Part shown: positions 1 through 64,000 of the stretch, piece by piece | Position numbering within the stretch: position 1 is the stretch's first letter | Layout: every line of letters starts with the position of its first letter | Source of the DNA: an uncultured Paracoccaceae bacterium | Lineage (GTDB): Bacteria > Pseudomonadota > Alphaproteobacteria > Rhodobacterales > Rhodobacteraceae | Length of the DNA: 64,000 nt | Assembly: GCA_947500825.1 (NCBI GenBank) | Contig: CANMTR010000002.1 | Coordinates: 1-64,000 of the forward strand | Reading direction: 5' to 3' | The notes under the pieces: model-generated | The model's database searches: none | The model's input: only the letters and a program-made list of their open reading frames with translations | What the model was told of the DNA's origin: nothing | Position numbers and translations under genes: made by a program

Positions 1-194
1 CGGTATTCCTTCCGCCACCGCGTCAGCAGAGAACGCGAGAGCCCGTATCGGCGCGCCGTCGCCGAGCCCTGGCGGTGGCCGCGGAAGCTCTCCTCGACGA
101 TGCAGATCTTCTCCGCGTCGGAGCGGTCCCGACGCCGCCCGGTCTCGTCCGCAGAGAGGACCTCGAAATCCGAAATGATCTTAGAGCATGCCAT
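1..194 (-). mobile_element. IS66-type transposase OrfA, N-terminal part, cut by window edge
   Basis: Reading leftward from an ATG at 194, the frame stays open to the window edge for 64 codons. It contains [17 protein letters not shown] and a helix-turn-helix stretch ending [13 protein letters not shown], the pattern of IS66/IS3-type OrfA proteins that bind the element ends. The terminal inverted repeat is not recognisable between 195 and 335. There the sequence passes directly into the coding frame of the HNH gene, so the element end seems to have broken that gene. The family call rests on recalled motif similarity only. Confidence 0.55.
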
Positions 195-335
195 AGGGCA
201 TGATTTACGACTGGCATCTCACTCTCGGCCAGACGGCTCCCGCCGGAGGGATACGGTTCGGCGACCAAAGAAGAGCTAGCCCGCAAGCTTGCGGAGTATG
301 ACATTTCTGTCGTTGAATACTATAAGCAGATACTA

Positions 336-1076
336 ATGCGCTGGCCAAAGATGACCCTGACCAAGCATGGGATCATATCATATGAAAGAAGAGGCGCGGT
401 TTTTAGGCTTCTAAACATGCCTGAAACTCACTCTGAACTGCATGAGGCAATTAGCTTCTACGACGCCAAGATTGAAGAATGGATTGCGCGCAAACAGTCT
501 ACCGAACACAGCTCCCTTGGTCAGGCCTCCGTTCGATACCAAGTCCTTAAACAAGCTCACGGAAAATGTCAGCTTTGCGGAATACCCGCAGCTCTACGGC
601 CTATAGATATTGACCATATCGTTCCTCGATCGAAGGCTGATAAGCACGGCCGCGTGATAAAGGACGGCAAGCTCATCGACGTAAACGCGCCCGACAATCT
701 TCAGGCGCTCTGCTTTGTGTGCAATCGCTCTAAACGCAATGCGGACCAAACGGACTTTCGCCGAAAGCGCAAGCTGGTCCGCGATTTGGTCCCCGAGATG
801 ATAGAAAAGGAAGGACGCCGGCCTCGAATTCGAAACCTGATGGGCCAACATCTTAAGCAGGCCTTGGCAGAAAAACTGATTGAAGAGCACTCAGAATTTA
901 TAGCAGCAAGCACCAAGCACGAACGAGCCAGTGAGCTCGCGGATTTGATTGAAGTTGCACTCGCAATCGCTAAAGAATATGGATACTCGAAAGGCCAGAT
1001 CCTGGCACTGATGGAGAAGAAACGCGCAACACATGGAGCCTTTGAGCGTGGCTATTTTTACGAGGACGATCAATAG
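336..1076 (+). CDS. HNH endonuclease fused to MazG-like NTP pyrophosphohydrolase (5'-truncated)
   Basis: The first ATG gives 246 residues. Residues 78-81 and 126-129 are CxxC pairs around an HNH core (DH at 93-94, CN at 129-130), a zinc-braced HNH nuclease fold. Residues 146-241 begin KLVRDLVPEMIEK and carry EEHSEF and ELADLIE, the acidic helices of MazG/phosphoribosyl-ATP pyrophosphohydrolase-like enzymes. The same frame is open upstream from 204 with no ATG, GTG or TTG, and reads as a plausible amphipathic helix. The native N-terminus is therefore probably lost at the transposase junction. The gene converges on the DndD-like operon. Likely role (inference): DNA cleavage coupled to nucleotide-pool hydrolysis in phage defence. 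Whether it is still expressed is unknown. Confidence 0.72.
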   Translation: MRWPKMTLTKHGIISYERRGAVFRLLNMPETHSELHEAISFYDAKIEEWIARKQSTEHSSLGQASVRYQVLKQAHGKCQLCGIPAALRPIDIDHIVPRSKADKHGRVIKDGKLIDVNAPDNLQALCFVCNRSKRNADQTDFRRKRKLVRDLVPEMIEKEGRRPRIRNLMGQHLKQALAEKLIEEHSEFIAASTKHERASELADLIEVALAIAKEYGYSKGQILALMEKKRATHGAFERGYFYEDDQ

Positions 1077-1086
1077 CGTACTCGAA

Positions 1087-1114
1087 GAAGTAATTGAAAT
1101 ATCTCCGTTACTTC
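1087..1114. terminator. Possible hairpin between convergent genes
   Basis: GAAGTAA (1087-1093) and TTACTTC (1108-1114) form a perfect 7-bp inverted repeat with a 14-base loop. It lies between the convergent HNH-MazG gene and the end of the DndD-like operon. No T-run follows directly, so a terminator role is weak. Confidence 0.3.
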
Positions 1115-1157
1115 CGGCCGATGCCGATCGCCCTTCTAATTGCATTCATTTTTGTCG

Positions 1158-1604
1158 CTAAAAATTTGCCAATTCTGTGATGTCATCAAGCATCGTGTGC
1201 TCTTCCTCCTCTCGCTGAACAAGTGATAACAGGCCTTCGCGCCAGTCTTGTTTTCCATCCCAAATCTCGCGCTTCAAAATTTCGAGCCCACCGTTCGCAT
1301 ACTCTTCGAAACAGAGAACTCGAGCGGCCTCATTCGACGGCGCAATCATCTTGGGGTTATCCATTTCCTCAATTGCGAGGATGCTCATGATCGTGCGATC
1401 AAAGTCACCCCGGAAAACATCCAGATCGATCGGCTCAGAGCTCTTCTTAAACTCTTTTCGGTTTCCGCGCCTATATCCAAGGGCAGCAGCGAATACCATT
1501 GCGTCCTTGAAAGTTGGAAAGACACCTTTCTCCCTCAGCTCATTGAGCATGTCATCAAACTCAGCGGGTCGTCTAACTCTAGCGGCCAAGGTAGCCCTCC
1601 TCAA
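1158..1604 (-). CDS. Dnd system-associated protein 4-like
   Basis: A 148-residue protein, last gene of the five-gene minus-strand operon. Its N-terminal half (RRPAEFDDMLNELREKG, then FKDAMVFAAALGYRRG) matches my recollection of the small family annotated as Dnd system-associated protein 4, found beside phosphorothioation (dnd) clusters. No catalytic motif is visible. The C-terminal half is rich in Glu and Asp and may bind a partner. Its start overlaps the end of the DndD-like gene by 26 bases, which suggests translational coupling. The function of the family is not established. Confidence is good for the family and low for any role. Confidence 0.65.
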   Translation of the reverse strand: MRRATLAARVRRPAEFDDMLNELREKGVFPTFKDAMVFAAALGYRRGNRKEFKKSSEPIDLDVFRGDFDRTIMSILAIEEMDNPKMIAPSNEAARVLCFEEYANGGLEILKREIWDGKQDWREGLLSLVQREEEEHTMLDDITELANF

Positions 1605-3630
1605 TCTTTGTGAACTCCGGACCGTCGGTGCGCTTTACATAGCTGACATTTTCCTCACGGCCCGTTGATTTCGGTGCATGGTAAACAAGGCTGTACTCTC
1701 TTCCGATATAGGGCCGGCACTTCTCATCTACTTCCTTGCTCCACTGTGAGTTTGATGCGAAAATTACGACTTGGTCAGCAAGCTGCGGAATATGCTCTGC
1801 GATCTTTTCGCGATACTCGCGATCGAGAGCGCCGAAAGGCGAGTCCATAATGATGGGAAACACCCCACCCTTAAAAAATGATCCCTTAGCCTGCTTGCGT
1901 TCTTTTGCAAGGCTCACCAGGCTTGCAATGAAACTGAGACTGATGACCTGGTTTTCACCGGTGGATTTCTCGGATACGGGCTGCTTCCCTATACCAGGCA
2001 GGTCCTTGAAAATCTTGAGCGTGTAATCCGGATCGATTTCCGCATAAAAATCCTTACGCAGAATCGACTGAAAGGTTTCATTCACTCGTTCGGAAAGACG
2101 CTTGCGGGTTTCTTCGGCTAGCGCTTCATGTAAGCCATCCACAAGGCTCTTGCAGTCCTCCGCAAATTCCAGCCTGCGGCGCGCTACGTCCTCCTTCTCG
2201 GACTTGGATTTAACCTTCTCGATTTCCTTCCGAATCCCGGCCAGTTCCTCGTCATACTGCTTAATCGCATCACCGGCTTTAGCGATCTTTAGCTGCTCAT
2301 CGGCCTGAAGCCGGCCGAGCTCGGTACGACGTTCTTCCAAACGTTTCACATCTTCGATCTCTGAAGAACCGAGCGTACTGCTTATCTCATCGAGGGCCTG
2401 AGAAATTTCTTTCAGGCGCTGTTTGAGCTCGGCCTCTTTCGCTGACCAACCCGTAATCTGTTTATAGAGACGTTCTCGCTCCCGTGGCATCGCCCGCAGG
2501 TTGCTCACTGTCTCCGTAAAGGCGGCCTCGAGGTCCTCACCCGTCGCCCGGTCCCGGTATGCTTCTACGGCTTTTCTTTGTGCTGTGCCCTCTGTGAGCT
2601 CACTTCCACAGATGCAGGTCCCTTCGTGCAGCAGGTCATCGACAAAGGTACGCCGTATCTTGTAGGGCAGCTCACCGCGGCGGCGGCAATCCTCAAGCTT
2701 TTCCGATACTGAGGTGATACTGTCTTTCAGGAACGCGAGGGCGCCGCTCTGCGCAATAACCTCCATCCGTGCCTGGCGAAGCTCCTCGAGATCGTCCTTA
2801 ACGCTCTGGTTCTCATTCTCCAGTGAGCGGCGCTGTTCCGCTTTGGCCTTGACGTCGGCGATCTCCTCATATGCCGCATTGATCGCGTCAATTTCGTTCT
2901 GGTAGCCGACGCGGTTCACCTCGGCTATCTCCCTGGCCTCCTCGTGCCGCTTGCGTTCATCAACGGCTTTTTCCTGACGCGAGAGCAGCCCCCGGTAATC
3001 AGAAGAAGCCGTTTCGCTCGCCTCTTTCCGGAGGTCCTTGATCACGAGCCGGCCTAGATGGTCGCTCGCCCGCTCGACAATCTCCAAACCCATCAAGGTT
3101 CGTATGGCATCACGGATCTCACCGGCGGCCGAAACGTTCGCCAACTTCTCGATCCGCTCACCATTGAAGAAGAAATACGAGTGCATCTTCTCGGGGATGA
3201 GTTGGTTAATCTGACTCGAAGGATTTTGCGAGCGTTGGAATTTCCCGCTGGCGTCCACCCAAGTCAAGCTTGGCACGGACTTTCCGATGGCCTCGGCCTC
3301 CAGTCCCTCTCCTGTTCGCCGGTACTCCTGCTTCCTACTGACTGTGTAGACCGCTCCCTCGTGTTCAAATTCCAGCTCAAGAAACAGTTCTGCAATTTCA
3401 CCGGGCTTTGTCTGCGAGAGTGCGAGCTCATTTAGTATCGTCTGCTCGCCAGTGTCGAAATCAGTATGGCCGTATAGAACCCACTTAAAGGCGTTCAGCA
3501 AGGACGTCTTGCCCGCACCATTCTCCCCGTGAATAACTGTGATGCGTGTTTGATCATCAACCTCGAATTTCAGCACACAGTCGCCATGAAACTGTCGAAA
3601 ATTTCGAAGCAGAAGGCGTTTGATTCTCAT
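1579..3630 (-). CDS. DndD-like SMC/RecF-type ATPase
   Basis: A 683-residue SMC-like ATPase. The Walker A motif GENGAGKT is at residues 35-42. Long heptad-rich coiled-coil arms flank a hook-like turn with TCICGSEL, a Cys pair that may bind zinc or dimerise. The C-terminal head has a signature-like STGENQVISLS and a Walker B/D-loop IIMDSPFGALD. This is the layout of DndD, the ATPase of DNA phosphorothioation systems, and of RecF/Rad50-like proteins. dndA, dndC and dndB are absent here, so the protein may serve a modification-independent system. The gene overlaps the 63-residue gene upstream by 4 bases (ATGA) and the following small gene by 26. GC content is clearly lower than in the prophage. 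Confidence 0.75.
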   Translation of the reverse strand: MRIKRLLLRNFRQFHGDCVLKFEVDDQTRITVIHGENGAGKTSLLNAFKWVLYGHTDFDTGEQTILNELALSQTKPGEIAELFLELEFEHEGAVYTVSRKQEYRRTGEGLEAEAIGKSVPSLTWVDASGKFQRSQNPSSQINQLIPEKMHSYFFFNGERIEKLANVSAAGEIRDAIRTLMGLEIVERASDHLGRLVIKDLRKEASETASSDYRGLLSRQEKAVDERKRHEEAREIAEVNRVGYQNEIDAINAAYEEIADVKAKAEQRRSLENENQSVKDDLEELRQARMEVIAQSGALAFLKDSITSVSEKLEDCRRRGELPYKIRRTFVDDLLHEGTCICGSELTEGTAQRKAVEAYRDRATGEDLEAAFTETVSNLRAMPRERERLYKQITGWSAKEAELKQRLKEISQALDEISSTLGSSEIEDVKRLEERRTELGRLQADEQLKIAKAGDAIKQYDEELAGIRKEIEKVKSKSEKEDVARRRLEFAEDCKSLVDGLHEALAEETRKRLSERVNETFQSILRKDFYAEIDPDYTLKIFKDLPGIGKQPVSEKSTGENQVISLSFIASLVSLAKERKQAKGSFFKGGVFPIIMDSPFGALDREYREKIAEHIPQLADQVVIFASNSQWSKEVDEKCRPYIGREYSLVYHAPKSTGREENVSYVKRTDGPEFTKIEEGYLGR

Positions 3631-3818
3631 TTCTTAACCTCCCGCTCGATTAATTGCTTGATACGCTGCGCAATTTCCTTCTCAACGCTACCCGCTGAAC
3701 TTAGATTGCGGTAACTTTGATACTCGTGCTCGATTTCGAGTATCTCATTAACCGTCGTTCTCACACGTGGCGACGCTGCTTTCAATATATCGCGAGGGGA
3801 GAGATTATCACTGCTCAT
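3627..3818 (-). CDS. Small protein of the DndD-like operon
   Basis: A 63-residue, highly charged, probably all-helical protein (RIKQLIEREVKK at the C-terminus). Its stop codon overlaps the start of the DndD-like ATPase (ATGA), and it lies 54 bases after the helicase gene. Small genes at this position in DndD-like loci are annotated, as I recall, as DNA modification system-associated small proteins. No catalytic motif can be seen. It is most likely a structural or regulatory partner of the ATPase. Its conserved position and tight overlap argue that it is a real gene despite its size. Confidence 0.6.
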   Translation of the reverse strand: MSSDNLSPRDILKAASPRVRTTVNEILEIEHEYQSYRNLSSAGSVEKEIAQRIKQLIEREVKK

Positions 3819-3872
3819 CTGCCCGCAGTCCTTTCTTTGCGTAAGTGTCAGTATTCGAGAGACATTTCGCGC

Positions 3873-5972
3873 TTAATAGTCAAGAAGCCTGAGTTTCTCC
3901 TTGACAAGACGTATCTTCGATAGGGCCTCTCCGTGGTTCTCCGCAAGTTCCGCGAACTCATTGAATCTTGACAGCTCCCGACGCATGAGGGACCGCTCCA
4001 CGCTCGAGACACCCTTATCCTCAAGGATTTCGGGACGTGGTGTAATGATAAAATCATAGATTGACGCGCGGTCCTTACCTGGAAATCTCCGCAAGACGCG
4101 GCCGCGGCGCTGTATGAATTCCTTTGGGTTGGTTGAAGAGGCAAGGATGTAGGCTGTCTCCGTCATGGGGACATCCACACCCTCGTCCAGGCATCGAATG
4201 GCCAGTAGAACCTGGAGATCGCCGGCTGCGAACTGTTCCAACAGACGGCTTCGCTCGTCGTTGCTTTCTTCCGATGTGAATTTATTCGCACGAAGCCCCA
4301 GCCCTGAACCAATCCGCTCAAGAGCTGTATCGATATATCTCTTCTCTTCTTCCTTGCTATCGCCGCAATATACGAGCGTATGATGCGCTTCCCCCTGCTC
4401 CTTCAACAGGCCGAGCAGCGCAGGGAGCTTGCTTTTCGCCTTGCCGATTAGCCGCGCACGGCGGATCAGGAGTTTCTTGAGAGCCTCGCTGCCGTCTTTG
4501 TCATCAGGCTTTTCTCCTTGCGCAAAGAGCTTGCTGATTTGTAGGGAGAGCTCATCATATTCCAGCTGCTCCTCATCATCAAAATGAACGAGAACCGGAT
4601 AGTAGAAGTAGCGGCAAAGGAACCCACCTTCGATAGCTCTATCGAGCCCAAACTCCAGTACGGTCTCACCGAAGTACTTTTTGAGCTCGGCCGATCCCTC
4701 TTCGTCCCCGGCGCGATCTGGCGTCGCAGAAAGTCCAAGTCGAAAATTGGCATTCCAAGGCAAGGAAGCAAGAGCGTTTCGCGCTCCCAGGTTATGCATT
4801 TCGTCACCGACAAAAAGTAGATGACCTGGCGCCTGCTCGATTAGCCCCTGAAAGGGCTTGTCGCGCAGAGATGCATTCACAACAATGAACATGCCGTGCC
4901 GCTTCACCTTGGCACGGAGATCGTTGAAAAGGCCCTGCGCCTCATTCATCCAGCGCATGACTCCACCATAACACAGGACGGGCTCGTACCCGAACTCTCT
5001 GGCCTCCTTGGCCCACTGCTCGGCGAGATGTTGGTATGGCACAGCGATGATGGTTAGAAGCTCTCCTCGCTTTTTCATCACATAATCATTCAGGCGGGTT
5101 ACGGCCGTGAGTGCTGTCACCGTCTTGCCGGTACCCGTTGCCATGTGAAGAATACCTTTCCCGTTATTCTTGAACCAGTTCCTGATGCCCTCTTCCTGAT
5201 AGTCGCGAAGCCGGCCGTCTTTCAAGAAGTGCGGCGGAACACGTGGAGAGTGGGCCTCCTTTTCTGGAGATGAGTCGAGAAAGAGATCATAGTGCCGTGA
5301 GGATCGGCGCGCCTGCTCAACGAAAGCGCTTAGATCGGCTTCTCTTGGGTCGTGTACTGCGAGGTTCGGGTCCTGGCCCTGCCACATGCGCTCAAAGGAC
5401 GCTTCGATGGCATCGTTGCGCTGCTCACTTTCTTCAGAATACCAATCGCAAAAGACGCTAAAAGCCTCCCAATTGGTGCGCGCGCCGCCCGTCAGATTGT
5501 ATGAGCCCAAAAACCCAACGCGGTTTCCTTCATCATCGCTGAACTGCCCCTGCTTCGCGTGCATAATGCCCGAAAGCCGGTTGCGTGGGATACCGATCTT
5601 GAAGGTAAGGACTTCGTCGATAATCAGCCATCCCAAGGCTTCACGCGTACGCTGGGTCAGGCCAGAAAATAGTTCATGATAGGAGCGAGAGATAACTTCC
5701 CGAATGCGCTCTTCCCGGCAGGCGCCATTGTCGGCGAGCACCCTGAAGTCATCTTCCGTGAGTTCGGGCGAGATGATCCAGCGCGCCCTTCCGCCGCGCA
5801 AAGCAAACTCTGCCATCCCATGCGCGGCATCCCGTAGCCATGCGGTACTGAAATAACCGACTGCGACGTCGTAGGTGAACGCCCGCTCAAGGACAGGATC
5901 GAAAAATTCAGCGATGGGATCGTGCTCGCTGGTCGTCACATAGAAGGGTAGAGAGATATCCTTCAGGCTCAC
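3873..5972 (-). CDS. PLD-like nuclease / DEAD-box superfamily 2 helicase
   Basis: A 699-residue protein with two modules. Residues 1-200 resemble a phospholipase D-type nuclease domain: VAVGYFS near 37, a HAK at 138-140 and GSYNLT at 156-161. The second HKD motif is not evident, as is common when this domain precedes a helicase. Residues 250-690 form an SF2 helicase with GTGKT at 280-284, DEMH at 390-393, GLSATPDR, and the motif VI QRRGRVLRR. Similar proteins are annotated as restriction enzymes of DNA phosphorothioation systems. It starts 3 bases after the stop of the sigma-like gene. Likely role (inference): ATP-driven DNA unwinding or translocation with cleavage of foreign DNA. Confidence 0.75.
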   Translation of the reverse strand: MSLKDISLPFYVTTSEHDPIAEFFDPVLERAFTYDVAVGYFSTAWLRDAAHGMAEFALRGGRARWIISPELTEDDFRVLADNGACREERIREVISRSYHELFSGLTQRTREALGWLIIDEVLTFKIGIPRNRLSGIMHAKQGQFSDDEGNRVGFLGSYNLTGGARTNWEAFSVFCDWYSEESEQRNDAIEASFERMWQGQDPNLAVHDPREADLSAFVEQARRSSRHYDLFLDSSPEKEAHSPRVPPHFLKDGRLRDYQEEGIRNWFKNNGKGILHMATGTGKTVTALTAVTRLNDYVMKKRGELLTIIAVPYQHLAEQWAKEAREFGYEPVLCYGGVMRWMNEAQGLFNDLRAKVKRHGMFIVVNASLRDKPFQGLIEQAPGHLLFVGDEMHNLGARNALASLPWNANFRLGLSATPDRAGDEEGSAELKKYFGETVLEFGLDRAIEGGFLCRYFYYPVLVHFDDEEQLEYDELSLQISKLFAQGEKPDDKDGSEALKKLLIRRARLIGKAKSKLPALLGLLKEQGEAHHTLVYCGDSKEEEKRYIDTALERIGSGLGLRANKFTSEESNDERSRLLEQFAAGDLQVLLAIRCLDEGVDVPMTETAYILASSTNPKEFIQRRGRVLRRFPGKDRASIYDFIITPRPEILEDKGVSSVERSLMRRELSRFNEFAELAENHGEALSKIRLVKEKLRLLDY

Positions 5973-5974
5973 GC

Positions 5975-8803
5975 TCAGACCCCGAAGTCACCTAGCAGCT
6001 TATCGAGGATTTCGTCCTCACTGCTTGTATCGTTGTTTGCGGCAATGGGGTGTTTCAGGTATGGGTCCAGATCAGTGAAGTCCGACGCCCCGTGGAGCGC
6101 CAGGAAATCCCTCAGCCTTCCTAGACCACCGTCTGTCCCTATCCCCTCATCAAGCGCGACGTCTCGAGCTTCAAGATATACAGAAACTTCTGGCGGCTCT
6201 TCGCGCAGGTGGACGACATCTCCTTTGATCTCGAAGTCCTTGTACCCTGACAAAAAACCCTTGAGCGGGCGCGTGTGATACTCCCCGAAGATCGGGGCGA
6301 TCAGCTCGGCAAGCGCAAGTGCAGACCTTGGTCCGGGAGACAGCGCGAGACAGCAGCTGGTGTGGAGCTGCTGCTGACGCTGTTCGTCTCCGAACACTCG
6401 GCCGGTCAGATCATAGTGTCCGCGTCCAACGGACACGGCGAGTGGAGAGTTATCGAGACTGGTTGCGATCGAAGTCAAGAAGGTGTCGCGCCGTCCCTCC
6501 AGCGCTTCAGCAATCTCTTCCAGCGAGAGCGCCCGACCCGCTTCGGAGAGCACCGCGATGATTTCCTCATTTAGTCCCAAGAAACCTTGGCCGGACGAGA
6601 AGTTGGTCAGGCCGACCATCAAGCCTCGCCTGACATCGAACCTTTCATCGTCCTGCAGAATTCCCAGCAGCATATAGTAGTCAAACTGGGTACCGTATTG
6701 CTCCGTTGCCCCCTGGAAGTGCTCTGAGAAAAGGATCTTGACGCTCACAAATTCACCGCGGACTGTCAAAGCGTCATGAACCGTATTCCTGATGGTTTCG
6801 ATATCCTCTTCGCTCAGATTAACGTTTTCGTAGAGATCGTAAGTTCCACGTGCAACAATAAGTACTTCCTCAAGGCCACCGAGCACTGATCCAATTTGCT
6901 GAATACTATCATCTTTGCCGAAAATCTCGTGATTTAGTGCCCTTATCCCCTTGCAGTGAAGTGCGTGTCCAGCTTTACGCAGAATAAGAATATATCGTGC
7001 CGACGCGGGCAGCCGCGGCGCTGAGGCTATGAGATCATCTTCAATGGTCGCATCAAAACTATCTGCGAGCTCCGCTCTTGTCCCGTCAAGCGTGAGATCG
7101 GGAAAATGCTCCGCTACACTGGAGACGCGAATTGGCAAGGATTGTCTCAACACGGCATCGACTAAACGCTGCCGAACCGAGCCCGCAAGGATTTCTGGCT
7201 CTTCCGGCAACTCAAGCATATAGCGTTCAAGTATCCATCCTGCTTCAGTCTGGACACTCTCACTCTCCAGAAACTGCTTGACTCCACCATAAGATATGTC
7301 AATCGCCAAGCGCTGTCCGGGTGTAAGGCTTTTTGCAGCAGAACCTATCTGCTCATCGGTAATGATCTTGCGGTTAGAAAATATGAGGTCGATAGTGTCT
7401 TCCGACTCTAAGGCTGCGGAAAGCGCCTTCGTCACTTTTTTGTTGCGCATCTTGCGCAGAGCTTTTGCTTCGATCTGACGGATGCGCTCTCGTGTAACGC
7501 CGTGGTCACCGGATATGCGCTCAAGTGTTTCAGGCTCGCCACCGTCTAGGGCGTAACGTCGCTTTATTACTTCCTGCTCACGGGCAGTGAGTTCAGCCAA
7601 GACACGTGGCATGATCTGGCTGATCGAAGCACCCCAGACTGCTGCAGGGTCTGACTTACTCAGCGCGGAAAGGTCGACAGCCTCCAAAGCGAGGACTGCG
7701 GCTAACTCTTGTTTTCTTAAAGGGCGCTGCTCAAGCACTTGCCTGACAATCGGGATACACTCTTCACTGATCCCGAGGGCTTTGACGCGTTCCGCCACAA
7801 TGTCGTCAGTGATACGCGCCAACTCCTGTAGCGACTTGCGCCCACAGTTCTTTTGTTTTCCTAGATGGTGGAGCATATCGCCAAAAGCGCTGAGGAACTC
7901 CAAAAACGGAACGGGATCTTCCGAATACGTATTCAGAAGTAGATTTTTCAGACGAACTGAAGGATAGCGGTCCAGGATTTCATCGGGGAAAAGTAACCCC
8001 TGGTAGAGGCGCTGCGCGGCCTCATGCGCCCGCTGTCTTTCAGCGCTGTCGTCGAGCTCCTCAGCAGAGCTATCCGAAGGGACACTATTCGTGAAACCAA
8101 TTCCTCCAGAGGCGAAAGCTTCCACAACAAGCTCATGCAGCTCGGAGACAGACTTTCTGCCGAGGTTCTGAACGTGTTTTTGGAAATAGACGCGTGCCTG
8201 CTCTGGATCACGCATGTAGTCGGCCACAGTGTCTATAGGAAGTTCCTTCGCGCCGCCAATCGCGTTGCGAAGACGCACAGAGCATTCGCTCTCTGCGACA
8301 AGGTCCTTGATCTTGATCTCGGGCGCGGAGGCGACCTCCGGTAGTGGGCCTGGTACTCTGTCTTGGTCGGATGCGCGCTCTACGCGCGCCTCGATACTAT
8401 GTTGTTCGAACGTCTCCTGCCGAGCCATCGATCCCATCAGGTGTGAGCTGCCCTCCGAGACCCTGCTCCCAGGGCGCTCCTCCATCAAAGCCTTTTCCAG
8501 GTTCTGCACAGTGGCCTGATCGACCTCGTCGACGGCTTCCGCATGCCTTGTCAGCAGGAGGGGGTCGTTCTCCTCAACCAGCTTTGTCCGGCTTGGCTCT
8601 TCGACATGGCTTGAGTCAGCGCTTGGCTCCTGAGGGCGCCTCTCGTCGAGCCCAGGTTCTAAACGCGGCATCGGCTCCGCAGCCGTCGACTCATCGCCGC
8701 GCTGATCTGCACTTGGTACGGCTGCCGGACTCGGTTCCCGCCTCGAAAACGATGTCGGAGACTGGAACAAGCTTGATAATTTCTTGGCGAAGGCTGACAG
8801 CAT
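5975..8803 (-). CDS. Large protein with RNAP alpha-CTD-like and sigma region 4-like domains
   Basis: A 942-residue protein, first gene of the island operon. Residues 1-160 are low-complexity and charged. Two segments (about 165-225 and 280-335) contain NLGRKSVSELHELV and NCGRKSLQELARI, like the helix-hairpin-helix of the RNA polymerase alpha C-terminal domain. Residues 400-453 are a clear sigma-70 region 4: LTAREQEVIKRRYALDGG, then VTRERIRQIEAKALRKMR. The last 480 residues are unassigned and look like a chain of helical or winged domains. It lacks sigma region 2, so it is not a normal sigma factor. Possible roles (inference): autoregulator of the operon, DNA-recognition subunit, or sensor of phage takeover of the polymerase. 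Confidence 0.65.
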   Translation of the reverse strand: MLSAFAKKLSSLFQSPTSFSRREPSPAAVPSADQRGDESTAAEPMPRLEPGLDERRPQEPSADSSHVEEPSRTKLVEENDPLLLTRHAEAVDEVDQATVQNLEKALMEERPGSRVSEGSSHLMGSMARQETFEQHSIEARVERASDQDRVPGPLPEVASAPEIKIKDLVAESECSVRLRNAIGGAKELPIDTVADYMRDPEQARVYFQKHVQNLGRKSVSELHELVVEAFASGGIGFTNSVPSDSSAEELDDSAERQRAHEAAQRLYQGLLFPDEILDRYPSVRLKNLLLNTYSEDPVPFLEFLSAFGDMLHHLGKQKNCGRKSLQELARITDDIVAERVKALGISEECIPIVRQVLEQRPLRKQELAAVLALEAVDLSALSKSDPAAVWGASISQIMPRVLAELTAREQEVIKRRYALDGGEPETLERISGDHGVTRERIRQIEAKALRKMRNKKVTKALSAALESEDTIDLIFSNRKIITDEQIGSAAKSLTPGQRLAIDISYGGVKQFLESESVQTEAGWILERYMLELPEEPEILAGSVRQRLVDAVLRQSLPIRVSSVAEHFPDLTLDGTRAELADSFDATIEDDLIASAPRLPASARYILILRKAGHALHCKGIRALNHEIFGKDDSIQQIGSVLGGLEEVLIVARGTYDLYENVNLSEEDIETIRNTVHDALTVRGEFVSVKILFSEHFQGATEQYGTQFDYYMLLGILQDDERFDVRRGLMVGLTNFSSGQGFLGLNEEIIAVLSEAGRALSLEEIAEALEGRRDTFLTSIATSLDNSPLAVSVGRGHYDLTGRVFGDEQRQQQLHTSCCLALSPGPRSALALAELIAPIFGEYHTRPLKGFLSGYKDFEIKGDVVHLREEPPEVSVYLEARDVALDEGIGTDGGLGRLRDFLALHGASDFTDLDPYLKHPIAANNDTSSEDEILDKLLGDFGV

Positions 8804-8864
8804 GGATACTAAGTTGCTACCTTTTTGTTTTTTCGTGCCTTCTCAGCGCGGGTTGTGCTTCGGT

Positions 8865-8893
8865 AAGTTATCTGACATCGATTTGTGCGTAAA
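8865..8893 (-). promoter_or_regulatory. Candidate promoter of the defence operon
   Basis: On the minus strand TTTACG (8888-8893) and TAACTT (8865-8870) are spaced by 17 bases and lie about 60 bases upstream of the ATG at 8803. This is the only sigma-70-like pair seen between the prophage edge and the operon. Both hexamers match the consensus imperfectly. Confidence 0.35.
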
Positions 8894-8907
8894 CCTTCAG
8901 CGTGGCG

Positions 8908-9135
8908 TCAGTTGGGCAAGAGTATCACACGCATACCGCATTTTGTGCGGTGCACGAGCCGCAGAAGCTCCAGCATTGAGCGCATTTGGCCGTTGTCAAC
9001 TTCGCCCTCGCAGCTCGCGAGTCCGGCATCGTTTATGGCGCGCTTAGCACCTTCCTCGGCCGCGCGCGTCGGGATCGCCTCGAACTCGTGCTCCGGCATG
9101 CGGAAGAAGCCATCCTCGGGTCGTTGTGGGGCCAT
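8908..9135 (-). pseudogene. DUF6127-like phage protein, apparently C-terminally truncated
   Basis: A 75-residue frame with MPEHEFEAIPTRAAEEGAKRA, recalled as the N-terminal pattern of DUF6127 proteins that follow the tail fibre gene in related phages. Those I remember continue after an LLxxxRLxxRT motif into a hydrophobic membrane segment. Here the sequence turns at HRTK (about 8950) into an unrelated short tail (CGMRVILLPN) and stops. The base composition drops at the same point. The missing membrane segment suggests that the prophage/island junction lies inside this gene. It starts 13 bases after the end of the DUF2793 gene. Confidence 0.5.
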
Positions 9136-9147
9136 GGCGCGCCTCCC

Positions 9148-10224
9148 TCAGCCGATCTTCGCACCCCAAAAGGACGTCTGGTCGGCCGCGAAGTAGCCGT
9201 CCGCGTCGCGGAAGTTGCCTTGTAGCTCGACAGTGTCGCCGGCGGTGAGCGCGGTCATCGTCTGCAGCCAGAGCGCCGTCGCCTCGGAGACGTGCGCCCC
9301 GCTGATCTCGCCCCGCGACCCGCGGATTTCGGTCGTGCCGTTCAGAGCGAGCCGCCCGCTCATCCGCGCCGACGTGCTGGCGTTCACCTTGTAGAGCAGC
9401 GTAGCGCCGAAGAGGTAAGTGCCGTCCGCGGGCGTCACGAACTGGTTATTGGCGGCGTCGAAGGCGGCCTGATCGTTGTAGTCGGTGTTGTTGATGGCGA
9501 TCTTCGTCCAGGTCCCGACGCCGACGTAGTTGTCGTAGTTCGTGTACGCCTTGAAGCGCGGCAGCCGCGGCTGATCGACGATGCCGGTGGCGTTGTCGAC
9601 GCTGATGCCGTCGAAGAAGGTGCTGCCGTCGGCGGAGACCGCGAGGCGAAAGCGGTCCGAGCCGAACAACCCAAGCAGCGCCTTGGTCACGAAGCCGGTC
9701 TGCAGGGTCAGCCCGAGGTCGCTGCCCGCCACCTCCTTGTTCATGGTGTAGAACAGATCGCCGGTGCCGCCCTCGGCCACGGTCTTCGCCGTCCAGAGCG
9801 CGTCGTTCAGCTTGGCCGAGAACGGGTTCGACGCATCCGCCGTCGTCCCCAGCCCAAGGAGCGCGAGGTTCTGCAGTGCTGCGGGCGTCGTGCCGATCCA
9901 GCCCGCGCCGTCATAGACCACCAGCAACTCCTCGTCCTCGATCCACGCCCGCCAGCCGGTCCGCGCCGGCAGGCGTAGCCAGGCGCCATCGGTCCAGAGC
10001 GCGACGTTCAGGTCCCAGCCCGCCCAGTCGCCGGTCGCGCCCGAGGCGACGATGTAGCGGTCGCCATCGGCGGGGCTGGGAGGCGGTACGGTCAGGTCGC
10101 GGTCGAGCACCGAGAGCTGGACAAGCCCGTCGAGGATCCGCAGCGCCTCGTTGTGGGTGACGTGCTTCTGGGCCTGCGCCGCCAGGATGTAGGGCAGCAG
10201 GAGATGGGACGTGGCATCGGACAT
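9148..10224 (-). CDS. DUF2793 protein with C1q-like C-terminus (probable tail fibre / receptor-binding)
   Basis: A 358-residue protein. The N-terminal 120 residues (LPYILAAQAQKHVTHNEALRILD, shortened by me to its key feature: the AQAQKHVTHNEALR core) are the DUF2793 pattern found at the tail tip of Rhodobacteraceae phages and GTAs. The last 130 residues are beta-rich with Gly and aromatic positions (TYLFGATLLYKVN, TVELQG) like a C1q/TNF-type jelly roll, a fold often used for trimeric receptor binding. The gene follows the baseplate genes on the minus strand. Receptor binding is inferred from position and fold pattern; no substrate can be named. Confidence 0.6.
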   Translation of the reverse strand: MSDATSHLLLPYILAAQAQKHVTHNEALRILDGLVQLSVLDRDLTVPPPSPADGDRYIVASGATGDWAGWDLNVALWTDGAWLRLPARTGWRAWIEDEELLVVYDGAGWIGTTPAALQNLALLGLGTTADASNPFSAKLNDALWTAKTVAEGGTGDLFYTMNKEVAGSDLGLTLQTGFVTKALLGLFGSDRFRLAVSADGSTFFDGISVDNATGIVDQPRLPRFKAYTNYDNYVGVGTWTKIAINNTDYNDQAAFDAANNQFVTPADGTYLFGATLLYKVNASTSARMSGRLALNGTTEIRGSRGEISGAHVSEATALWLQTMTALTAGDTVELQGNFRDADGYFAADQTSFWGAKIG

Positions 10225-10247
10225 GGGCGGTCTCCAGAACGAAGAAT

Positions 10248-10268
10248 GCCGCCTGCATAGCAGGCGGC
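10248..10268 (-). terminator. Strong hairpin upstream of the DUF2793 gene
   Basis: GCCGCCTGC (10248-10256) and GCAGGCGGC (10260-10268) form a perfect 9-bp stem with a 3-base loop. On the minus strand it is followed by ATTCTTCGTT, only moderately T-rich. It lies between the preceding gene's TAG stop and the DUF2793 start, so it could attenuate transcription or act on readthrough of the stop. Confidence 0.45.
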
Positions 10269-10299
10269 GAACGATGGCGCGGCGTTGAGCGGTGGCGGG

Positions 10300-10680
10300 C
10301 TACCCGCGCTCGGGCGTCTCTGCCGGAATGGCCGACAGAACCGGGTCGGGCTTCGGCGCGTCCCACTTCGCGGTCATCGCGGCCCAGCGATCGATCTCGG
10401 CTCGGAATACCGGATCGTCGATCCGCAGATGAAACGTGTAGAGCCGGTCCACGATCTCGCGCATCAGCGCGCGCATCTCGTCGTCATTGATCCGCGAGAG
10501 CTCGGACCAGGGGATGCGTCTGCCCGTGGCGTCCTCGACGACGACGTCGCTGCCATCGCCCGTTTGCGAGACGGGCGTCAGGCCGGCATGCAGGGTCTCG
10601 AGCTGCGTGTTGCGGACGCAGGCCACAGCCATCACTCTGGCAAGCTGGGCGGCAATCCGGTCTTCGTCCTCAGGGCGCAT
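10300..10680 (-). CDS. Phage protein of unknown function
   Basis: A 126-residue acidic, mostly helical protein starting MRPEDEDRIAAQLARVM, placed between the tail tip gene and the fibre gene. I recall similar proteins at this position in related phages but no function. It ends with TAG, one of the few TAG codons in the late genes. The frame stays open for 25 more codons and runs in frame into the ATG of the DUF2793 gene, with a strong hairpin between. Readthrough would fuse the two proteins, though chance could explain this. Confidence 0.6.
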   Translation of the reverse strand: MRPEDEDRIAAQLARVMAVACVRNTQLETLHAGLTPVSQTGDGSDVVVEDATGRRIPWSELSRINDDEMRALMREIVDRLYTFHLRIDDPVFRAEIDRWAAMTAKWDAPKPDPVLSAIPAETPERG

Positions 10681-10733
10681 GTCCCGAGCCTACGACGTAG
10701 TTCGCGCACCGTGCCAGAACTCATTGTGCCGCC

Positions 10734-13700
10734 TCAGAAGCTCAGAGTGACGGATTTGGGCGCTCCCCGCCCGACGAGGGCGGAGAGTTGGTAGATGCGG
10801 ATGTGGAGCATGTCGCCGGGGGCGAGCAGTGCGCCCCAGTCGGCGGTCTGGTCGGCGGCCGTGTAGACCGCGCTGGTGGTGGCGGTGCTCAGCACCCGCT
10901 TCACGGTGACGCCGTCGAGAATCTCGACATCGTAGGCTTCGAGTTCCTCGGCCAGCGGCACTTCGAGCCCGCCCCAGCTGTCGGCCGCCAGCGCGCGGGA
11001 CCGGCGCGTCCAGCGGATCGTCAGATCGCCGGGCGCACGCGGCTTGCGCCATGGCTGTTCGACATGGGCGACCGAGAACGGCCGCAGCCCCACGCCCTGA
11101 GGCGTGAAGGATTGCGCGACATAGGTCTCATCGCTGACCGGACGGCTCGCCGGGCCGATGCGCCAGTTCAACGGGATGCCGAGATCGGCCTCGGCGATCG
11201 GCAGCGATGCGAGGCTGTCGTCGAGCACGACGACCCGAGCCCCCGCGGGCGCGGGATTGCCCATGGCGCCCTCGGTGCCACGCTGGCCACACAGGAGCCG
11301 GGTCAGCCGATACCGGCCCGGGGCGATGAGCTCGGCCGCGCCCGCCTGGACGATCTCCCAGACGCCCGACGCGGTTTCCACCGCCAGCGCGTTGGCCCCT
11401 CCGAACAGCGTCAGGTCGGTGACGCTTTCCAGCGTGCCGGTGAGCAGGTCGAGGAACAGCGCATTGCCGAGGTCGAAGCGCGACGTCGGCCCCGCGTAGA
11501 ATTCCGAGAGCAGCGCGCCGATCCGGGCGCGAGTGCCGAACGTGGTCAGCTGCTCGAAGCCGTCTGTCGAGGGGCTCCGGAAGACAGCAATCTCGCCCGG
11601 CCAAGGGACGGCATGCGCCGCAGCGAAGGGCCGGTGCGCCGGCTGGTCCTCGGTCAGCTGCGGCAGATCGAGCAGCACCGCCTCGGGCGCGCCGACGACG
11701 ACCGCCTGAGAGAGCGCCGAGGGCCGCGGCGCGCCGGGCGGCAGGTCGTAGGCCTCTCGATCCTGGCGCACCGCCTCGATGCCGCGCGCGTCGGCATCGA
11801 CGATGGAGACGAGCCGCAGCGGGACGGCGCGACCGTCATGGGCGAGCGTCACGACATCGGCGGGATCGAGCGCGAGGCGCGAGGGCGGCAGTCGGAAGAT
11901 CGCGCTCTCACGGCCAGTCCACGCCTCCATGAGCGCGCGACGGCAACGCCGCTCGGCCTCCTCGAGTGGCACCGCCATGGGAAAGGACTCCGAGGCGATG
12001 CGCGTCGTGTCGACGGTGATGCGCCGCGCCTCGACCTGCGCGGCCTCGTAGTCCTCGTCGGCTCGGGCGACCTGCCATTTCAGGGCTTGGGGTAGCTCGG
12101 TCTCCTGGCCGCGGGTCAGTTCGAGGACGTCGCCGTCTCGAGCGGCGACGAGAGCGTCTGGTGCAACACTGGCCACCGCCGCCCGGCCGCGCATGACGAA
12201 GCGGATCACGCCCTCGGTTTCGACGGCGTCGAAGCCGAAATGGCGCGACAGCGCGGTGATCGATGCGCGCGGGCTTTCCAGCGCCGTGATGGCGTAACCC
12301 TCCACCGCGCCCCAAAGCCCGGTGACGTCGATGCGATCTTCGGGCAACCCCGCCCGCAGGCAGAGGTGCCGCACCAGTGCCGCCAGCGACACCGCCCCCA
12401 GCCGCCCCGTCAGCCAGTGGCCGAGGCGCCAGTTCGCGCCGTCCGTCCAGACGTCGGTCAGCGCCGGGAAGAACGGATAGGGCCGCGCGTCCCAGGTCCA
12501 GGCGGCGCATTCCGGCACATGCACCATGCGGCCGCCGTAGACCGGGGACAGCGGGTTGTTCGCGGCCTCGCCCCACCAGAGATACGTCGCCTCGAGATAA
12601 GCGCGCTGGATCGCGTCGTCCCGCCAGCCCCGCGAGAAATGCGGCGTGAAGCTCTCCGAGGACTTGGGATCGAAGAAGACGTTCGGCTGGTTCGTGCCCC
12701 GGTCGATGGCGGGACAGCCGAGCTCGGTGAACCAGATCGGCTTCGACTGCGGCGTCCATGCCGTCGGCGTGCCGCTCTCTACTCCGCCCGGGCGGTCGTA
12801 ATGCGCGTTCGACCACCAGGCCCGCAGATCCTTGTAGCGGAAGACCCACGGCTTGGCCGCGCCGCCATCCGTGATTGGGTTGCGAACCTGCGCGGAGCGA
12901 TCAGCGGCACTGGCATAGAACCAGTCGAAACCTTCGCCGCCCGCGATGCTGGTCTGCAGATACGCCCGGTCGTAGATTGCGGGCCAGCCCTCGGCCGCCT
13001 CGGCATGCTCGAAGCCGTCGCGCCAGTCCGACAGCGGCATGTAATTGTCGATCCCGACGAAATCGATCTCCGGGTCCGCCCAGAGCGGATCGAGGTGGAA
13101 GAACACGTCACCGCTGCCATCGCCCGGCTGGTGGCCGAAATACTCCGACCAGTCGGCGGCGAAGCTGATCGCCGTTCCCGCTCCGAGGATGCTGCGCACG
13201 TCGCCCGCCAGATCGCGAAACGCCTGCGCCGCAGGATACGCGCTGGCGCCCGAGCGGATCGTGGTCAGCCCGCGCATCTCGGTCCCGATGAGGAAGGCGT
13301 CGACGCCGCCCGCCGCCGCGCAGAGATGGGCGTAGTGCAGCACCATTCGGCGAAGACCCCAGTCTCCGGAGGGCCCTGTCCAGGAGATCGTCTCGCTGGA
13401 GATGGCAAAGTCGGACGGGCTGGCGCCGCCGAAGAAGGCCGCGACCTGGCTTGCGGCCGTGGCAGTCTTGTCCACGGTCCCTGCGAAACCCGCCGCCGGA
13501 GAACAGGTGATCCGCCCCCGCCAGGGGAATACAGGCTGGCCGATCTCGGCGGCGTTGTCGGAATAGGGGTTCGGCAGCGTGTTGCCGGGAGGCACGTCCA
13601 TCAGGATGAAGGGATAGAATGTCACCCGCAGCCCGCGCGCCTTCATCTCCTGGATCGCCTGCACCACGGCGAAATCGGCTGGCGTGCCGCCGTAGACGGG

Positions 13701-14702
13701 TCGGTCCTGGTCATCACGGCTGACGAGATGGGCGGCAGCCCGGCTCACGCCGTTCACGCTCCATGTTTGCGGGCTCGTGGTCTTTTCCGAGACCTCGACG
13801 CCCGGCCGGATCGTGCAGTCGCCTACGCGCAGGTCGTTGCCGAACCAGGCAACGACGAGGCTCACGCTCTCCACGTTCGGCGCCATAGCCTGCAGCCTGT
13901 CCAGCGCCACGACCATGTCGGCGGTGTCAGAAAGCGCGTTCAGGTTCTCCGGGGTCTGCGCCCCGCCACCGCCCTTCCGAATGCCGGTCGTCGCGTAGGT
14001 GAACTCGCCCGAGGCCGGGATCATGGTGACAGCCTGCGTCAGCCCCTCGGCGGTGTCGGGATCGGCGAGCGGCCGGAAGACCTCGAAGGAGAGCTGCGGC
14101 AGGCGGTTGCCGTAGCTGCCGAGCGGCAGCTCCTCGAAGACCACATAGGCCGTACCGCGATAGGCCGGCGTGTTCGCGGCGCCCATCTTTGCCGCGATGA
14201 ACGGGTCAGCCGCCTGCGCCTCGTCGCCGGGATGCCAGCGCCAGGTGACGCCGGAGAGGTCCATCGGCTTGCCGTCGGCCCAGATGCGCCCGATGCCGGT
14301 GATGGGGCCTTCGCAGAGCGCCACCGCAAAGGATGCGTAGTAGAGATACTCGGTGGTCTTGACCTTGCCGCCGCCCCCGCCGCCCTTGCCGCCGCCCTGC
14401 GTGGTGGTCTTGGTCTCCTCGCGGAAGTCGGTAGCCCAGATCACGTTTCCGCCCATGCGCATGCGGCCGTAAACGCGCGGGATGACGGCGCCCTCGGTCG
14501 AGGACGTGATCCGGAGGCTGTCGAGGCGCGGGCCTTCAATGCGCTGAGTCGGCGCAAGCGAGGACACGATCCAACTGTCGACGACGGACCCGATGGTCGA
14601 GCCGACGAAGCCGCCGATGGTCGCCGCGCTCACGCCGAGGATCGCGCCGCCGATCGAACCGCCAATGGCGGCGCCTGCCGCGCCGAGGACAAGCGTTGCC
14701 AT
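10734..14702 (-). CDS. GTA-type tail tip / baseplate multidomain protein (GTA TIM-barrel)
   Basis: A 1322-residue protein with the layout of the large host-specificity protein of gene transfer agents. It has a Gly/Ala-rich hydrophobic N-terminus, then a phage tail-hub region. The middle contains WFTELGCPAIDRGTNQPNVF, part of the glycoside hydrolase-like TIM barrel (GTA_TIM). The remainder holds a putative tail-associated domain and fibronectin-like beta segments near the C-terminus. It follows the NlpC/P60 gene by 9 bases in the GTA order. Role: central tail tip, cell-wall contact and DNA ejection. The long opposite-strand frames here are shadows. Confidence 0.85.
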   Translation of the reverse strand: MATLVLGAAGAAIGGSIGGAILGVSAATIGGFVGSTIGSVVDSWIVSSLAPTQRIEGPRLDSLRITSSTEGAVIPRVYGRMRMGGNVIWATDFREETKTTTQGGGKGGGGGGKVKTTEYLYYASFAVALCEGPITGIGRIWADGKPMDLSGVTWRWHPGDEAQAADPFIAAKMGAANTPAYRGTAYVVFEELPLGSYGNRLPQLSFEVFRPLADPDTAEGLTQAVTMIPASGEFTYATTGIRKGGGGAQTPENLNALSDTADMVVALDRLQAMAPNVESVSLVVAWFGNDLRVGDCTIRPGVEVSEKTTSPQTWSVNGVSRAAAHLVSRDDQDRPVYGGTPADFAVVQAIQEMKARGLRVTFYPFILMDVPPGNTLPNPYSDNAAEIGQPVFPWRGRITCSPAAGFAGTVDKTATAASQVAAFFGGASPSDFAISSETISWTGPSGDWGLRRMVLHYAHLCAAAGGVDAFLIGTEMRGLTTIRSGASAYPAAQAFRDLAGDVRSILGAGTAISFAADWSEYFGHQPGDGSGDVFFHLDPLWADPEIDFVGIDNYMPLSDWRDGFEHAEAAEGWPAIYDRAYLQTSIAGGEGFDWFYASAADRSAQVRNPITDGGAAKPWVFRYKDLRAWWSNAHYDRPGGVESGTPTAWTPQSKPIWFTELGCPAIDRGTNQPNVFFDPKSSESFTPHFSRGWRDDAIQRAYLEATYLWWGEAANNPLSPVYGGRMVHVPECAAWTWDARPYPFFPALTDVWTDGANWRLGHWLTGRLGAVSLAALVRHLCLRAGLPEDRIDVTGLWGAVEGYAITALESPRASITALSRHFGFDAVETEGVIRFVMRGRAAVASVAPDALVAARDGDVLELTRGQETELPQALKWQVARADEDYEAAQVEARRITVDTTRIASESFPMAVPLEEAERRCRRALMEAWTGRESAIFRLPPSRLALDPADVVTLAHDGRAVPLRLVSIVDADARGIEAVRQDREAYDLPPGAPRPSALSQAVVVGAPEAVLLDLPQLTEDQPAHRPFAAAHAVPWPGEIAVFRSPSTDGFEQLTTFGTRARIGALLSEFYAGPTSRFDLGNALFLDLLTGTLESVTDLTLFGGANALAVETASGVWEIVQAGAAELIAPGRYRLTRLLCGQRGTEGAMGNPAPAGARVVVLDDSLASLPIAEADLGIPLNWRIGPASRPVSDETYVAQSFTPQGVGLRPFSVAHVEQPWRKPRAPGDLTIRWTRRSRALAADSWGGLEVPLAEELEAYDVEILDGVTVKRVLSTATTSAVYTAADQTADWGALLAPGDMLHIRIYQLSALVGRGAPKSVTLSF

Positions 14703-14711
14703 GGTTGGATC

Positions 14712-15146
14712 TCAGCGTTGCGGGAACAGGAAAGCGAAGGCGATGCGCCGCCGCCAGGATGAGGTGAGCGGTTCCTCGATCACGCCGAGTCGCTCATAGG
14801 CGTGGAGGAAGGAGGCGGGACCGGTCAGGATCCCGACATGCTTGGCGATGGCGCGGGGCTTCATGCGGAAGAGCACCAAGGCGCCCGGACCCGCCTCGGC
14901 GGGCGGCACCTCGATCATCATCCGACGCGCGCCCTCGGCCAGAACCTCGCGCGGGCCGGTCTCGCCCCAGTCGCGGCTGTAGGGCGGGATCGGGAACGGC
15001 TCGGGGCCGACGACCTCGCGCCAGACGCCCCGGGCGAGGCCGAGGCAGTCGCAGCCGACGCCGCGTAGGCTCGCCTGGTCGTGGTACGGCGTGCCAAGCC
15101 AGGACCGCGCCGCGGCGATCACACGATCTGGATCGGCCGGCGTCAC
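14712..15146 (-). CDS. NlpC/P60 family phage cell-wall peptidase
   Basis: A 144-residue cysteine peptidase. GVGCDCLGLARGVWREV holds the nucleophile Cys in the usual DCLGL context. AKHVGILTG supplies the catalytic His, as in NlpC/P60 enzymes that cut peptidoglycan cross-bridges. It is the counterpart of the GTA peptidase carried at the tail tip, used to pierce the wall during DNA entry. The gene overlaps the DUF2163 gene by 4 bases and directly precedes the tail tip gene in transcription. Confidence 0.85.
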   Translation of the reverse strand: MTPADPDRVIAAARSWLGTPYHDQASLRGVGCDCLGLARGVWREVVGPEPFPIPPYSRDWGETGPREVLAEGARRMMIEVPPAEAGPGALVLFRMKPRAIAKHVGILTGPASFLHAYERLGVIEEPLTSSWRRRIAFAFLFPQR

Positions 15147-16027
15147 AGCACGCCTCCGTCGTGGCCGCCGTCCTTGGTCGCGTAGCGCAGGATCGTATCC
15201 TGGCCGGGGATGTGCGGGAAGCCGCGGAAGTTGGCCGTATTGGCGAACTTCGCCCCGCAGGTCTCGATCCGCTTGTCGCAGCCCGCACGAATGTTGAAGG
15301 CGTCGCTGTCGGCGATCGCGCGCACCGGGGCCTCGAGCAGGGTCAGCACCGCGATGCCGTCCGTCACGTCATGGCCCAGCACCTCGGCATGACGCCCCGC
15401 GTTGGAGCCGCTGGTCCATTCGATGGTGCCGAAGGTGAACCAGCCCGCCTCGAAGCCGGAGAGACCGGAAGCGGTGAAGGCCCTGTCGCGCAGCGGATCG
15501 ATCACGGCGCCCCTGCCCTTGAAAGCGGGGCCTTTTAGGTCGACGCCGCAGCGCGCATCGCCGAGTGCCGCGTCGCAGGTCGCCTGGAAGGTCCGCCCAA
15601 CCGTCTGACCGAGGACATGGGCGAGGCTACGCACCTCGGCGACGAAGGCCAGCCGCCCGCGCCGGATCTGGCCGATGGCGCCGCGCCGCATCAGCACGCG
15701 CTGGCCCGTGTCCGCCCAGTTCACGCGCCAGACCTCGACCTCTGCATTGTCCCAGCGGCCATCGAGAATGTCGGTCTCGGAGATGCGGTCCGAGGTCAGC
15801 ACGCCCTCGGCGTCCTGCGCATCGACCGATAGGTCCGAGCCCGAGCGCACCTCGGAGGCCGTCAGCCCGCTCTCTGGCTCGAAATCCGTGCCGTCGAAGC
15901 TGAGCGTCCGGTCGTGATCCGTGAAGCCGAAGGCGACGCCGTCGGCACGCGTGATGCGCCAGCACCAGGCGAGCGTCGTCGTGCCCTCGTCGAGATGGGC
16001 CTGCAGGGCGGGAGCGAGGGTTTTCAT
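15143..16027 (-). CDS. DUF2163 / phage BR0599 family tail protein
   Basis: A 294-residue protein with DUF2163 features: an N-terminal TTTLAWCWRITRADGV block and the C-terminal CDKRIETCGAKFANTANFRG motif with paired cysteines. In GTA and related tails this is the second distal tail/hub protein, encoded before the NlpC/P60 peptidase. It overlaps the peptidase gene (ATGA) and the preceding spanin-like gene by 4 bases. In GTAs it normally follows the DUF2460 gene directly; here the lysis cassette separates them. Confidence 0.8.
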   Translation of the reverse strand: MKTLAPALQAHLDEGTTTLAWCWRITRADGVAFGFTDHDRTLSFDGTDFEPESGLTASEVRSGSDLSVDAQDAEGVLTSDRISETDILDGRWDNAEVEVWRVNWADTGQRVLMRRGAIGQIRRGRLAFVAEVRSLAHVLGQTVGRTFQATCDAALGDARCGVDLKGPAFKGRGAVIDPLRDRAFTASGLSGFEAGWFTFGTIEWTSGSNAGRHAEVLGHDVTDGIAVLTLLEAPVRAIADSDAFNIRAGCDKRIETCGAKFANTANFRGFPHIPGQDTILRYATKDGGHDGGVL

Positions 16028-16383
16028 CGGCAGGTTCCCGTCATTCGGTCGTCGAGATCGGCGATCCAGTTCGCCCAGTCCGGCGGCACGGCGGCGACAG
16101 TGTTAGGATTCGGCCGGGCGAGCCGCGCCTCGGCATAGGAGGTGCAGCCGGCGTCACCAGCGCCCATCGTTGCGGCGCAGCCGGTCAGCAGGATCGCCAG
16201 CGCCGCGGCCATCGCGAACCGCGTCGCGCCCGCGCTCGACGCGCTGTTCTTGTCTTCGATCGCATCGCGTTCCGCCTCCCGTTTACCTGCGCGCTCCCCT
16301 TCCGCGCGCCCCCACACCCGTCCGAGGACGACGCCGCCGACCGCGCCCAGAGCTGCGACCAGCCAGATCAGGAGATCAGCCAT
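16024..16383 (-). CDS. Spanin-like lysis protein with membrane anchor and internal lipobox
   Basis: A 119-residue protein starting MADLLIWLVAALGAVGG (a transmembrane helix), followed by a charged coiled-coil-like stretch to residue 45. From residue 58 the same frame has MAAALAILLTGC, a lipobox ending at Cys69, and then a periplasmic-like domain ending DRMTGTCR. An internal ATG at 16212 could start a separate lipoprotein. The combination resembles Rz/Rz1 spanins that bridge inner and outer membrane, and position in the lysis cassette supports this. It could also be a fusion of two genes that are separate in relatives. Confidence 0.5.
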   Translation of the reverse strand: MADLLIWLVAALGAVGGVVLGRVWGRAEGERAGKREAERDAIEDKNSASSAGATRFAMAAALAILLTGCAATMGAGDAGCTSYAEARLARPNPNTVAAVPPDWANWIADLDDRMTGTCR

Positions 16384-16477
16384 CGTCCCGCTCCCCGCGC
16401 GCGGCGGCGACGCAGAGGGCGGCGACGAAGACGCCGAGGCAGCCGCCCACGACCAGACCCACGAGGAACTCAAGCAT
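16376..16477 (-). CDS. 33-residue single-membrane-span protein (DUF3789-like)
   Basis: The frame from the ATG at 16477 encodes a 33-residue peptide starting MLEFLVGLVVGGCLGVFVAA and ending in a charged RGERDDG tail. It is a single hydrophobic helix with a cytoplasmic-looking charged end. It overlaps both neighbours in the lysis cassette by a few bases, which supports translation. It resembles small DUF3789 phage proteins as I recall them. It may tune holin timing, but that is inference. Confidence 0.5.
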   Translation of the reverse strand: MLEFLVGLVVGGCLGVFVAALCVAAARGERDDG

Positions 16478-16700
16478 CGCCGCGGAACCCGCGCTCGATC
16501 CGGTCGCGCAGGCCGATGAGGCCCAGACCGAGGAACATCAGGCCCGCCGGCGAGACATCGCCCGAGCCGGCCAGCAGCGCGACGAGGCGGGACAGTTCGG
16601 CGAACGGTCCGGTCGCGGGCAGCGCGAGGGAAGCGATGCCGGTGAGCATGGCGAGAAGTCCCGCCCACCAGGTCATGGAGTTGGGGCGAACGTAGCGCAT
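16470..16700 (-). CDS. Small holin-like membrane protein
   Basis: A 76-residue protein with two hydrophobic segments (WWAGLLAMLTGIASLAL and SPAGLMFLGLGLIGL) and a basic tail. It lies directly downstream of the endolysin gene with a 3-base gap and overlaps the next small membrane gene. Size, membrane topology and position fit a holin or antiholin. Another holin-like gene lies upstream of the endolysin, so which of them forms the lethal hole cannot be told from sequence. Confidence 0.55.
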   Translation of the reverse strand: MRYVRPNSMTWWAGLLAMLTGIASLALPATGPFAELSRLVALLAGSGDVSPAGLMFLGLGLIGLRDRIERGFRGDA

Positions 16701-16703
16701 GGG

Positions 16704-17360
16704 TCAGGCCCTCCGGATCAGGGTGGAGAAGAAGGCGGCCAGCCGGGTGAGCCAGCCGGTCGGCGCGGTCGGTGAAGGGGCGAGGACCGGAGGCGTCGGC
16801 GACGGCCCGCGAGCCAAGGCCAGAGCATCATCCTCGGTCAGGCGACGGATCGGCCGCGAGAAGTCCACCCGGCCCGTGCGGTCCACGGACCAGACCGGGA
16901 TCGTGCCGCCGGGATAGCGACCATGGCGGAACAGGTCGCGCTCGGCTTCCCGGCGGGGGATGATGGAGGCCGGTCGCCGCCAGTTCAGAAACGCGTCGGC
17001 GGCTGCAACGCGATTGCCGGCATTGAGATGTCGGGTCAGCGCGGCCTTGGCGATGCCGCCAGTGTTATAGTGGAAGCTGACCAGCGCATCGAACTCGTGC
17101 GGCGCAAGCGGAACCTTCACGGCGCGCAGCACAGCGGCCTCATAGCGCGCGAGGTCGGCCCGGAAGACCCGGAACGCCTCGCGGATCCCGGCATCGAGAT
17201 CGCCGGGCATGCCTCGGGCCATGGTCGGAGGATCGGGCGGCCCGGCCGCGGCCGTGTGGCCGATGCCGAAGGTCCAGACCTGTTTCACATCGAGATAGGG
17301 TCCGGGCACGATTCCTTCGTGCCGGACGAGGGCCAAAAGGCCCCGGTCGGTCATGTGCAT
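16704..17360 (-). CDS. Endolysin, glycoside hydrolase family 24 lysozyme
   Basis: A 218-residue T4-lysozyme-type endolysin. LLALVRHEGIVPGPYLDV holds the catalytic Glu in the HEG context, FGIGHTAAAG the downstream Gly-His-Thr, and FDALVSFHYNTGG the conserved core. The enzyme is about 150 residues; a Pro-rich linker then leads to a hydrophobic C-terminus (GWLTRLAAFFSTLIRRA), which could be a membrane anchor or release-control segment. There is no N-terminal signal, so export would need the holins next door. A second in-frame ATG lies 6 bases downstream of the chosen one. Confidence 0.85.
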   Translation of the reverse strand: MHMTDRGLLALVRHEGIVPGPYLDVKQVWTFGIGHTAAAGPPDPPTMARGMPGDLDAGIREAFRVFRADLARYEAAVLRAVKVPLAPHEFDALVSFHYNTGGIAKAALTRHLNAGNRVAAADAFLNWRRPASIIPRREAERDLFRHGRYPGGTIPVWSVDRTGRVDFSRPIRRLTEDDALALARGPSPTPPVLAPSPTAPTGWLTRLAAFFSTLIRRA

Positions 17361-17364
17361 GGGA

Positions 17365-17496
17365 TTACCTCAGAAGCGAGAGGATCAAGATCAGTGCTGC
17401 GACGGCGAGGCCGATGCGTAGGCGATGGGCGAAGGCCTGCCGGGGGTCGGTCGGCTCGCAGCGGAGAGAGCGCGCGAGGCGCAGAAGGTCATTCAT
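17365..17496 (-). CDS. 43-residue tail-anchored small protein
   Basis: From the ATG at 17496 a 43-residue peptide begins MNDLLRLARSLRCEP and ends with one hydrophobic helix (IGLAVAALILILSLLR). It ends with TAA 4 bases before the endolysin start and overlaps the holin-like gene upstream by 8 bases. Tight packing in the lysis cassette supports it as real. No family recognised; possibly an accessory lysis regulator. Confidence 0.45.
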   Translation of the reverse strand: MNDLLRLARSLRCEPTDPRQAFAHRLRIGLAVAALILILSLLR

Positions 17497-17839
17497 CGCC
17501 GTCGCCTTCGCTGGCGCGGCGCAGGCGGGCCAGCAGCATCTCGATGAAGGCCGGTCCGAAGACCCCTACGAGATAGGCGGCAGACCCCGCCGCCCCGCCC
17601 GCCGGGATCGCCTCGGGCGGCAGGCTGAGCCAGGCGGTGATCACGGCCATGGAGAGGCTGCCCATCCCGGCCGCGATCAGCCCACCAAGCAGGATGTGTC
17701 GGAGCGCGTCGCGCAGCCGCATCTTCGTGGTCAGCGCGTTCGTCGCGCCGCCGAGCGCGCCCCAGGCGGCGAGGATCACGGCGGTCGATGCCGCGAGCTC
17801 GCGTAGCACGGCCGCAATGAAGCTGCCGGTGTCGTTCAT
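17489..17839 (-). CDS. Holin-like membrane protein
   Basis: A 116-residue protein with three hydrophobic stretches: an N-terminal one around STAVILAAWGALGG, a central one (ILLGGLIAAGMGSLSMAVI) and AAYLVGVFGPAFIEMLLARL. The C-terminus is charged (RRASEGDGDE). This is holin architecture, and the gene opens the lysis cassette ahead of the endolysin. It overlaps the end of the DUF2460 gene by 4 bases (ATGA), so lysis genes are part of the tail transcript. Confidence 0.6.
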   Translation of the reverse strand: MNDTGSFIAAVLRELAASTAVILAAWGALGGATNALTTKMRLRDALRHILLGGLIAAGMGSLSMAVITAWLSLPPEAIPAGGAAGSAAYLVGVFGPAFIEMLLARLRRASEGDGDE

Positions 17840-18465
17840 CGCCGGATCTCCAGAAGCGGGATGGAGGTGATCGAGCCGAGGCGCTCGAGGTCGAGCGTCA
17901 CGTCGAGCGCGTCGGTGTCGAAGCGGACCGGCACGTCGAACTCGAACCCCGCGGTGATCGCGACGCCAGAGCCAAGCGCGGCGCCAAAGCTGACGATGCC
18001 GGTCGTGGTGTCGACGGACCAGCCGGAGGGCTGCTCGACGCCCGCCAGCGCGATACGCACGCTGCCCGCCACCGGCTTAGCGATGGCGCGCGTCCAGGAT
18101 TGCGCGCCGGAGGCGTAGCGCTTGACCAGCTGGAAGGCGGTCGTCGTCCCGTCGCCGGTGCCGATCGACTGATCGGTGGGCTATGGCGTGCCCGACGGCA
18201 GGCACGACTTGTGGTCGCCCCAGTCCTTGAAGCGGAAGCCATGCAGCCGGCCGTTGCGCGCCTCGAAGAAGGCGACCACCGCCGCCAGATCGTCCGCGCG
18301 GCGGATGCCGTAGGCGACATCGTAGCGGCGGCGCGAGTTCGCCCAGCTGGCGTTGCGTTCCTCGTCGCCGGAGGCGAGCTCGACGATCTGCGTGCGCCGC
18401 TCCGGGCCGCCCCGCGCGCCGCGGCTGATGTTGTCGGAAAACCGGACCTCGTGAAACGCCATCAC
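17836..18465 (-). pseudogene. DUF2460 distal tail protein with in-frame amber codon
   Basis: The frame from ATG 18465 (or 18462) encodes a DUF2460-type protein of about 209 codons. The N-terminal part is FHEVRFSDNISRGARGGPER and the C-terminal part VEQPSGWSVDTTTGIVSFG; both match the GTA gp12-like family. A TAG codon at 18181-18183 splits it after PSGTP, and the frame continues without other faults (PTDQSIGTGDGTTTAFQ). The break is a single codon, not an indel. It could be a recent nonsense mutation or a suppressed amber codon. It overlaps the tape measure gene upstream and the holin gene downstream by 4 bases each. Confidence 0.75.
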
Positions 18466-20879
18466 ATGCCCCTCCGCCCGAGCGACACGGCGCGAGCGAT
18501 GTCGGCGGCGACCTGCGTGCGCGATTGCCGAAAGCTCTCGGCGTCGCGGGCCATGATGGTGACGTTGACGCCGCCGCCCGCGCCGTAGCTCTGTACCTCC
18601 CGCCGCGACAGCACCCGCTCGCCGCGCTGCAGGATCGCGGGGACTTCGTCGTGGCGCAGCCCCGCCATGCCGCCGCCATGCATGCGGGGCGCGGCGGCGA
18701 AGGCCATGGCCGGGACCATCCTCGAGGGTCCGGCCGATCCGACCATCCCGCCCGCATGCAGGACGTTGGCGAAGATGCCGCCCGCCCCGGAGAACACGCC
18801 GGAGAGCGCGTTTGCGATCGGTCCGAGGATGAACCGCCGCGCCGCCAGCTGGGCGAGATCGGCCAGCAGCGAGGTGACGAGATCGCGGAAGTTCAGCTTG
18901 CCGGTCTTCACGAACTGGCCCACGGCATTCTCGGCCGACTGGAAGGCGCCGACGAGGCTCTGGCCGATATCGCCGCCGATCTCACGCGCCTTGCTGGCAT
19001 AGTCGGAGAGCGCCGCCGTGACCGCCTGCCACCCGGTTACCGCGGTCTCGGCGTTGGGTTCAGCGGCGGCAGCCGCCGCGCCGGCGGCAGCGCCGGCATC
19101 GGTTGCCGCCTGTCCGGCGCCGTCGAGCGTGGTCTCAAACCGCTCCGCCGCAGCGGTGGCCTCGGCCAGCGCATCGGCGCCGTCCTCATCCGTGCCGCGC
19201 ACGGCATCGCGCAGGGCCTGCCAGCTTTCCAGCGGCGCGCGGGCCCCCTCGGCCAGATCTCGCACGGCGCCGCGGTAAAGGTTCGCAGACTCGAGCGCGC
19301 GGTTCGCCGCCTCGGTCAGGCCGAGATCAGGCGCAGTGAGCGGGTTGTCCTCGAAGGCCCGGTCGAAGGCCGCCTGTGCCGCCGTCGTCGCGGCGGTCGC
19401 CGCGCCCTCGAAGCGGTTCTCGATCTCGCCGAGGTCGAGGTCGGGCGCCAGCGAGATGCGCCGCTCCGACCCGAGAGCTTCGAGGCCGGCATTGATCCCG
19501 CCGATGAATGTATTGATGCGCGAAACGACGCCATTCAGCATGGCTTCGACGCCATCGATCAAGCTGTTGGCGGCCTGGAACGCCAGATCACCGATGGCGG
19601 CGGGCAGCATTCCCCAGATCGCCTTTATCGCCTCATAGGCCCCCTCGAAGGTGTTCGCGGCTGTATTTCCAAAAGCCACGACGCTCTCGATGGCGCTCTG
19701 CATGCCGGAGGCGGTGTCGGCCTTCAGGTCGAAGAACATCGCCGTGGTCGCAGCGCCCGCCGCCGCAGCCCCCATCTTGATGCGATCCCAGACCTCGACG
19801 GCCAGGTCCTTCAAGAGCGACATTGCCTCGCCAAATCCGCCAGCTCCCGACACAAGGCGGGTGAACTGGTAGACGAGCTCGCCCGCGCCGACGATCAGCG
19901 CCCCGATGCCGGTGCGGATCAGCGCCCCGCGCAGGACGATGAGCGCGGTGGCCAAGCCCCGGACCGAGAGCGCGGCAACCGCCATCCCGGCCACCCAGCG
20001 TCCCGCGATAAAGGCCGCGAAGGTAGCGGTATAGGTGGTCAGGCGGCCGATGTTGTCGAAAAGACCACGGATCGCGATGCCGAGCGGACCAGTGCGGCTC
20101 GCGATCGCGGCCATGGCGTCGGCGACGGCTTCCAGCGCAGGCGCCGCTGCAACCGCCAGCTGGTTCGACAGGCCGCGCCAGATAAGACCGAGCCGGGAGA
20201 TGGCGTCGTTCGTCCGCTCGATCTGGTCGGCGTCCTGCTCGGAGACGACCACCCCGAAGGCGAGCACGTCCTCCGTTGCCTGGCGCAGCGTCGCGGTATC
20301 GATCCGCGACATGGCGATGGAGCCTTCCTCGCCGAACAGCTGCCCCGCGACCGCCGCGCGCTCGGCCGCCGGCACGAAGTCCTCGATGGCGGCGTTGATC
20401 GCGCCCACGCGTTCGTCGAGCGGCAGGGTCAACAGGTCGGACGCCGAGAGCCCCAGCCGCTCGAGCGCCTGCACCGCGGGACCGCTGCCGGCGGCCGCCT
20501 GGCTGAGCCGACGCGTCAGATCCTTGGTCGCCTGCTCGATGCCGGACATGGACACGCCCGCAAGCTCGCCCGCGCGCTCCAGCGTCTGGATCGAGGCCAC
20601 GGTGGTGCCGAGCGACTGCGCGAGCTTGGCCTGCGCATCGACCGTCTGCAGGCCGGACCGGATCATCGCCACGCCAGCGGCGGTCGCAGCGGCAACTGCG
20701 GCAGCCGCGGCCACACGCAACCGCCGCGAGAAGGCTGCGAGCCGGGCGTTAGCCGCTTCCATCTCCCGGCTGAGACGGCCAAAGCCGCGCGATCCGGCTT
20801 CGCCCACGCCTTCCAGCTCGGCGCGCACCTGCCGTCCGCCCACGGCCGCGAGGCGGACACTGACCCTCTTCTCAGCCAT
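18462..20879 (-). CDS. Phage tail tape measure protein
   Basis: An 805-residue Ala-rich, largely helical protein with several hydrophobic segments, for example IALSV-type stretches around 270-340. The C-terminal region contains LLADLAQLAARRFILGPI and a VLHAGGMVGSAG/HGGGMAGLRHDEVPAIL block, the conserved C-terminal signature of lambda-type tape measure proteins. Its length sets the tail length; by the usual 1.5 angstrom per residue of helix this corresponds to roughly 120 nm. It lies between the tail chaperone genes and the DUF2460 gene, as in lambda-like and GTA tails. Confidence 0.85.
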   Translation of the reverse strand: MAEKRVSVRLAAVGGRQVRAELEGVGEAGSRGFGRLSREMEAANARLAAFSRRLRVAAAAAVAAATAAGVAMIRSGLQTVDAQAKLAQSLGTTVASIQTLERAGELAGVSMSGIEQATKDLTRRLSQAAAGSGPAVQALERLGLSASDLLTLPLDERVGAINAAIEDFVPAAERAAVAGQLFGEEGSIAMSRIDTATLRQATEDVLAFGVVVSEQDADQIERTNDAISRLGLIWRGLSNQLAVAAAPALEAVADAMAAIASRTGPLGIAIRGLFDNIGRLTTYTATFAAFIAGRWVAGMAVAALSVRGLATALIVLRGALIRTGIGALIVGAGELVYQFTRLVSGAGGFGEAMSLLKDLAVEVWDRIKMGAAAAGAATTAMFFDLKADTASGMQSAIESVVAFGNTAANTFEGAYEAIKAIWGMLPAAIGDLAFQAANSLIDGVEAMLNGVVSRINTFIGGINAGLEALGSERRISLAPDLDLGEIENRFEGAATAATTAAQAAFDRAFEDNPLTAPDLGLTEAANRALESANLYRGAVRDLAEGARAPLESWQALRDAVRGTDEDGADALAEATAAAERFETTLDGAGQAATDAGAAAGAAAAAAEPNAETAVTGWQAVTAALSDYASKAREIGGDIGQSLVGAFQSAENAVGQFVKTGKLNFRDLVTSLLADLAQLAARRFILGPIANALSGVFSGAGGIFANVLHAGGMVGSAGPSRMVPAMAFAAAPRMHGGGMAGLRHDEVPAILQRGERVLSRREVQSYGAGGGVNVTIMARDAESFRQSRTQVAADIARAVSLGRRGM

Positions 20880-21192
20880 GGGAATGATCCATCTGTTCGT
20901 TGAGCTTGGTGACCATCACCGCTTCGATGACGGGCAGCAGTTCGGCCATGGCGAGCGGCGGCACGCCGAGGGCGTCACCGAGCGCGAGCGCCGCCGACAT
21001 GTCCCAGCCGATCACCGCGCCGGGGAGCACGCGCAGCTAGCTGCCGAGACGGCCGACGAGGTCCCAGACCTGCCAACCCTCCGGCGTTTCCGGGCGGTTC
21101 AGCCGCGCCGGGCAGTCCGGGCAGGTTTGCGCACAGGCTTCGCAGTATCGCTCGCCCCCGCCGAAGGACCATTCGGCGAGAGCGCGGAGGCG
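20872..21192 (-). pseudogene. T-extension of the tail assembly chaperone (DUF7697-like), -1 frame, with amber codon
   Basis: In the -1 frame relative to the upstream chaperone gene, 107 codons run from 21192 to a TGA at 20872-20874. The product has a cysteine cluster CEACAQTCPDC and then PEGWQVWDLVGRLGS, and after an in-frame TAG (21037-21039) LRVLPGAVIGWDMSAALALG to the end. The second part matches a small protein I recall before tape measure genes in related phages. No start codon is well placed, so it is probably made by frameshifting as a G-T fusion. The amber codon would cut it after 51 codons unless suppressed. Confidence 0.55.
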
Positions 21193-21536
21193 TTTTTTTC
21201 CTGTTCCAGCAGCAGCCCCTTCGAGACATAGGTCAGCTGAAAAGCCTCGAAGATCGGCCAGACGTCGAGCAGCGCATCGATGGCCTCGGCGCTCGGGTCG
21301 ATGGGGTTGCCGTCGGCGTCGCCGATGCCCTTCCAGGCGAGCACCGCCCGCCGCGCCAGCGCCTTGGCGAAGGCGACCGCGCGCTCCTCGTCGGCGGCCT
21401 CCTCCGGAACTGCCTCGACGGCCGGATCGCTGCGTGTCGCGACCATCAGCGCGGTGGTCAGCGGGCGTAGCTGCACCCGCACACCGGAAGCGAGATCGTG
21501 CCAGCGTGGGGCGTTGGTCAGGTCAAGCGTCAGCAT
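21099..21536 (-). CDS. Tail assembly chaperone (G-like; GTA family protein)
   Basis: A 145-residue protein starting MLTLDLTNAPRWHDLASGV and containing RRAVLAWKGIGDADG and a conserved FEAFQLTYVSKGLLLEQEK. This is the tail chaperone family found between tail tube and tape measure genes in GTA-like phages. The start at 21536 overlaps the stop of the tail tube gene (TGATG); a longer frame upstream is unlikely. Near the C-terminus the slippery heptamer A AAA AAC allows a -1 shift into a conserved downstream frame, as in the lambda G/GT pair. Confidence 0.75.
   Translation of the reverse strand: MLTLDLTNAPRWHDLASGVRVQLRPLTTALMVATRSDPAVEAVPEEAADEERAVAFAKALARRAVLAWKGIGDADGNPIDPSAEAIDALLDVWPIFEAFQLTYVSKGLLLEQEKNASALSPNGPSAGASDTAKPVRKPARTARRG
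21192..21198 (-). promoter_or_regulatory. Programmed -1 ribosomal frameshift site (A AAA AAC)
   Basis: In the chaperone frame the codons are GAA AAA AAC, giving the classic slippery heptamer A AAA AAC. A -1 slip makes the next codon CGC and enters the 107-codon T-extension. An AGGA directly upstream could act as an internal Shine-Dalgarno stimulator. The location, late in the gene before the tape measure gene, is where long-tailed phages place this signal. Confidence 0.6.
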
Positions 21537-22477
21537 CAATACGTCTCCACATCGTTCACGAGGGTGGCGGTGCACATCCGGCCAACGACGCTGTCGCGGG
21601 CGGCCTGCCAGTCGAAGGTCGCTTGGACGCCCTGCGGCCCGGAGATCTCGATCCGGGGGCGCGGCAGGTAGACGGCGTGCACGGTGAAGGTGAAGCTCTC
21701 GCCGGAGGGCAGGACGTAGGTGAATTCCATCTCGCAGGCCTCGCCGTTGATCGCCTGCGTCACCAGCGTCTGGTCGGCGAAGCGCACCTCGATCCGGCCG
21801 GTCAGCGCGGCGATGGACGGGTCCGCGCCGTCGATGCGCCCGTCCGAGCGGATCGTCTCAATCCGGTCGAGATTGTTGGCGTAGGTGATCTCGGCCGAGA
21901 CCACGTTGCCGAGAGCCGTGCCGTTGCGCGCAATCGCCCCGTTGAAATGGCCGAAGCGCTTGAGCTCCAGCGCGGCGGGCGTTCCGGCGCTGGTGGTCGT
22001 GCCCACACTCTCGCCCTGCGCAACCAGCCGGGCGGTTGCGGTCAGCAGTCCCGAGCGCTGCATCTGCCAGGTCAGCTGGTCGAGCACGCAGCCCGAATAC
22101 ATCGCGTAGCGCGGCACCTCCGGCATGCCGGTCTCGATCGACATCGAGGGCAGCGTCCAGGACCCGGACTGGAACTCGTGGGTGTAGGGCGCTTCCGCAC
22201 CGGTGGTTGTCGGCGCCCCGAACGCCGCCTTCAGCCAGAAGCCGAAGGCCTCGGCGTCGAGCGGCACGACGACATCGCCATCGGCCGTGACCGCATCCTT
22301 GATCGGCGCCAGCGGATCGCGGCCGTAGCCGAGAAGCTCGGAGTTCAGCAGCGGCTGCTCGGCCCCGAGCGACGTGCTGGCGAAGGGCATGCGGGTGAAG
22401 CCGCTCGCGGGCGGCGTTCCATAGGTCGTCTCGAACGCAAGCGCCATCAGCGCCCGCGCCCCCTGGGATCGTGCCAT
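21536..22477 (-). CDS. Major tail tube protein
   Basis: A 313-residue beta-rich protein with ETTYGTPPASGFTRMPF near the N-terminus and FAVEMEFTYVLPSGE-like strands further on; the exact stretch CEMEFTYVLPSGESFTF is visible near the C-terminus. It matches the phage tail tube family and is about the usual size for the two-domain version. It lies between the tail terminator gene and the tail chaperone gene. It polymerises around the tape measure protein to form the non-contractile tail. Confidence 0.75.
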   Translation of the reverse strand: MARSQGARALMALAFETTYGTPPASGFTRMPFASTSLGAEQPLLNSELLGYGRDPLAPIKDAVTADGDVVVPLDAEAFGFWLKAAFGAPTTTGAEAPYTHEFQSGSWTLPSMSIETGMPEVPRYAMYSGCVLDQLTWQMQRSGLLTATARLVAQGESVGTTTSAGTPAALELKRFGHFNGAIARNGTALGNVVSAEITYANNLDRIETIRSDGRIDGADPSIAALTGRIEVRFADQTLVTQAINGEACEMEFTYVLPSGESFTFTVHAVYLPRPRIEISGPQGVQATFDWQAARDSVVGRMCTATLVNDVETY

Positions 22478-22501
22478 GGTGTTCTCCTCGAATTGTCGGG
22501 A

Positions 22502-22921
22502 TCAGGCCAGCGGGTCGGCCGTGGAATAGTGCAGCACCACCGGGATCACGGCGGCCTTCAGGCTCGCCGCGCCCTCGACCGGCAGATCGATCGGGCGCGG
22601 GGCTTCGGCCTCGACCCAGTCGCAGAGCCCGCCCAGCGTCCGGTCGGCGGCGAGCGCCGTGCCGATCCCGGCGGCCAGCGTGTCGAAGGTGGCGTCACGG
22701 TTCGTGCCCTGCACGACCGCCTCGATCTCGGCCCGATGCTGATAGTGGTAGGCCAGCGGCGACAGCGTCACCTCGGGCTCGCCTGGCTCGCCGTCGCGCA
22801 GGATCAGCAGGCCATCGGCCGGCACGCGCTCGGGCAGCACCTCGCCGCGGAGCGCGGTGGCGGGCAGCGCCGAAAGCCGGGCGTGCAGCGCGGTGAGGAT
22901 GGTTTCACGGGGCGTGGGCAT
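22502..22921 (-). CDS. Tail terminator-like protein (often misnamed acyl-CoA transferase)
   Basis: A 139-residue protein starting MPTPRETILTALHARLSALP with HRAEIEAVVQGT in the middle. Similar phage proteins at this place between the gp10-like and tail tube genes carry a stray acyl-CoA transferase label. The fold and size suit a tail terminator (lambda gpU-like) that caps the tail tube. Upstream of it the late operon is interrupted by the plus-strand toxin-antitoxin cassette. Confidence 0.65.
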   Translation of the reverse strand: MPTPRETILTALHARLSALPATALRGEVLPERVPADGLLILRDGEPGEPEVTLSPLAYHYQHRAEIEAVVQGTNRDATFDTLAAGIGTALAADRTLGGLCDWVEAEAPRPIDLPVEGAASLKAAVIPVVLHYSTADPLA

Positions 22922-22965
22922 GGTGTTATCGTCCGGATCGACAGCTGTCCGGGAGGAGCACCGGC

Positions 22966-23082
22966 ATGCCGATCATGATGGGTGTCATGATCATCCGCCT
23001 CACCGTGGTGAGGACGATCCCGATGATGATCATTGACATGTACGGCGTTATACCGTACATGAATTGCTCTGAAGGAGCCTGA
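22966..23082 (+). CDS. Candidate 38-residue leader peptide upstream of the toxin-antitoxin pair
   Basis: An ATG at 22966 follows GGAGGAGC at good spacing and opens a 38-codon frame. The product is Met/Ile-rich and hydrophobic (MPIMMGVMIIRLTVVRTIP at the start, MNCSEGA at the end). The TGA is 2 bases before the ATG of the antitoxin, so the two could be coupled. The frame contains three perfect inverted repeats at DNA level, so the open frame could be a by-product of operator sequence. No family recognised. Confidence 0.3.
   Translation: MPIMMGVMIIRLTVVRTIPMMIIDMYGVIPYMNCSEGA
23033..23061 (+). promoter_or_regulatory. Toxin-antitoxin promoter with palindromic operator
   Basis: TTGACA (23033-23038) is followed 17 bases later by TACATG (23056-23061). 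The promoter is overlapped by a perfect 9-bp inverted repeat, CATGTACGG (23037-23045) and CCGTACATG (23053-23061), around CGTTATA. Two more perfect repeats lie upstream: GATCATGA/TCATGATC (22971-22992) and CCTCACC/GGTGAGG (22998-23013). The arrangement fits autorepression by the antitoxin-toxin complex. Confidence 0.55.
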
Positions 23083-23084
23083 CC

Positions 23085-23393
23085 ATGTTCGCCATCGAGA
23101 CTGTGAGCCCGACCCCGGGCAAGATGGAAGCGCGCAAGGAATTGCGCATGCACCGCGCGGATGAAGAGCGCATCAAGGCCGCTGCTGCTGCAACCGGCCT
23201 GCAAGAAGCCGACTTCATTCGTCAGGCGGCCCTTCTGCGTGCGCAGGAGGTCGAGCAACGTGTGTCCCTTTCTGTCTTGCCCGCCCAGGCATTCGATGCA
23301 TTCAAGGCAGCCGTCGAGGCGCCCGGTCAGGTCGTGCCCGGGTTGGCTCGTGCCGCGGAAGCGTCGAAGGGCCTCCTGAAGGATGCCGGCTGA
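23085..23393 (+). CDS. DUF1778 antitoxin (TacA-like)
   Basis: A 102-residue protein. KMEARKELRMHRADEERIKAAAAATGLQEADFIRQAAL is the ribbon-helix-helix DNA-binding core of DUF1778 antitoxins (key features: the basic strand KELRMHRADEERI and the following two helices). The C-terminal third would wrap the toxin. GAAGGAG lies 6-7 bases before the ATG. It overlaps the GNAT toxin gene by 11 bases. The pair lies on the plus strand inside the minus-strand late operon, a typical cargo position. Confidence 0.85.
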   Translation: MFAIETVSPTPGKMEARKELRMHRADEERIKAAAAATGLQEADFIRQAALLRAQEVEQRVSLSVLPAQAFDAFKAAVEAPGQVVPGLARAAEASKGLLKDAG

Positions 23394-23928
23394 GACCGCG
23401 GCGGACGCGCCCGCTCTGACGATCGCGAAATTCGACAAGGCGCTGCATGACCGCAGCGCCTTCTCTTGTGGCTTTGGCCCTATCGACAACTTCCTGAAGT
23501 CGTCGCTCTCGGACCAGATCAAGACCGGAATGGTCGCTGCGTGGATTGCCACAGCCGGTGACGATCCTGCCGTGCTGGGCTTTTACACTCTGGGCGCAAT
23601 GGCCGTCCGAGCGGATCTTGGCCCCGGGAAATGGCAACGCGCCGGTGTGCCCGACATCCCTGTCATCTACATCCGCGCGGTTGCCGTGCGCGATGACATG
23701 CAGGGCAAAGGGCTTGGAACCGCCCTCGTCGTGGACGCCATGCGGCGCTGCCTCGGGATCGCCGATCAGATGGGAGCTGCGGCCATCGTCCTAGACGTGC
23801 TCAAGGACGATCACTTCGACCGTCGCTGGAAATTCTACGAAGAGCTCGGCTTCCGGCCGCTCGGCGACCCCGAGAACCCGCAGCGCGTCTTCATCCCGAT
23901 GGCGAACGTGCGCGCGACGCTGGGCTGA
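23383..23928 (+). CDS. GNAT-family toxin (TacT-like acetyltransferase)
   Basis: A 181-residue N-acetyltransferase with the acetyl-CoA loop VRDDMQGKGLGTALVVDAM and the C-terminal FYEELGFRPL strand-helix. TacT-type toxins acetylate the amino group of aminoacyl-tRNAs and stop translation. The neighbouring DUF1778 gene with an 11-base overlap makes the toxin role more likely than a metabolic acetyltransferase. It ends 12 bases before the convergent gp10-like gene's stop. Confidence 0.85.
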   Translation: MPAETAADAPALTIAKFDKALHDRSAFSCGFGPIDNFLKSSLSDQIKTGMVAAWIATAGDDPAVLGFYTLGAMAVRADLGPGKWQRAGVPDIPVIYIRAVAVRDDMQGKGLGTALVVDAMRRCLGIADQMGAAAIVLDVLKDDHFDRRWKFYEELGFRPLGDPENPQRVFIPMANVRATLG

Positions 23929-23942
23929 AAAGCCGCTTCACA

Positions 23943-24575
23943 TCAAATCCACCCCTCCATCCAGTTCGCGACGATCAACCCTGGCACGCTGTCGTGGGCC
24001 CGCGCGGCATCCCGGTCGAGGTCGAGCCGCTTCGGCAGCTTGACCTGCGGGACGAGCAGGAAGATCGGCGCGGTGACCTGGTTGCGGCCGGTCTTCGAGC
24101 GCGACGCCACTGCCTGGCCGCGTTTGTTGATCCGGGCGCGATCGGCGACCAGCAGGCTCGGCCCGCGGCGGCGGTAGACGAAGCGCAGACGCAGGCCGCG
24201 GCGACGCTCCCATTCGCCGGGGGTAAGCTTGGCGCCGCGCAGGCCCCGCCCGGCAGCCTCGGTCGGGATCACGAGCCAGAAGCCTTCCTTCGAGCGGATG
24301 AGCGGGCCGGTGTCATGGGCGTCGACGATGACCGGTGCCTTCGACCAGACCAGCGCCGCCGCGTTCAGGCTCTCGCCGGCCTTGGGATAGGTCTGGCTCC
24401 GGATCGAGTTCGCCAGCCGTCGCCCGAGCCCCGCTTGCGCGATCTGCCCGCGCCAGGCGGTCTTGAGGCCGGTCCCGGCCTCGCGCATGGCTGCGGTGAC
24501 AGCCTTCTCGCCGGCTTTCACCTCCGCGGCCATGGCGGCGACGAGGTCGGGCGTGATGTCGAGCTTCAGTTTCAC
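23943..24575 (-). CDS. HK97 gp10-like head-tail / minor tail protein
   Basis: A 210-residue basic protein starting MKLKLDITPDLVAAMAAEVK with a GTGLKTAWRGQIAQAGLG stretch, fitting the gp10-like connector family, although longer than the usual 130-150 residues. The extra C-terminal part contains RRRGPSLLVADRARINKRG. It overlaps the head-tail joining gene upstream by 4 bases. In assembly it would sit between the head-tail stopper and the tail terminator. Confidence 0.55.
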   Translation of the reverse strand: MKLKLDITPDLVAAMAAEVKAGEKAVTAAMREAGTGLKTAWRGQIAQAGLGRRLANSIRSQTYPKAGESLNAAALVWSKAPVIVDAHDTGPLIRSKEGFWLVIPTEAAGRGLRGAKLTPGEWERRRGLRLRFVYRRRGPSLLVADRARINKRGQAVASRSKTGRNQVTAPIFLLVPQVKLPKRLDLDRDAARAHDSVPGLIVANWMEGWI

Positions 24576-24883
24576 GCAGGCCTCAGGTCCACGGTCCAGA
24601 CGAGCCGTTCGCGATCACGGGCGGGCTCGCCCTGGATGAGGAAGGCCTCGCCGTCGATCTCGATGCGATCGCCCGGGCACGGACTCGCCACCTCGGCGAC
24701 GCGCAGATCCAACCGGGTGGTTTCCGACCAGATGCGCGCCTCGCCGAAGCCGATGACGTCATCCGGCCTGCGCAGGATCGCGCGGACCAGTGCGGGCGCG
24801 CCGCCCTCGGCGGTGTAGACGACGTCGCGCGCGAGATGCGCGTCCGCGAAGAGCGCGTCGAGGGCGGCGGCGAAAGCGGTCAT
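24572..24883 (-). CDS. Head-tail joining protein (gpFII-like)
   Basis: A 103-residue protein (TAFAAALDALFADAHLARDV near the start, GDRIEIDGEAFLIQGEP near the end). The pattern of a short helix followed by a beta barrel and the gene position between decoration protein and gp10-like gene fit the lambda FII-type head-tail joining family. It overlaps the next gene by 4 bases and shares one base with the decoration gene. Confidence 0.6.
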   Translation of the reverse strand: MTAFAAALDALFADAHLARDVVYTAEGGAPALVRAILRRPDDVIGFGEARIWSETTRLDLRVAEVASPCPGDRIEIDGEAFLIQGEPARDRERLVWTVDLRPA

Positions 24884-25218
24884 CAGAAGCTGCCGTTCAG
24901 GCGCACCCGGCCGATGGTGTCGCCCGCGCCGCCTGCGACGGCCTCGACGGCGACGCCGATCAACGTGTTGTCGGTTGCGACCGTGGTGCAGCGCTTGTTG
25001 GTGTCATCCCAGTAGACCTTGGCGCCGGCAGTCCAGGCCTGCGAGCCGATCTTGGTGAGGTCGAAGACGCCGGTGAGCGCAGCCTCAACGGTGGCACCGT
25101 TGGCGGCATCGCCGGCGGCCACGCCGAAGATCGAGCCGACGAGCAGGCCGTCACCGGAGGTCACGGCGTAGGGTGCGGTCAGGGTCAGGGTGGTGCCGGG
25201 TTGGACGTAGTTCTTCAT
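24883..25218 (-). CDS. DUF2190 head decoration protein
   Basis: A 111-residue protein starting MKNYVQPGTTLTLTAPYAV with the conserved GDGLLVGSIFGVA and KVYWDDTNKRCTTV. These are hallmarks of DUF2190 proteins, small beta-tulip capsid decoration proteins that stabilise the packaged head. It follows the capsid gene after an 84-base gap that contains a strong hairpin. The ribosome site AAGAGGACC lies 7-12 bases before the ATG. Confidence 0.8.
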   Translation of the reverse strand: MKNYVQPGTTLTLTAPYAVTSGDGLLVGSIFGVAAGDAANGATVEAALTGVFDLTKIGSQAWTAGAKVYWDDTNKRCTTVATDNTLIGVAVEAVAGGAGDTIGRVRLNGSF

Positions 25219-25241
25219 CGCGGGGTCCTCTTGGAAACGAC

Positions 25242-25269
25242 CACGGGCGGCCCATCGGGACCGCCCGTG
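25242..25269 (-). promoter_or_regulatory. Intercistronic hairpin between capsid and decoration genes
   Basis: CACGGGCGG (25242-25250) and CCGCCCGTG (25261-25269) form a perfect 9-bp stem with a 10-base loop that can itself pair. No T-run follows. It may stabilise the capsid mRNA or partly stop transcription and so set the capsid to decoration ratio. Confidence 0.4.
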
Positions 25270-25302
25270 CGTCAGGGATCAGGTGTCAGGGGATCGCCCG
25301 GT

Positions 25303-27366
25303 TCATGCGCCGGGGTTCTTGTAGAGACCGCGCCAGTCGATGGCCTTGGCGCCGAAATCGAGGCGGCACTTGATCTCGACGCCGTCGACGTCGAAGCCGT
25401 TGCGCGTCTCGATGTAGGCGCCCTGCTGGCCCTCGAGATAGGCGTATTCGATGGTGTCGATCTGGTTCGGCGAGGCCGCCAGGTACCAGGCCGTCTCGCT
25501 CGCCGCGTCGAGCCGCGGCTCGGCGATGGGCGAGAGCGTGCGGATCGACTGCGGCACGACGTTGCCGCTCTGGGCGGGCACGAGGTTCTGGGCCACCAGC
25601 TGCTCGGCCTTCAGCTCCAGCGCGGCCGGCACGATCAGGAAGGCGGGGCGGATGTTCAGCACCGTCTTCTTGTCGAGCCCGGTCTGCTTGCGCATCGCCG
25701 CCCGCGCGAGACCAACGCTGTCGACCCCGAGCGCCGCGCCCGTGCCGGCGAGGTTCTTGTGGGTCGCGTGGAAGAGCGCCGTGCCGTCCGCCATGGCCGG
25801 GTTCGACGTCACGATGTCCCAGACGACGTCGGACTCCAGCTGCGCGATCGAGTTGCCGTACATCGCCGGGATCCGGGTGAAGGCGTCGAGATCGTCGTTG
25901 ATCAGCACCTGCCGCGTGATCGCGACGACGCGGCCGTAGGTCTCGATGCGGTAGCTCTCCTTGCTCTCGCCGAGGGTGCCGCGCTTGAACTCGCCGCTCT
26001 CGCCGACCTTCAGGAGCTGCGGCGCCTCGCCCAGCTGGACCCGGTGCATCGCCTTGAAGTCGGTGGCCAGCACCTGTCGGCAGAAGAGCGGGAAGGTCCG
26101 CGGATAGGCCTCGTAGGCCTGGCGCAGCGTCTTGTTGGTGACGGCGGCGAGGATCTCGGGGAAGTCCGAGGTCGAGTGCAGCGCACGCGTCGCGACCTCG
26201 TCGCGGGAGAGACCACGGGTGCTGGCGCCCGCCGTCTCGAGGCTTTCGCGGGCGAGTTCCATCAGCGTCATGCCGCGGTAATCCCGGGCGGCGTCCTCCA
26301 GCGGGAAGAGCGTCGGGCTGTAGCGGTGCAGCAGCGCGTTCGAGATCGCCTCGCGCCGGGTGACCGTGGCGTCGCGCCCGCCGAGCGGGATCGAGACATG
26401 GGGGAAGGTCCGAGTCTCGTCCGCCTTGGCTGCGACCTGGTCGAGGATCAGCCGGCGCGCCTCGTCGATGGAGACGCCGCGCTTGATCAGGTCGTCGGCG
26501 AAGCCGCGCTCGAGCTGGAGCTTGTCGGCGAGCCCGTGGATCGTGGAGACGCGCTCGCGCTCTTGCGCGCGAGCTTCGTTGACCAGCGTATCGGTGTCGA
26601 TGCTGGGGCTCCGGTCCTGCGCCGGATCGGGCGCGGGCTTCGTCGCCTTGGGCTTGGGGTCGGCGGCGCGCGTCTGCGTCTCGGCAGCGCCGGTCTTGTC
26701 GTCGGTCATCGTGGTCTCCTCGGGCTCTGCCGTGGTGTTGCTCGTCTGCTCGGCTTTCTCAGCCTTGGTCTCGGTCCTGTCCGTCATCGGGGCTGCTCCT
26801 TGGCTGGTGGGGGCGTCCCGGCGGTGGAGGACGCAATCGTGATGTTCGCCCTTGGCGCGGAAGCCGGCGGCGGGATCCGCGCCGACCGGCACCGCGGAGA
26901 TCTCGAACGGGGTCCAGTCGATTGCCCGCCAGAGCTCGCGCTGGCCGTCGGGCTTGGAGATCTCGAAGCGGTGGACCTGGTAGCCGATGGAGACCGCGCG
27001 GATATGCCCGGCCTCGATGTCGCGCCAGATGTCGCCCACGGCGTCGCGCTCGGAGAGCCGGATGCGGGCGATGCCCTGTCCGTTCTCGATCCGCGCCGAG
27101 CCCGGCACCACCGAGCCGATCACCGCGTCGAGATCGTGCGCCTCGTGCACCTTCAGGAACGGCGCGCCCGCGTTCAGCCGCTCGAGCCGCACGTGCTCGG
27201 GCGCCATGCTGAGTTCCTCGTCATGCGGCTCGCCGAAGAGCGCGGCGCGCCGCACCCGGGCGCCGGTCGACCAGATCACCTCGACGCTGCGGGTCTCCGG
27301 GTCGATGCTGTTCGGCGCAAGCTCCGCCGACCGGCGGAACGCCGGCAGTTCGATCGTCTGCTCCAT
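25303..27366 (-). CDS. Prohead protease - major capsid protein fusion
   Basis: A 687-residue polyprotein. Residues 1-190 are an HK97-type prohead protease (LKVHEAHDLDAVIGSV with the catalytic His, and HIRAVSIGYQV with the Ser). A Glu/Thr/Pro-rich linker (about 195-265) is followed by a scaffold-like helical region to about 330. The rest is the HK97-fold major capsid protein, with TFPLFCRQVLATDFKAMHRV and a C-terminal FDVDGVEIKCRLDFGAKAIDW. This fused form is known in such phages. The protease would cleave itself and the scaffold after shell assembly. It lies 13 bases after the portal gene. Confidence 0.85.
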   Translation of the reverse strand: MEQTIELPAFRRSAELAPNSIDPETRSVEVIWSTGARVRRAALFGEPHDEELSMAPEHVRLERLNAGAPFLKVHEAHDLDAVIGSVVPGSARIENGQGIARIRLSERDAVGDIWRDIEAGHIRAVSIGYQVHRFEISKPDGQRELWRAIDWTPFEISAVPVGADPAAGFRAKGEHHDCVLHRRDAPTSQGAAPMTDRTETKAEKAEQTSNTTAEPEETTMTDDKTGAAETQTRAADPKPKATKPAPDPAQDRSPSIDTDTLVNEARAQERERVSTIHGLADKLQLERGFADDLIKRGVSIDEARRLILDQVAAKADETRTFPHVSIPLGGRDATVTRREAISNALLHRYSPTLFPLEDAARDYRGMTLMELARESLETAGASTRGLSRDEVATRALHSTSDFPEILAAVTNKTLRQAYEAYPRTFPLFCRQVLATDFKAMHRVQLGEAPQLLKVGESGEFKRGTLGESKESYRIETYGRVVAITRQVLINDDLDAFTRIPAMYGNSIAQLESDVVWDIVTSNPAMADGTALFHATHKNLAGTGAALGVDSVGLARAAMRKQTGLDKKTVLNIRPAFLIVPAALELKAEQLVAQNLVPAQSGNVVPQSIRTLSPIAEPRLDAASETAWYLAASPNQIDTIEYAYLEGQQGAYIETRNGFDVDGVEIKCRLDFGAKAIDWRGLYKNPGA

Positions 27367-27379
27367 GTGTGGATCCTCG

Positions 27380-28930
27380 TCAGGCCGCTTCCGCGTCCGG
27401 GTCTGTTTCTTCGCCTACCGCTTCGCTGCTTGAGGCGGTATCATCCGGCTCGGTCGCGGGGTCGGCCGGCGCATTGGATTGCGCGCTGCCGGTCTTGGTG
27501 ACCCGGCGCGGGTCGCTGTCGAGCACGAGACCCAGTTCGTCGAGCTTGGCGTTCGTGGCCGCGATCTCGGCCAGCACCGCGTCGGGGTTGCGACCCTGCC
27601 GGGCGATGGCCTCGGCCAGCGTCATGGTGCCCGAGCGGATGGCCAGCAGGTCGGCCATCGCGTCCTTCTGCGGATCGACCGCCTCGAACTTCGGCGGCGA
27701 CCATTCCACGGGCACGTCGGGCGTCGGGATGCGCCCCGCCGCCCACGCGGCCTCCGTGAACCACCGCCAGACAGGCGCGCAGAACATTGGGATGAAGAGC
27801 TGCCACTGGACCGCGTCGATCATCCGGCGGAACTCCACGAGCCCCGCCCGGATCGACGAGTAGTTCACTTGGGACAGATCCCCGGTCAGCAGCTCGTAGG
27901 GAACTCTGAAACCCGCCGAGATCGTGTGCAGGCTCGCGCGCTTGTACTCGCCGTAGCCGCCGGTGGCCGCGGGCTGGTTGAAGCGAATGTCCTTGCCGCC
28001 GCGGGCATAGGCGATCAGCCCTGGCTCGAACTGCTCCACCCGGTTGCCGTCGGCATCGACGACCGCGGGCGCGATGCCCTGCTGCGCTTCCTCGTCGCCG
28101 AAGACGATGGCGGTGACGCAGGTCTCGGTCTTCTTTCGGACGATCTCGGCCACCTCGTAGTCGTCGAGATCGCGCAAGGCGCGGATGACCGGCGCGCCCC
28201 ACGGGACGCCGCGCGCCTGAGTGCGCTGCTTCTCGTAGACATGGGCGATCTCGATCGCAGGGACCGCACGGCTGGTCAGCCCGCCCGTACGGCTGAGCGT
28301 CGCGTCGCCGGGATGCGCGCCGAAGAGCCAATAGGCGCGTCGCCGGCCGAGCGCGTCGAACTCGATGCCCTGCACCGCCTGGCCCTCGCCGAGCGCCCCG
28401 TTGCGGGTCGCGTCGAGGAAGTCGGCCTCGAGCAGCTGCAGCTGGACGGGCGGCATGACGCCGTCGCCGGGGCGCCGCGGTCGGCGACGGACCAGCACCT
28501 CGCCGGCCTCGACCATCTCGCGGCAGGCGAGCGTCTGCAGCCCATAGAAGTCGAGCTGACCGTCGGCGTCGCAGCCGCGCGCCCAGATCTCGAAGAGCCG
28601 GTCCACCTCGCGGTCGAGCGCGGCGTCGCCGCTCGCCGCACGCGGCATGATCCCGGCGCCGACGATGTTGTTCACCAGAACCGACACGGCCTTTGCCGCA
28701 TGCGGGTTGTTCCGGACCAGGTCCCGCATCCGGTCGCGCAGCAGCGCGCCGGCCCGGCCGATCTCGTCGTCGGCCGAGGATCCCGGCGCGTGCCAGCCAT
28801 CCGTGCGTCGGCCGCGGGCCGCACCCTCGTAGGAGCGGGCGAGCCCCTCGAAGGCCTGCCGCGCCAGCACGCGCCGCGTGGCCGTGCGCGGGGCGACGCT
28901 CGCGATCGCCCTGTCGAGCCAGGAGACCAT
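27380..28930 (-). CDS. Portal protein, lambda GpB family
   Basis: A 516-residue protein with hallmarks of lambda-type portals: RARDLVRNNPHAAKAVSVLV-like text (visible as RDRMRDLVRNNPHAAKAV), VRRRPRRPGDGV, QLLEADFLD and NYSSIRAGLVEFRRMID. It forms the dodecameric ring through which DNA is packed and ejected. The C-terminus is acidic (SSEAVGEETDPDAEAA). The start shares one base with the stop of the small gpW-like gene. Confidence 0.9.
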   Translation of the reverse strand: MVSWLDRAIASVAPRTATRRVLARQAFEGLARSYEGAARGRRTDGWHAPGSSADDEIGRAGALLRDRMRDLVRNNPHAAKAVSVLVNNIVGAGIMPRAASGDAALDREVDRLFEIWARGCDADGQLDFYGLQTLACREMVEAGEVLVRRRPRRPGDGVMPPVQLQLLEADFLDATRNGALGEGQAVQGIEFDALGRRRAYWLFGAHPGDATLSRTGGLTSRAVPAIEIAHVYEKQRTQARGVPWGAPVIRALRDLDDYEVAEIVRKKTETCVTAIVFGDEEAQQGIAPAVVDADGNRVEQFEPGLIAYARGGKDIRFNQPAATGGYGEYKRASLHTISAGFRVPYELLTGDLSQVNYSSIRAGLVEFRRMIDAVQWQLFIPMFCAPVWRWFTEAAWAAGRIPTPDVPVEWSPPKFEAVDPQKDAMADLLAIRSGTMTLAEAIARQGRNPDAVLAEIAATNAKLDELGLVLDSDPRRVTKTGSAQSNAPADPATEPDDTASSSEAVGEETDPDAEAA

Positions 28931-29136
28931 CAGCGGTCCCCGCGCAAGAAGCCGGCGAAGCCCGCGATGGGACGGGCCGTCGTCCCGGCGATCTGGCGCT
29001 CGATGGTGCGGATGCGCCCGAGCAGATCCTCGGCCGAGCCGTAGTCGACGGTCTTGCCGTCATAGCTCACCCGCGTCGTGCCGCTCGCATAGGCGCGCCG
29101 GAGCGCCGCCAGTTCAGCCTCTGTCCAGTCGGCCAT
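28930..29136 (-). CDS. gpW-like head-tail connector
   Basis: A 68-residue protein (MADWTEAELAALRRAYASG, then YDGKTVDYGSAEDLLGRI) with the helix-beta hairpin-helix pattern of lambda gpW. It lies between the large terminase and portal genes as in lambda, 2 bases after the terminase stop. It would join the portal to the tail side of the head. The ATG at 29136 was chosen because the longer frame upstream would run deep into the terminase gene. Confidence 0.75.
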   Translation of the reverse strand: MADWTEAELAALRRAYASGTTRVSYDGKTVDYGSAEDLLGRIRTIERQIAGTTARPIAGFAGFLRGDR

Positions 29137-29138
29137 CG

Positions 29139-31133
29139 TCAAAACCATCCTTCCCGCCGCCCGAGCCAGTCGGATCGGCGCTTGCCTTGCGGGCCCGCGT
29201 CGGGTCGCCCGATCAGGCCGGCGGGGCTGTCCATCCCGCTCGGCGCGCCGAGCTGCGCTTCGAGATCGGCCCATGTCGCCTCGGGCCAGCGATCGGCGCC
29301 GGCGATCCAGGCGGCGGCGCGGGCGTAGACCCGGCAGTCCAGCGCCTCGTTGCGCTCGCGCAGCTTCTGCCATTCCAGTTTCGCGAAGCCGCGGCGGTTG
29401 CGCACCGTCACCAGCTGCTCGGCCGTCAGCTGCCCGATCCACTCGGTGTCGGCCCAGCCGGGCAGATGCACCGTGCCGGGCGGGAACGCCGCGCCGTCCT
29501 GCAACTCCTCAGCCGTCGGCCGCGCCAGCCGCAGGAAGCGGTAAGTCTCGGCCTTGAAGGTCGAGGTGGCCACGGTCCAAAGCCGCGCGCCGCGGCGCAG
29601 GCGTTTGCCGCCTGCGGTGGCGTCCACGAAGGTCGGCCCCGAGACAGGGCTCGCCCGGTTGAAGCCCTCGAGCCCCTTGACCGGCGCCACCTGCGCAAAG
29701 CCGACCGAGCGCGCCCAGCCATAAACCGCGGCCGTCTCGTAGCCCGTATCGATGGCGAGCCGCGCGAGGCCGAGTTCCGCGCCATCTGCATGCCGCCAGC
29801 TGCGCCCGAGAAGACCGGTCAGCGCGTCCCAGCTCTCCGGGCGCGCCGGCCCGCCCTCGATCACCACGTGATCGATGAGCCAGCTTTCGAGGCCACGGCC
29901 CCAGGCCCACACATCGACCTCGATCCGGTCCTTCTGCACGTCCGCGCCGGCGGTCAGGAACAGACCCTTGTCCGGAACGGTGCCGGCCGGCCAGTCCTCT
30001 CGCCGTTCGGCGATCCGCTGCCAGTCGGGCGCGTCGCCAGTCTCGATCCAGGTCTCGCCGAGCACCGTGTTGCGGAACACCCGCTCGGCCTCGTCGGAGC
30101 CCGCCGCCGTCTCCTTGTCCCGCGCGATGTCGGCCCAGCTCTTCCACCCCGGCGGCGAATAGAGCGCCGAGAGATGAAACCCCACCGTCCGCGCATCGCG
30201 GGCCTCGGCGGTCGCCCGCCATTCGCCCGCAGCCAGCATCGCCGGCTTGTGGTGCTCGTCGATCGGCTCGTCGCAGGCATCGCAGTGATACGCCGCCGTC
30301 TCCGGTTTGCCCTTCTCCCAGCGCAGCCGCTCGAACCGCAGCCACTGCATCGCGCCGCAATGCGGGCACGGCACGAAGAAGCGCCGCTGGTCGCTGGCCT
30401 CGTATTCCCGCTCGATCCCGCTGACGCCGCGGATCGTGGGCGTCGAGACGAGGAAGACCTTCCGCCGGTGCGCGAAGGTCAGCGAACGCGCCTCAGCGAG
30501 CCCCACCGGGTCTCCTTCCTCGTCAGCCGAGGCCGGATAGGCGTCGACCTCGTCGAGGAAGACGTAGCGCGCCGGCATCGAGCGCAGTCCCACGGCCGAG
30601 TTCGCGCCGGTCATCACCAGCACGCCGCCCGGGAAATCCTTCGACAGCTGCGTGTTGCCGCTGTCGCGCGCCCGCGCCGGGCGGACGCGCTCCTTCAGCG
30701 CCGGGCTTTCCTCGATCAGCGGGTCGATCCGCTGGCGCGAGTTCCGCTTGGCCAGCTCCACCGTCGGCTGGACCGCCAGCATCGGCCCCGGCGCGTGGTG
30801 GATCACGAAGCCGATCCAGTTGTTGCCCGCCTCCGTCGCGCCGACCTGCGCGGCCTTCATGAACACGACCCGCTGGGTCGGATCGCCGGGCGAGAGCGCG
30901 TCCATGATCGCGCGCATGTAGGGCGTGCGCTCGGTCCGGTAGCGGCCGGGCTCGGCGCTCGCGCGCGAGCTCAGCCAGCGCTGGGTGTCCGACCATTCCG
31001 AGACGGTCAGCCAGGGATCGGGCGTGAGCCCGCGGCCCCAGGCCCGGAGCAGCGCATCGGCACCGTCGAACTGTGCGATCTCGTCAGAGGGCGATCCGGG
31101 GCTGGGCGAGTTCCTCGAGATGGGCGCGGACAT
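29139..31133 (-). CDS. Terminase large subunit, GpA type
   Basis: A 664-residue terminase. The ATPase half has the Walker A-like KAAQVGATEAGNNW, FLDEVDAYP as Walker B and VSTPTIRG; a zinc-binding pair CPHCGAMQW/CDACDEPI follows. The nuclease half contains GADVQKDRIEVDVWAWG and LAIDTGYETAAVYGWA. It is the lambda GpA-like family that cuts and packages DNA. The chosen ATG overlaps the small subunit gene by 50 bases; a later start is possible, since the conserved part begins near residue 35. Confidence 0.9.
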   Translation of the reverse strand: MSAPISRNSPSPGSPSDEIAQFDGADALLRAWGRGLTPDPWLTVSEWSDTQRWLSSRASAEPGRYRTERTPYMRAIMDALSPGDPTQRVVFMKAAQVGATEAGNNWIGFVIHHAPGPMLAVQPTVELAKRNSRQRIDPLIEESPALKERVRPARARDSGNTQLSKDFPGGVLVMTGANSAVGLRSMPARYVFLDEVDAYPASADEEGDPVGLAEARSLTFAHRRKVFLVSTPTIRGVSGIEREYEASDQRRFFVPCPHCGAMQWLRFERLRWEKGKPETAAYHCDACDEPIDEHHKPAMLAAGEWRATAEARDARTVGFHLSALYSPPGWKSWADIARDKETAAGSDEAERVFRNTVLGETWIETGDAPDWQRIAERREDWPAGTVPDKGLFLTAGADVQKDRIEVDVWAWGRGLESWLIDHVVIEGGPARPESWDALTGLLGRSWRHADGAELGLARLAIDTGYETAAVYGWARSVGFAQVAPVKGLEGFNRASPVSGPTFVDATAGGKRLRRGARLWTVATSTFKAETYRFLRLARPTAEELQDGAAFPPGTVHLPGWADTEWIGQLTAEQLVTVRNRRGFAKLEWQKLRERNEALDCRVYARAAAWIAGADRWPEATWADLEAQLGAPSGMDSPAGLIGRPDAGPQGKRRSDWLGRREGWF

Positions 31134-31677
31134 GGGCCTCCAGAACCTTCTGCATGGCCGCCGTCTCGATGGTCACCTCGTGGCCCACCGCTTCGCTGCA
31201 TGAGACCGTCAACTCCGCCGCCATCAGCGCAGCCACCCGCGCCGGCCAGTTGACCCACGCGTCGCGTTCCTCGCGCGCGAGCCGGAAGACCAACGCCGTG
31301 GCGCGGTCGCGATCGACGAGCTCGCCCTTCAGCTTGGCGAGCCGGATGCGCCGCTCCTGCGCCTTCAGCACCTCGTGCGCCGTCTTCGCCTGCAGGAAGG
31401 TCGTGCCACCGCCGCTGATCGGCGCGGCCATGCCCTGTTCGCGCAGCGTGTCGCCGACGGCCGAGACGGCTGCCTCGGGCACCGGCTTCAGCTTCGGCGC
31501 GGGTGCCTTCCTGGTCTTGGACGGGTCGGTCGCTTCCGCGCGCAGCCGGTCCGAGGCTGCGGCGTTGATGCTGCCATCTTCGTGCAGGACGAGCCGGCCG
31601 GCGGCTTTCGCCTTCTGGATCGCGCCGCGCGACAGCCCGACATGGGCGGCGTACTGGCGCTCGCTCATGCCCTGCAT
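31084..31677 (-). CDS. Terminase small subunit (Nu1-like)
   Basis: A 197-residue protein. The N-terminal MSERQYAAHVGLSRGAIQKA is a winged helix-turn-helix that recognises the packaging site, as in lambda Nu1. The middle is a Lys/Pro linker, and the C-terminal helical part (LKAQERRIRLAKLKGELVDR) is the DUF1441/Nu1-like oligomerisation region. It is the first gene of the packaging block, divergent from the plus-strand gene at 31792. It overlaps the large subunit gene. Confidence 0.75.
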   Translation of the reverse strand: MQGMSERQYAAHVGLSRGAIQKAKAAGRLVLHEDGSINAAASDRLRAEATDPSKTRKAPAPKLKPVPEAAVSAVGDTLREQGMAAPISGGGTTFLQAKTAHEVLKAQERRIRLAKLKGELVDRDRATALVFRLAREERDAWVNWPARVAALMAAELTVSCSEAVGHEVTIETAAMQKVLEAHVRAHLEELAQPRIAL

Positions 31678-31708
31678 CGCCAGCCCCGATTATCATTCAA
31701 AGTCAGGT

Positions 31709-31727
31709 GCTTATATCGTTTATAAGC
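31709..31727. promoter_or_regulatory. AT-rich palindrome in divergent promoter region
   Basis: GCTTATA (31709-31715) and TATAAGC (31721-31727) form a perfect 7-bp inverted repeat around TCGTT. It lies in the 114-base gap between the terminase small subunit gene (minus) and the plus-strand gene at 31792, the most AT-rich part nearby. It may be an operator for both directions. Confidence 0.4.
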
Positions 31728-31791
31728 CGGGCGCGTGGAGCGAACGTCGATCCCACAAGGACGATGCAACTCGACCCAAGGAGCCACCACG

Positions 31792-32064
31792 ATGACCACC
31801 CGCCTGAACCCGATCACCACCCCGCGCCACGAACTCCGCGCCGAGAAAGCGCGCCGGAACAAGGAAGCCGCGCTGAACGCCTTCATCGGCAAGAAGGCCG
31901 AGATCGACGAGATGCTCGCCCGCCTGCAGGCGCTCAGCGGCGACCATTTCAACGCCCACCCCGACGAGGTGAACTGGGGACACGTCGGCACTCTCGAACA
32001 CTACGCCAGCCTCCTGAAGCGCATCACCGACAGCGCCTTCGGCGAGGGCGAACACGCCCGCTGA
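31792..32064 (+). CDS. Small helical phage protein
   Basis: A 90-residue protein starting MTTRLNPITTPRHELRAEK and containing KKAEIDEMLARLQALSGDHF and a C-terminal SLLKRITDSAFGE. It is predicted to be two helices. AAGGAGCC lies 9-10 bases upstream of the ATG. It and the following DUF3489 gene are the only plus-strand genes between packaging and replication blocks. I do not recognise a function; it may be expressed from the prophage. Confidence 0.65.
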   Translation: MTTRLNPITTPRHELRAEKARRNKEAALNAFIGKKAEIDEMLARLQALSGDHFNAHPDEVNWGHVGTLEHYASLLKRITDSAFGEGEHAR

Positions 32065-32158
32065 TCTCCGGCAACGCCGGAACTCCTGCCGCGCCGACGC
32101 GCGGCTCGGGGTCGTAGAAGGCGCCGCATGATGCGGGCCTCGAACACGGAGACCCCAG

Positions 32159-32746
32159 ATGACCAAGCTTTCCGAAACCCAGCTCGTGATCCTCAGCGCC
32201 GCCGCGCAGCGCGAGGACCGCAACGTCCTGCCGCTTCCCGGCTCGCTCCGCGGCGGCGCCGCCACCAAGGTTGTCGGCGCGCTGCTGAAGCGCGGGCTGA
32301 TCGCCGAGACCATCACCGACAGCCAGACCAAGGCGGACGCGGCGCTCAACCGCATCTGGCGCAACGACGACGAAGGCCGCGCCATCCTCCTGCACATCAC
32401 GGACGCGGGACTCGCCGCTATCGGGATCGAGCCGGAAGGCGGCGAGAGCTCGCCCACGGGCGCCGACGAGGCGCCGAATGCGGAGGACCCGCAGGACGCT
32501 CCCGCCGAGGCCGATCCCGCGCCCAAGGCGCGCACACCGCGCACGGGCACCAAACAGGCGAAGCTGATCGAGATGCTCCGCGCCGAGGGCGGCGCGACCA
32601 TCGACGAGATCGTTGCGGCCCTCGACTGGCAAGCTCACACGGCTAGGGGCGCCATGTCCGGCGCGCTGAAAAAGAAGCTCGGCCTGACCATCACCTCCGA
32701 GAAAATCGAGGGGCGCGGTAGAGCCTACCGCATCACAGACAACTGA
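32159..32746 (+). CDS. DUF3489 protein
   Basis: A 195-residue protein with an N-terminal winged-helix-like part (TQLVILSAAAQREDRNVLPL, LLKRGLIAE), an acidic Pro/Ala linker (about 98-130), and a C-terminal DUF3489 domain (GTKQAKLIEMLRAEGGATID, then GRGRAYRI). DUF3489 is a small DNA-binding-like domain found in many alphaproteobacterial phages; no function is established. It follows the 90-residue gene in the same direction after a 94-base gap. Confidence 0.75.
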   Translation: MTKLSETQLVILSAAAQREDRNVLPLPGSLRGGAATKVVGALLKRGLIAETITDSQTKADAALNRIWRNDDEGRAILLHITDAGLAAIGIEPEGGESSPTGADEAPNAEDPQDAPAEADPAPKARTPRTGTKQAKLIEMLRAEGGATIDEIVAALDWQAHTARGAMSGALKKKLGLTITSEKIEGRGRAYRITDN

Positions 32747-32800
32747 AGCCGCACACCACGATGGTCCCGATACCGCCGTCCCGCATGGGGCGGCGGTTCT

Positions 32801-33025
32801 TCATTCGAAGCTCCGGATCCGGATCGCCTCGAACAGCCGACGCAGCAGGTAACCCCGCGCCAACGACACGCCGACGAAGGCGAGGCCGATGGTCAGATGC
32901 TCCGCGAGACCCGTCTCGATCCCGAACCACGGGAACACGACGATCTGCGTGGCGATGGCCAAAACGTATCCGACCACAACGTTTGCCGCAGCCTCGACCA
33001 TCGACATGGTCCGGCTCTGCTTCAT
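32801..33025 (-). CDS. DUF7220-like small membrane protein
   Basis: A 74-residue protein starting MKQSRTMSMVEAAANVVVG with two hydrophobic helices (VVVGYVLAIATQIVVFPWFG and LTIGLAFVGVSLARGYLL) and a basic C-terminus. I recall similar small proteins beside DNA methyltransferase genes of phages, grouped as DUF7220. Its ATG overlaps the methyltransferase stop by 4 bases. Role unknown; the topology would also allow a holin-like function, but it lies far from the lysis genes. Confidence 0.6.
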   Translation of the reverse strand: MKQSRTMSMVEAAANVVVGYVLAIATQIVVFPWFGIETGLAEHLTIGLAFVGVSLARGYLLRRLFEAIRIRSFE

Positions 33026-34359
33026 GCGGCGGCATCCTTGTCCTTCGAAGCCGGGGTCTCGTCCAGCCGCTTCGCCTTGACGTCGGCGAAGTTCCGTCCG
33101 TAGCCTTCGAGGATCGCGTCGCGGCCGGTCTCGGCCTGCCAACGCTCCACGGCGACATCGACATAGGCGGGGCTGATCTCCATCGCGAATACCCGCCGGC
33201 CGTTGACCTCGCCCGCCATGATCTGCGATCCGGAGCCCGCGAACGGCTCGTAGCAGAGGCCGCCGCGCGCCACGTGCTGGCGCATCGGGATCCCGAAGGC
33301 GTCGAGCGGTTTCGGCGTCGGGTGGTCGGGGCGCTCGTCCTTGGCGAAGGACGGCATCTCCCATGTCGAGGACAGCGTCTGCTCGGCGACCTTCGGCGGC
33401 CGGTTCGGGCGCCGCCAGCCCATGAAGCAAGGCTCGTGCTTCCAGAGGTAATGCGACCGGGTCAGGACGCCGCGATCCTTCACCCAGATGATCTGCTGAT
33501 GAACGAAGGCCCCGGCTTTCTCCCAGCAGGCCTCCAGCATCGCCTGACGGCGCGAGGCATGCCAGCAGTACCAGGCGGCATCTTCGGCGATGGCCTCGGC
33601 CACGGCTGCAGCGATGAAGCCGTCGTAGAGCTCGGCGCCCTGGCTGCTGTCATCCCAGGTTGTGCCGTAGGATGCGGACCAGTCCTTGTTCCGGGTCGGA
33701 TGGTTCGAGCCGTCGTAGTCGACGAGGTATGGCGGGTCGGTCGCGAACAGGATCGCCCGCTCTCCGTTCATCAGGCGGCGCACATCGGCATGGTTCGTGC
33801 TGTCGCCGCACAGCAGGCGGTGATCGCCAAGGATCCACAGATCGCCGGTGCGCGACGCCGGATTTCGTGGCGGCTCCGGGATGGTCACCGGCGGCACGGA
33901 GCCTCCGGCGCCACCTTCTTCTTCACCGCCCCCGTCCGGATCGAAAGCCAGCAGCTTGTCCAGCTCGCCGTCCGAAAACCCGACCAGCGACAGGTCGTAG
34001 TCGTCCGCCAGCAGGTCCTGCAATTCGGCCGAGAGCAGCGCCTCGTCCCAGCTGCCGAGCTCCGTCAGCTTGTTGTCCGCGATGCGGTAGGCCCGCCGCT
34101 GCGCCTCGGTCAGGTGCCCTAGCACGATCACCGGCGCCTCGGTCAGCCCGAGCTGCGTCGCAGCCAGCACTCGGCCGTGGCCCGCGATCAGCTCACCGTC
34201 CTCGCCGACGAGGCACGGCACGGTCCAGCCGAACTCGGCCATGCTGGCGGCGATCTTCGCGACCTGGTCGGCCCCGTGCTGCTTCGCATTGCGGGCATAG
34301 GGCTGGAGCTTGGCCAGCGGCCAGGTCTCGATCCGCTCGGGGGCGAAGCTCAGCGTCAT
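33022..34359 (-). CDS. ParB-like domain fused to N4/N6 DNA methyltransferase
   Basis: A 445-residue protein. Residues 1-95 are a ParB/Srx-type domain (GELIAGHGRVLAATQLG), residues 96-170 a linker with an acidic Gly-rich part, and residues 170-415 a methyltransferase with DPPY at 208-211 and the SAM-binding FAGSGS at 372-377. The motif order makes it a beta-class enzyme acting on adenine N6 or cytosine N4. Such fusions are common in temperate phages, where methylation may protect phage DNA from host restriction. It is the first gene after a long structured leader, facing the late genes. Confidence 0.85.
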   Translation of the reverse strand: MTLSFAPERIETWPLAKLQPYARNAKQHGADQVAKIAASMAEFGWTVPCLVGEDGELIAGHGRVLAATQLGLTEAPVIVLGHLTEAQRRAYRIADNKLTELGSWDEALLSAELQDLLADDYDLSLVGFSDGELDKLLAFDPDGGGEEEGGAGGSVPPVTIPEPPRNPASRTGDLWILGDHRLLCGDSTNHADVRRLMNGERAILFATDPPYLVDYDGSNHPTRNKDWSASYGTTWDDSSQGAELYDGFIAAAVAEAIAEDAAWYCWHASRRQAMLEACWEKAGAFVHQQIIWVKDRGVLTRSHYLWKHEPCFMGWRRPNRPPKVAEQTLSSTWEMPSFAKDERPDHPTPKPLDAFGIPMRQHVARGGLCYEPFAGSGSQIMAGEVNGRRVFAMEISPAYVDVAVERWQAETGRDAILEGYGRNFADVKAKRLDETPASKDKDAAA

Positions 34360-34809
34360 GGTCGGGTGGTGTCCGTCGTTCAGGTGGATACCGGCCGGGG
34401 CCCGGACTCCGGATGCCGCGCTGGACTCCAGGCGGGGTCCGGCGGCGTCCGGGGTATCCGGCCCGAAGGCCAGCGTTCATTGGTGTTCGCACAGGAGGCG
34501 GGTGGTTCCGGATTCCGGGTGGCTTCCCAAAAATCCGGCCCTGTCGCTGGCGAAATGCCGAGCCAAGCCCGCCAGCATACATAGTCGCCAGGAAGGAACC
34601 GCGGACTTGGGCGTCGGTGTCGGACAGCGGCCCACAAGGAAAGGATAAGCGCCTTTCCTTTCGTAACGGGTTCACCAACGAAAGGATGTTTTCGCTCGGG
34701 TCCGTCCCGCGCGCGCCTCTCCCGAGTATATCCGTTTTCTAACCCGGGAGAGCCGTTTTTGTCTCAGCGAAAACTGTCCGGCGGACACTTTCCTATTGCG
34801 CCCATGGGC
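34360..34809 (-). promoter_or_regulatory. Gene-free structured leader with candidate late promoter
   Basis: No gene is supported in these 450 bases. On the minus strand TATACT (34725-34730 in reverse) lies inside a dyad, CTCTCCCG (34717-34724) and CGGGAGAG (34745-34752). Further along are two mutually exclusive hairpins: AAGGAAAGG/CCTTTCCTT (34636-34660) and CCTTTCGT/ACGAAAGG (34657-34685). On the plus strand the dyad is followed by CCGTTTTTG and would resemble a terminator. Alternative pairing suggests attenuation or antitermination of the genes starting at 34359. Confidence 0.4.
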
Positions 34810-35238
34810 TTACGCGCCAGCGGCCAGTGCGATCACCTTGCGCTTCGACAGGCTGCGATTGAACGACCGCCTGTTCAGCGTCAGCGCGATCACCGAGAGC
34901 CCGTATTGCCAGTGCTGATGCGCCGCGGAGCGCCGCAGACCGACCGCCCAGCAAATTTCCTTCCAGCGCTCGCCATGCGCTTTCATCCAGACGATCTTGC
35001 CGTCGAGCGGCTCGAGGCAGGCCGTCCAGGTCAGGGTCTCCTCCATCCGGCTGATGTCCTGCGGCGAGGGCAACACGCGCATCGGCTTCGGCTCCATGCC
35101 GACCTTGTCGCCGAAGCTGTGGACGATCTCGGGCCATGTGCTGAAGTATCCCTGCCGCCGAGGCTCGGGCATCCGCTTCAGCACGAGGGCCGCCACGGCG
35201 AGCCGTTCCTCGACCATTGCCGGGGTCCAGTCCATCAT
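34810..35238 (-). CDS. DUF6362 phage protein
   Basis: A 142-residue protein starting MMDWTPAMVEERLAVAALV, with PRRQGYFSTWPEIVHSFGD in the middle and a C-terminal helix-turn-helix-like RSAAHQHWQYGLSVIALTLN. It matches my recollection of DUF6362, found at the end of replication modules of Rhodobacteraceae phages. The HTH-like end suggests DNA binding, and its place just before the structured leader makes a late-gene regulator possible. That role is inference. It overlaps the preceding small gene by 4 bases and ends with TAA. Confidence 0.65.
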   Translation of the reverse strand: MMDWTPAMVEERLAVAALVLKRMPEPRRQGYFSTWPEIVHSFGDKVGMEPKPMRVLPSPQDISRMEETLTWTACLEPLDGKIVWMKAHGERWKEICWAVGLRRSAAHQHWQYGLSVIALTLNRRSFNRSLSKRKVIALAAGA

Positions 35239-35432
35239 TGCTGCACCTCCTGTTCCGAGGGGCGCGCGCCGTAGAGACGCTCACCGAGTTGCCGTACCAG
35301 TTCCCGCTCAGGCCAAGTAAGTCTCTGGTCTTCAAGCGAAACTGCGAACACACCTTGCTCCTTCCAGCCATCACGCTTGACCTGTTCAGTGTCCCGGCGA
35401 TGGCCGCCATAGCCCTTGGGGTGCCATCTCAT
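35235..35432 (-). CDS. Small conserved phage protein
   Basis: A 65-residue basic protein starting MRWHPKGYGGHRRDTEQVK and ending SEQEVQQ. Overlaps of 4 bases with the RuvC-like gene upstream and the DUF6362 gene downstream support it. I recall similar short proteins with the KGYGGHR motif next to DUF6362 genes in related phages. No domain or function can be assigned. Confidence 0.6.
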   Translation of the reverse strand: MRWHPKGYGGHRRDTEQVKRDGWKEQGVFAVSLEDQRLTWPERELVRQLGERLYGARPSEQEVQQ

Positions 35433-35965
35433 TGGATGCCTCCCTTGGTCTCGAGCGCCCAGAACAGGATCGCGATGGCGTCGGCTTCGTTGTCATCGGC
35501 CGGGCTGAAGCCGCGGGCCCGGGCAGCCGCGATCATCGCGTCCTTGTTGGCGTTGCCCTTGCCGGTCGCGAAACGTTTGATCGTGCCCACAGGGACGCCC
35601 TCGTAGGGAACGCCGCGTAGCTCAGCCCAGGCGGTGAGTGTGGCCATGAGCCCGCCGTAGACATGCGCGGCGTCAGTTCCGGCGTGGCGGCGGACCTCCT
35701 CGAACCAGATCGCGGCGATGGACCCGGAGAGCCGTTCCAGCTCGGCCAGCCAGTTCGTGAAGCGCAGGTAACGCATGCCGCCGCCATCGAAGCGACCAGG
35801 ACGGAAGGACACGGTGCCGGAGGTGATCAGGCCGTCGGCCCCATGCAGAGCCCATCCCGTGGTGGTGCCGAGATCGAGCGCGAGCAAGGTGCGATCGGCG
35901 CGATGCGCGACGGGCAGATCGGGGATTGCCTCGCGAGCGCTGGTGGCGAGAGTCAGGTCAGCCAT
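35429..35965 (-). CDS. RuvC-like crossover junction nuclease
   Basis: A 178-residue protein with an RNase H-like fold: LALDLGTTTGWAL supplies the first Asp, WFEEVRRHAGTDAAH the Glu, and ADDNEADAIAILFWALE the C-terminal Asp pair. This is the RuvC-like family of phage Holliday-junction resolvases. The ATG at 35965 is preceded by AGGAGA at good spacing and chosen for that reason. The frame is open upstream to 36610, including an ATG at 36436 that overlaps the primase stop, so an extended 335-residue form cannot be excluded. Confidence 0.75.
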   Translation of the reverse strand: MADLTLATSAREAIPDLPVAHRADRTLLALDLGTTTGWALHGADGLITSGTVSFRPGRFDGGGMRYLRFTNWLAELERLSGSIAAIWFEEVRRHAGTDAAHVYGGLMATLTAWAELRGVPYEGVPVGTIKRFATGKGNANKDAMIAAARARGFSPADDNEADAIAILFWALETKGGIQ

Positions 35966-36102
35966 GGGTGGTCTCCTTTTCTGGTTGGCTGCTCGGGTGG
36001 AAGACGACGGCGGCCTGGTGCTTGGCGGTACGGGGCCGCCGTCGTCGGATTGAGTGGTTTGGGCGAGGACGAGCCACGCGCGCGAAACCCCTGGGGGTGG
36101 GC

Positions 36103-36150
36103 GTGGGAGAACCCGCCTGCGGCGTTCTCCCCCACCCCCGTAGGGGGTGG
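36103..36150. repeat. Two adjacent GC-rich hairpins upstream of the RuvC-like gene
   Basis: GGGAGAAC (36105-36112) pairs with GTTCTCCC (36124-36131) around an 11-base loop. Immediately after, CCACCCCC (36132-36139) pairs perfectly with GGGGGTGG (36143-36150) around GTA. They lie between the iteron-like repeats and the RuvC-like gene. No T-run follows on either strand. Confidence 0.5.
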
Positions 36151-36158
36151 TTTCACCC

Positions 36159-36366
36159 CCGAAACTGAAAATCTTCATCAACCCACTGGCAGGAAATGAC
36201 TTTTCCAGTTTGGATAGGTCGCTTTCAGCATGTCCGTCCGAAACTGGTTGCAGCGTAGCCGTTGCGGTTTCAGCGCAATCCTGCAGGGGCAGTTTCGGTA
36301 GCGGGCCGGAACTGGCCGCAGCGGACGTTTGCGGGAGTCCGCGAAACGATGGCGAGGCAGTTTCGG
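36159..36366. repeat. Iteron-like CAGTTTCGG repeats, candidate replication origin or operator
   Basis: Four exact copies of the 9-mer CAGTTTCGG occur in 208 bases: reversed at 36159-36167 and 36238-36246, direct at 36290-36298 and 36358-36366. Near copies are CCAGTTTGG (36205-36213), CCGGAACTGG (36306-36315) and TCAAACTGG (36385-36393). They lie directly beside the primase/RepA-like gene and two hairpins. This is the pattern of initiator-binding iterons; a repressor array is the alternative. Confidence 0.45.
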
Positions 36367-36432
36367 CAAAGCCCTGCATCTGGTTCAAACTGGCCCCTGC
36401 GAAATTCTGCGCGGAGCGATCCATTGGGGCGA

Positions 36433-38724
36433 TCATGGCCGTTCCCCCTCCGGATAGACCCAGACATGCGGGTTCTCGACCTCGAGGAGCGCCCCGGTCT
36501 GCGGGGATTTGTAGTGGGTGGGCAGGACCGCGATGCTGGCGGGGGTGACCTCGCCGGTCGCCGGATCGACATCTTCGCCGCCCGTGGGCATGACCATCCC
36601 CTCGACGCAAAGATAACCGAAGCGCGACCGTGACGGCCCGAGGCCGTAGGGCGCGCCGTCGCGGATGAACTTGATGGCGCCCTTGGTGGCCTGCACGGCG
36701 ATCCGGTCGCGGATCGAGTCCTTGCCGCCCAGACCGGCCTTGTTCTCGAAGGCCTCGGCAAACTGGTTGATGGTGTAGAGACGCCCCTCGGCCGCCTCGT
36801 CGAGCAGGAGGAAAAGGATGACGTCCCGCTTGCGATCACGCTCGGCGTCGTATTTGGCGCCGACCTCCGCACGCACCAGCCTCTCGTTCATCGGATTGAT
36901 CTCGACCCATTCGCCATCCAGCTTGTCGACGAGCTTCGCCGGCAGTGCCGGCCCGTTCCGGAGCTCGATTTCCAACCGCCTCTGGGTCGAGTCCTCCTCG
37001 GGCCGGTGCAGGATCAAACCCGTCGTGTAGAAGCCCCGGAGCGCGCTGGCGCCGGAGAGCGCGAGGAACGGGTCCTCCTTCACCTGGTGCTTCGAGAGCT
37101 TCTTGGTGTGGTGGACGAGGATCACGCCACAGTCGGGATTGACGTGGTCGCGCAGCACCTCGACCCGGTCCTTGAGGAAGAACATCATCGCGGCGTTGTC
37201 GTTCTCGCCGCCGCCATCGGGCCCGCCGTCGAAGAGGTTCCGGATCGGGTCGATGCAGAGGATGTCGAGCGGTTCGTCGGGGAACGCGGCCCTGATTGCC
37301 TCTGCCACGCGCGCGCTGCCCTCGGCGTCGAGCAGCATGCGCAGCTTCGGCGTGACGATCAGGTTGTCGCGCGCGGCTGCGATCAGCTCGGGCGGAAGGC
37401 CGATCTGCTGCATGCGCTCGCGCAGGTAGTGGTACTGGATCTCGGCCTGCAGGTAGAAGATCCGCAGCGGCCGTGGCGGAGTGAAGCCGAGGAAGGGCAC
37501 GCCCGCCGCCATGTGCACGAGCAATGCGATCAGCAGGTCGCTCTTGCCCACCTTGGGCGCGCCGCCCAGCACCAGGAGCCCGCCCGGCGTCAGCACGCGC
37601 GGTCCGATGATGTCGTCGGGCATCGGGCTCGTGTCGTCTAGCAAAGCGCCCAGCGTGAAGGTCGGTAGCTCGGTCTGCGCTGGGGCCGCGCCGTCGAGGC
37701 GGACCAGCGGCAGGCCGTGCCGCTTGATGTGCAACTCCCACAATCGGTTGGTCTCGCGCTTCAGCCGGTCGAGCGGCCAGGAGGGCCGCAGCATCGCGGC
37801 GTTGTAGCCGCAGATCGCCGTCCAGCCCTCGTCCATCGCCAGCCGTCCCTCGTGGACCAGCCGCAGGAAATAGCCGATGGCGGCCGAGGCGCCCTCGAAG
37901 CGAGACCACTCGTCCGTGCCGCCCTCGTGCACCGGGGTCACCAGCACGTCGTCGATTGCAGGTTTCTCGCGGGGCTCGGCCGTGGCCATGCCGACGCCGA
38001 GCATGGGCGGCATGTCGGCGACGCGCTCGGCCATCTCGGCGAGATCGACCTCGAGCTCTGTCGCCTCGCGGATCTGCACCAGCCGGGTGAGCCCGCCCTT
38101 GTGATAGACGGTGCCGGGCACGCGGATCGGCTGGTGTGCCGAGCGGAAGTGGGTGTCGCCGCCGACCTTCAGCGCGATCTCGCCGCGCAGCTGGCAGAGC
38201 CGGTCGAGATCAAGGCCCTCGGCGGGCTCGGTCAGCTTCCACCAGATATGGAGCTTGGTCGCGCCCTCGGTCGTGCGCCCGCCGCTCTCGACGATCAGGG
38301 TCGGTCGGCCAAGGTGGTGGACGAGGTGATCGAGCTTCGCCGGGATGTCCCCCGAGTCGAGATCGACCATGAGGCTCTGCATTTGCAGAACGTCCGCGGC
38401 GCGCGCCTGGCCCGTCTCCGCGACGGTGCCGGGGATGACGTAGACCGCAGCCCCCTCGCGCGCGGCCCAGCCCGCGAACGTCGCGAGCTTCTCGGGCGCG
38501 ATGGCGTCCGCGTCGATCCAGATGTTGTGCGGCCTGCCATCCTTTCCCTGACCCTTGTCCACGAAGCCGCGGACCGGGATCAGGCCCTCGGAATAGCCGA
38601 AGACGACATCGACGAAGCGCGCGATCTGGCCCGCGTCCAGTTCAACCGCGAAGGGATCGGCCAGAGGTGCCGCGTCGTTGAAATCCCGCCAGGGATTGAA
38701 ATGGATGATGTTGTCGTCGCTCAT
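36433..38724 (-). CDS. Phage primase / RepA-like replicative ATPase
   Basis: A 763-residue protein. The N-terminal 300 residues resemble archaeo-eukaryotic primase-type RepB domains (LMVDLDSGDIP, THFRSAHQPIRVPGTVYHKG). Residues around 400-640 are a RecA-fold ATPase of the RepA/AAA_25 type: LVLGGAPKVGKSDLLIALL as Walker A, LDILCIDPIRNLF as Walker B, and VILVHHTKK. The C-terminus is winged-helix-like. It probably primes and unwinds at the phage origin. The ATG at 38724 overlaps the exonuclease stop by 4 bases, which fixes the start. Candidate iterons lie just downstream. Confidence 0.75.
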   Translation of the reverse strand: MSDDNIIHFNPWRDFNDAAPLADPFAVELDAGQIARFVDVVFGYSEGLIPVRGFVDKGQGKDGRPHNIWIDADAIAPEKLATFAGWAAREGAAVYVIPGTVAETGQARAADVLQMQSLMVDLDSGDIPAKLDHLVHHLGRPTLIVESGGRTTEGATKLHIWWKLTEPAEGLDLDRLCQLRGEIALKVGGDTHFRSAHQPIRVPGTVYHKGGLTRLVQIREATELEVDLAEMAERVADMPPMLGVGMATAEPREKPAIDDVLVTPVHEGGTDEWSRFEGASAAIGYFLRLVHEGRLAMDEGWTAICGYNAAMLRPSWPLDRLKRETNRLWELHIKRHGLPLVRLDGAAPAQTELPTFTLGALLDDTSPMPDDIIGPRVLTPGGLLVLGGAPKVGKSDLLIALLVHMAAGVPFLGFTPPRPLRIFYLQAEIQYHYLRERMQQIGLPPELIAAARDNLIVTPKLRMLLDAEGSARVAEAIRAAFPDEPLDILCIDPIRNLFDGGPDGGGENDNAAMMFFLKDRVEVLRDHVNPDCGVILVHHTKKLSKHQVKEDPFLALSGASALRGFYTTGLILHRPEEDSTQRRLEIELRNGPALPAKLVDKLDGEWVEINPMNERLVRAEVGAKYDAERDRKRDVILFLLLDEAAEGRLYTINQFAEAFENKAGLGGKDSIRDRIAVQATKGAIKFIRDGAPYGLGPSRSRFGYLCVEGMVMPTGGEDVDPATGEVTPASIAVLPTHYKSPQTGALLEVENPHVWVYPEGERP

Positions 38725-39479
38725 GCCGGCTGGCTCCAGCAGCGCTCGGCCCACGGGCAGAACCGGCATTCGAAGAAGTCGCGATTGGCGGCGATGCGCG
38801 GGAGCAGCTCGGCTGCGTCGGTCGCCCGCAATATCCGCACGCCGCGGTCGGACATGCGCTGCGCGAGATCGGCGTCGAAGGGAACGAGCTCGTGGTGCAG
38901 CTCGGCCGTGTCCTTGTTGATCGCGGTGAAGAGCGCGGGGTTGGCCGAGATGCCCGGCACCATCGCTTCCATGTAGGCCTGGTAGAGCGCGATCTGGGCG
39001 GCATAGACCGGCTTGGCGACGGTCACGCCCTTCGCCACCGTCTCGCGCCAGTTCTTGGCGTTCATGGTCTTGCATTCCCAGAGCGCCGGGGTGCGCAGCC
39101 CCAGCGCCGCGGGGGCCTCTGCGACGATCCCGTCGACATGGCCGCGGATGCGCCCGCCTGCGACTGAGAAGCCGAACTGGTCGCCGCCCCGTTTCTGGGT
39201 CACCAGATCGATCCCCGCCGCCTGCAGCCAGCGGATGGCGAGATCCTCGAGCTCATGCCCGATCGCGAAGATCCGCAGCGACCGGCCGGAGAAGTCCTGG
39301 CCCTCGTCCTTCGGCGCGCGGGCGAACTCGAACTGCAGAGCGCGTTCGCAAACATGGCCGAGCCGGGATGCGCCGAGATAACTCCGGGGCGCCGTAGCCG
39401 CACGTTCGGCCTCCAGCGCGGCATCCACGGCGGCGTTGATCCGTTCGGCGATGCCCGGGCGATGATTGAAGTCCAGCAT
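38721..39479 (-). CDS. Cas4/RecB-like PD-(D/E)XK exonuclease
   Basis: A 252-residue nuclease. SRLGHVCERALQFEFA gives the first Cys, GHELEDLAIRWL the His/Glu motif, GHVDGIVAE the Asp and ALWECKTMNAKNW the ExK. A C-terminal cluster CRFCPWAERCW completes four cysteines that could hold an iron-sulfur cluster, as in Cas4/AddB nucleases. In phage replication blocks such enzymes resect DNA for recombination. It overlaps the primase gene by 4 bases and shares a base with the gene upstream. Confidence 0.8.
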   Translation of the reverse strand: MLDFNHRPGIAERINAAVDAALEAERAATAPRSYLGASRLGHVCERALQFEFARAPKDEGQDFSGRSLRIFAIGHELEDLAIRWLQAAGIDLVTQKRGGDQFGFSVAGGRIRGHVDGIVAEAPAALGLRTPALWECKTMNAKNWRETVAKGVTVAKPVYAAQIALYQAYMEAMVPGISANPALFTAINKDTAELHHELVPFDADLAQRMSDRGVRILRATDAAELLPRIAANRDFFECRFCPWAERCWSQPA

Positions 39480-39907
39480 CAGAACGGGATCTCCGACTCC
39501 GCAGCGATCTCGGCCATCTCGGCGCGGAAGGCCTCGATGGCGGTGACGATCAGCCGATGCATGTCGTTCTGCGTCAGCTGGCCCAGCGGCCTTTCCCAGC
39601 CGATCCGCTCCATCTCAGGGGCGAGCGCGCGCATGACGGCGGGCAGCGCCTGAGTTTCCTCTTCGGTGAAATCGACCATGCTCAGTCCTCTTTTCGCTTT
39701 GCGGGTGAAGGCCGCCTGACAGCCCATGGAGCAGAACCAGCGGCGGGTTCGGTGGGGCCGCGGCCGGTGGGGATCGAACCAGCCGAAGCCTCGGGTGCGC
39801 GCGGTGCAGACGGCGCAGAGCACCGGGCGCGGATGCCAGAGGCGATCACGGCCCGGTCGATCCGCAGCCGCTGCGGGCGGGGGTGGGATTTCCGCGACAT
39901 GGTTCAC
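39479..39907 (-). CDS. DUF6511-like zinc-finger phage protein
   Basis: A 142-residue protein starting with GTG at 39907, where GTGA overlaps the helicase stop. The N-terminal half has CAVCTARTRGFGWFDP and WFCSMGCQAAFTRKAK, a four-Cys zinc ribbon; the C-terminal half (MVDFTEEETQALPAVMRAL onward) is helical. A later ATG at 39679 gives only the helical part, but the zinc motif argues for the long form. It matches DUF6511 as I recall it. Function unknown; it is packed between helicase and exonuclease genes. Confidence 0.65.
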   Translation of the reverse strand: MNHVAEIPPPPAAAADRPGRDRLWHPRPVLCAVCTARTRGFGWFDPHRPRPHRTRRWFCSMGCQAAFTRKAKRGLSMVDFTEEETQALPAVMRALAPEMERIGWERPLGQLTQNDMHRLIVTAIEAFRAEMAEIAAESEIPF

Positions 39908-41571
39908 GCTGCCCTCCGCTCGGGTGCGGCCGACATCACGAGCCGGCGAATGTCGCGCCGGTTGAACAGGAAGGTGATCAGCGCCGAGGCGCGGTAGCGT
40001 GTGAGCCCGTAGTCCTGGCGCTGCTGGGGCGAGAGGTATTGCAGCTGCTTTTCGGTCGGTGTCTGGCTCAGCCAGCGCCGGGATTTGAAGGCGCTCTCGT
40101 CGGTCTCGTGTTCGTTCAACCAGTCGTCGGCCTGCGCGAGGCAGACGGTGCGCTCGCCGACCCCGAGAAGGCGCGTCCGCTCGTTCTTCGCGCCGCCCAC
40201 CGCGTGCCAGCGGCCCTCGAGGAAGAACACGCCGCCCCAGGCATTGAAGCCGCTCGCCATGAGCGCGGAGTCGTCGTCGAACAGATCCTCCCAGGCGAAG
40301 CTCGAGCGCCTGAGGAGGTCGATCTCGGACATGACCACGCTTGCGAGCGGCGGCGCCCCGTCGCTCTGGAATTCGTGGCCACAGATCGGGCATTGGCGGG
40401 CTGCGAGCGGGACCGTCGCCCCGCATTCCGGGCAGGTCTTCGTCGGCGCGTCGCACGGTGTGGGATCGCGGCCGTCGAGATCGACGTCCTGCTCCAGCGT
40501 GCCGTGGGTCAGGCTCGAGATCCCGAAATCCAGCACGATGCAGTCGGTCTTGACGATGCCGGGGTGCTCGGCCGGATCGACGGTGCGCAGGCCGCGCCCG
40601 ACCATCTGGATCATGGTGGACTTGCAGGAGCTCGGCCGCAGCAGCACCACGCAGGAGGTGGGCAGATGGTCCCAGCCTTCGGTCAGCACCGCCACGTTGA
40701 CGATGATCTGGATCTCGCCAGCGGCATAGGCTGCGAGAATTCGGCGGCGTGTCTCGGAGCCGAGATCGCCGTGGATGACGCCGGCGGGGATCCCGTGGCC
40801 ATTGAAGGCTTCGGCGACGTTTTCCGCGTGGGCGACCGTCGAGCAAAAGACCACGGTCTGCCGGTCGCCGGCCTTCTCGCGCCAGTGCCGGATGACCTCG
40901 TCCGTGATCGGCGCGCGGTTCATGATTTCCGCGACAGCGCCCATGTCGTAGTCGGACGCGGTCTTTTGGACAGCGCGCAGCTTCTCCTGCACGCCCACAT
41001 CGATCACGAAGGTCCTGGGCGGCACGAGGTGACCCGAGGCGATCAGTTCGGCCAGCGTGACCTGGTCGCCGACATTGTCGAAGACCTGGCGCAGGCCCTT
41101 CCGGTCACCGCGGTTGGGCGTCGCCGTGACGCCGAAGATGCGGGCCTCGGGATTGGCGTCGCGCACGCGGTCGATGATCCTACGATAGCTGTCGGCCACC
41201 GCGTGATGCGCCTCGTCGATCACCAGCAAATCGAGCCGCGGCATCGCCTTCAGGCTCGGCGAGCGCGACAGCGTCGGCGCCATGGCGAAGGTGACCTGGC
41301 CGGCCCACGACTTGGAGCCGGCATCCACCACGGACGTGGTCACTTCCGGATTGACCCTGCCAAACTTCGCGCGGTTCTGCCCGGTCAGCTCGTCGCGATG
41401 GGCGAGAACGCAGGCCTTGGCCTCCGTCCCCTCCACCAGCTTGCCGGTGACCGCGGACAGCATGATGGTCTTGCCCGCGCCCGTGGGCGCGACGCCGAGC
41501 GTGTTGCCGTGCTTCGAGAGCGCAGCGAGGCTGCGCTCCACGAAGACTTTCTGGCGGGGACGAAGCCGCAT
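39904..41571 (-). CDS. Phage DEAD/DEAH-box helicase
   Basis: A 555-residue SF2 helicase starting MRLRPRQKVFVERSLAALS. It has GVAPTGAGKTIML (Walker A), LLVIDEAHHAVADSY (DEAH), GVTATPNR, and IQMVGRGLRTV (motif VI). A zinc ribbon CPECGATVPLAARQCPICG lies near residue 375, followed by a C-terminal domain of about 150 residues. The start at 41571 lies 10 bases after the stop of the previous gene; the longer upstream frame is Arg-rich and not protein-like. It probably unwinds DNA in phage replication or recombination. Confidence 0.85.
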   Translation of the reverse strand: MRLRPRQKVFVERSLAALSKHGNTLGVAPTGAGKTIMLSAVTGKLVEGTEAKACVLAHRDELTGQNRAKFGRVNPEVTTSVVDAGSKSWAGQVTFAMAPTLSRSPSLKAMPRLDLLVIDEAHHAVADSYRRIIDRVRDANPEARIFGVTATPNRGDRKGLRQVFDNVGDQVTLAELIASGHLVPPRTFVIDVGVQEKLRAVQKTASDYDMGAVAEIMNRAPITDEVIRHWREKAGDRQTVVFCSTVAHAENVAEAFNGHGIPAGVIHGDLGSETRRRILAAYAAGEIQIIVNVAVLTEGWDHLPTSCVVLLRPSSCKSTMIQMVGRGLRTVDPAEHPGIVKTDCIVLDFGISSLTHGTLEQDVDLDGRDPTPCDAPTKTCPECGATVPLAARQCPICGHEFQSDGAPPLASVVMSEIDLLRRSSFAWEDLFDDDSALMASGFNAWGGVFFLEGRWHAVGGAKNERTRLLGVGERTVCLAQADDWLNEHETDESAFKSRRWLSQTPTEKQLQYLSPQQRQDYGLTRYRASALITFLFNRRDIRRLVMSAAPERRAA

Positions 41572-41581
41572 CGGACGCCCC

Positions 41582-42184
41582 TCACTGCGCCCACGCCGGA
41601 CGGCCCGGCGCCGCCGGAGCAGTCGGCTGCGGTGCCGCCGCCTGTTGCAGCGCGGGCTGCGCGGGCGGCTGGTAGCCGTGGCCGGCCGTGCCCATGACCT
41701 GCGCATAGTCGCGATGGTCTGGCGTGACCGCGGCACGGATCGCGTTCTTGTCCTCGCCCATGGCGTCGGAGCCGATGTCGATGCGCGCGACGAACTCCAG
41801 CCCGTCGAGATCGGCGAAGCCGTTGATCCGCCGTGCCGCCTGCGCCTCGGGCGAGGTGTCCTTGTCCGAGATCCCGCGCGCCGAGTTCAGCATGCCGCGG
41901 ACGAGGCTGCGGCCCATATTGGCCCAGTCCGGCCCCTTGGGGCTGTGCAACCCGATCAAGGTGAAGATCTTGCGCCGGGCATAGGGGCCCTCGAGCACGG
42001 TAAATTCGCCGTTGAGATACACCGCACCGGTGGCGCCCCGGGTGGCATATCCCCCGGTCCAGCCCTGCGAGGGGTCGTCGAAGCCGCCGGGGCGGATGGT
42101 CAGGCGCACCTTGGCCAGCGTGCCCTTGGGGATGAGGTTCGTGTTCGACTGCGCGTCGTTGAAGTCGTTCCAGAGACCGGTCAT
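41582..42184 (-). CDS. Phage protein of unknown function, possibly DNA-binding
   Basis: A 200-residue protein with a beta-rich core (IPKGTLAKVRLTIRPGG, AVYLNGEFTVLEGPYARRK) and a disordered C-terminus of Gln, Ala and Pro ending PGRPAWAQ. The ordered core with a floppy tail between an ATPase gene and a helicase gene resembles phage single-strand binding or DUF669-type proteins. I cannot assign it firmly. It starts 14 bases after the ATPase gene. Confidence 0.6.
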   Translation of the reverse strand: MTGLWNDFNDAQSNTNLIPKGTLAKVRLTIRPGGFDDPSQGWTGGYATRGATGAVYLNGEFTVLEGPYARRKIFTLIGLHSPKGPDWANMGRSLVRGMLNSARGISDKDTSPEAQAARRINGFADLDGLEFVARIDIGSDAMGEDKNAIRAAVTPDHRDYAQVMGTAGHGYQPPAQPALQQAAAPQPTAPAAPGRPAWAQ

Positions 42185-42198
42185 GGCGTGGGGTCCTT

Positions 42199-43077
42199 TC
42201 AGTTGGTGGGATCGGATTGAGGGGTCGCGGCAGGCGCCGGCATGCGCGGCGCCTCGGTCACGAGCGGGCGCGCATCGATCGGCAGCGGCTGGCGGATCTT
42301 CTCGATGAGCTGGCCGAGATGCGGCGGCTCGAGCAGGTCGAGACGGCCGGAGCGGTCCTTGGCCGGGTAGCCCCAGCTGTTCTGCGTGTGGCAGACGAAC
42401 ACCCGCTGCGGCACGCCGTTGTCGTAGGGCAGCGAGGTGAGCGTCAGCACCTCGTCGACGATGCCGGGCAGCTCAAGCCCGGTCTTCGAGCCGTCGATCT
42501 GCGGGGCGAAGACCTTGCGATTGAAGTCGTCGAACTTCTCGTCGAGGATCCCGACAAAGATCACGTTCTTCGCCCGCGTGTGCTGGAGGTGCGTGAGCCA
42601 GGCGATCATCTCGCGCCCATGCAGCCCGTAGGCGCCGCGGATATCCGGCTTGCCGGTCTTATCGGAATGCGCCTCCGGCTGGCCCTTGCACCACTGGAAG
42701 CAGAGCCGCCCCGCCACGGTGATCGAGTCGATAAAGACCGTGTCGTACTTCTCCAGTACCTTCGGATCGCCGTACTTCTTGCAGATCGCCTGGTAGTGGT
42801 CCTCGCTGTAGGGCTGGTCCTTGCGCAGCGCCGGGTTCGGCCCGCCGATGAACACCGCGAAGTCGCGGCATTCCCGCCAGGTGCGCGGGCGGATCGTGTC
42901 GATTGCCAGCCCCTCAATGGCGAGATCGCCGGCCTCGAGGTCGAAGAACAGCGAGGTGGTCGAATTGAGCGTGCGCAGCAGCATGGTCTTGCCGATGCCC
43001 GGAGGTCCGAAGATGGCGGCCTTCACGCCGCGCACCTCCGCCAGCCGCTCGTCGGCGGTGATGATCGGGAGGCTCAT
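42199..43077 (-). CDS. Phage nucleotide-binding AAA protein
   Basis: A 292-residue RecA/AAA-type ATPase: AAIFGPPGIGKTMLLRTL is the Walker A motif near residue 25, YDTVFIDSITVAGRLCF the Walker B, and VIFVGILDEKFDDF a later strand. It belongs to the phage nucleotide-binding (AAA_24-like) family found in replication and recombination blocks, which may load or remodel recombinases. The ATG at 43077 overlaps the stop of the DUF7173-like gene by 4 bases, which fixes the start. The C-terminus is Pro-rich. Confidence 0.75.
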   Translation of the reverse strand: MSLPIITADERLAEVRGVKAAIFGPPGIGKTMLLRTLNSTTSLFFDLEAGDLAIEGLAIDTIRPRTWRECRDFAVFIGGPNPALRKDQPYSEDHYQAICKKYGDPKVLEKYDTVFIDSITVAGRLCFQWCKGQPEAHSDKTGKPDIRGAYGLHGREMIAWLTHLQHTRAKNVIFVGILDEKFDDFNRKVFAPQIDGSKTGLELPGIVDEVLTLTSLPYDNGVPQRVFVCHTQNSWGYPAKDRSGRLDLLEPPHLGQLIEKIRQPLPIDARPLVTEAPRMPAPAATPQSDPTN

Positions 43078-43562
43078 GCATCGCCTCCCTGCGGCCGGAT
43101 CTCGACCTTCAACGCGCCGGTCGTCACGGTCCGCGCCGGCTCGAAACCCTGGCGGATCGCATCGGGCCAGGCCGCGTATTTGCGCTCGGGCACCTTGAAG
43201 CCGATGTCGACATATTCGGTCGGGTCGTCCCCGGCCGCGCGGATCCGCTCGACCATCGCGGCCAGCTGGGACTGGTCCCACTCGACGCGTTTCGGCAGGT
43301 CGGCGACCACGGTGAAATCGCCGTCGTCGAACCGGACGGTGCCGGTATCCTTGGCCTGCGCTTGCCGTTCCTCGGCGGCGCGGGTGGCGTAGCGGACGGT
43401 CAGCGCGGCATCGAGCCGGGTCTTCGCGGCCTTGTCGCGCTTCAGGCACTCGTCGATCTCGCGCTGGAGGATGGCCAGCAGTTCGACGGGCAGCCCGGCG
43501 ATCTCCTGCGGGCTGAGGCCCGGCAGGTCATCGGGCGTTGGGGTGTTCTCGGGATAGGGCAT
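43074..43562 (-). CDS. DUF7173-like phage protein
   Basis: A 162-residue protein: an N-terminal Pro/Asp-rich part, a helical segment (LLAILQREIDECLKRDKAAK) and a C-terminal domain with TVRFDDGDFTVVADLPKRVEW and YVDIGFKVPERKYAAWP. Similar proteins precede the AAA ATPase in related phages and, as I recall, fall in DUF7173. No catalytic motif is seen. Its 4-base overlap with the ATPase gene suggests a shared role in replication or recombination. Confidence 0.65.
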   Translation of the reverse strand: MPYPENTPTPDDLPGLSPQEIAGLPVELLAILQREIDECLKRDKAAKTRLDAALTVRYATRAAEERQAQAKDTGTVRFDDGDFTVVADLPKRVEWDQSQLAAMVERIRAAGDDPTEYVDIGFKVPERKYAAWPDAIRQGFEPARTVTTGALKVEIRPQGGDA

Positions 43563-43589
43563 TGGGGTCTCCGGGATAGGGGATGGGGA

Positions 43590-43952
43590 TCAGGCGGCCT
43601 CGAGCAGGCGCATCGAGAGCGCGGCGCCGGATGGGCCGGGCTTCGGTCGGGCGACGGCGATGTAGGCGAAAGCGTCGGGGCCGAGCCGGGACTGCACGAG
43701 GTGGATGAGGTTCTGCTCGGCCGCGCGCCGGGCAGCGGCCGCCACCAGTTGCAGCGTGCGTTGGCGATCCGCCGGCAGCTTCGAGATGACCGACGTGGCA
43801 TCGACGGCGAGGAAGCCGCGGTGATACACCAGAGCCTCGCCGGGCTCGGCCTGCGCGATCCAGGCCGCAAGCCCGACCTCGTCGAGCGCCGGCCCGTTCG
43901 CGCCGTGCAGCTGCACGACATCGGCCTCGGTGATGGGCGACAGGCGTCCCAT
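43590..43952 (-). CDS. Early phage protein of unknown function
   Basis: A 120-residue protein starting MGRLSPITEADVVQLHGAN and ending GAALSMRLLEAA. It has an alpha/beta look with a conserved-looking GEALVYHRGFLAVD. It lies between the HTH gene, with which it shares one base (TGATG), and the DUF7173-like gene. I recognise the type from the same place in other Rhodobacteraceae prophages but know no function. Confidence 0.6.
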   Translation of the reverse strand: MGRLSPITEADVVQLHGANGPALDEVGLAAWIAQAEPGEALVYHRGFLAVDATSVISKLPADRQRTLQLVAAAARRAAEQNLIHLVQSRLGPDAFAYIAVARPKPGPSGAALSMRLLEAA

Positions 43953-44164
43953 CAGGCCGCTCCGGCGCGCGGCTGGGTGTCCATGGTGTGCTGGAGCTGG
44001 TCGCGCTCGAAGGCGACGATGTCCTCGAGCCGGTAGACGACCCGTCCACCGATCTTCATGTAGGCCGGGCCTTCACCCGCCCACCGCCAGCGCTCCAGCG
44101 TGCGATGCGAGATCGTCCAGCGACGGGCGAGTTCCTTCTGATTCAGGCAATGCTTCTGCTGCAT
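43952..44164 (-). CDS. Helix-turn-helix excisionase/AlpA-like protein
   Basis: A 70-residue protein starting MQQKHCLNQKELARRWTIS, with RTLERWRWAGEGPAYMKIGG and VVYRLEDIVAFE. This is the MerR-type winged HTH of phage excisionases and AlpA regulators. It is the first gene of the early minus-strand block and may control it, or serve as recombination directionality factor for the serine recombinase at 48.2 kb. The upstream gap contains GGGGGATGG repeats that it or the repressor may bind. Confidence 0.75.
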   Translation of the reverse strand: MQQKHCLNQKELARRWTISHRTLERWRWAGEGPAYMKIGGRVVYRLEDIVAFERDQLQHTMDTQPRAGAA

Positions 44165-44236
44165 CGGCTCTCTCCATTTGCGTGTGCTTCGGAGAGAGAT
44201 TGCGAAATCCCGCTATGGGATGTCGTCAGGATCGCA

Positions 44237-44367
44237 GGGGGATGCAGAGGGGGATGGGAATGGCCTTGCAGGACAGGCTTGGACGGGTTGGTGGGGGATC
44301 GTCATCCCCCTCCATCCCCCAGCCGATCCCACACCGCGTGCAACCCGAGACCCCGCATGGGGGATGG
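44237..44367. repeat. GGGGGATGG repeats and hairpin, candidate early operator
   Basis: The gene-free gap 44165-44375 holds repeated GGGGGAT motifs: direct at 44237-44243, 44249-44255, 44293-44299 and 44359-44365, inverted at 44304-44310 and 44314-44320. Three of them extend to GGGGGATGG. The pair at 44293-44310 forms a perfect 7-bp hairpin with a 4-base loop. The cluster lies upstream of the first early gene. Confidence 0.5.
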
Positions 44368-44375
44368 CAGGCGAG

Positions 44376-45059
44376 TCAGTCGATGTTGAGACGGTAGCCG
44401 CCGCGGCGGTCGGAACGGATCAGCTGCCGCCAGTCCTTCTGCGACTTGAAGACGTCGGCCATGCGCAGGCTCTTCGAGCCGCCCGAGGACAGGATGGCCT
44501 TGCCGCTCTGCCAGGATTCGCCGCGCTGCGCGGCCTCGTGCAGGGCGCGGACCACCTGTGCCTGAATCGGGCCGAGCCGGAAGCGGTAGCCGTTGCAGCG
44601 CACCTCCTGGTAATCGGCTGAGGCGATGAAGGTGCTCTCCTCCATCGCCGAGCCGCCGGAGGAGAACTCTGACTGGAGCTCGAAACGATCGCGTTCTTCG
44701 CGCCTTAGCAGCAGATCGCCGATCATCACGAAGACCGGCTTGGCCTCGCCATAGAGCGACGCGTAGTCCGCGCGTGGCGTGCGAAACTCGCTGACATGGA
44801 GTTCGCCGCAGCGGAACAGTTGGAAGACATCGCAGGCGTGCAGGTCGAGCAGCCCACTGAAGGGCTTCTGCTCCCACGGCACGCGGAACCGCTCGCCGTC
44901 CTGACCCTCCTCGTAGTCGCCGAACTCGACCGGCTCGCCGAAGACGCGCACCGACAGACGGAGCTTGTCGTTCTCGGCCAGGTAGACGAGGTCCGTCTCG
45001 GAGATCCGCCAGCGCTCGAGCACCTCGGGGAGCGTGAAATACAGCTTGTCGATGTGCAC
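44376..45059 (-). CDS. Phage early protein of unknown function, divergent from the repressor
   Basis: A 227-residue protein. The N-terminus (LYFTLPEVLERWRISETDLV) looks like a MerR/excisionase-type HTH, the middle is beta-rich, and the C-terminal part (GPIQAQVVRALHEAAQRGE, then SLRMADVFKSQKDWRQLI) resembles a winged helix. It is transcribed away from the CI-like repressor gene across a 108-base promoter region, the position of an early regulator in many temperate phages. A Cro-like or activator role is inference. Confidence 0.6.
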   Translation of the reverse strand: MHIDKLYFTLPEVLERWRISETDLVYLAENDKLRLSVRVFGEPVEFGDYEEGQDGERFRVPWEQKPFSGLLDLHACDVFQLFRCGELHVSEFRTPRADYASLYGEAKPVFVMIGDLLLRREERDRFELQSEFSSGGSAMEESTFIASADYQEVRCNGYRFRLGPIQAQVVRALHEAAQRGESWQSGKAILSSGGSKSLRMADVFKSQKDWRQLIRSDRRGGYRLNID

Positions 45060-45167
45060 GCGCCCCTCCGATTCCGCTGCCTGATGTTTACCTTTTGTTC
45101 TTATTCGCTTGACGGCCGTCGATCAATCCGATTTTATCCTATTTCATCCACAGATGGGTGGGGAAAC
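45060..45167. promoter_or_regulatory. Divergent immunity-region promoter/operator
   Basis: This AT-richer gap separates the repressor gene (plus) from the early protein gene (minus). On the plus strand TTGACG (45109-45114) is followed after 18 bases by TTTATC (45133-45138), and GGTGGGGA lies just before the ATG at 45168. The dyad GACGGCCGTC (45111-45120) overlaps the -35 and is a natural repressor site. Confidence 0.5.
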
Positions 45168-45845
45168 ATGAACGAGCACCACACGCTTGCCGACCGTCTC
45201 AGGGCCCGGGCCAACCAGCTCGGCCTCAGCCCCGCCCACGTCGCCGAGATGGCCGGCGTGAACCGCTCCTTCGTCTACGACATCCTGCGCGGACGATCAT
45301 CCCGCCCCGGCATCGACCGGCTGGCCGAGGTCGCCCGTGTGCTGAGAGTCGACCGCGAGTGGCTGATCCACGGGATCGGCGATGTCGAAGGCACGCCGCC
45401 TTTCATCGAGAACCCGGATGAGGCCTTCGTCTCGATCGCGCACGCCAGCCCGCGCCCGTCGATGGGCGGCGGCGCCGTTGTCCTGGAACAGGACGACCCC
45501 GCCGGCCGCGCCTACCACTTCCGGCGGTCGTGGATCCGACACAGCCTCAAGGCCAGCCCCTCCCAGCTGCGGATCATGCATGTCGAAGGCGATAGCATGG
45601 CACCCACGCTGCTCGACGGCGACACTGTGCTCGTCGACATGGCGCGCCGCGCACCGAACCCGCCCGGCATCTTCGTGCTGGACGACGGCATGGGGCTTGT
45701 GGCCAAGCGGCTCGAGCACATCCCGAACAGCGACCCGCCCGCGGTGCGCGTCATCTCGGACAACGGCTTCTACAGCCCCTACGAGCGAACGGCCGACGAG
45801 ATCCACATCGTCGGCCGCATCCGTTGGTTCGCGCGGGAGATCTGA
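45168..45845 (+). CDS. CI/LexA-like phage repressor (XRE HTH + S24 peptidase)
   Basis: A 225-residue repressor. Residues 7-65 are an XRE-type HTH (LGLSPAHVAEMAGVNRSFVY). Residues 125-225 are an S24 domain with the catalytic serine in VEGDSMAPTL (Ser143) and the lysine in LVAKRLE (Lys180). It should maintain lysogeny by repressing the divergent early genes and may self-cleave after DNA damage, although no clear Ala-Gly cleavage pair could be picked. The ATG at 45168 follows a GGTGGGGA ribosome site; the longer frame upstream is antisense to the neighbouring gene. Confidence 0.85.
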   Translation: MNEHHTLADRLRARANQLGLSPAHVAEMAGVNRSFVYDILRGRSSRPGIDRLAEVARVLRVDREWLIHGIGDVEGTPPFIENPDEAFVSIAHASPRPSMGGGAVVLEQDDPAGRAYHFRRSWIRHSLKASPSQLRIMHVEGDSMAPTLLDGDTVLVDMARRAPNPPGIFVLDDGMGLVAKRLEHIPNSDPPAVRVISDNGFYSPYERTADEIHIVGRIRWFAREI

Positions 45846-45846
45846 G

Positions 45847-46578
45847 GTGATCACGTTCCGGGAGCTCAACGATACCGATCCGGCGCTGGCGCATTCGCCG
45901 CTGGTACGCGGGGTCGAAAAGACCTTCGCCTGGATCGGCGAGCATGGCGGCATCCCCCTGACCCCGTCCAAGGCGTTCAAGCGCGTGTTCGTGCACTGGG
46001 CCGCGGCCGAGTTCGACTGGCCGGGCCACACCGAGGCGAACCTCTTCGCCGTCAACAAGGTCCTAAACGAGCCGGACTTTGCCCCGCTCATGGTGCTGCA
46101 CGACATGATTATCGCGATGAAGCTCGGGCGGCATTACAAGGGCGAGCTCCGCCTGACCAAGGCAGGCCAGGCGATGGTCGGCCATCCCGGTCGGATCTTC
46201 GGCACGGTCGTCCCGTTCTTCCTGTTCCGGATCAACCACGCCAGCATGTCGCGCTTCGACGACGCGTCGATCCTCGGCAACTGGGACGTGTTCCTGAACG
46301 TGCTCAACGTCGAGACCGAGAACGGCGCCACCGGCGCACACCTCCGCCGCGTGCTCTTCGGCGAGCCTGAGACGGGACCGCTCCCGCGCTATGACGAGGT
46401 TCTGGGCCAGCTCTACATCCAAGTGCTGCGCCCATTGTGCTGGGCGGGCCTTCTGCAGCAGGAGCGTGGGGCGCCGAGCTATCGGTCTGAGGATGCCATA
46501 TTCATGAAGACGCAGCTGTGGCGGGCGGCACTGCGGCTGGAGACGGACGGGGTGGTTGGTAGGGCGACGCGGCACTGA
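45847..46578 (+). CDS. Protein of unknown function encoded with the repressor
   Basis: A 243-residue protein starting with GTG at 45847, one base after the repressor stop, with GAGGTG context. It contains HSPLVRGVEKTFAWIGEHGG and SKAFKRVFVHWAAAEFDW, and a helical core (LMVLHDMIIAMKLGRHYKGE). I recall relatives next to S24 repressors in Rhodobacteraceae prophages without known function. Cotranscription with the repressor suggests a role in lysogeny or superinfection control. Confidence 0.6.
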   Translation: MITFRELNDTDPALAHSPLVRGVEKTFAWIGEHGGIPLTPSKAFKRVFVHWAAAEFDWPGHTEANLFAVNKVLNEPDFAPLMVLHDMIIAMKLGRHYKGELRLTKAGQAMVGHPGRIFGTVVPFFLFRINHASMSRFDDASILGNWDVFLNVLNVETENGATGAHLRRVLFGEPETGPLPRYDEVLGQLYIQVLRPLCWAGLLQQERGAPSYRSEDAIFMKTQLWRAALRLETDGVVGRATRH

Positions 46579-46761
46579 CAAATGCTTGTCATCACTCCAC
46601 CCGTAGACGATGTTCGAAGCCTACAAAGACCAGCCAAGGCCACCTTCTTGATAAGGCAAAAGATGCGACAGCAACAATAGTGCCCATAATCCTCGATTAT
46701 CGCCTTCTCACCCGCACCTCTCTCCAATGAACAACCCAAGAAACCACCAGCCGAAGATATC

Positions 46762-47382
46762 ATGGACATGTCCAATTCTATAATTGGTCTCTTCAGCTTG
46801 ATACTTGGTTTCTCCGGGGTTGTGCTGACCTTCGTTACCTTCTTTGCGCCTCATCTCATCTTGCGTTTGGCTATTCGCAATACGAAAGGATGGCATGAGG
46901 TTCCTGCGGCGCGGGAAGCGACCAAGCTATTCAGGCACCGATTTTTCTCTGGATTCACCATCGAAGTTGATCTGACTGAACCGGTAACGGAGGGATTCTA
47001 CGAACCGTGGATGGAAGCACTTCACATGCCAGACAAGCGTGCATCGCCCTATTACGTGTCAATTCATTTTAATGGACTGCCCGTCGAGCGGGAGCTCTTT
47101 GTGCTTTATGATGGGGGTCGGAATTTTATCCCGGTCCCGATGTTCAACGTCAGAGAAAAGAAGCGGTATGTTTCATTCACTCAGAGGCAGAAAGAGCTCG
47201 CAGGTATTGTTGGGTATGATTATTTTGGGAGAAGCTTCTCCGAAGTCTGTGAGGCGATATTGACATCGAGGCATAATCCCGGGTTTTTAGAAGAGTCTGA
47301 CATACCGTTGGAAAAGCGACTTGAGGATTTGGGAAGAAGAATCGATTCTTTCCGGACCAACTGCTCACTGCTGAAGCGCTGA
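46762..47382 (+). CDS. AT-rich cargo gene, membrane-anchored protein of unknown function
   Basis: A 206-residue protein. Residues 3-38 form an N-terminal membrane segment (SIIGLFSLILGFSGVVLTFV). The remainder is soluble, with beta-rich text such as SPYYVSIHFNGLPVERELFV and a Lys/Arg-rich C-terminus. Base composition is much more AT-rich than its neighbours, and it lies in the variable slot between the repressor pair and the recombinase module. Those are the marks of a moron gene, often superinfection exclusion or defence. I do not recognise the family. Confidence 0.6.
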   Translation: MDMSNSIIGLFSLILGFSGVVLTFVTFFAPHLILRLAIRNTKGWHEVPAAREATKLFRHRFFSGFTIEVDLTEPVTEGFYEPWMEALHMPDKRASPYYVSIHFNGLPVERELFVLYDGGRNFIPVPMFNVREKKRYVSFTQRQKELAGIVGYDYFGRSFSEVCEAILTSRHNPGFLEESDIPLEKRLEDLGRRIDSFRTNCSLLKR

Positions 47383-47521
47383 GACAATCAGCTGCCGCCA
47401 CAGTACATCGTACTTGGCTACCATCCCTTTCGCGCTACTACGACAACCCTTTGTTTTATCTTGAATTACCCCGCCACGAGCGGTGAACACGGAGCAAACC
47501 GCCTCAGGAGGTTCGCTCCCC

Positions 47522-47740
47522 ATGCCCAACGACATCACCTTCGCGCCGCCCGCCAACACGCTCAACACCGATGAGCGGCTGGCAGAACTGGCCACCATTC
47601 TCGCCGGCGCCATCGCGCGCACCAACCCACCGGAAACGAACGAGAATTCTCCGCTCGACGGAGACAGTTCGCTGGACATTCTTGTCCTCAGACGCCGTCG
47701 TCGGAGACAGGTTTGCAACCGAGTTGGAGACGACACATGA
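47522..47740 (+). CDS. Small protein of the recombinase module
   Basis: A 72-residue protein (MPNDITFAPPANTLNTDER, then LAELATILAGAIARTNPPE) with a very basic end (RRRRRRQV). The ATG at 47522 follows AGGAGG with a 10-base spacer, so it is preferred over the ATG at 47483. It overlaps the DUF2924 gene by 4 bases. The same short protein precedes DUF2924 and serine recombinase genes in other alphaproteobacteria as I recall. Function unknown. Confidence 0.6.
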   Translation: MPNDITFAPPANTLNTDERLAELATILAGAIARTNPPETNENSPLDGDSSLDILVLRRRRRRQVCNRVGDDT

Positions 47741-48234
47741 CGAAAAACACAAGGAAATCAGACGCGAAGGCCGCGCCCGCACGCCAGGCGGAGGGGATAG
47801 ACGTCCTGGCCGAACTGGCGGCGCTGAAGGCGATGACGGTGCCTGAGCTACAGGAGAAGTGGCGGGCCATCTTTGGGGAGCGCGCGCCGAACGCCAGCCG
47901 CGGCAACCTCGAGCTTCGGCTCGGCTACCGCATCCAGGAACTGGCCCATGGCGGGATGCGCCGCGAGACGCGCCGCACGCTCGATGCGCTGGCCGACGAG
48001 GTCATGAGCGGCAAGCTGGGCGGCATACTGGCGGACCCGCGCAAGCCGGCGCCCGGCACGAAGCTGGTCCGCGAGTGGGCCGGCGAGGAGCACGTGGTCA
48101 CCGTTCTGGCGGACGGCTTCGAATGGCAGGGCCGGCGCTTCAAGTCGCTCTCGGCCGCGGTCCGCGCTATTACCGGGGCGCACTGGAATGGCTGGCGGTT
48201 CTTCGGGCTCGACCAGACCGGAGGCACCCAATGA
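47737..48234 (+). CDS. DUF2924 protein
   Basis: A 165-residue protein with the DUF2924 pattern: LKAMTVPELQEKWRAIFGE, then NLELRLGYRIQELAHGG and a C-terminal GFEWQGRRFKSLSAAVRAI, ending WRFFGLDQ. DUF2924 genes nearly always precede a large serine recombinase, as here, with a 4-base ATGA overlap. It is probably an accessory factor that influences recombination or its direction. That role is inferred from the constant gene pairing. Confidence 0.8.
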   Translation: MTKNTRKSDAKAAPARQAEGIDVLAELAALKAMTVPELQEKWRAIFGERAPNASRGNLELRLGYRIQELAHGGMRRETRRTLDALADEVMSGKLGGILADPRKPAPGTKLVREWAGEEHVVTVLADGFEWQGRRFKSLSAAVRAITGAHWNGWRFFGLDQTGGTQ

Positions 48235-49556
48235 CCAGAAAGTTCCAGACCGAACCGGCGCGCCGCCTGCGCTGCGCCGTCTACACCCGCAAGTCGAGCG
48301 AGGAAGGGCTCGACATGGAGTTCAACAGCCTCGACGCACAGCGGGAGGCCTGCGAGGCCTTCATCGCCAGCCAGCGCGCGGAGGGCTGGGCCTGTCTGCG
48401 CGAACGCTATGACGACGGCGGTTTCTCCGGCGGCACGCTGGACCGCCCCGCGCTGAAGCAGCTGATCGCTGATGTCGAGGACGGGCTGATCGACGTGGTC
48501 GTGGTCTACAAGATCGACCGCCTCAGCCGCGCGCTGATGGATTTCTCGAAGCTCGTCGAGATCTTCGACCGCCACGGGGTGACCTTCGTCTCGGTCACGC
48601 AGTCGTTCAACACGACCACGTCCATGGGGCGGCTGACGCTGAACATCCTGCTCAGCTTCGCCCAGTTCGAGCGCGAGGTGATCGGCGAGCGCATCCGCGA
48701 CAAGGTGGCCGCCTCGAAGAAGAAGGGCATGTGGATGGGCGGCTACGTGCCGCTCGGCTACGACGTGGTTGACCGCAAGCTGATCGTGAACGAGGCCGAA
48801 GCTGCGCACGTCCGGACCATTTTCGAGCTCTTCGCGCGGTCCGATTCCACCGCGGCCGTGATCCGGGAGCTGAACGCCCGCGGCATCCGGTCCAAGCGCG
48901 GCCGGCCCATCGACCGCGGGGCGCTCTACAAGCTGCTGCACAACCGCATCTATCGCGGCGAGATCATCCATAAGGGCGAGACATATCCCGGCATGCACGA
49001 GCCCATCGTGGATGCGGAGCTGTGGGAGGCCGCCCATGCCGTGCTGTCTGGCAACCGCAACCAGCGGGCCGGACGCACCCGGAGCACCGAGCCGGCGCTG
49101 CTGCGCGGGCTGATCTTCACCGAGACCGGCGCCGCGATGACGCCGCACCACACGAAGAAGGGCAACCGGCGGTACTGCTACTACGTCTCGATGGACGTGA
49201 TCCAGAAGCGCCCGACGGCCGAATTGCGCGGGCCCCAGCGGCTGCCCGCCGCCATGGTCGAGGAAGCGGTCATCGGAGAAATCCGGCGGCTGCTGCGCAC
49301 GCCGGAGATCATCGCGCGCACCGCCCGCGTGCTGAAGAAGGAGCGGCCCGACATCGACGAGGGCACCGTGACGGCGGCGCTGACGCAGTTCGACGATCTC
49401 TGGAAGGCCCTGATCCCCGTCGAGCAGGCCCGCGTCGTCCAACTGCTCGTGGCGCGCGTGACGGTAGGCGAGGACGGGCTCGACATCGACCTCCGCCATG
49501 ACGGTCTTGGCGCGCTGGCCAGCCTGATGACGCCGGCGCAAGAGGATGCCGCCTGA
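48231..49556 (+). CDS. Large serine recombinase / phage integrase
   Basis: A 441-residue serine recombinase. The resolvase domain (1-160) has VYTRKSSEEG with the catalytic Ser at about residue 22, NSLDAQREAC and VYKIDRLSRALMDF. A recombinase domain follows (GYVPLGYDV, then LYKLLHNRIYRGEIIHKGE). The zinc-ribbon cysteines of some relatives are missing. It probably integrates and excises the prophage. It overlaps the DUF2924 gene by 4 bases and the next gene by 1 (TGATG), so three proteins are made from one transcript. Confidence 0.85.
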   Translation: MTRKFQTEPARRLRCAVYTRKSSEEGLDMEFNSLDAQREACEAFIASQRAEGWACLRERYDDGGFSGGTLDRPALKQLIADVEDGLIDVVVVYKIDRLSRALMDFSKLVEIFDRHGVTFVSVTQSFNTTTSMGRLTLNILLSFAQFEREVIGERIRDKVAASKKKGMWMGGYVPLGYDVVDRKLIVNEAEAAHVRTIFELFARSDSTAAVIRELNARGIRSKRGRPIDRGALYKLLHNRIYRGEIIHKGETYPGMHEPIVDAELWEAAHAVLSGNRNQRAGRTRSTEPALLRGLIFTETGAAMTPHHTKKGNRRYCYYVSMDVIQKRPTAELRGPQRLPAAMVEEAVIGEIRRLLRTPEIIARTARVLKKERPDIDEGTVTAALTQFDDLWKALIPVEQARVVQLLVARVTVGEDGLDIDLRHDGLGALASLMTPAQEDAA

Positions 49557-49939
49557 TGCCCGCGAACGAGACGATCCGCGTCCACATCCCGCTCGCGGTC
49601 CGCAAACGCGGTGGTCGGCCGCGCATCCTGCCGCCGAAGGACATCGAGACGCCTGACCCGCCGCCGGGACAGGATCCCCGCGTGCTGCGCGCCATCGGCC
49701 GGGCATGGGCTTGGCGGAAGCGCATGGAGCGCGGGGAGGTCACCACTATCGCCGATCTCGCCGCCGAGGAGGGCCTCTCCGACCGCTACGTCAGCCGCCT
49801 CCTGCGCCTTGCATGGCTGGCGCCGGACGTCCTCGAGCGGCTTGTCGTGCGCCGCGAACCCTGCGCCATCAGCCTCTACGACCTCTGCTTCGTGGCGTCG
49901 CTGCCGTGGGACGAGCAGCCGGCGCGGGTGTTCGACTGA
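49556..49939 (+). CDS. HTH protein downstream of the serine recombinase
   Basis: A 127-residue basic protein. GEVTTIADLAAEEGLSDRYV and SRLLRLAWLAPDVLERLV form a helix-turn-helix region, like ParB-type HTH proteins. The N-terminus (MPANETIRVHIPLAVRKRG) is strand-like. It is coupled to the recombinase gene by a TGATG overlap. Such small HTH proteins commonly follow these recombinases, and a role as DNA-binding helper or directionality factor is plausible. Confidence 0.65.
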   Translation: MPANETIRVHIPLAVRKRGGRPRILPPKDIETPDPPPGQDPRVLRAIGRAWAWRKRMERGEVTTIADLAAEEGLSDRYVSRLLRLAWLAPDVLERLVVRREPCAISLYDLCFVASLPWDEQPARVFD

Positions 49940-49942
49940 CGG

Positions 49943-50779
49943 TCAGTGGAAGCTGGCCTGAAACGACGTCGGGGTCAGCGAGACATGCGCATCGAGCGGC
50001 GGGTAGAGTTCGAACGCCCTCGGCTCGCGCGAGAAATTCCACATCCGGAACAGACACCACTCCGCGCGCCGCTCATCAGCGACGGCCAGCTCGTTCCGCG
50101 TGATGTGGAAGGGCGTGCGCTCCCACCCGTTCGTCGTCTTCACCTCGATCAAGCGCGGCCGGCCGTCGGGCGCATAGCTGGCGATGTCATATCCCGCGCC
50201 ATCGCCGTCCTCCACCGAGACCCAGCGGACCTTTCGCGCCAAATCATCCCGACCCGCGGCCTTCAACGTGGCGTGCTCATGCGCGAGAACGCGCTCCTCA
50301 CCCGCACGGCCAAGCGCGCGATTGCTCTCGTCCCGGCCCGCCACGTCGAACTTCCTGGCGATGTGCAGCATCTGGTCCAGCTCCTGCGGCGGAGGCTGGT
50401 TGGAGAGCGTGGGCGGAGGACCGATCCAGATCTGCGCCGCCTCGCGCATGCCGGTCGCAGGGAGCGTTCCTGGCAACCGGCCGAGCCAGTCCGGATGCAG
50501 CTCCAGCCACCGCGCCACCGCGTCGACCAGCGTCATCTGGAAATTGAAGGCGGGCTTGTAGCCGGGGATCCAGTCCTCGCCGAGGCCCTTGAGAACCGCG
50601 CTGATGTTCTGGTGCTTGAACTCGACCGATCCCTCAGACCGGTCGTTCAGAAGCGGCAGAAGCGCCCGGCGGTGCTCGGCTTTGCTGTAGCGGCGCCCGG
50701 CGATGTCGTCCGCCAGCATCGCGAAATAATCCGCGACGATCAGATCGTTTTCTTCATCGGTCCAGGGGCCACTCGCCAT
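49943..50779 (-). CDS. DUF3883-domain protein with PD-(D/E)XK-like core
   Basis: A 278-residue protein. The N-terminal 100 residues are helical ([20 protein letters not shown]). The C-terminal domain has [16 protein letters not shown], then [20 protein letters not shown], the E-x11-D-x10-ExK pattern of DUF3883 and related restriction-like nuclease folds. DUF3883 proteins are often cargo in mobile elements and defence islands. It converges on the recombinase module with a 3-base gap. Its GC-rich base composition resembles prophage and chromosome, not the left-hand island. Confidence 0.7.
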
Positions 50780-51167
50780 GCCGCCAGGCTAGAGGCGCGA
50801 TGTGCGTTTGTCATCAATGGCTTCGCCGAGCCCTTCGCCGATTGATCCGCCACCGCTACGCGCCGTTCTGCCACCGTACCTATTGGATACGTCTCCTGCA
50901 TGTTCGGTCTCCGTTTCGGTCGATAGCGATGGAAACAGGGCGCGCAGTTTTGGCGGGCTTGCGAGTCAGGTCATTGGAAAGGCGAGGAAATTTCCGACCG
51001 AACCGGAATCGGCGCGGTTCGCCCGACCAGAGACGAGAGGGCATTCAGAGACGGAAATCGCTGTGTTCCCGCGTCTCGGCGGTTCGCACCCATGCGGTAA
51101 ACCCCTTTGAAAACAGGGGAAATTCGCCGCCCCACGGTTGGTCTGAACGGGTTCGAAAGGGTGATGG
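50780..51167. other. Gene-free region between DUF3883 gene and tRNA-Ser
   Basis: No coding region is supported in these 388 bases; the open frame at 50802-51110 is Ser/Pro-rich and not protein-like. On the minus strand, downstream of the tRNA, CCCCT and AGGGG (51107-51128 region) form a short hairpin followed by TTT, a possible tRNA terminator. The right prophage end may lie here, but no duplicated core could be found. Confidence 0.5.
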
Positions 51168-51257
51168 TGGCGGAGAGGAAGGGATTCGAACCCTCGAGAC
51201 GGTTTCCCGCCTACACACTTTCCAGGCGTGCGCCTTCGACCACTCGGCCACCTCTCC
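51168..51257 (-). tRNA. tRNA-Ser (anticodon GGA)
   Basis: Reading the minus strand, GGAGAGG and CCTCTCC form the acceptor stem, with G discriminator and an encoded CCA (51168-51170). GGCCGAGTGGTCGAAGGC is the D-arm region, the anticodon GGA is at 51221-51223, a long variable arm follows, and GGTTCGAATCC is the T-loop. The long variable arm and GGA anticodon define tRNA-Ser for UCC/UCU codons. No second copy of its 3' end was found on the left. Confidence 0.95.
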
Positions 51258-51329
51258 GCCGACGCGTCTATCCCGTCCCCGGCGTGACTTGCAAGGGGTC
51301 GGAGGCGATCTTTCGTCCCGCGCGGCGCG

Positions 51330-51878
51330 TCAGCCCGCGGCGGCCAGCGTCTTGGCCAGCTTCGGCAGGCGCGCGCGCTTGAGCAGGGGGCGCAGGGGCA
51401 GCACCTCGCCCGAAAGACGCTCCGCTGTGACGTGGACCCGCCGCACGGTCCGCGAGATCGCCGGGCCGTGTCCCGTCCCGAGCCGGGCCAGAAGCTGGTC
51501 GGGGTCGAGCCGTTCGATCCCCTCGATCGCCAGGGTCCGGCGGGGGAAATCCTTGGCGTTGAAGGTGCAGATCACGTCGGCGCTCCCCGCCACCGCGGCG
51601 GCCAGGACATGGACGTCGTCGGGGTCGGGCAGGTGCAGCCGCGCCAGGTCGCCGTCCCGCGGGCGGACCTCCGCGTCCGGGAAGGCGTCGCGCAGGACGA
51701 CGACTTCGGCCCGCGCCACGGCTTCCCCCTCGGGGCCCAGCCGCGCCGCCGCGCGGGCCCATTCCTCCAGGATGCGCGGCGACCACAGGGGCCGGAACGC
51801 GCCCTGCGCCGCCACTCCGGTCAGGATCTCGCGCAGGACCGTCGGATAGAGGACGCAGGCGTCGAGGCACACCCTCAC
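51330..51878 (-). CDS. PIN-domain protein
   Basis: A 182-residue protein starting with GTG at 51878, where GTGA overlaps the methyltransferase stop. The start [17 protein letters not shown] supplies the first conserved Asp, [16 protein letters not shown] the C-terminal acidic cluster, and CTFNAKDFP the last motif of PIN ribonucleases. PIN proteins are usually toxins of VapBC type, but no antitoxin gene lies next to it; it is instead coupled to an RNA methyltransferase gene. A role in RNA processing is possible. Confidence 0.7.
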
Positions 51879-53074
51879 AGGCGGAATACCAGCACCTTGA
51901 GATAGCCCGACTCCGCCAGGTGCGGCAGCAGCGGATGGTCCGGCGCGGCAAAGCCGGTATAGACGATCTGGCTCCGCCGCCCGGCCTTGCCGATCCCGCG
52001 CGCACACGCGGCCCGGAACGCGGCCAGGTCCGCGGCGTGGCTGCACGAGCAGAGCACGAGGTAGCCTCCCTGCCCCACCAGCGGCGCCGCCAGACGCGCC
52101 ACCCGCTCGTAGGCGCGCAATCCCGCCTCCCGCGCCGATTTCGAGGGGGCGAAGGCCGGCGGATCGCACACGACCACGTCGAAGACCTCGCCAGACAGGG
52201 CCTCCAGCGCGGCGAAGGCGTCCTCGCGCCGGGTCTCGAACCGTGCCGCCACGCCGCTCGCCTCCGCGCCCCGCTCCGCCAGGCCCAAGGCGGCGGCCGA
52301 CCCGTCCACGGCCAGCGCGCTCGCGGCCCCCGCCGCCAGCGCGGCGAGCGAGAAGCCCCCCACGTGGGAAAAGACGTCGAGCACCCGCGCGCCGCGCGCC
52401 AGCCGCGCCACCGCGGCGTGATTGTCGCGCTGGTCGAAGAACAGGCCCGTCTTCTGCCCGCCCTCCAGGTCGGCCATGTAGGTGGCCCCGTTCATGGGGA
52501 CCGGGACGGGGCCGTCCACCCCGCCGCGCAGCACCGCGTCGGCGTCGTCGAGCCCCTCGAGCGCGCGCGCCCGGCCGCCAGCGCCCTTCAGCACCGTGTC
52601 CACCCCGGTGACCGCCACCAGCGCCTCCACCAGCGGCTCCAGCAGCGTCTCGGCCCAGGCGGCGTTGGGCTGGATCACCGCCGCGTCGCCGAACCGGTCG
52701 ATCACGACCCCCGGCAGCCCGTCGGCCTCGGCATGGACCAGGCGGTAGAACGGGGCATCGAAGAGTTGCTCGCGATGGGCCAGCGCGGCGGCGATCCGCG
52801 CCTCGAACCAGGCCCGGTCGATCACCGCCTCCGGGTCGCGGTCCAGCATCCGGCACGCGATCTTGGAGCCGGCGTTCAACGCCACCAGCCCCATCGCCCG
52901 CCGCTCGGGGTCCTCCAGCACCGCCAGCGTGCCGGGGACGAGGGCGGAGGTGCGCCGGTCGGTCACCAGCTCGTTCAGGTACACCCAGGGAAATCCGTGA
53001 CGGATCGCCTGGGGCTTCGATTTCGGCCTGAGCCGGACGACGGGACGCGCATTGCCTGACATGCCCCGCCGCAT
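51875..53074 (-). CDS. rlmI: Class I rRNA methyltransferase, RlmI type
   Basis: A 399-residue protein. An N-terminal PUA-like domain (VVRLRPKSKPQAIRHGFPWV) is followed by an RlmI-type methyltransferase: DNHAAVARLARGARVLDVFS, with VLDVFSHVGGFSLAAL as the SAM-binding loop and VVCDPPAFAPSK as the catalytic DPP motif. The family methylates 23S rRNA cytosine. The start may be 53074 or the ATG at 53062; both have weak ribosome sites. It is cotranscribed with the PIN gene and divergent from edd. Exact substrate is inferred from the family. Confidence 0.75.
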   Translation of the reverse strand: MRRGMSGNARPVVRLRPKSKPQAIRHGFPWVYLNELVTDRRTSALVPGTLAVLEDPERRAMGLVALNAGSKIACRMLDRDPEAVIDRAWFEARIAAALAHREQLFDAPFYRLVHAEADGLPGVVIDRFGDAAVIQPNAAWAETLLEPLVEALVAVTGVDTVLKGAGGRARALEGLDDADAVLRGGVDGPVPVPMNGATYMADLEGGQKTGLFFDQRDNHAAVARLARGARVLDVFSHVGGFSLAALAAGAASALAVDGSAAALGLAERGAEASGVAARFETRREDAFAALEALSGEVFDVVVCDPPAFAPSKSAREAGLRAYERVARLAAPLVGQGGYLVLCSCSHAADLAAFRAACARGIGKAGRRSQIVYTGFAAPDHPLLPHLAESGYLKVLVFRL

Positions 53075-53123
53075 AGGCCCTTTCGCCCGCCCGGGAAAGC
53101 ACCCCGTCCGCGGCGCCCCTGTC

Positions 53124-53149
53124 TGGTAGCGCTAGCGCATCTATGTTAA
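53124..53149 (+). promoter_or_regulatory. LacI-type operator and -10 element upstream of edd
   Basis: The palindrome TAGCGCTA (53127-53134) within TGGTAGCGCTAGCGCA has the central CG-symmetric core of LacI/GalR-family operators. TATGTTAA (53142-53149) next to it could serve as a -10 element. Control of edd-eda by a gluconate-type repressor would fit; no repressor gene lies in the window. Confidence 0.4.
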
Positions 53150-53184
53150 GCCATGGCCGCACGTCAGCCCCACCGGGAGGAGCC

Positions 53185-54990
53185 ATGTCGCTCAACGACA
53201 CCATCGCCGCCGTGACCGAGCGCATCCAGGAGCGCTCCCGCGACGCCCGCGCCACCTATCTCGACCGGATGGCCCGCGCCGCCGACGAGGGGCCCCGCCG
53301 CGCGCACCTGACCTGCGGCAACCAGGCCCATGCCTACGCCGCCATGGGCGAGGACCAGGACAGGCTCGCCACGGGGCGCCAGCCCAATCTCGGCATCGTC
53401 ACCGCCTACAACGACATGCTCTCCGCCCACCAGCCGTTCGAGCGATTCCCCGACCTGATCCGCGACGCCGCGCGGCAGGCGGGCGCCACCGCCCAGGTGG
53501 CGGGCGGCGTGCCGGCCATGTGCGACGGCGTCACGCAAGGACAGGTGGGGATGGAGCTGTCGCTCTTCTCCCGCGACGTGATCGCGCTCGCCACAGGCGT
53601 GGCCCTGTCGCACAACACCTTCGACGCGGCCGTCTATCTCGGGGTCTGCGACAAGATCGTGCCCGGCCTCGTCATCGGCGCGGCCACCTTCGGCTACATC
53701 CCCGCGATCTTCCTGCCCGCCGGGCCCATGACCTCCGGGCTGCCCAACGACGAGAAGTCCAAGGTCCGCCAGAAGTTCGCCGCTGGCGAGGTCGGGCGGG
53801 ACGAGTTGATGAAGGCCGAGATGGAGAGCTATCACGGCCCCGGCACCTGCACCTTCTACGGCACCGCGAACTCCAACCAGATGCTGATGGAGGTCATGGG
53901 CCTGCACCTGCCCGGCGCTTCCTTCGTCAATCCGGGCACGCCGCTCCGCGACGCGCTGACGGTCGCGGGCGCCACCCGGGCGACCCAGATCACCAATCTG
54001 GGCAACGACTACCGTCCCGCCGCGCAGATCCTCGACGAGAAGGCCTTCGTGAACGGCATGGTCGGCCTCATGGCGACGGGCGGCTCCACCAACCTGCTGA
54101 TCCACCTTCCCGCGATGGCGCGCGCCGCCGGCATCCACCTCGACCTGCAGGACTTCGCCGACATCTCGTCGGTCACCCCGCTCATGGCCAAGGTCTATCC
54201 CAACGGCCTGGCGGACGTGAACCACTTCCACGCCGCGGGCGGGCTCGCCTACATGATCGGCGAGCTGCTCGACGCGGGGCTTCTCCACGACGACACCCGC
54301 ACGGTCATGGGCGACGGCCTGCGCGACTACGTCTCCGAGCCCAAGCTCGCGGACGGCGAGGTCACCTGGCAGGCCGCCGACCGCACCACCGGCAACGACC
54401 GCATCCTGCGCCCCGCGACCGACCCGTTCCAGAAGACGGGCGGTCTCGCCGACCTGCAGGGCAACCTGGGCCGCGCGGCGATGAAGGTCTCGGCCGTCGA
54501 CCCCTCCCGCCACGCGATCGAGGCGCCCGTCCGCATCTTCCACGACCAGCAGGAGGTGAAAGACGCCTTCAAGCGCGGCGAGTTCACCGAGGACACGATC
54601 GTCGTGGTCCGCTTCCAGGGCCCCCGCGCCAACGGCATGCCCGAGCTGCACTCCCTCACGCCCACCCTCGCGGTGCTGCAGGATCGCGGGCTCAAGGTAG
54701 CACTCGTCACCGACGGGCGCATGTCGGGGGCCTCCGGCAAGGTGCCGGCCGCAATCCACCTTTCGCCCGAGGCCGCCGACGGCGGCCCCATCGCGAAGCT
54801 GCGCGACGGCGACGTGGTCCGGGTGGACGCACAGGCGGGCACGATCGAGGCGGTGGGCGTCGATCTCGACGCGCGCGAGCCAGCGCAAGCCGACCTCGCC
54901 GACAACGGCCACGGCATCGGGCGGGAACTTTTCCAGGTCTTCCGCGAGAATGTCGGGCTGGCCAGCCACGGGGCGGGCGTCGTGGTCTGA
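53185..54990 (+). CDS. edd: Phosphogluconate dehydratase
   Basis: A 601-residue enzyme of the IlvD/Edd family. [46 protein letters not shown] and [18 protein letters not shown] include the cysteines that hold the iron-sulfur cluster, and [18 protein letters not shown] the C-terminal substrate loop. It converts 6-phosphogluconate to KDPG in the Entner-Doudoroff pathway in the cytoplasm. The ATG at 53185 has GGGAGGAG just upstream. eda follows 70 bases downstream, so both pathway-specific enzymes are encoded together. Confidence 0.95.
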
Positions 54991-55060
54991 CGCGCGCCCG
55001 TTCCCCTTCCTTGCTTCCCCCAGATACGCACCGGCCCCGCGCCGGCAACAGGAGCCGCCG

Positions 55061-55702
55061 ATGACGCCCCGAGAGGCCAGTGAAAAATCCGAGGCGATCT
55101 GCCGCCTCGCCCCCGTGATCCCCGTCCTCGTGGTCCACGACCCAGCCCATGCCCGCCCCCTGGCCGAGGCGCTGGTCTGCGGCGGCCTGCCCGCGCTGGA
55201 GGTGACCCTGCGCACCCCCGCCGCGCTGGAGGTCATCGCCGAGATGGCGCAAGTGGAGGGCGGCACCGTCGGCGCCGGCACGCTCCTCTCGCCCGAGGAC
55301 GTGTCCCGCGCCATCGACGCGGGCGCCCGGTTCGGCGTCTCCCCCGGCGTGACGGATCGGCTCCTGGACGCGGCCGAGGCGGCCGACCTGCCCATGCTCC
55401 CCGGCATCGCCACTGCCGGCGAGGCCATGCGCCTCCTCGATCGCGGCTACACGGTGGCCAAGTTCTTCCCGGCCGAGGCCAATGGCGGCGCCTCCGCGCT
55501 CAAGGCAATCGGCGCGCCCCTGCCGCGGATCCGCTTCTGCCCCACGGGCGGCGTCAGCCTGAAGAACGCGCCCGACTATCTCGGCCTGTCCAACACGCTC
55601 TGCGTCGGCGGCTCCTGGGTCGCGCCGAAGGACCGGGTCGAGGCCGGCGACTGGGATGCCATCGCCGATCTCGCCCGCGAGGCCGCGCGCCTTCCGGCCT
55701 GA
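55061..55702 (+). CDS. eda: KDPG aldolase
   Basis: A 213-residue aldolase. [19 protein letters not shown] begins the barrel, [14 protein letters not shown] carries the conserved Glu and Arg, and [14 protein letters not shown] the Schiff-base lysine; [16 protein letters not shown] closes the phosphate site. It splits KDPG into pyruvate and glyceraldehyde 3-phosphate, completing the Entner-Doudoroff pathway begun by edd. ACAGGAG precedes the ATG at 55061. Its stop codon abuts the stop of oppF on the other strand. Confidence 0.95.
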
Positions 55703-55711
55703 TCAGGCCGG
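55694..55711. terminator. Perfect palindrome holding two convergent stop codons
   Basis: CCGGCCTGATCAGGCCGG is a perfect 18-base palindrome. Its centre is the TGA of eda (55700-55702) joined directly to the TGA of oppF on the opposite strand (55703-55705). Transcripts from both sides could fold here, but no loop or T-run is present, so termination strength is doubtful. Confidence 0.35.
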
Positions 55712-56716
55712 CGCCGCGCCCGCCCGTTCCTCCTCGCGCACCGGGCCGGGGTGCAGGCACGCCACCCGGTGCGCCTCGTCCCCCGGCCGCGGCACCTTTT
55801 CCGAGCAATCGGCGGCCGCGCGCACGCAGCGGGTGCGGAACACGCAGCCCGAGGGCGGGTCCATCGGGCTCGGCAGGTCGCCCTTCAGCGGGATGATGCG
55901 CTTGGTCCGCTCCGCCGCCGGGTCCGGGATCGGCACCGCCGACATCAGCGCCTGGGTATAGGGGTGGCGGGGCGCGGCATAGAGGTCCTCCTTCGGGGCC
56001 GCCTCCATCACCCGGCCGAGATACAGGACCATCACCTCGTCCGAGATGTGGCGCACCACGCTCAGGTCGTGGGCGATGAAGATCATCGCCAGCCCGAGGT
56101 CGCGCTGCAGCTCGCGCAAAAGCTCCACCACCTGCGCCTGGATCGACACGTCGAGCGCCGAGACCGGCTCGTCGCAGATCAGCAGCTTCGGCTCCACCAC
56201 CAGCGCCCGCGCGATCCCGATGCGCTGGCACTGCCCGCCCGAGAACTCGTGCGGATAGCGGTTGATCATCTGTGGCAGCAGGCCCACCCGCTCCATCATC
56301 TCCGCCACCCGGGTGCGCCGCTCCGCTCCCGACAGGTCGGGGCGGTGGGTGCGCAGCGGCTCGGCGATGATCTGGCCCAGCGTCATGCGCGGATCGAGCG
56401 AGGCCAGCGGGTCCTGGAACACCATCTGGATCTCGGAGCGGTAGCGCTTCATCGCCGACGGCGTCAGCGCCATCAGGTCGGTCTCGCCGCGCCACGTCGC
56501 GCGGCCCGTCGCGGGCACCATCCGGATGAGCGCGCGCGCCAGCGTGGACTTGCCGCAGCCCGATTCCCCCACCACGCCCAGGGTCCGCCCCGGCTCCAGG
56601 TCGAAATCGACGCCGTTCACGGCGCGCAGGCCGCGCGGCCGGGTCCAGGGCATGTCCCCCGGCCGGCGGATCGGGAACGTGACCGACAGGTCGCGCACGG
56701 ACAGGAGCGGGCTCAT
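55703..56716 (-). CDS. oppF: Oligopeptide ABC transporter ATPase (OppF-like)
   Basis: A 337-residue ATPase. GVVGESGCGKSTLARALI is the Walker A motif, HEFSGGQCQRIGIARAL the ABC signature, and LLICDEPVSALDVSIQAQV the Walker B. The C-terminal oligopeptide-specific domain has GCVFRTRCVRAAADCSEKVP with iron-sulfur-type cysteines. An insert around residue 20 (GDMPWTRPRG) fits OppF/DppF. It overlaps the oppD gene by 4 bases and is the last gene of the operon. Together with OppD it drives peptide import at the inner membrane. Confidence 0.85.
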   Translation of the reverse strand: MSPLLSVRDLSVTFPIRRPGDMPWTRPRGLRAVNGVDFDLEPGRTLGVVGESGCGKSTLARALIRMVPATGRATWRGETDLMALTPSAMKRYRSEIQMVFQDPLASLDPRMTLGQIIAEPLRTHRPDLSGAERRTRVAEMMERVGLLPQMINRYPHEFSGGQCQRIGIARALVVEPKLLICDEPVSALDVSIQAQVVELLRELQRDLGLAMIFIAHDLSVVRHISDEVMVLYLGRVMEAAPKEDLYAAPRHPYTQALMSAVPIPDPAAERTKRIIPLKGDLPSPMDPPSGCVFRTRCVRAAADCSEKVPRPGDEAHRVACLHPGPVREEERAGAAPA

Positions 56717-57681
56717 GCGCGCACCTCCTCTATGGGGCGGTGGCAGGCGCGGGCGCGGGCCCCTTCGAAGGGCGCGAGCGGCGGCATGGTCCGGCAGTCC
56801 GGCCCCGCCAGCGCGCAGCGCGGGCCGAACGGGCAGCCCTCGGGCGGGTCGGCCATGTCCGGCGGGTTGCCGGGGATCGCGCGCATCCGCCCGCCCGCGT
56901 CGTCCACCCGCGGCACGGCGGCCAGCAGCCCGCGCGTGTAGGGGTGGGTCGGCCGGGCGAAGATCGGGTCCACCGGCCCCTCCTCCATCACCCGCCCGCC
57001 ATAGAGGACGGTCACGCGCTCGCAGAACCCCGCGACCACGCCCAGGTCGTGGGTGATCAGGATCGTGGCCATGCCGAGCTCCCGCTGCAGCTCCGACAGT
57101 AGGTCCATGATCTGCGCCTGCACCGTCACGTCGAGCGCCGTCGTCGGCTCGTCGGCGATCAGAAGGTCGGGCTGGCACAGGAGCGCCATCGCGATCATCA
57201 CCCGCTGGCGCATCCCCCCCGAGAACTCATGGGGATAGAGCCGGATGCGCTCCTTCGCGCCGGGAATGCGCACCGCGTCGAGCATGCGCACCGCCTCCCG
57301 CTCCGCCTCTCGACGGCCCATGCCGCGATGCAGGCGCAGCACCTCCACCATCTGGTGCGAGATCCGCATATAGGGGTTGAGCGAGGTCATCGGGTCCTGG
57401 AACACGATGGCCATCCGGTCGGCACGCAGGCGGTTCATCTCCCGCGGGGGCAGGCCCAGCACCTCGTGCCCGTCGAAGCGCACGGACCCCTTCGCGCGCC
57501 CGTTGCGCGCCAGCAGGCCCATGAGCGCGAAGGCGGTCTGGGACTTGCCCGATCCCGATTCTCCCACGAGGCCCAGCGTCTCGCCCCGGTCCACCGACAG
57601 CGACAGGCCGTTCACGGCATGGACCGGCCCGTCCTCGCTGTCGAAGGTCACGGACAGGTCGTCGATCTCGAGCAGCGCCAT
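56713..57681 (-). CDS. oppD: Oligopeptide ABC transporter ATPase (OppD-like)
   Basis: A 322-residue ATPase with [19 protein letters not shown] (Walker A), [18 protein letters not shown] (signature) and [19 protein letters not shown] (Walker B), plus the C-terminal oligopeptide domain with [15 protein letters not shown]. The ATG at 57681 shares a base with the oppC stop. Upstream frames that fuse it to the permease region are shadows. It pairs with OppF as the two ATPase subunits. Confidence 0.85.
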
Positions 57682-58607
57682 CAGCGGTCCTTGGGGTCCA
57701 GGGCGTCGCGCAGGCCGTCGCCCACGAAGAAGAAGCCGAACAGCGTCAGCACGAAGAACAGGAGCGGGAACCCGAGCTGCCACATCGTCCCGTAGGCGAT
57801 GGTCCCCGCCCCTTCCGAGATCAGCGCGCCGAGCGAGGTGAGCGGCTCCTGCACGCCCAGCCCCAGGAACGAGATGAAGCTCTCGGTCAGGATCATCAGA
57901 GGCACCAGCAACGTGGCATAGACGGCGATCACGCCCAGTAGGTTCGGCACCACGTGGCGCGCGATGATCACCGGACCCGGCACGCCCGTGGCCTGCGCCG
58001 CCTCGATGAACTCCCGCCCCTTCAGGCTCAGGGTCTGGCCGCGCACGATCCGCGCCATCTCCATCCACGAGATCATGCCCACGCCGATGAACAGGATGGT
58101 AATCGAGCGGCCGTACATCACCAGCAACAGGATCAGCACGAACATGTACGGCACCGCCATGAAGATATCGACGAGGCGCATCATGATCCCGTCGGTACGC
58201 CCGCCGACGTATCCCGCCGTCGCGCCGTAGACGGTCCCGAAGACGCAGGCGATGAGCGCCCCGATCACCCCCACGGCGAGGCTGATCTGGGTTCCCTGCA
58301 CCGTCCGCGCGAACAGGTCCCGGCCCAGGTCGTCGGTGCCGAAGTAATGGCCCGTCTCCAGCGACGGGCCGCCCAGCTCGGCCACCTGGCCCATCACCAT
58401 GTAGTCCAGCTCCTCGTTCGACCATTGCGCGAAGAATCCGCCGCAAAGTGCGAAGAGGGCTACGAAAACCAGGATCGCAAGGCCCGCCATGGCGGCCCGG
58501 TTGCGCAAGAAGCGCCGCCGCGCGTCAGCCCAGAGGGAGCGTCCGCCCCCGGCCCGTGCGCCCAGCCGCTCCGCGACCGCCTCGATCTTTTCCGCCTGTC
58601 CGACCAT
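57681..58607 (-). CDS. oppC: Oligopeptide ABC transporter permease (OppC-like)
   Basis: A 308-residue membrane protein with six predicted helices. It has a cytoplasmic N-terminus (LWADARRRFLRNRAAMAG), the OppC-type extracytoplasmic loop (GHYFGTDDLGRDLFARTVQG) and the EAA loop EFIEAAQATGVPGPVIIARH that contacts the ATPases. It ends 1 base before... its start lies 1 base from the oppB stop. Together with OppB it forms the membrane channel of the peptide importer. Confidence 0.85.
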   Translation of the reverse strand: MVGQAEKIEAVAERLGARAGGGRSLWADARRRFLRNRAAMAGLAILVFVALFALCGGFFAQWSNEELDYMVMGQVAELGGPSLETGHYFGTDDLGRDLFARTVQGTQISLAVGVIGALIACVFGTVYGATAGYVGGRTDGIMMRLVDIFMAVPYMFVLILLLVMYGRSITILFIGVGMISWMEMARIVRGQTLSLKGREFIEAAQATGVPGPVIIARHVVPNLLGVIAVYATLLVPLMILTESFISFLGLGVQEPLTSLGALISEGAGTIAYGTMWQLGFPLLFFVLTLFGFFFVGDGLRDALDPKDR

Positions 58608-58608
58608 G

Positions 58609-59526
58609 TCAGTACCGGATCTTCGGGTCGATCCATCCGTAGAGGATGTCGACCACGAGGTTGAAGAGGATGGTCAGCGCGCCCATCAGGATCGTCACGC
58701 CCATCATCACCGCGTAGTCGCGGTTGAGCGCGCTGTCGACGAAGGCCTTCCCGATGCCCCCGGTGGAGAAGTAGATGTCCACCACGACCGAGCCCGTGAT
58801 CATCCCCACGAAGGCCGGCCCCAGGTAGGAGATCACCGGCAGCAGCGCGGGCTTCAGCGCATGGCCCAGGATCACGCGCCGCTCGGGCAGCCCCTTGGCC
58901 CGCGCGGTGCGAACGTGGTTCTGGGTCAGCACCTCGAGCATAGACGAGCGCGTGATCCGCGCGATGGAGGCCATGAACGACGTGGAGAGTGCCACCACCG
59001 GCAGGATCCAGTATTCCGGCCCCTGCCAGCCGCCCCCCGGCAGCCAGCCCAGCCACAGGGTGAAGACCAGCACCAGGATCGGCGCCATGACGAAGTTCGG
59101 CAGCACCTGCGCCCCGATCGACACGCCCACCGCGGCATAGTCGAGCCACGAGTTCTGCCGGATCGCCGCCGCGATCCCGAGGCTGACGCCCACCGTCACG
59201 GCGACGAGGAACGACAGGCAGCCATAGGTCAGCGTGATCGGAAAGCCCTGGGCGATGATCTCGTTCACGCTGCGGTCCTTGTAGACGAAGGACGGCCCGA
59301 AGTCGAAATGCGCCACGATCCCCCAGACGTAGTTCAGGACCTGGCGCCAGAGCGGCGCGTCGAGCCCGTATTTCGCGTTGAGGTTCGCCAGCACCTCGGG
59401 CGGCAGCTCCCGCTCGGCGGTGAACGGCCCGCCGGGGGCGGAATGCATCAGCACGAAGGATACGACGATCAGCAGCAGGAGCGTCGGGATCGCGACGGCG
59501 AGGCGCTTGAGGATATAGGTCAGCAT
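58609..59526 (-). CDS. oppB: Oligopeptide ABC transporter permease (OppB-like)
   Basis: A 305-residue permease starting MLTYILKRLAVAIPTLLLL, the usual first helix of OppB/DppB. FVLMHSAPGGPFTAERELP forms the first periplasmic loop, and YVRTARAKGLPERRVILGH-like text (NHVRTARAKGLPERRVILGH) the EAA loop. The ATG at 59526 is preferred over one 33 bases upstream, because the family starts with the membrane helix. The gene follows oppA after 64 bases. Confidence 0.85.
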   Translation of the reverse strand: MLTYILKRLAVAIPTLLLLIVVSFVLMHSAPGGPFTAERELPPEVLANLNAKYGLDAPLWRQVLNYVWGIVAHFDFGPSFVYKDRSVNEIIAQGFPITLTYGCLSFLVAVTVGVSLGIAAAIRQNSWLDYAAVGVSIGAQVLPNFVMAPILVLVFTLWLGWLPGGGWQGPEYWILPVVALSTSFMASIARITRSSMLEVLTQNHVRTARAKGLPERRVILGHALKPALLPVISYLGPAFVGMITGSVVVDIYFSTGGIGKAFVDSALNRDYAVMMGVTILMGALTILFNLVVDILYGWIDPKIRY

Positions 59527-59590
59527 CTGGGAATCCCGGCAACGGCGGGCAGAGGCCATCGTGCCGACGACCCCTTCCCGGCCTCAGGCG

Positions 59591-61204
59591 TCACTCGGCG
59601 ACGCGGTACATGTCCTTGCCGTACCAAGTCTGCTGCACGTTCTCCATCGGCCAGCCGCGCATGTCCTCCTCCAGCATGAAGACCTGGGCATAGTGGTAGA
59701 CCGGGATGATCGGCATCTCCTCGGCCAGGATCGTCTCCGCCTCCTGGTAGAGGGGCAGCGGGTCCTGGGCCGTCTTGCTCTCCTCGATCGCCGCGTCGTA
59801 GGCGTCGTTGAAGAACTCGCCGTTGTTGTGGCCCGAATAGGACGCGAACAGGTTCAGGAAGGTCGAGGCCTCGTTGTAATCCCCGCACCAGGCGTAGCGG
59901 GCCATGTCGAACTCCTGGTTCTGCATCCGGCTCAGGTGCACCTTCCACTCGTAGTTGTCGAGGATCAGGTTCACGCCAAGGGGCTTGAGCATCTGGCTCG
60001 CGGCGATGGCCAGGCGCTTGTGGGCCTCGTCGGTGTTGTATTGCAGACGCAGCTCCAGCGGGTTGTCGGGGCCGTATCCCGCCTCCGCCAGCAGCTCGGC
60101 GGCGCGCTCCATGCGCTCCTGCTGGCTCCACTCGGCATAGTCGATCTCGGGCGCCCCGAACCCGGCGACGGAGGTGTGGGTCCAGGTATAGGCGGACGTC
60201 TGCCCGCCCTGCAGGATGCGGTCCACGATGATGTCGCGGTCGATGCCGTAGCTCAGGGCCTTGCGCACGCGCGGGTCCTTGAGCGCCTCGGGGCCGCTCT
60301 CGCCCACGTTCATGATGTAGGTGTAGGAGCAGTTCTCGGGCACCGAGATCGCCTGGTCGGGGTACTCCTCCGCGAGGCGCGGATACTGCCCCGGGGGAAT
60401 GTCGACCCGGTCCAGCTCGCCGGCGAGGTAGCGCGTCAGCGCCTGGTTGGTGTCGTTGATGATCAGGCCCGTGAGCTCGGTCAGGACAGTGTTCTCGGCA
60501 TCCCAGTAGGTGTCGGACTTCTCCATCACCACGCGCTCGCCGATCACCCGGTCGGTCAGGGTGTAGGCGCCGTTGCCCACCATGTTCTCGGGCCGGGTCC
60601 ACCGGTCGCCGTGTTCCTCGATCACCGCCTGCGGCACGGGAAAGGTGGAGGCGTGGACGAGCATCTGCGGGAAATAGGGCAGCGGGTTCTCGATCGTCAC
60701 CTCGAGGGTATGGTCGTCCACCGCGCGCACGCCCAGCTCCTCGGGCGCCATCTCGCCGGCGACGACGGCGGCCGCGTTCTCGACCTGCATCAGTTCCATG
60801 TACCACGCGTATTCCGACGCCGTCGCCGGATCGACCAGGCGGCGCCAGGCATAGACGAAGTCTGCGGCCGTCACCGGTTCCCCGTTCGACCACACCGCGT
60901 CCTCGCGCAGGATGAAGGTATAGGTCCGCTCGTCGTCCGATACCGTGTGCTCGGTCGCCACGCCCGGCACCAGCGCGCCCTGCCCGTCCTCGTTGTAGAG
61001 GCCCTCGAAGAGGTTGCGGAGCACGTCGGACCCTTCGACCGTGGTGTTGATCTGCGGGTCGAGCGACGGGATGCCGTCCAGCAGCCAGAACGTATAGGCC
61101 TGGTTCTCCGCGAGCGTCACGTCGTCGGGAACGTCGGCGGCATGGGCGCCCGCGGCCACGCCCAGGGCGAGCGCCGAGACGGCGATGTGAAGCTTGGATG
61201 TCAT
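59591..61204 (-). CDS. oppA: Periplasmic oligopeptide-binding protein (OppA-like)
   Basis: A 537-residue solute-binding protein of family 5. A signal peptide (SKLHIAVSALALGVAAGAHA, cleaved before ADVP) directs it to the periplasm. The mature protein has IPSLDPQINTTVEGSDVLRN, the family-typical start, and AVWSNGEPVTAADFVYAWRR. Ligands are likely peptides; other family 5 proteins bind sugars or nickel, so the substrate is inferred from the oppBCDF genes behind it. GGGGAGA lies before the ATG at 61204. It is the first and probably most strongly expressed gene of the operon. Confidence 0.88.
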   Translation of the reverse strand: MTSKLHIAVSALALGVAAGAHAADVPDDVTLAENQAYTFWLLDGIPSLDPQINTTVEGSDVLRNLFEGLYNEDGQGALVPGVATEHTVSDDERTYTFILREDAVWSNGEPVTAADFVYAWRRLVDPATASEYAWYMELMQVENAAAVVAGEMAPEELGVRAVDDHTLEVTIENPLPYFPQMLVHASTFPVPQAVIEEHGDRWTRPENMVGNGAYTLTDRVIGERVVMEKSDTYWDAENTVLTELTGLIINDTNQALTRYLAGELDRVDIPPGQYPRLAEEYPDQAISVPENCSYTYIMNVGESGPEALKDPRVRKALSYGIDRDIIVDRILQGGQTSAYTWTHTSVAGFGAPEIDYAEWSQQERMERAAELLAEAGYGPDNPLELRLQYNTDEAHKRLAIAASQMLKPLGVNLILDNYEWKVHLSRMQNQEFDMARYAWCGDYNEASTFLNLFASYSGHNNGEFFNDAYDAAIEESKTAQDPLPLYQEAETILAEEMPIIPVYHYAQVFMLEEDMRGWPMENVQQTWYGKDMYRVAE

Positions 61205-61325
61205 GGGTGATCTCCCCGTTTGCTTGGGCCCCCGGCAAAGACGGAGCCAACCGTGGGTCCGAATGGAGCGGCGCGCGCGGCGGGCCGCAACCCTTTTCCC
61301 GACGTCGCTCACGTCCCCGTGCGGA

Positions 61326-62162
61326 TCAGACCGGGACACCCCTCCGGCCCGCAAGGTCCGTGAAGAACTGCCACGCGACGCGACCGGATCTTGCGCCGCG
61401 GGTCGCCTGCCACTCGATCGCCTGGGCCCGCAGATCCGAATCGGAGATCTCCACCCCCCAGGCATCGCAGTAGCCCCGGACCATGGCGAGATAGGCGTCC
61501 TGGTCGCAGGGATGGAACCCGAGCCACAGACCGAAGCGGTCCGACAGGGACACCTTCTCCTCCACCGCCTCGCCGGGCTGGATGGCCGTGGCGCGCTCGT
61601 TCTCGATCATGTCGCGCGGCATCAGATGGCGCCGGTTCGACGTGGCATAGAACAGCACGTTGGCCGGCCGCCCCGCCACGCCCCCGTCCAGCACCGCCTT
61701 CAGCGACTTGTAGTGCTGATCGTCGCCGCCGAAGGACAGGTCGTCGCAGAAAAGGACGAAGCGCCGCCCGGGCGCGTCGCGCAGCATCTCCAGCAGCCGG
61801 CCCACGGACGGAAGGTCCTCGCGCGCCAGTTCCACGATCTTGAGCGGGTCCTCGGCGGCCACCTCGGCATGGACGGCCTTGACCAGCGACGACTTGCCCA
61901 TCCCCCGCGCGCCCCACAGGAGCGCGTTGTTGGCCCCGTGCCCCCTGGCGAACTGGCGCGTGTTGGCCAAAAGCGTGTCGCGCGCCCGCTCGATGCCCAG
62001 GAGCAGCGACAGGTCCACCCGCGCCACGTCCCTGACGGGGCGCAGCCCGCCCCTCTCCGCCTGCCACTGGAACGCGTCGGCCGCGTCGAAATCCGGCGCC
62101 TCGGGCGCGGGCGGCGCCATCCGCTCCAGCGCCGCGGCGATCCGGTGCAGCTCCGCGCTCAT
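61326..62162 (-). CDS. DUF815-family AAA ATPase
   Basis: A 278-residue AAA protein. NALLWGARGMGKSSLVKAVH is the Walker A motif, RFVLFCDDLSFGGDD the Walker B, and NVLFYATSNRRHLMPRDM the sensor 1 region, all typical of DUF815 ATPases. The cellular role of the family is unknown. The ATG at 62162 overlaps the tatC stop by 4 bases, a coupling often seen in alphaproteobacteria, so a link with protein export or membrane quality control is possible but unproven. Confidence 0.85.
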   Translation of the reverse strand: MSAELHRIAAALERMAPPAPEAPDFDAADAFQWQAERGGLRPVRDVARVDLSLLLGIERARDTLLANTRQFARGHGANNALLWGARGMGKSSLVKAVHAEVAAEDPLKIVELAREDLPSVGRLLEMLRDAPGRRFVLFCDDLSFGGDDQHYKSLKAVLDGGVAGRPANVLFYATSNRRHLMPRDMIENERATAIQPGEAVEEKVSLSDRFGLWLGFHPCDQDAYLAMVRGYCDAWGVEISDSDLRAQAIEWQATRGARSGRVAWQFFTDLAGRRGVPV

Positions 62163-63064
62163 GGCCGCTTGCTGTCGTCGTCGGGCTCCTCGTCGTCGAG
62201 CTCGGGCTCGTCCACGTCGTAGAGCTCCTCGTCCTCGCCCAGTATGCCTTCGGCGCGCAGCTCCTCGGTGCGCTTGCGCTCCACCCGGGCCACCAGCAGG
62301 ATCGACACCTCGTAGAGGCCATAGACCACCACGAACAGGATCACCTGGGTGATCACGTCGGGCGGCGTGACCAGCGCGGCCAGCACGAGGATGCCCACGA
62401 CCGCATACTTGCGCATGTCCGCCAGGCCCCGTGCGCTCACCAGCCCCGCCTTGCCCAGGAGCGTCAGCAAAACGGGAAGCTGGAAGCACAGGCCGAAGGA
62501 GACGATGAACTTGATCGTGAGGTTGAGGTATTCCTGCGCCGAGCCCTGGAACACCACCGACAGCGGCGCGCCCTCCTCGGGGGAGATCGCCTCGCCCTCG
62601 GCGCCGAATTGCTGGAACCCGAGGAAGAAGTCGTAGGCCAGCGGCGTCACCACGTAGAAGGCGAAGGCCGCGCCCAGAACGAACATGAACGGAGAGGAGA
62701 TCAGGAAAGGCAGCATCGCCCCCTTCTCCGACCGGTAGAGGCCCGGCGCCACGAAGCGCCAGAGCTGGTGCGCGATGACCGGGAACGACAGGAACAGCCC
62801 CCCCAGCATCGACACCTTGATCGCCACGAAGAAACCCTCCTGCGGCGAGATGAAGATCAGGTCGCAATCCTGGCCCCGCTGGGCCAGCACCTGGCACAAG
62901 GGCTCGGTCAGGAAGGTGAAGATCGGCGTCGCCACCGTGAAGCAGACGAGCATCCCCGCCACGAAGGCCAGGACCGAGCGGATCAGGCGCGAGCGCAGCT
63001 CCGCCAGGTGCTCGATCAGCGGCGCGGCGCTGTCCTCGATGCTGTCGCGGTCCGCGGCGCTCAT
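62159..63064 (-). CDS. tatC: Sec-independent protein translocase TatC
   Basis: A 301-residue membrane protein with six helices. The N-terminal [20 protein letters not shown] is the conserved TatC cytoplasmic start (HLxELRxRL), [20 protein letters not shown] the periplasmic/TM3 region, and [20 protein letters not shown] a later conserved part. It recognises twin-arginine signal peptides together with TatB. The C-terminus is longer than usual and very acidic ([17 protein letters not shown]). It overlaps tatB and the ATPase gene by 4 bases each. Confidence 0.95.
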
Positions 63065-63555
63065 GTGTCGCTCTCCCCGGCCGCGCGGTCCCGGTCCTCG
63101 CCCGCCTCGGCCCGGCCCGCGGACAGCGGCGTCTCGGCCGCCGTGCCGGTGGACTTGGCCGGGGAAGTGCGCTCGGCGGCGGCGGCGCGGGTCGCGGCGC
63201 CCTCAGCCCGGCGCGCCGCCGCCAGTTGCTCCGTCTCGGGGCCGCGCTTGGCCGCCTTGCCCGACTTCGGCGACGTCATCGGGTCCCACTTCTCGAACTG
63301 GTCGGCCGCCTCGTTGAGCTTGTCGAGCCCGTATTTCTTGGGGTTGGAATACCCTTTCAGGTCGCGGCCGATGTCCTTCACGCCGCTCTCGTCGGCGGCG
63401 TCCTCCATGGCGCGCTGGAACTCGCGCGCCATGCCCCGCATCTTTCCGGTGAACCGGCCCAGCGTGCGGAACATCCCCGGCAGGTCTTTCGGCCCGACGA
63501 CGATCAGCGCGACGATGCCGATGACCAGCAGCTCGGTCATCCCGATATCGAACAT
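63061..63555 (-). CDS. tatB: Sec-independent protein translocase TatB
   Basis: A 164-residue protein: one N-terminal membrane helix ([20 protein letters not shown]), the FxxPxxLP-type hinge [20 protein letters not shown], then an amphipathic helix and a long Ala/Glu/Arg-rich tail. With TatC it forms the receptor for folded proteins carrying twin-arginine signals. It overlaps tatC by 4 bases and lies 29 bases after tatA. Confidence 0.92.
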
Positions 63556-63584
63556 GGATCAGGGGCCCCCTCGGGCTCGGGAGA

Positions 63585-63863
63585 TCAGCCGTTGCGGCTG
63601 TCGACCGTCTCGCGTTCGGCGGTGTTGGACGCGGGCGCCGCGGCCTCGGTGTGGACGGCGGGCGCCGCGATCTCGGGGTCGGCGCGCCGGCCCTTGCCCT
63701 CGTCCGCCTCGTCCTCGCGCGATCCTTCGCCGACGCCGCGCTTGAACGCGGTGATGCCCTTGCCCACCTCGCCCATGAGCGACGAGATCTTGCCCCGGCC
63801 GAACAGGACGAGCACGACGATCGCGATCAGCAGCAGGCCCGGCAGGCCGATATTGTTGAGCAT
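63585..63863 (-). CDS. tatA: Sec-independent protein translocase TatA
   Basis: A 92-residue protein with a single N-terminal helix ([18 protein letters not shown]), the conserved [20 protein letters not shown] hinge and amphipathic helix, and an acidic tail. It multimerises to form the translocation pore of the Tat system. A GGGAGTG ribosome site precedes the ATG. It is the first gene of the tatABC-ATPase group; the 137 bases beyond it to the window end hold no gene that I can support. Confidence 0.93.
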
Positions 63864-64000
63864 GGGGACACTCCCTTCCCGGCTGGAACGGCTTCTATCT
63901 AGGGGATCATGGGCCCGAGGTGAAGGACGAAACGATCACGGTCCGGGCACGGGCGCCCGCGCGCGCCGAAACACCCCTTCGACACCCCTTTCCCCGCGCG

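Follow-up and report, generated by a model that had tools for sequence, protein, structure and literature searches.

A Pbe operon with an extra gene in front

The five-gene operon near the start of the window (the whole stretch of 64,000 nucleotides analysed, from contig C2 of an uncultured Paracoccaceae bacterium) encodes a known Pbe system with a lineage-restricted extra component of putative role. The system is very probably a PbeABCD module of the CxC ABC-ATPase/DndE type that is linked to dnd and has one extra gene in front. On sequence grounds, four of the five genes are pbeABCD, a described phosphorothioate-linked antiviral module. The operon comprises:

5975–8803, minus strand: lead gene, 942-aa protein with alpha-CTD-like, sigma-4 and winged-helix parts
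3873–5972, minus strand: pbeA, fusion of a PLD nuclease and an SF2 helicase; start codon GTG; PADLOC PbeA at 1e-231
3627–3818, minus strand: probable pbeB, small protein of 63 aa, assigned by position and size
1579–3630, minus strand: pbeC, DndD-like ABC ATPase whose hook carries a CxC motif (CIC); PADLOC PbeC at 2e-265
1158–1604, minus strand: pbeD, DNA phosphorothioation-associated protein 4 (TIGR04062, 153.2 bits against a cut-off of 74.25); TTG start

The initial annotation had proposed a tightly packed, minus-strand operon for a sigma-like protein, a PLD-helicase, a 63-residue protein, a DndD-like ATPase and Dnd-associated protein 4. An ORF check placed the five genes at the same positions (8803–5975, 5972–3873, 3818–3627, 3630–1579 and 1604–1158, for proteins of 942, 699, 63, 683 and 148 aa), and the protein identities held as well, with a sigma-70 region 4 in the lead protein and a TIGR04062 match above cut-off in the last. 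The search of defence-system profiles that it had proposed named PbeA and PbeC in PADLOC. The PbeA match spans residues 4–683 of the protein, which also scored 585 bits under TIGR04095, below the cut-off of 600. The PLD, Walker A, DExH and QRxGR residues, among them H138, K140, G156-S157-N159 and E169, were invariant in all 11 aligned PbeA sequences. PbeC scored 186 bits under the DndD model TIGR03185 (cut-off 246) and is thus not DndD. Its CIC motif lies at residues 339–341, and the CxC hook was present in 9/9 PbeC rows of the alignment versus 0/2 DndD rows. PbeB of the described systems is a small, fast-evolving protein encoded between PbeA and PbeC. PADLOC and NCBIfam profiles gave no match to the 63-aa protein at the PbeB position, and a homologue of it is found in all eight of the other close loci (45–100% identity). 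PbeD proteins of the TIGR04062 type are the cognate of DndE (PMC10853773).

The order of the five genes is conserved among relatives. Furthermore, dN/dS values between the window and its relative L001 were 0.36, 0.11, 0.00, 0.04 and 0.06 for the lead protein, PbeA, PbeB, PbeC and PbeD, respectively, and the five genes look to be under purifying selection. The tight packing, the profile identities, the kept order and the dN/dS values argue that the gene set did not arise by chance.

The PbeABCD core was published by Xiong et al. in 2019 (PMC6459918), and the undescribed system that had been proposed for this operon is not supported. The four pbe genes of the PbeABCD–DndCDEA system in that report resemble those of the operon in kind, order and approximate size (a PLD-helicase, a protein of 66 aa, an ATPase and a protein of 152 aa there) and likewise have dnd modification genes alongside. 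The operon in the window differs in the additional lead gene (942 aa), which stops 2 bases short of pbeA, in being bacterial rather than archaeal and in the IS66 element that separates pbe from dnd in this strain. It also shares the CxC hook, HKD-SF2 protein, small protein and DndE-like partner of the CxC ABC ATPase-DndE systems, which occur with or without dnd (Rakesh et al., 2024; PMC10853773). The parts of PMC6459918 and PMC10853773 that we covered describe no sigma/alpha-CTD component of the lead type. In the main text of PMC10853773, "sigma" occurs once, for the insert of DndH, and section 16 mentions no sigma or alpha-CTD gene.

The MzaA protein of the MZA system (NF041931, PDLC02203) has a sigma-70 region 4 module in common with the lead protein. 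We rejected an MZA assignment for the operon on the NF041931 score of the lead protein (73.4 bits over 96/726 positions; cut-off 800). Among the PADLOC rows listed, none gave an MZA match to any of the remaining four operon proteins.

Domains and distribution of the lead protein

The lead protein combines several putative DNA-binding modules:

8108–8317, minus strand: alpha-CTD-like module I, residues 163–232 (PF03118, 17.5 bits, below the cut-off of 23.8)
7778–8050, minus strand: perhaps another alpha-CTD-like module, or in part sigma-3-like, residues 252–342 (motif match only; helical in the model)
7403–7642, minus strand: sigma-70 region 4 with an RpoD-like helix, TRERIRQIE, residues 388–467 (PF04545, 54.8 bits, cut-off 24.1)
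5978–7393, minus strand: C-terminal winged-helix-like region (HARE-HTH-like, weak), residues 471–942, specific to the family in the genomes searched

PF03118 exceeds its cut-off in the related proteins of loci L014 and L016, and sigma-4 was found in all eight aligned members of the lead family. The closest PDB matches of this module are SigA and RpoD. We rejected the lead protein as a sigma factor of RNA polymerase, for which regions 2 and 4 were sought together, because Sigma70_r4 was the sole sigma region that Pfam matched in it; a sigma-3-like stretch before region 4 is possible, and many RpoD matches to the protein start near residue 310–320. The fold model was poor (pLDDT 65.9, pTM 0.31) and has a long disordered N-terminus. 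With this model, Foldseek returned nothing at E ≤ 0.001; sigma-4 was the part recognised, and the best two hits were SigA region 4/beta-flap chimeras.

A sigma-4 gene accompanied the pbe genes in 13 of the 28 Pbe loci that we examined, a non-random sample of PbeA-bearing loci chosen by similarity to the proteins of the window. The sample comprises the window, four others, 17 plasmid records out of the 127 in which PbeA was matched and six loci from further genomes (L027–L032), and counts L002 and L026 once as an identical stretch. In the same non-random sample, no sigma-4 gene was found in the other 15 loci, which suggests that Pbe can do without one. Its absence is weak evidence in L030, a contig of 3 kb, and in L031, which ends near a contig end. 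Two loci without annotation (L014 and L022) were checked by tblastn and the sigma-4 model only, and L014 has frame breaks in pbeA and pbeC.

A search over the class with the whole lead protein matched 382 of 385 genomes and was uninformative about the family. The whole-protein matches listed outside the window's own genome reached at most 54 bits and covered about 70–185 residues around sigma-4. We therefore repeated the search with the C-terminal half, which was found in 4/394 genomes of the family sample. All four were positive for PbeD, on the assumption that the lead and PbeD searches covered the same genomes, as the matching sizes and handles of the two samples indicate. In the phylum sample, the one match among 398 genomes was to the window's own. 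Related sigma-4 genes also lie inside Pbe operons of Rhizobium, Aurantiacibacter and Arthrobacter. Viral contigs gave 16 pattern hits to the lead family, none of which was confirmed. The initial annotation had put forward the sigma-like protein as a new component; it is absent from the four described pbe genes. Sequence comparison supports it as a conserved component of the Pbe operon in the Rhodobacterales loci found.

Role of the lead protein

We tentatively favor the view that the lead protein is a DNA-binding subunit. Its sigma-4 and alpha-CTD-like modules may recognise promoter-like DNA (−35 and upstream elements) and position or license the Pbe machine at such sites. The lead protein diverges faster than its neighbors, with an identity to its L003 counterpart of 47% versus 82, 83 and 87% for PbeA, PbeC and PbeD, and a dN/dS of 0.36 versus 0.04–0.11 for the same three proteins. 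Such divergence is expected of a target-facing subunit but may instead reflect relaxed constraint.

A plausible, if somewhat doubtful, alternative is that the lead protein does no more than regulate transcription of the pbe (perhaps also dnd) operon, activating or repressing it via −35-like sites, and has no share in the action on invading DNA. Its gene comes first in the operon and codes for promoter-type DNA-binding modules, and other defence operons carry regulators upstream. However, the protein is very large for such a role, with its disordered N-terminus and several DNA-binding modules, and the related gene of L016 stands last rather than first in its operon. Positions 8800–9150 of the window also hold no direct or inverted repeat of at least 14 bases. 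A short stretch before the lead gene that is common to the window, L001, L002 and L003 (seven upstream stretches aligned and judged by eye) was considered as an operator and dropped, because its opposite strand resembles what is left of an antisense gene.

We consider it quite unlikely that the lead protein is a mimic of the promoter or of RNA polymerase, in which sigma-4 would occupy −35 sites or the beta-flap and silence invader transcription. RNA polymerase reads upstream promoter DNA through its alpha-CTD and sigma-4, and both the resemblance of this sigma-4 to RpoD/SigA and the chimeras at the top of the Foldseek hits, though short of E 0.001, fit the proposal. Against it, sigma-4 is a common DNA-binding module and the published Pbe phenotype is a replication block (PMC6459918).

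Linkage to the dnd genes

The window begins in the end of a mobile element:

1–254, strand not assigned: right end of an IS66-family element, with the contig end at window base 1
255–262, strand not assigned: 8-base target-site duplication of IS66; on contig C41, the same 8 bases precede the left end of IS66
336–1076, plus strand: HNH-endonuclease protein with a MazG/PRA-PH-like tail, outside the Pbe operon

The initial annotation described an operon complete on both sides and without dnd genes within 8 kb. This holds inside the window only, because window base 1 is the terminus of contig C2. Its broader claim of an operon without dndABC does not stand: the same genome carries a complete dndABCDE cluster and dnd_rel_methyl on contig C41, all above NCBIfam cut-offs (for dndA/B/C, TIGR03183 at 673 bits, TIGR03235 at 506 bits and TIGR03233 at 543 bits). 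C41 and C2 terminate in opposite ends of an IS66 element and have the 8-base duplication in common. Two further pairs of IS66 ends in the genome each have their own matching 8-mer, and an end on C37 has no partner. From the shared duplication, we infer that C41 continues on the far side of the IS66 copy in which C2 terminates, which places dnd modification genes in the neighborhood of the Pbe operon. They form a separate transcription unit convergent with it. In L001, the nearest relative found, which has no IS66 insertion, the dnd and pbe sets are convergent neighbors about 170 bases apart. This suggests that the dnd genes formerly stood directly beside the pbe operon and that the IS66 insertion and the assembly break now separate them. 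The end of the dnd cluster would lie about 3.5–4 kb from pbeD, a sum of about 120 bases, an IS66 of about 2.5–3 kb (a guess from L043, whose left end matches over 24 bases only) and window positions 255–1158.

Conserved co-occurrence of the five genes without dndABC had been put forward as the mark of a distinct system. Instead, dndC was present in each of the nine genomes or plasmids that carry a close homologue of the five-gene set. TIGR03238 (DptF, which we take to be DndF) had no match in the window's own genome and gave 494 bits in a control, a Priestia plasmid with annotated dptF. Pbe is thus the one restriction partner seen, in a check that probed the DndFGH module through DndF/DptF.

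The HNH gene may have a displaced start, since its reading frame reaches upstream into IS66. Its protein matches PtuB and IscB-like profiles in PADLOC only weakly and within the HNH core, and a relative (55%) adjoins dndE in L028.

The IS66 insertion between the dnd and pbe halves, and the HNH frame that runs into it, could be read as decay, in which IS66 and the HNH gene separated the operon from its modification genes and left it non-functional in this strain. We regard this as very unlikely, since ten pbe, lead and dnd genes (dndC over a chosen stretch of 1563 bases, dndA left out) are equal in length in the window/C41 and L001 and have dN/dS values of at most 0.36.

Nearby dnd modification genes are not obligatory for Pbe: dndCD lies within 10 kb of 42.1% of the 553 PbeAC surveyed by Xiong et al., and 320 have no dndCD nearby, 165 of them also without a methyltransferase (PMC6459918). 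The existence of such loci, and the fact that the window's first 13 kb carry no dndABC, are what a stand-alone system reusing Dnd-type parts without phosphorothioation would predict, but we judge it extremely unlikely given the dndABCDE cluster of this genome, its adjacency by IS66 duplication and synteny, and the constant company of dndC in the close homologous loci. An ordinary system of two modules can thus appear stand-alone when the window starts where a contig ends.

Implications for Pbe defence

Defence by this operon is predicted, and the Pbe module would work with the neighboring dndABCDE phosphorothioation genes. By analogy with published systems (Xiong et al., 2019; proposals of Rakesh et al., 2024), the Dnd enzymes would put phosphorothioate on host DNA, PbeC and PbeD would scan DNA, and the PbeA nuclease-helicase, restrained by PbeB, would act on invading unmarked DNA. 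The two studies differ on the way in which PbeABCD detects and halts unmarked DNA: Xiong et al. report a replication block without cleavage (PMC6459918) and Rakesh et al. argue for cleavage (PMC10853773). An unlikely extension of the DNA-binding role is that, in a subset of Pbe systems, a promoter-mimicking alpha-CTD/sigma-4 subunit directs phosphorothioate-dependent defence to incoming promoters or blocks RNA polymerase, so that invaders would be recognised by the missing sulfur mark at transcription starts. Should the lead protein prove to be a functional component of the system, it would provide a genetic handle on PbeABCD action, in the form of one gene, open to deletion or point mutation, whose −35-reading helix is recognisable.

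Identity of the operon genes

The initial annotation described five minus-strand open frames at the start of the window, and all five were recovered at the positions and sizes assigned to them:

8803–5975, minus strand: lead gene, 942 aa
5972–3873, minus strand: pbeA, 699 aa (PADLOC PbeA, 1e-231)
3818–3627, minus strand: pbeB, 63 aa (identified by position and size only)
3630–1579, minus strand: pbeC, 683 aa (PADLOC PbeC, 2e-265)
1604–1158, minus strand: pbeD, 148 aa (NCBIfam TIGR04062, 153 bits, cut-off 74)

Successive genes are separated by gaps of 2 and 54 bases and then overlap by 4 and 26 bases. PbeA scored slightly below the NCBIfam cut-off for TIGR04095 (585 versus 600 bits), and the residues that we take to be its PLD and helicase motifs are invariant in all 11 proteins aligned. 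PbeC scored below the cut-off of the NCBIfam DndD profile (186 versus 246 bits) and has the CxC hook, which was present in 9/9 PbeC rows of the alignment versus 0/2 DndD rows. Together with the PADLOC and NCBIfam matches, these sequence features identify the four-gene core as PbeABCD, with PbeB assigned by position and size only. Such systems, with and without dnd, are already in print. PbeABCD has been described as requiring host phosphorothioate and halting the replication of unmarked virus (Xiong 2019, PMC6459918). A study of CxC ABC ATPase-DndE systems argues for DNA cleavage by PbeA and for PbeB as a possible negative regulator (Rakesh 2024, PMC10853773).

The GC content of the first 8 kb of the window (52–55%, versus about 66–73% over most of the remainder) fits an acquired island. 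Adjoining the operon is the end of a gene transfer agent cluster (8908–14702 and beyond), in which a 1322-aa protein matching GTA_TIM, Phage-tail_3 and Rcc01698_C is followed by DUF2793 and DUF6127 proteins; this junction is shared with Palleronia aestuarii (L001), the nearest relative found. Judged by eye, a plus-strand frame starting MRKPSAWRQLG (8885–9196) resembles what is left of an antisense gene that also occurs upstream of the lead gene in loci L002 and L003. Farther along, the stretch 44796–49556 looks like a mobile element: by eye it encodes a phage-repressor-like and a DUF2924-like protein together with a large serine recombinase, GC dips to 0.58 at 46–48 kb, and a tRNA-Ser lies at 51168.

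The dnd genes of the genome

The operon had been read as lacking dndABC, a claim that does not hold for the genome as a whole. Contig C41 carries a complete dndABCDE, with DndA, DndB, DndC, DndD, DndE and a Dnd-associated methyltransferase all above NCBIfam cut-offs. TIGR03238 (DptF/DndF) had no match in the genome in a profile search that did detect a separate positive control. Two genes upstream of dndA on C41 (L006, 1073–4761) encode an SF2 helicase of 807 aa and a protein of 421 aa, the latter with no match in Pfam or NCBIfam; both are retained in P. aestuarii, where the helicase copy is truncated by the end of the locus.

Three lines of evidence would place the C41 cluster beside the operon. 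The first is synteny with P. aestuarii, whose five operon proteins are 95–100% identical to those of the window and whose operon and dnd cluster are convergent, pbeD ending at 9952 and the methyltransferase at 10121. The second is the position of the homology breakpoints with this locus, at window 1147 and C41 12838. The third concerns the contig ends. The window starts at C2:1, at the very edge of a contig, and C2 and C41 both terminate in IS66 sequence oriented as the two ends of one element, although the C41 end was matched in locus L043 over only 24 bases. IS66 elements generate 8-base target duplications, and the 8 bases flanking IS66 are identical on the C2 and C41 sides. Five further contigs of the genome end in IS66 copies (C22, C37, C46, C59 and C80); C46/C59 and C22/C80 pair by their own matching 8-mers, and C37 had no partner among the IS66 ends found in the genome.

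The region between IS66 and pbeD (336–1076) encodes an HNH protein whose tail is MazG/PRA-PH-like. A 55% identical relative is found beside dndE in L028 (19298–19978), and the protein may be a further Dnd-associated nuclease.

Association of the lead gene with Pbe genes

Nine close homologues of the complete five-gene set were found: the window's genome, six other genomes (loci L001 in G002, L002 in G691, L003 in G786, L004 in G787, L027 in G426 and L028 in G586) and two plasmids (L009 and L010). All nine holders have dndC, seven by profile and two by annotation. The dndCDEA genes immediately precede the lead gene in L004; in L003, dndC shares a contig with the lead gene at a distance of about 17 kb, and the dnd cluster comes within about 12 kb at its nearest edge. 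In G426 a contig end splits the lead gene, one half following dndA on C99 and the other preceding pbeA on C73.

PbeD is rare, being found in 2/14 genomes of the genus, 6/394 of the family sample and 3/385 of the class sample (one above cut-off), the window's genome included each time. The C-terminal half of the lead family was found in four of the 394 family genomes, all among the six with PbeD; the other two (G620 and G647), whose Pbe genes are divergent, yielded no lead gene. It was present in 1/398 genomes of the phylum sample, the window's own, and the lead family was found in no viral contig searched.

Eleven lead-like proteins were used to build a sigma-4 model, which was run over 666,649 bases of 41 fetched loci, overlaps included. 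It retrieved 12 ORFs at E ≤ 0.001, every one a lead-like gene beside pbe genes: ten at the seeds' own loci, one in L026 (a repeat of L002) and one new, in Arthrobacter (L014), which lies about 11 bases before pbeA and has alpha-CTD and sigma-4 domains above Pfam cut-offs. In a non-random sample of 28 distinct PbeA-bearing loci, a sigma-4 gene touched the pbe genes or lay within about 0.3 kb of them in 13: the nine five-gene-set holders, Rhizobium plasmids L011 and L012, Aurantiacibacter L016 and Arthrobacter L014. None was found in the other 15 (L013, L015, L017–L025 and L029–L032). The Aurantiacibacter operon (L016, 7878–14880) has a site-specific methyltransferase in front and ends with a 437-aa alpha-CTD/sigma-4 protein, both domains above the Pfam cut-off; no dndC was found and no dnd genes were annotated in the 20 kb fetched.

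Pbe genes in L015, L017 and L029 adjoin phosphorothioation genes of an Ssp-like rather than Dnd-like kind, encoding a cysteine desulfurase, DUF4007 and a member of the PAPS-reductase family. Hosts of such neighbours are Rhizobium indigoferae and a Sphingomonadaceae plasmid, and L029 also gave partial DndA-like and DndC-like matches.

The lead protein and its possible role

Pfam detected sigma-70 region 4 in 8/8 lead family members, alpha-CTD in 7/8 (E up to 1; 17.5 bits in the window protein, below the cut-off of 23.8) and a weak HARE-HTH match in 3/8. The sigma region 4, which includes the helix TRERIRQIE, is closest to SigA/RpoD. Many of the RpoD matches listed start near residue 310–320, making a sigma-3-like stretch before sigma-4 possible. 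Conservation is about even across three regions, with identities to L002 and L004 of 67 and 43% for the first alpha-CTD-like module, 69 and 39% for sigma-4 and 65 and 44% for the C-terminal half. It is lower in the second alpha-CTD-like stretch (37 and 32%) and lowest in the first 160 residues at the N terminus (29 and 13%), which are disordered in the fold model (pLDDT 65.9, pTM 0.31). Foldseek returned no match to this model at E 0.001.

Over aligned stretches, sequence divergence is faster for the lead protein than for its operon neighbours. Identity to the window is 59% for the lead protein and 85, 84 and 88% for PbeA, PbeC and PbeD in L002; the values are 47% and 82, 83 and 87% in L003, and 41% and 66, 70 and 74% in L004. 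Comparison with P. aestuarii gave dN/dS values of 0.36 for the lead protein, 0.11 for PbeA, 0.04 for PbeC and 0.06 for PbeD.

In the text of the literature searched, we found no description of a sigma/alpha-CTD component. Plasmid records annotate lead-like genes as 'sigma factor-like helix-turn-helix DNA-binding protein', and one report describes sigma-HTH-like domains in BREX proteins (PMC12839542). The sequence supports DNA binding by the lead protein. It may target the Pbe machine, may be a plain regulator of the operon or, less probably, may mimic the polymerase. Its size, several modules and fast divergence lead us to lean, tentatively and by a narrow margin over a plain regulator, toward a DNA-binding subunit.
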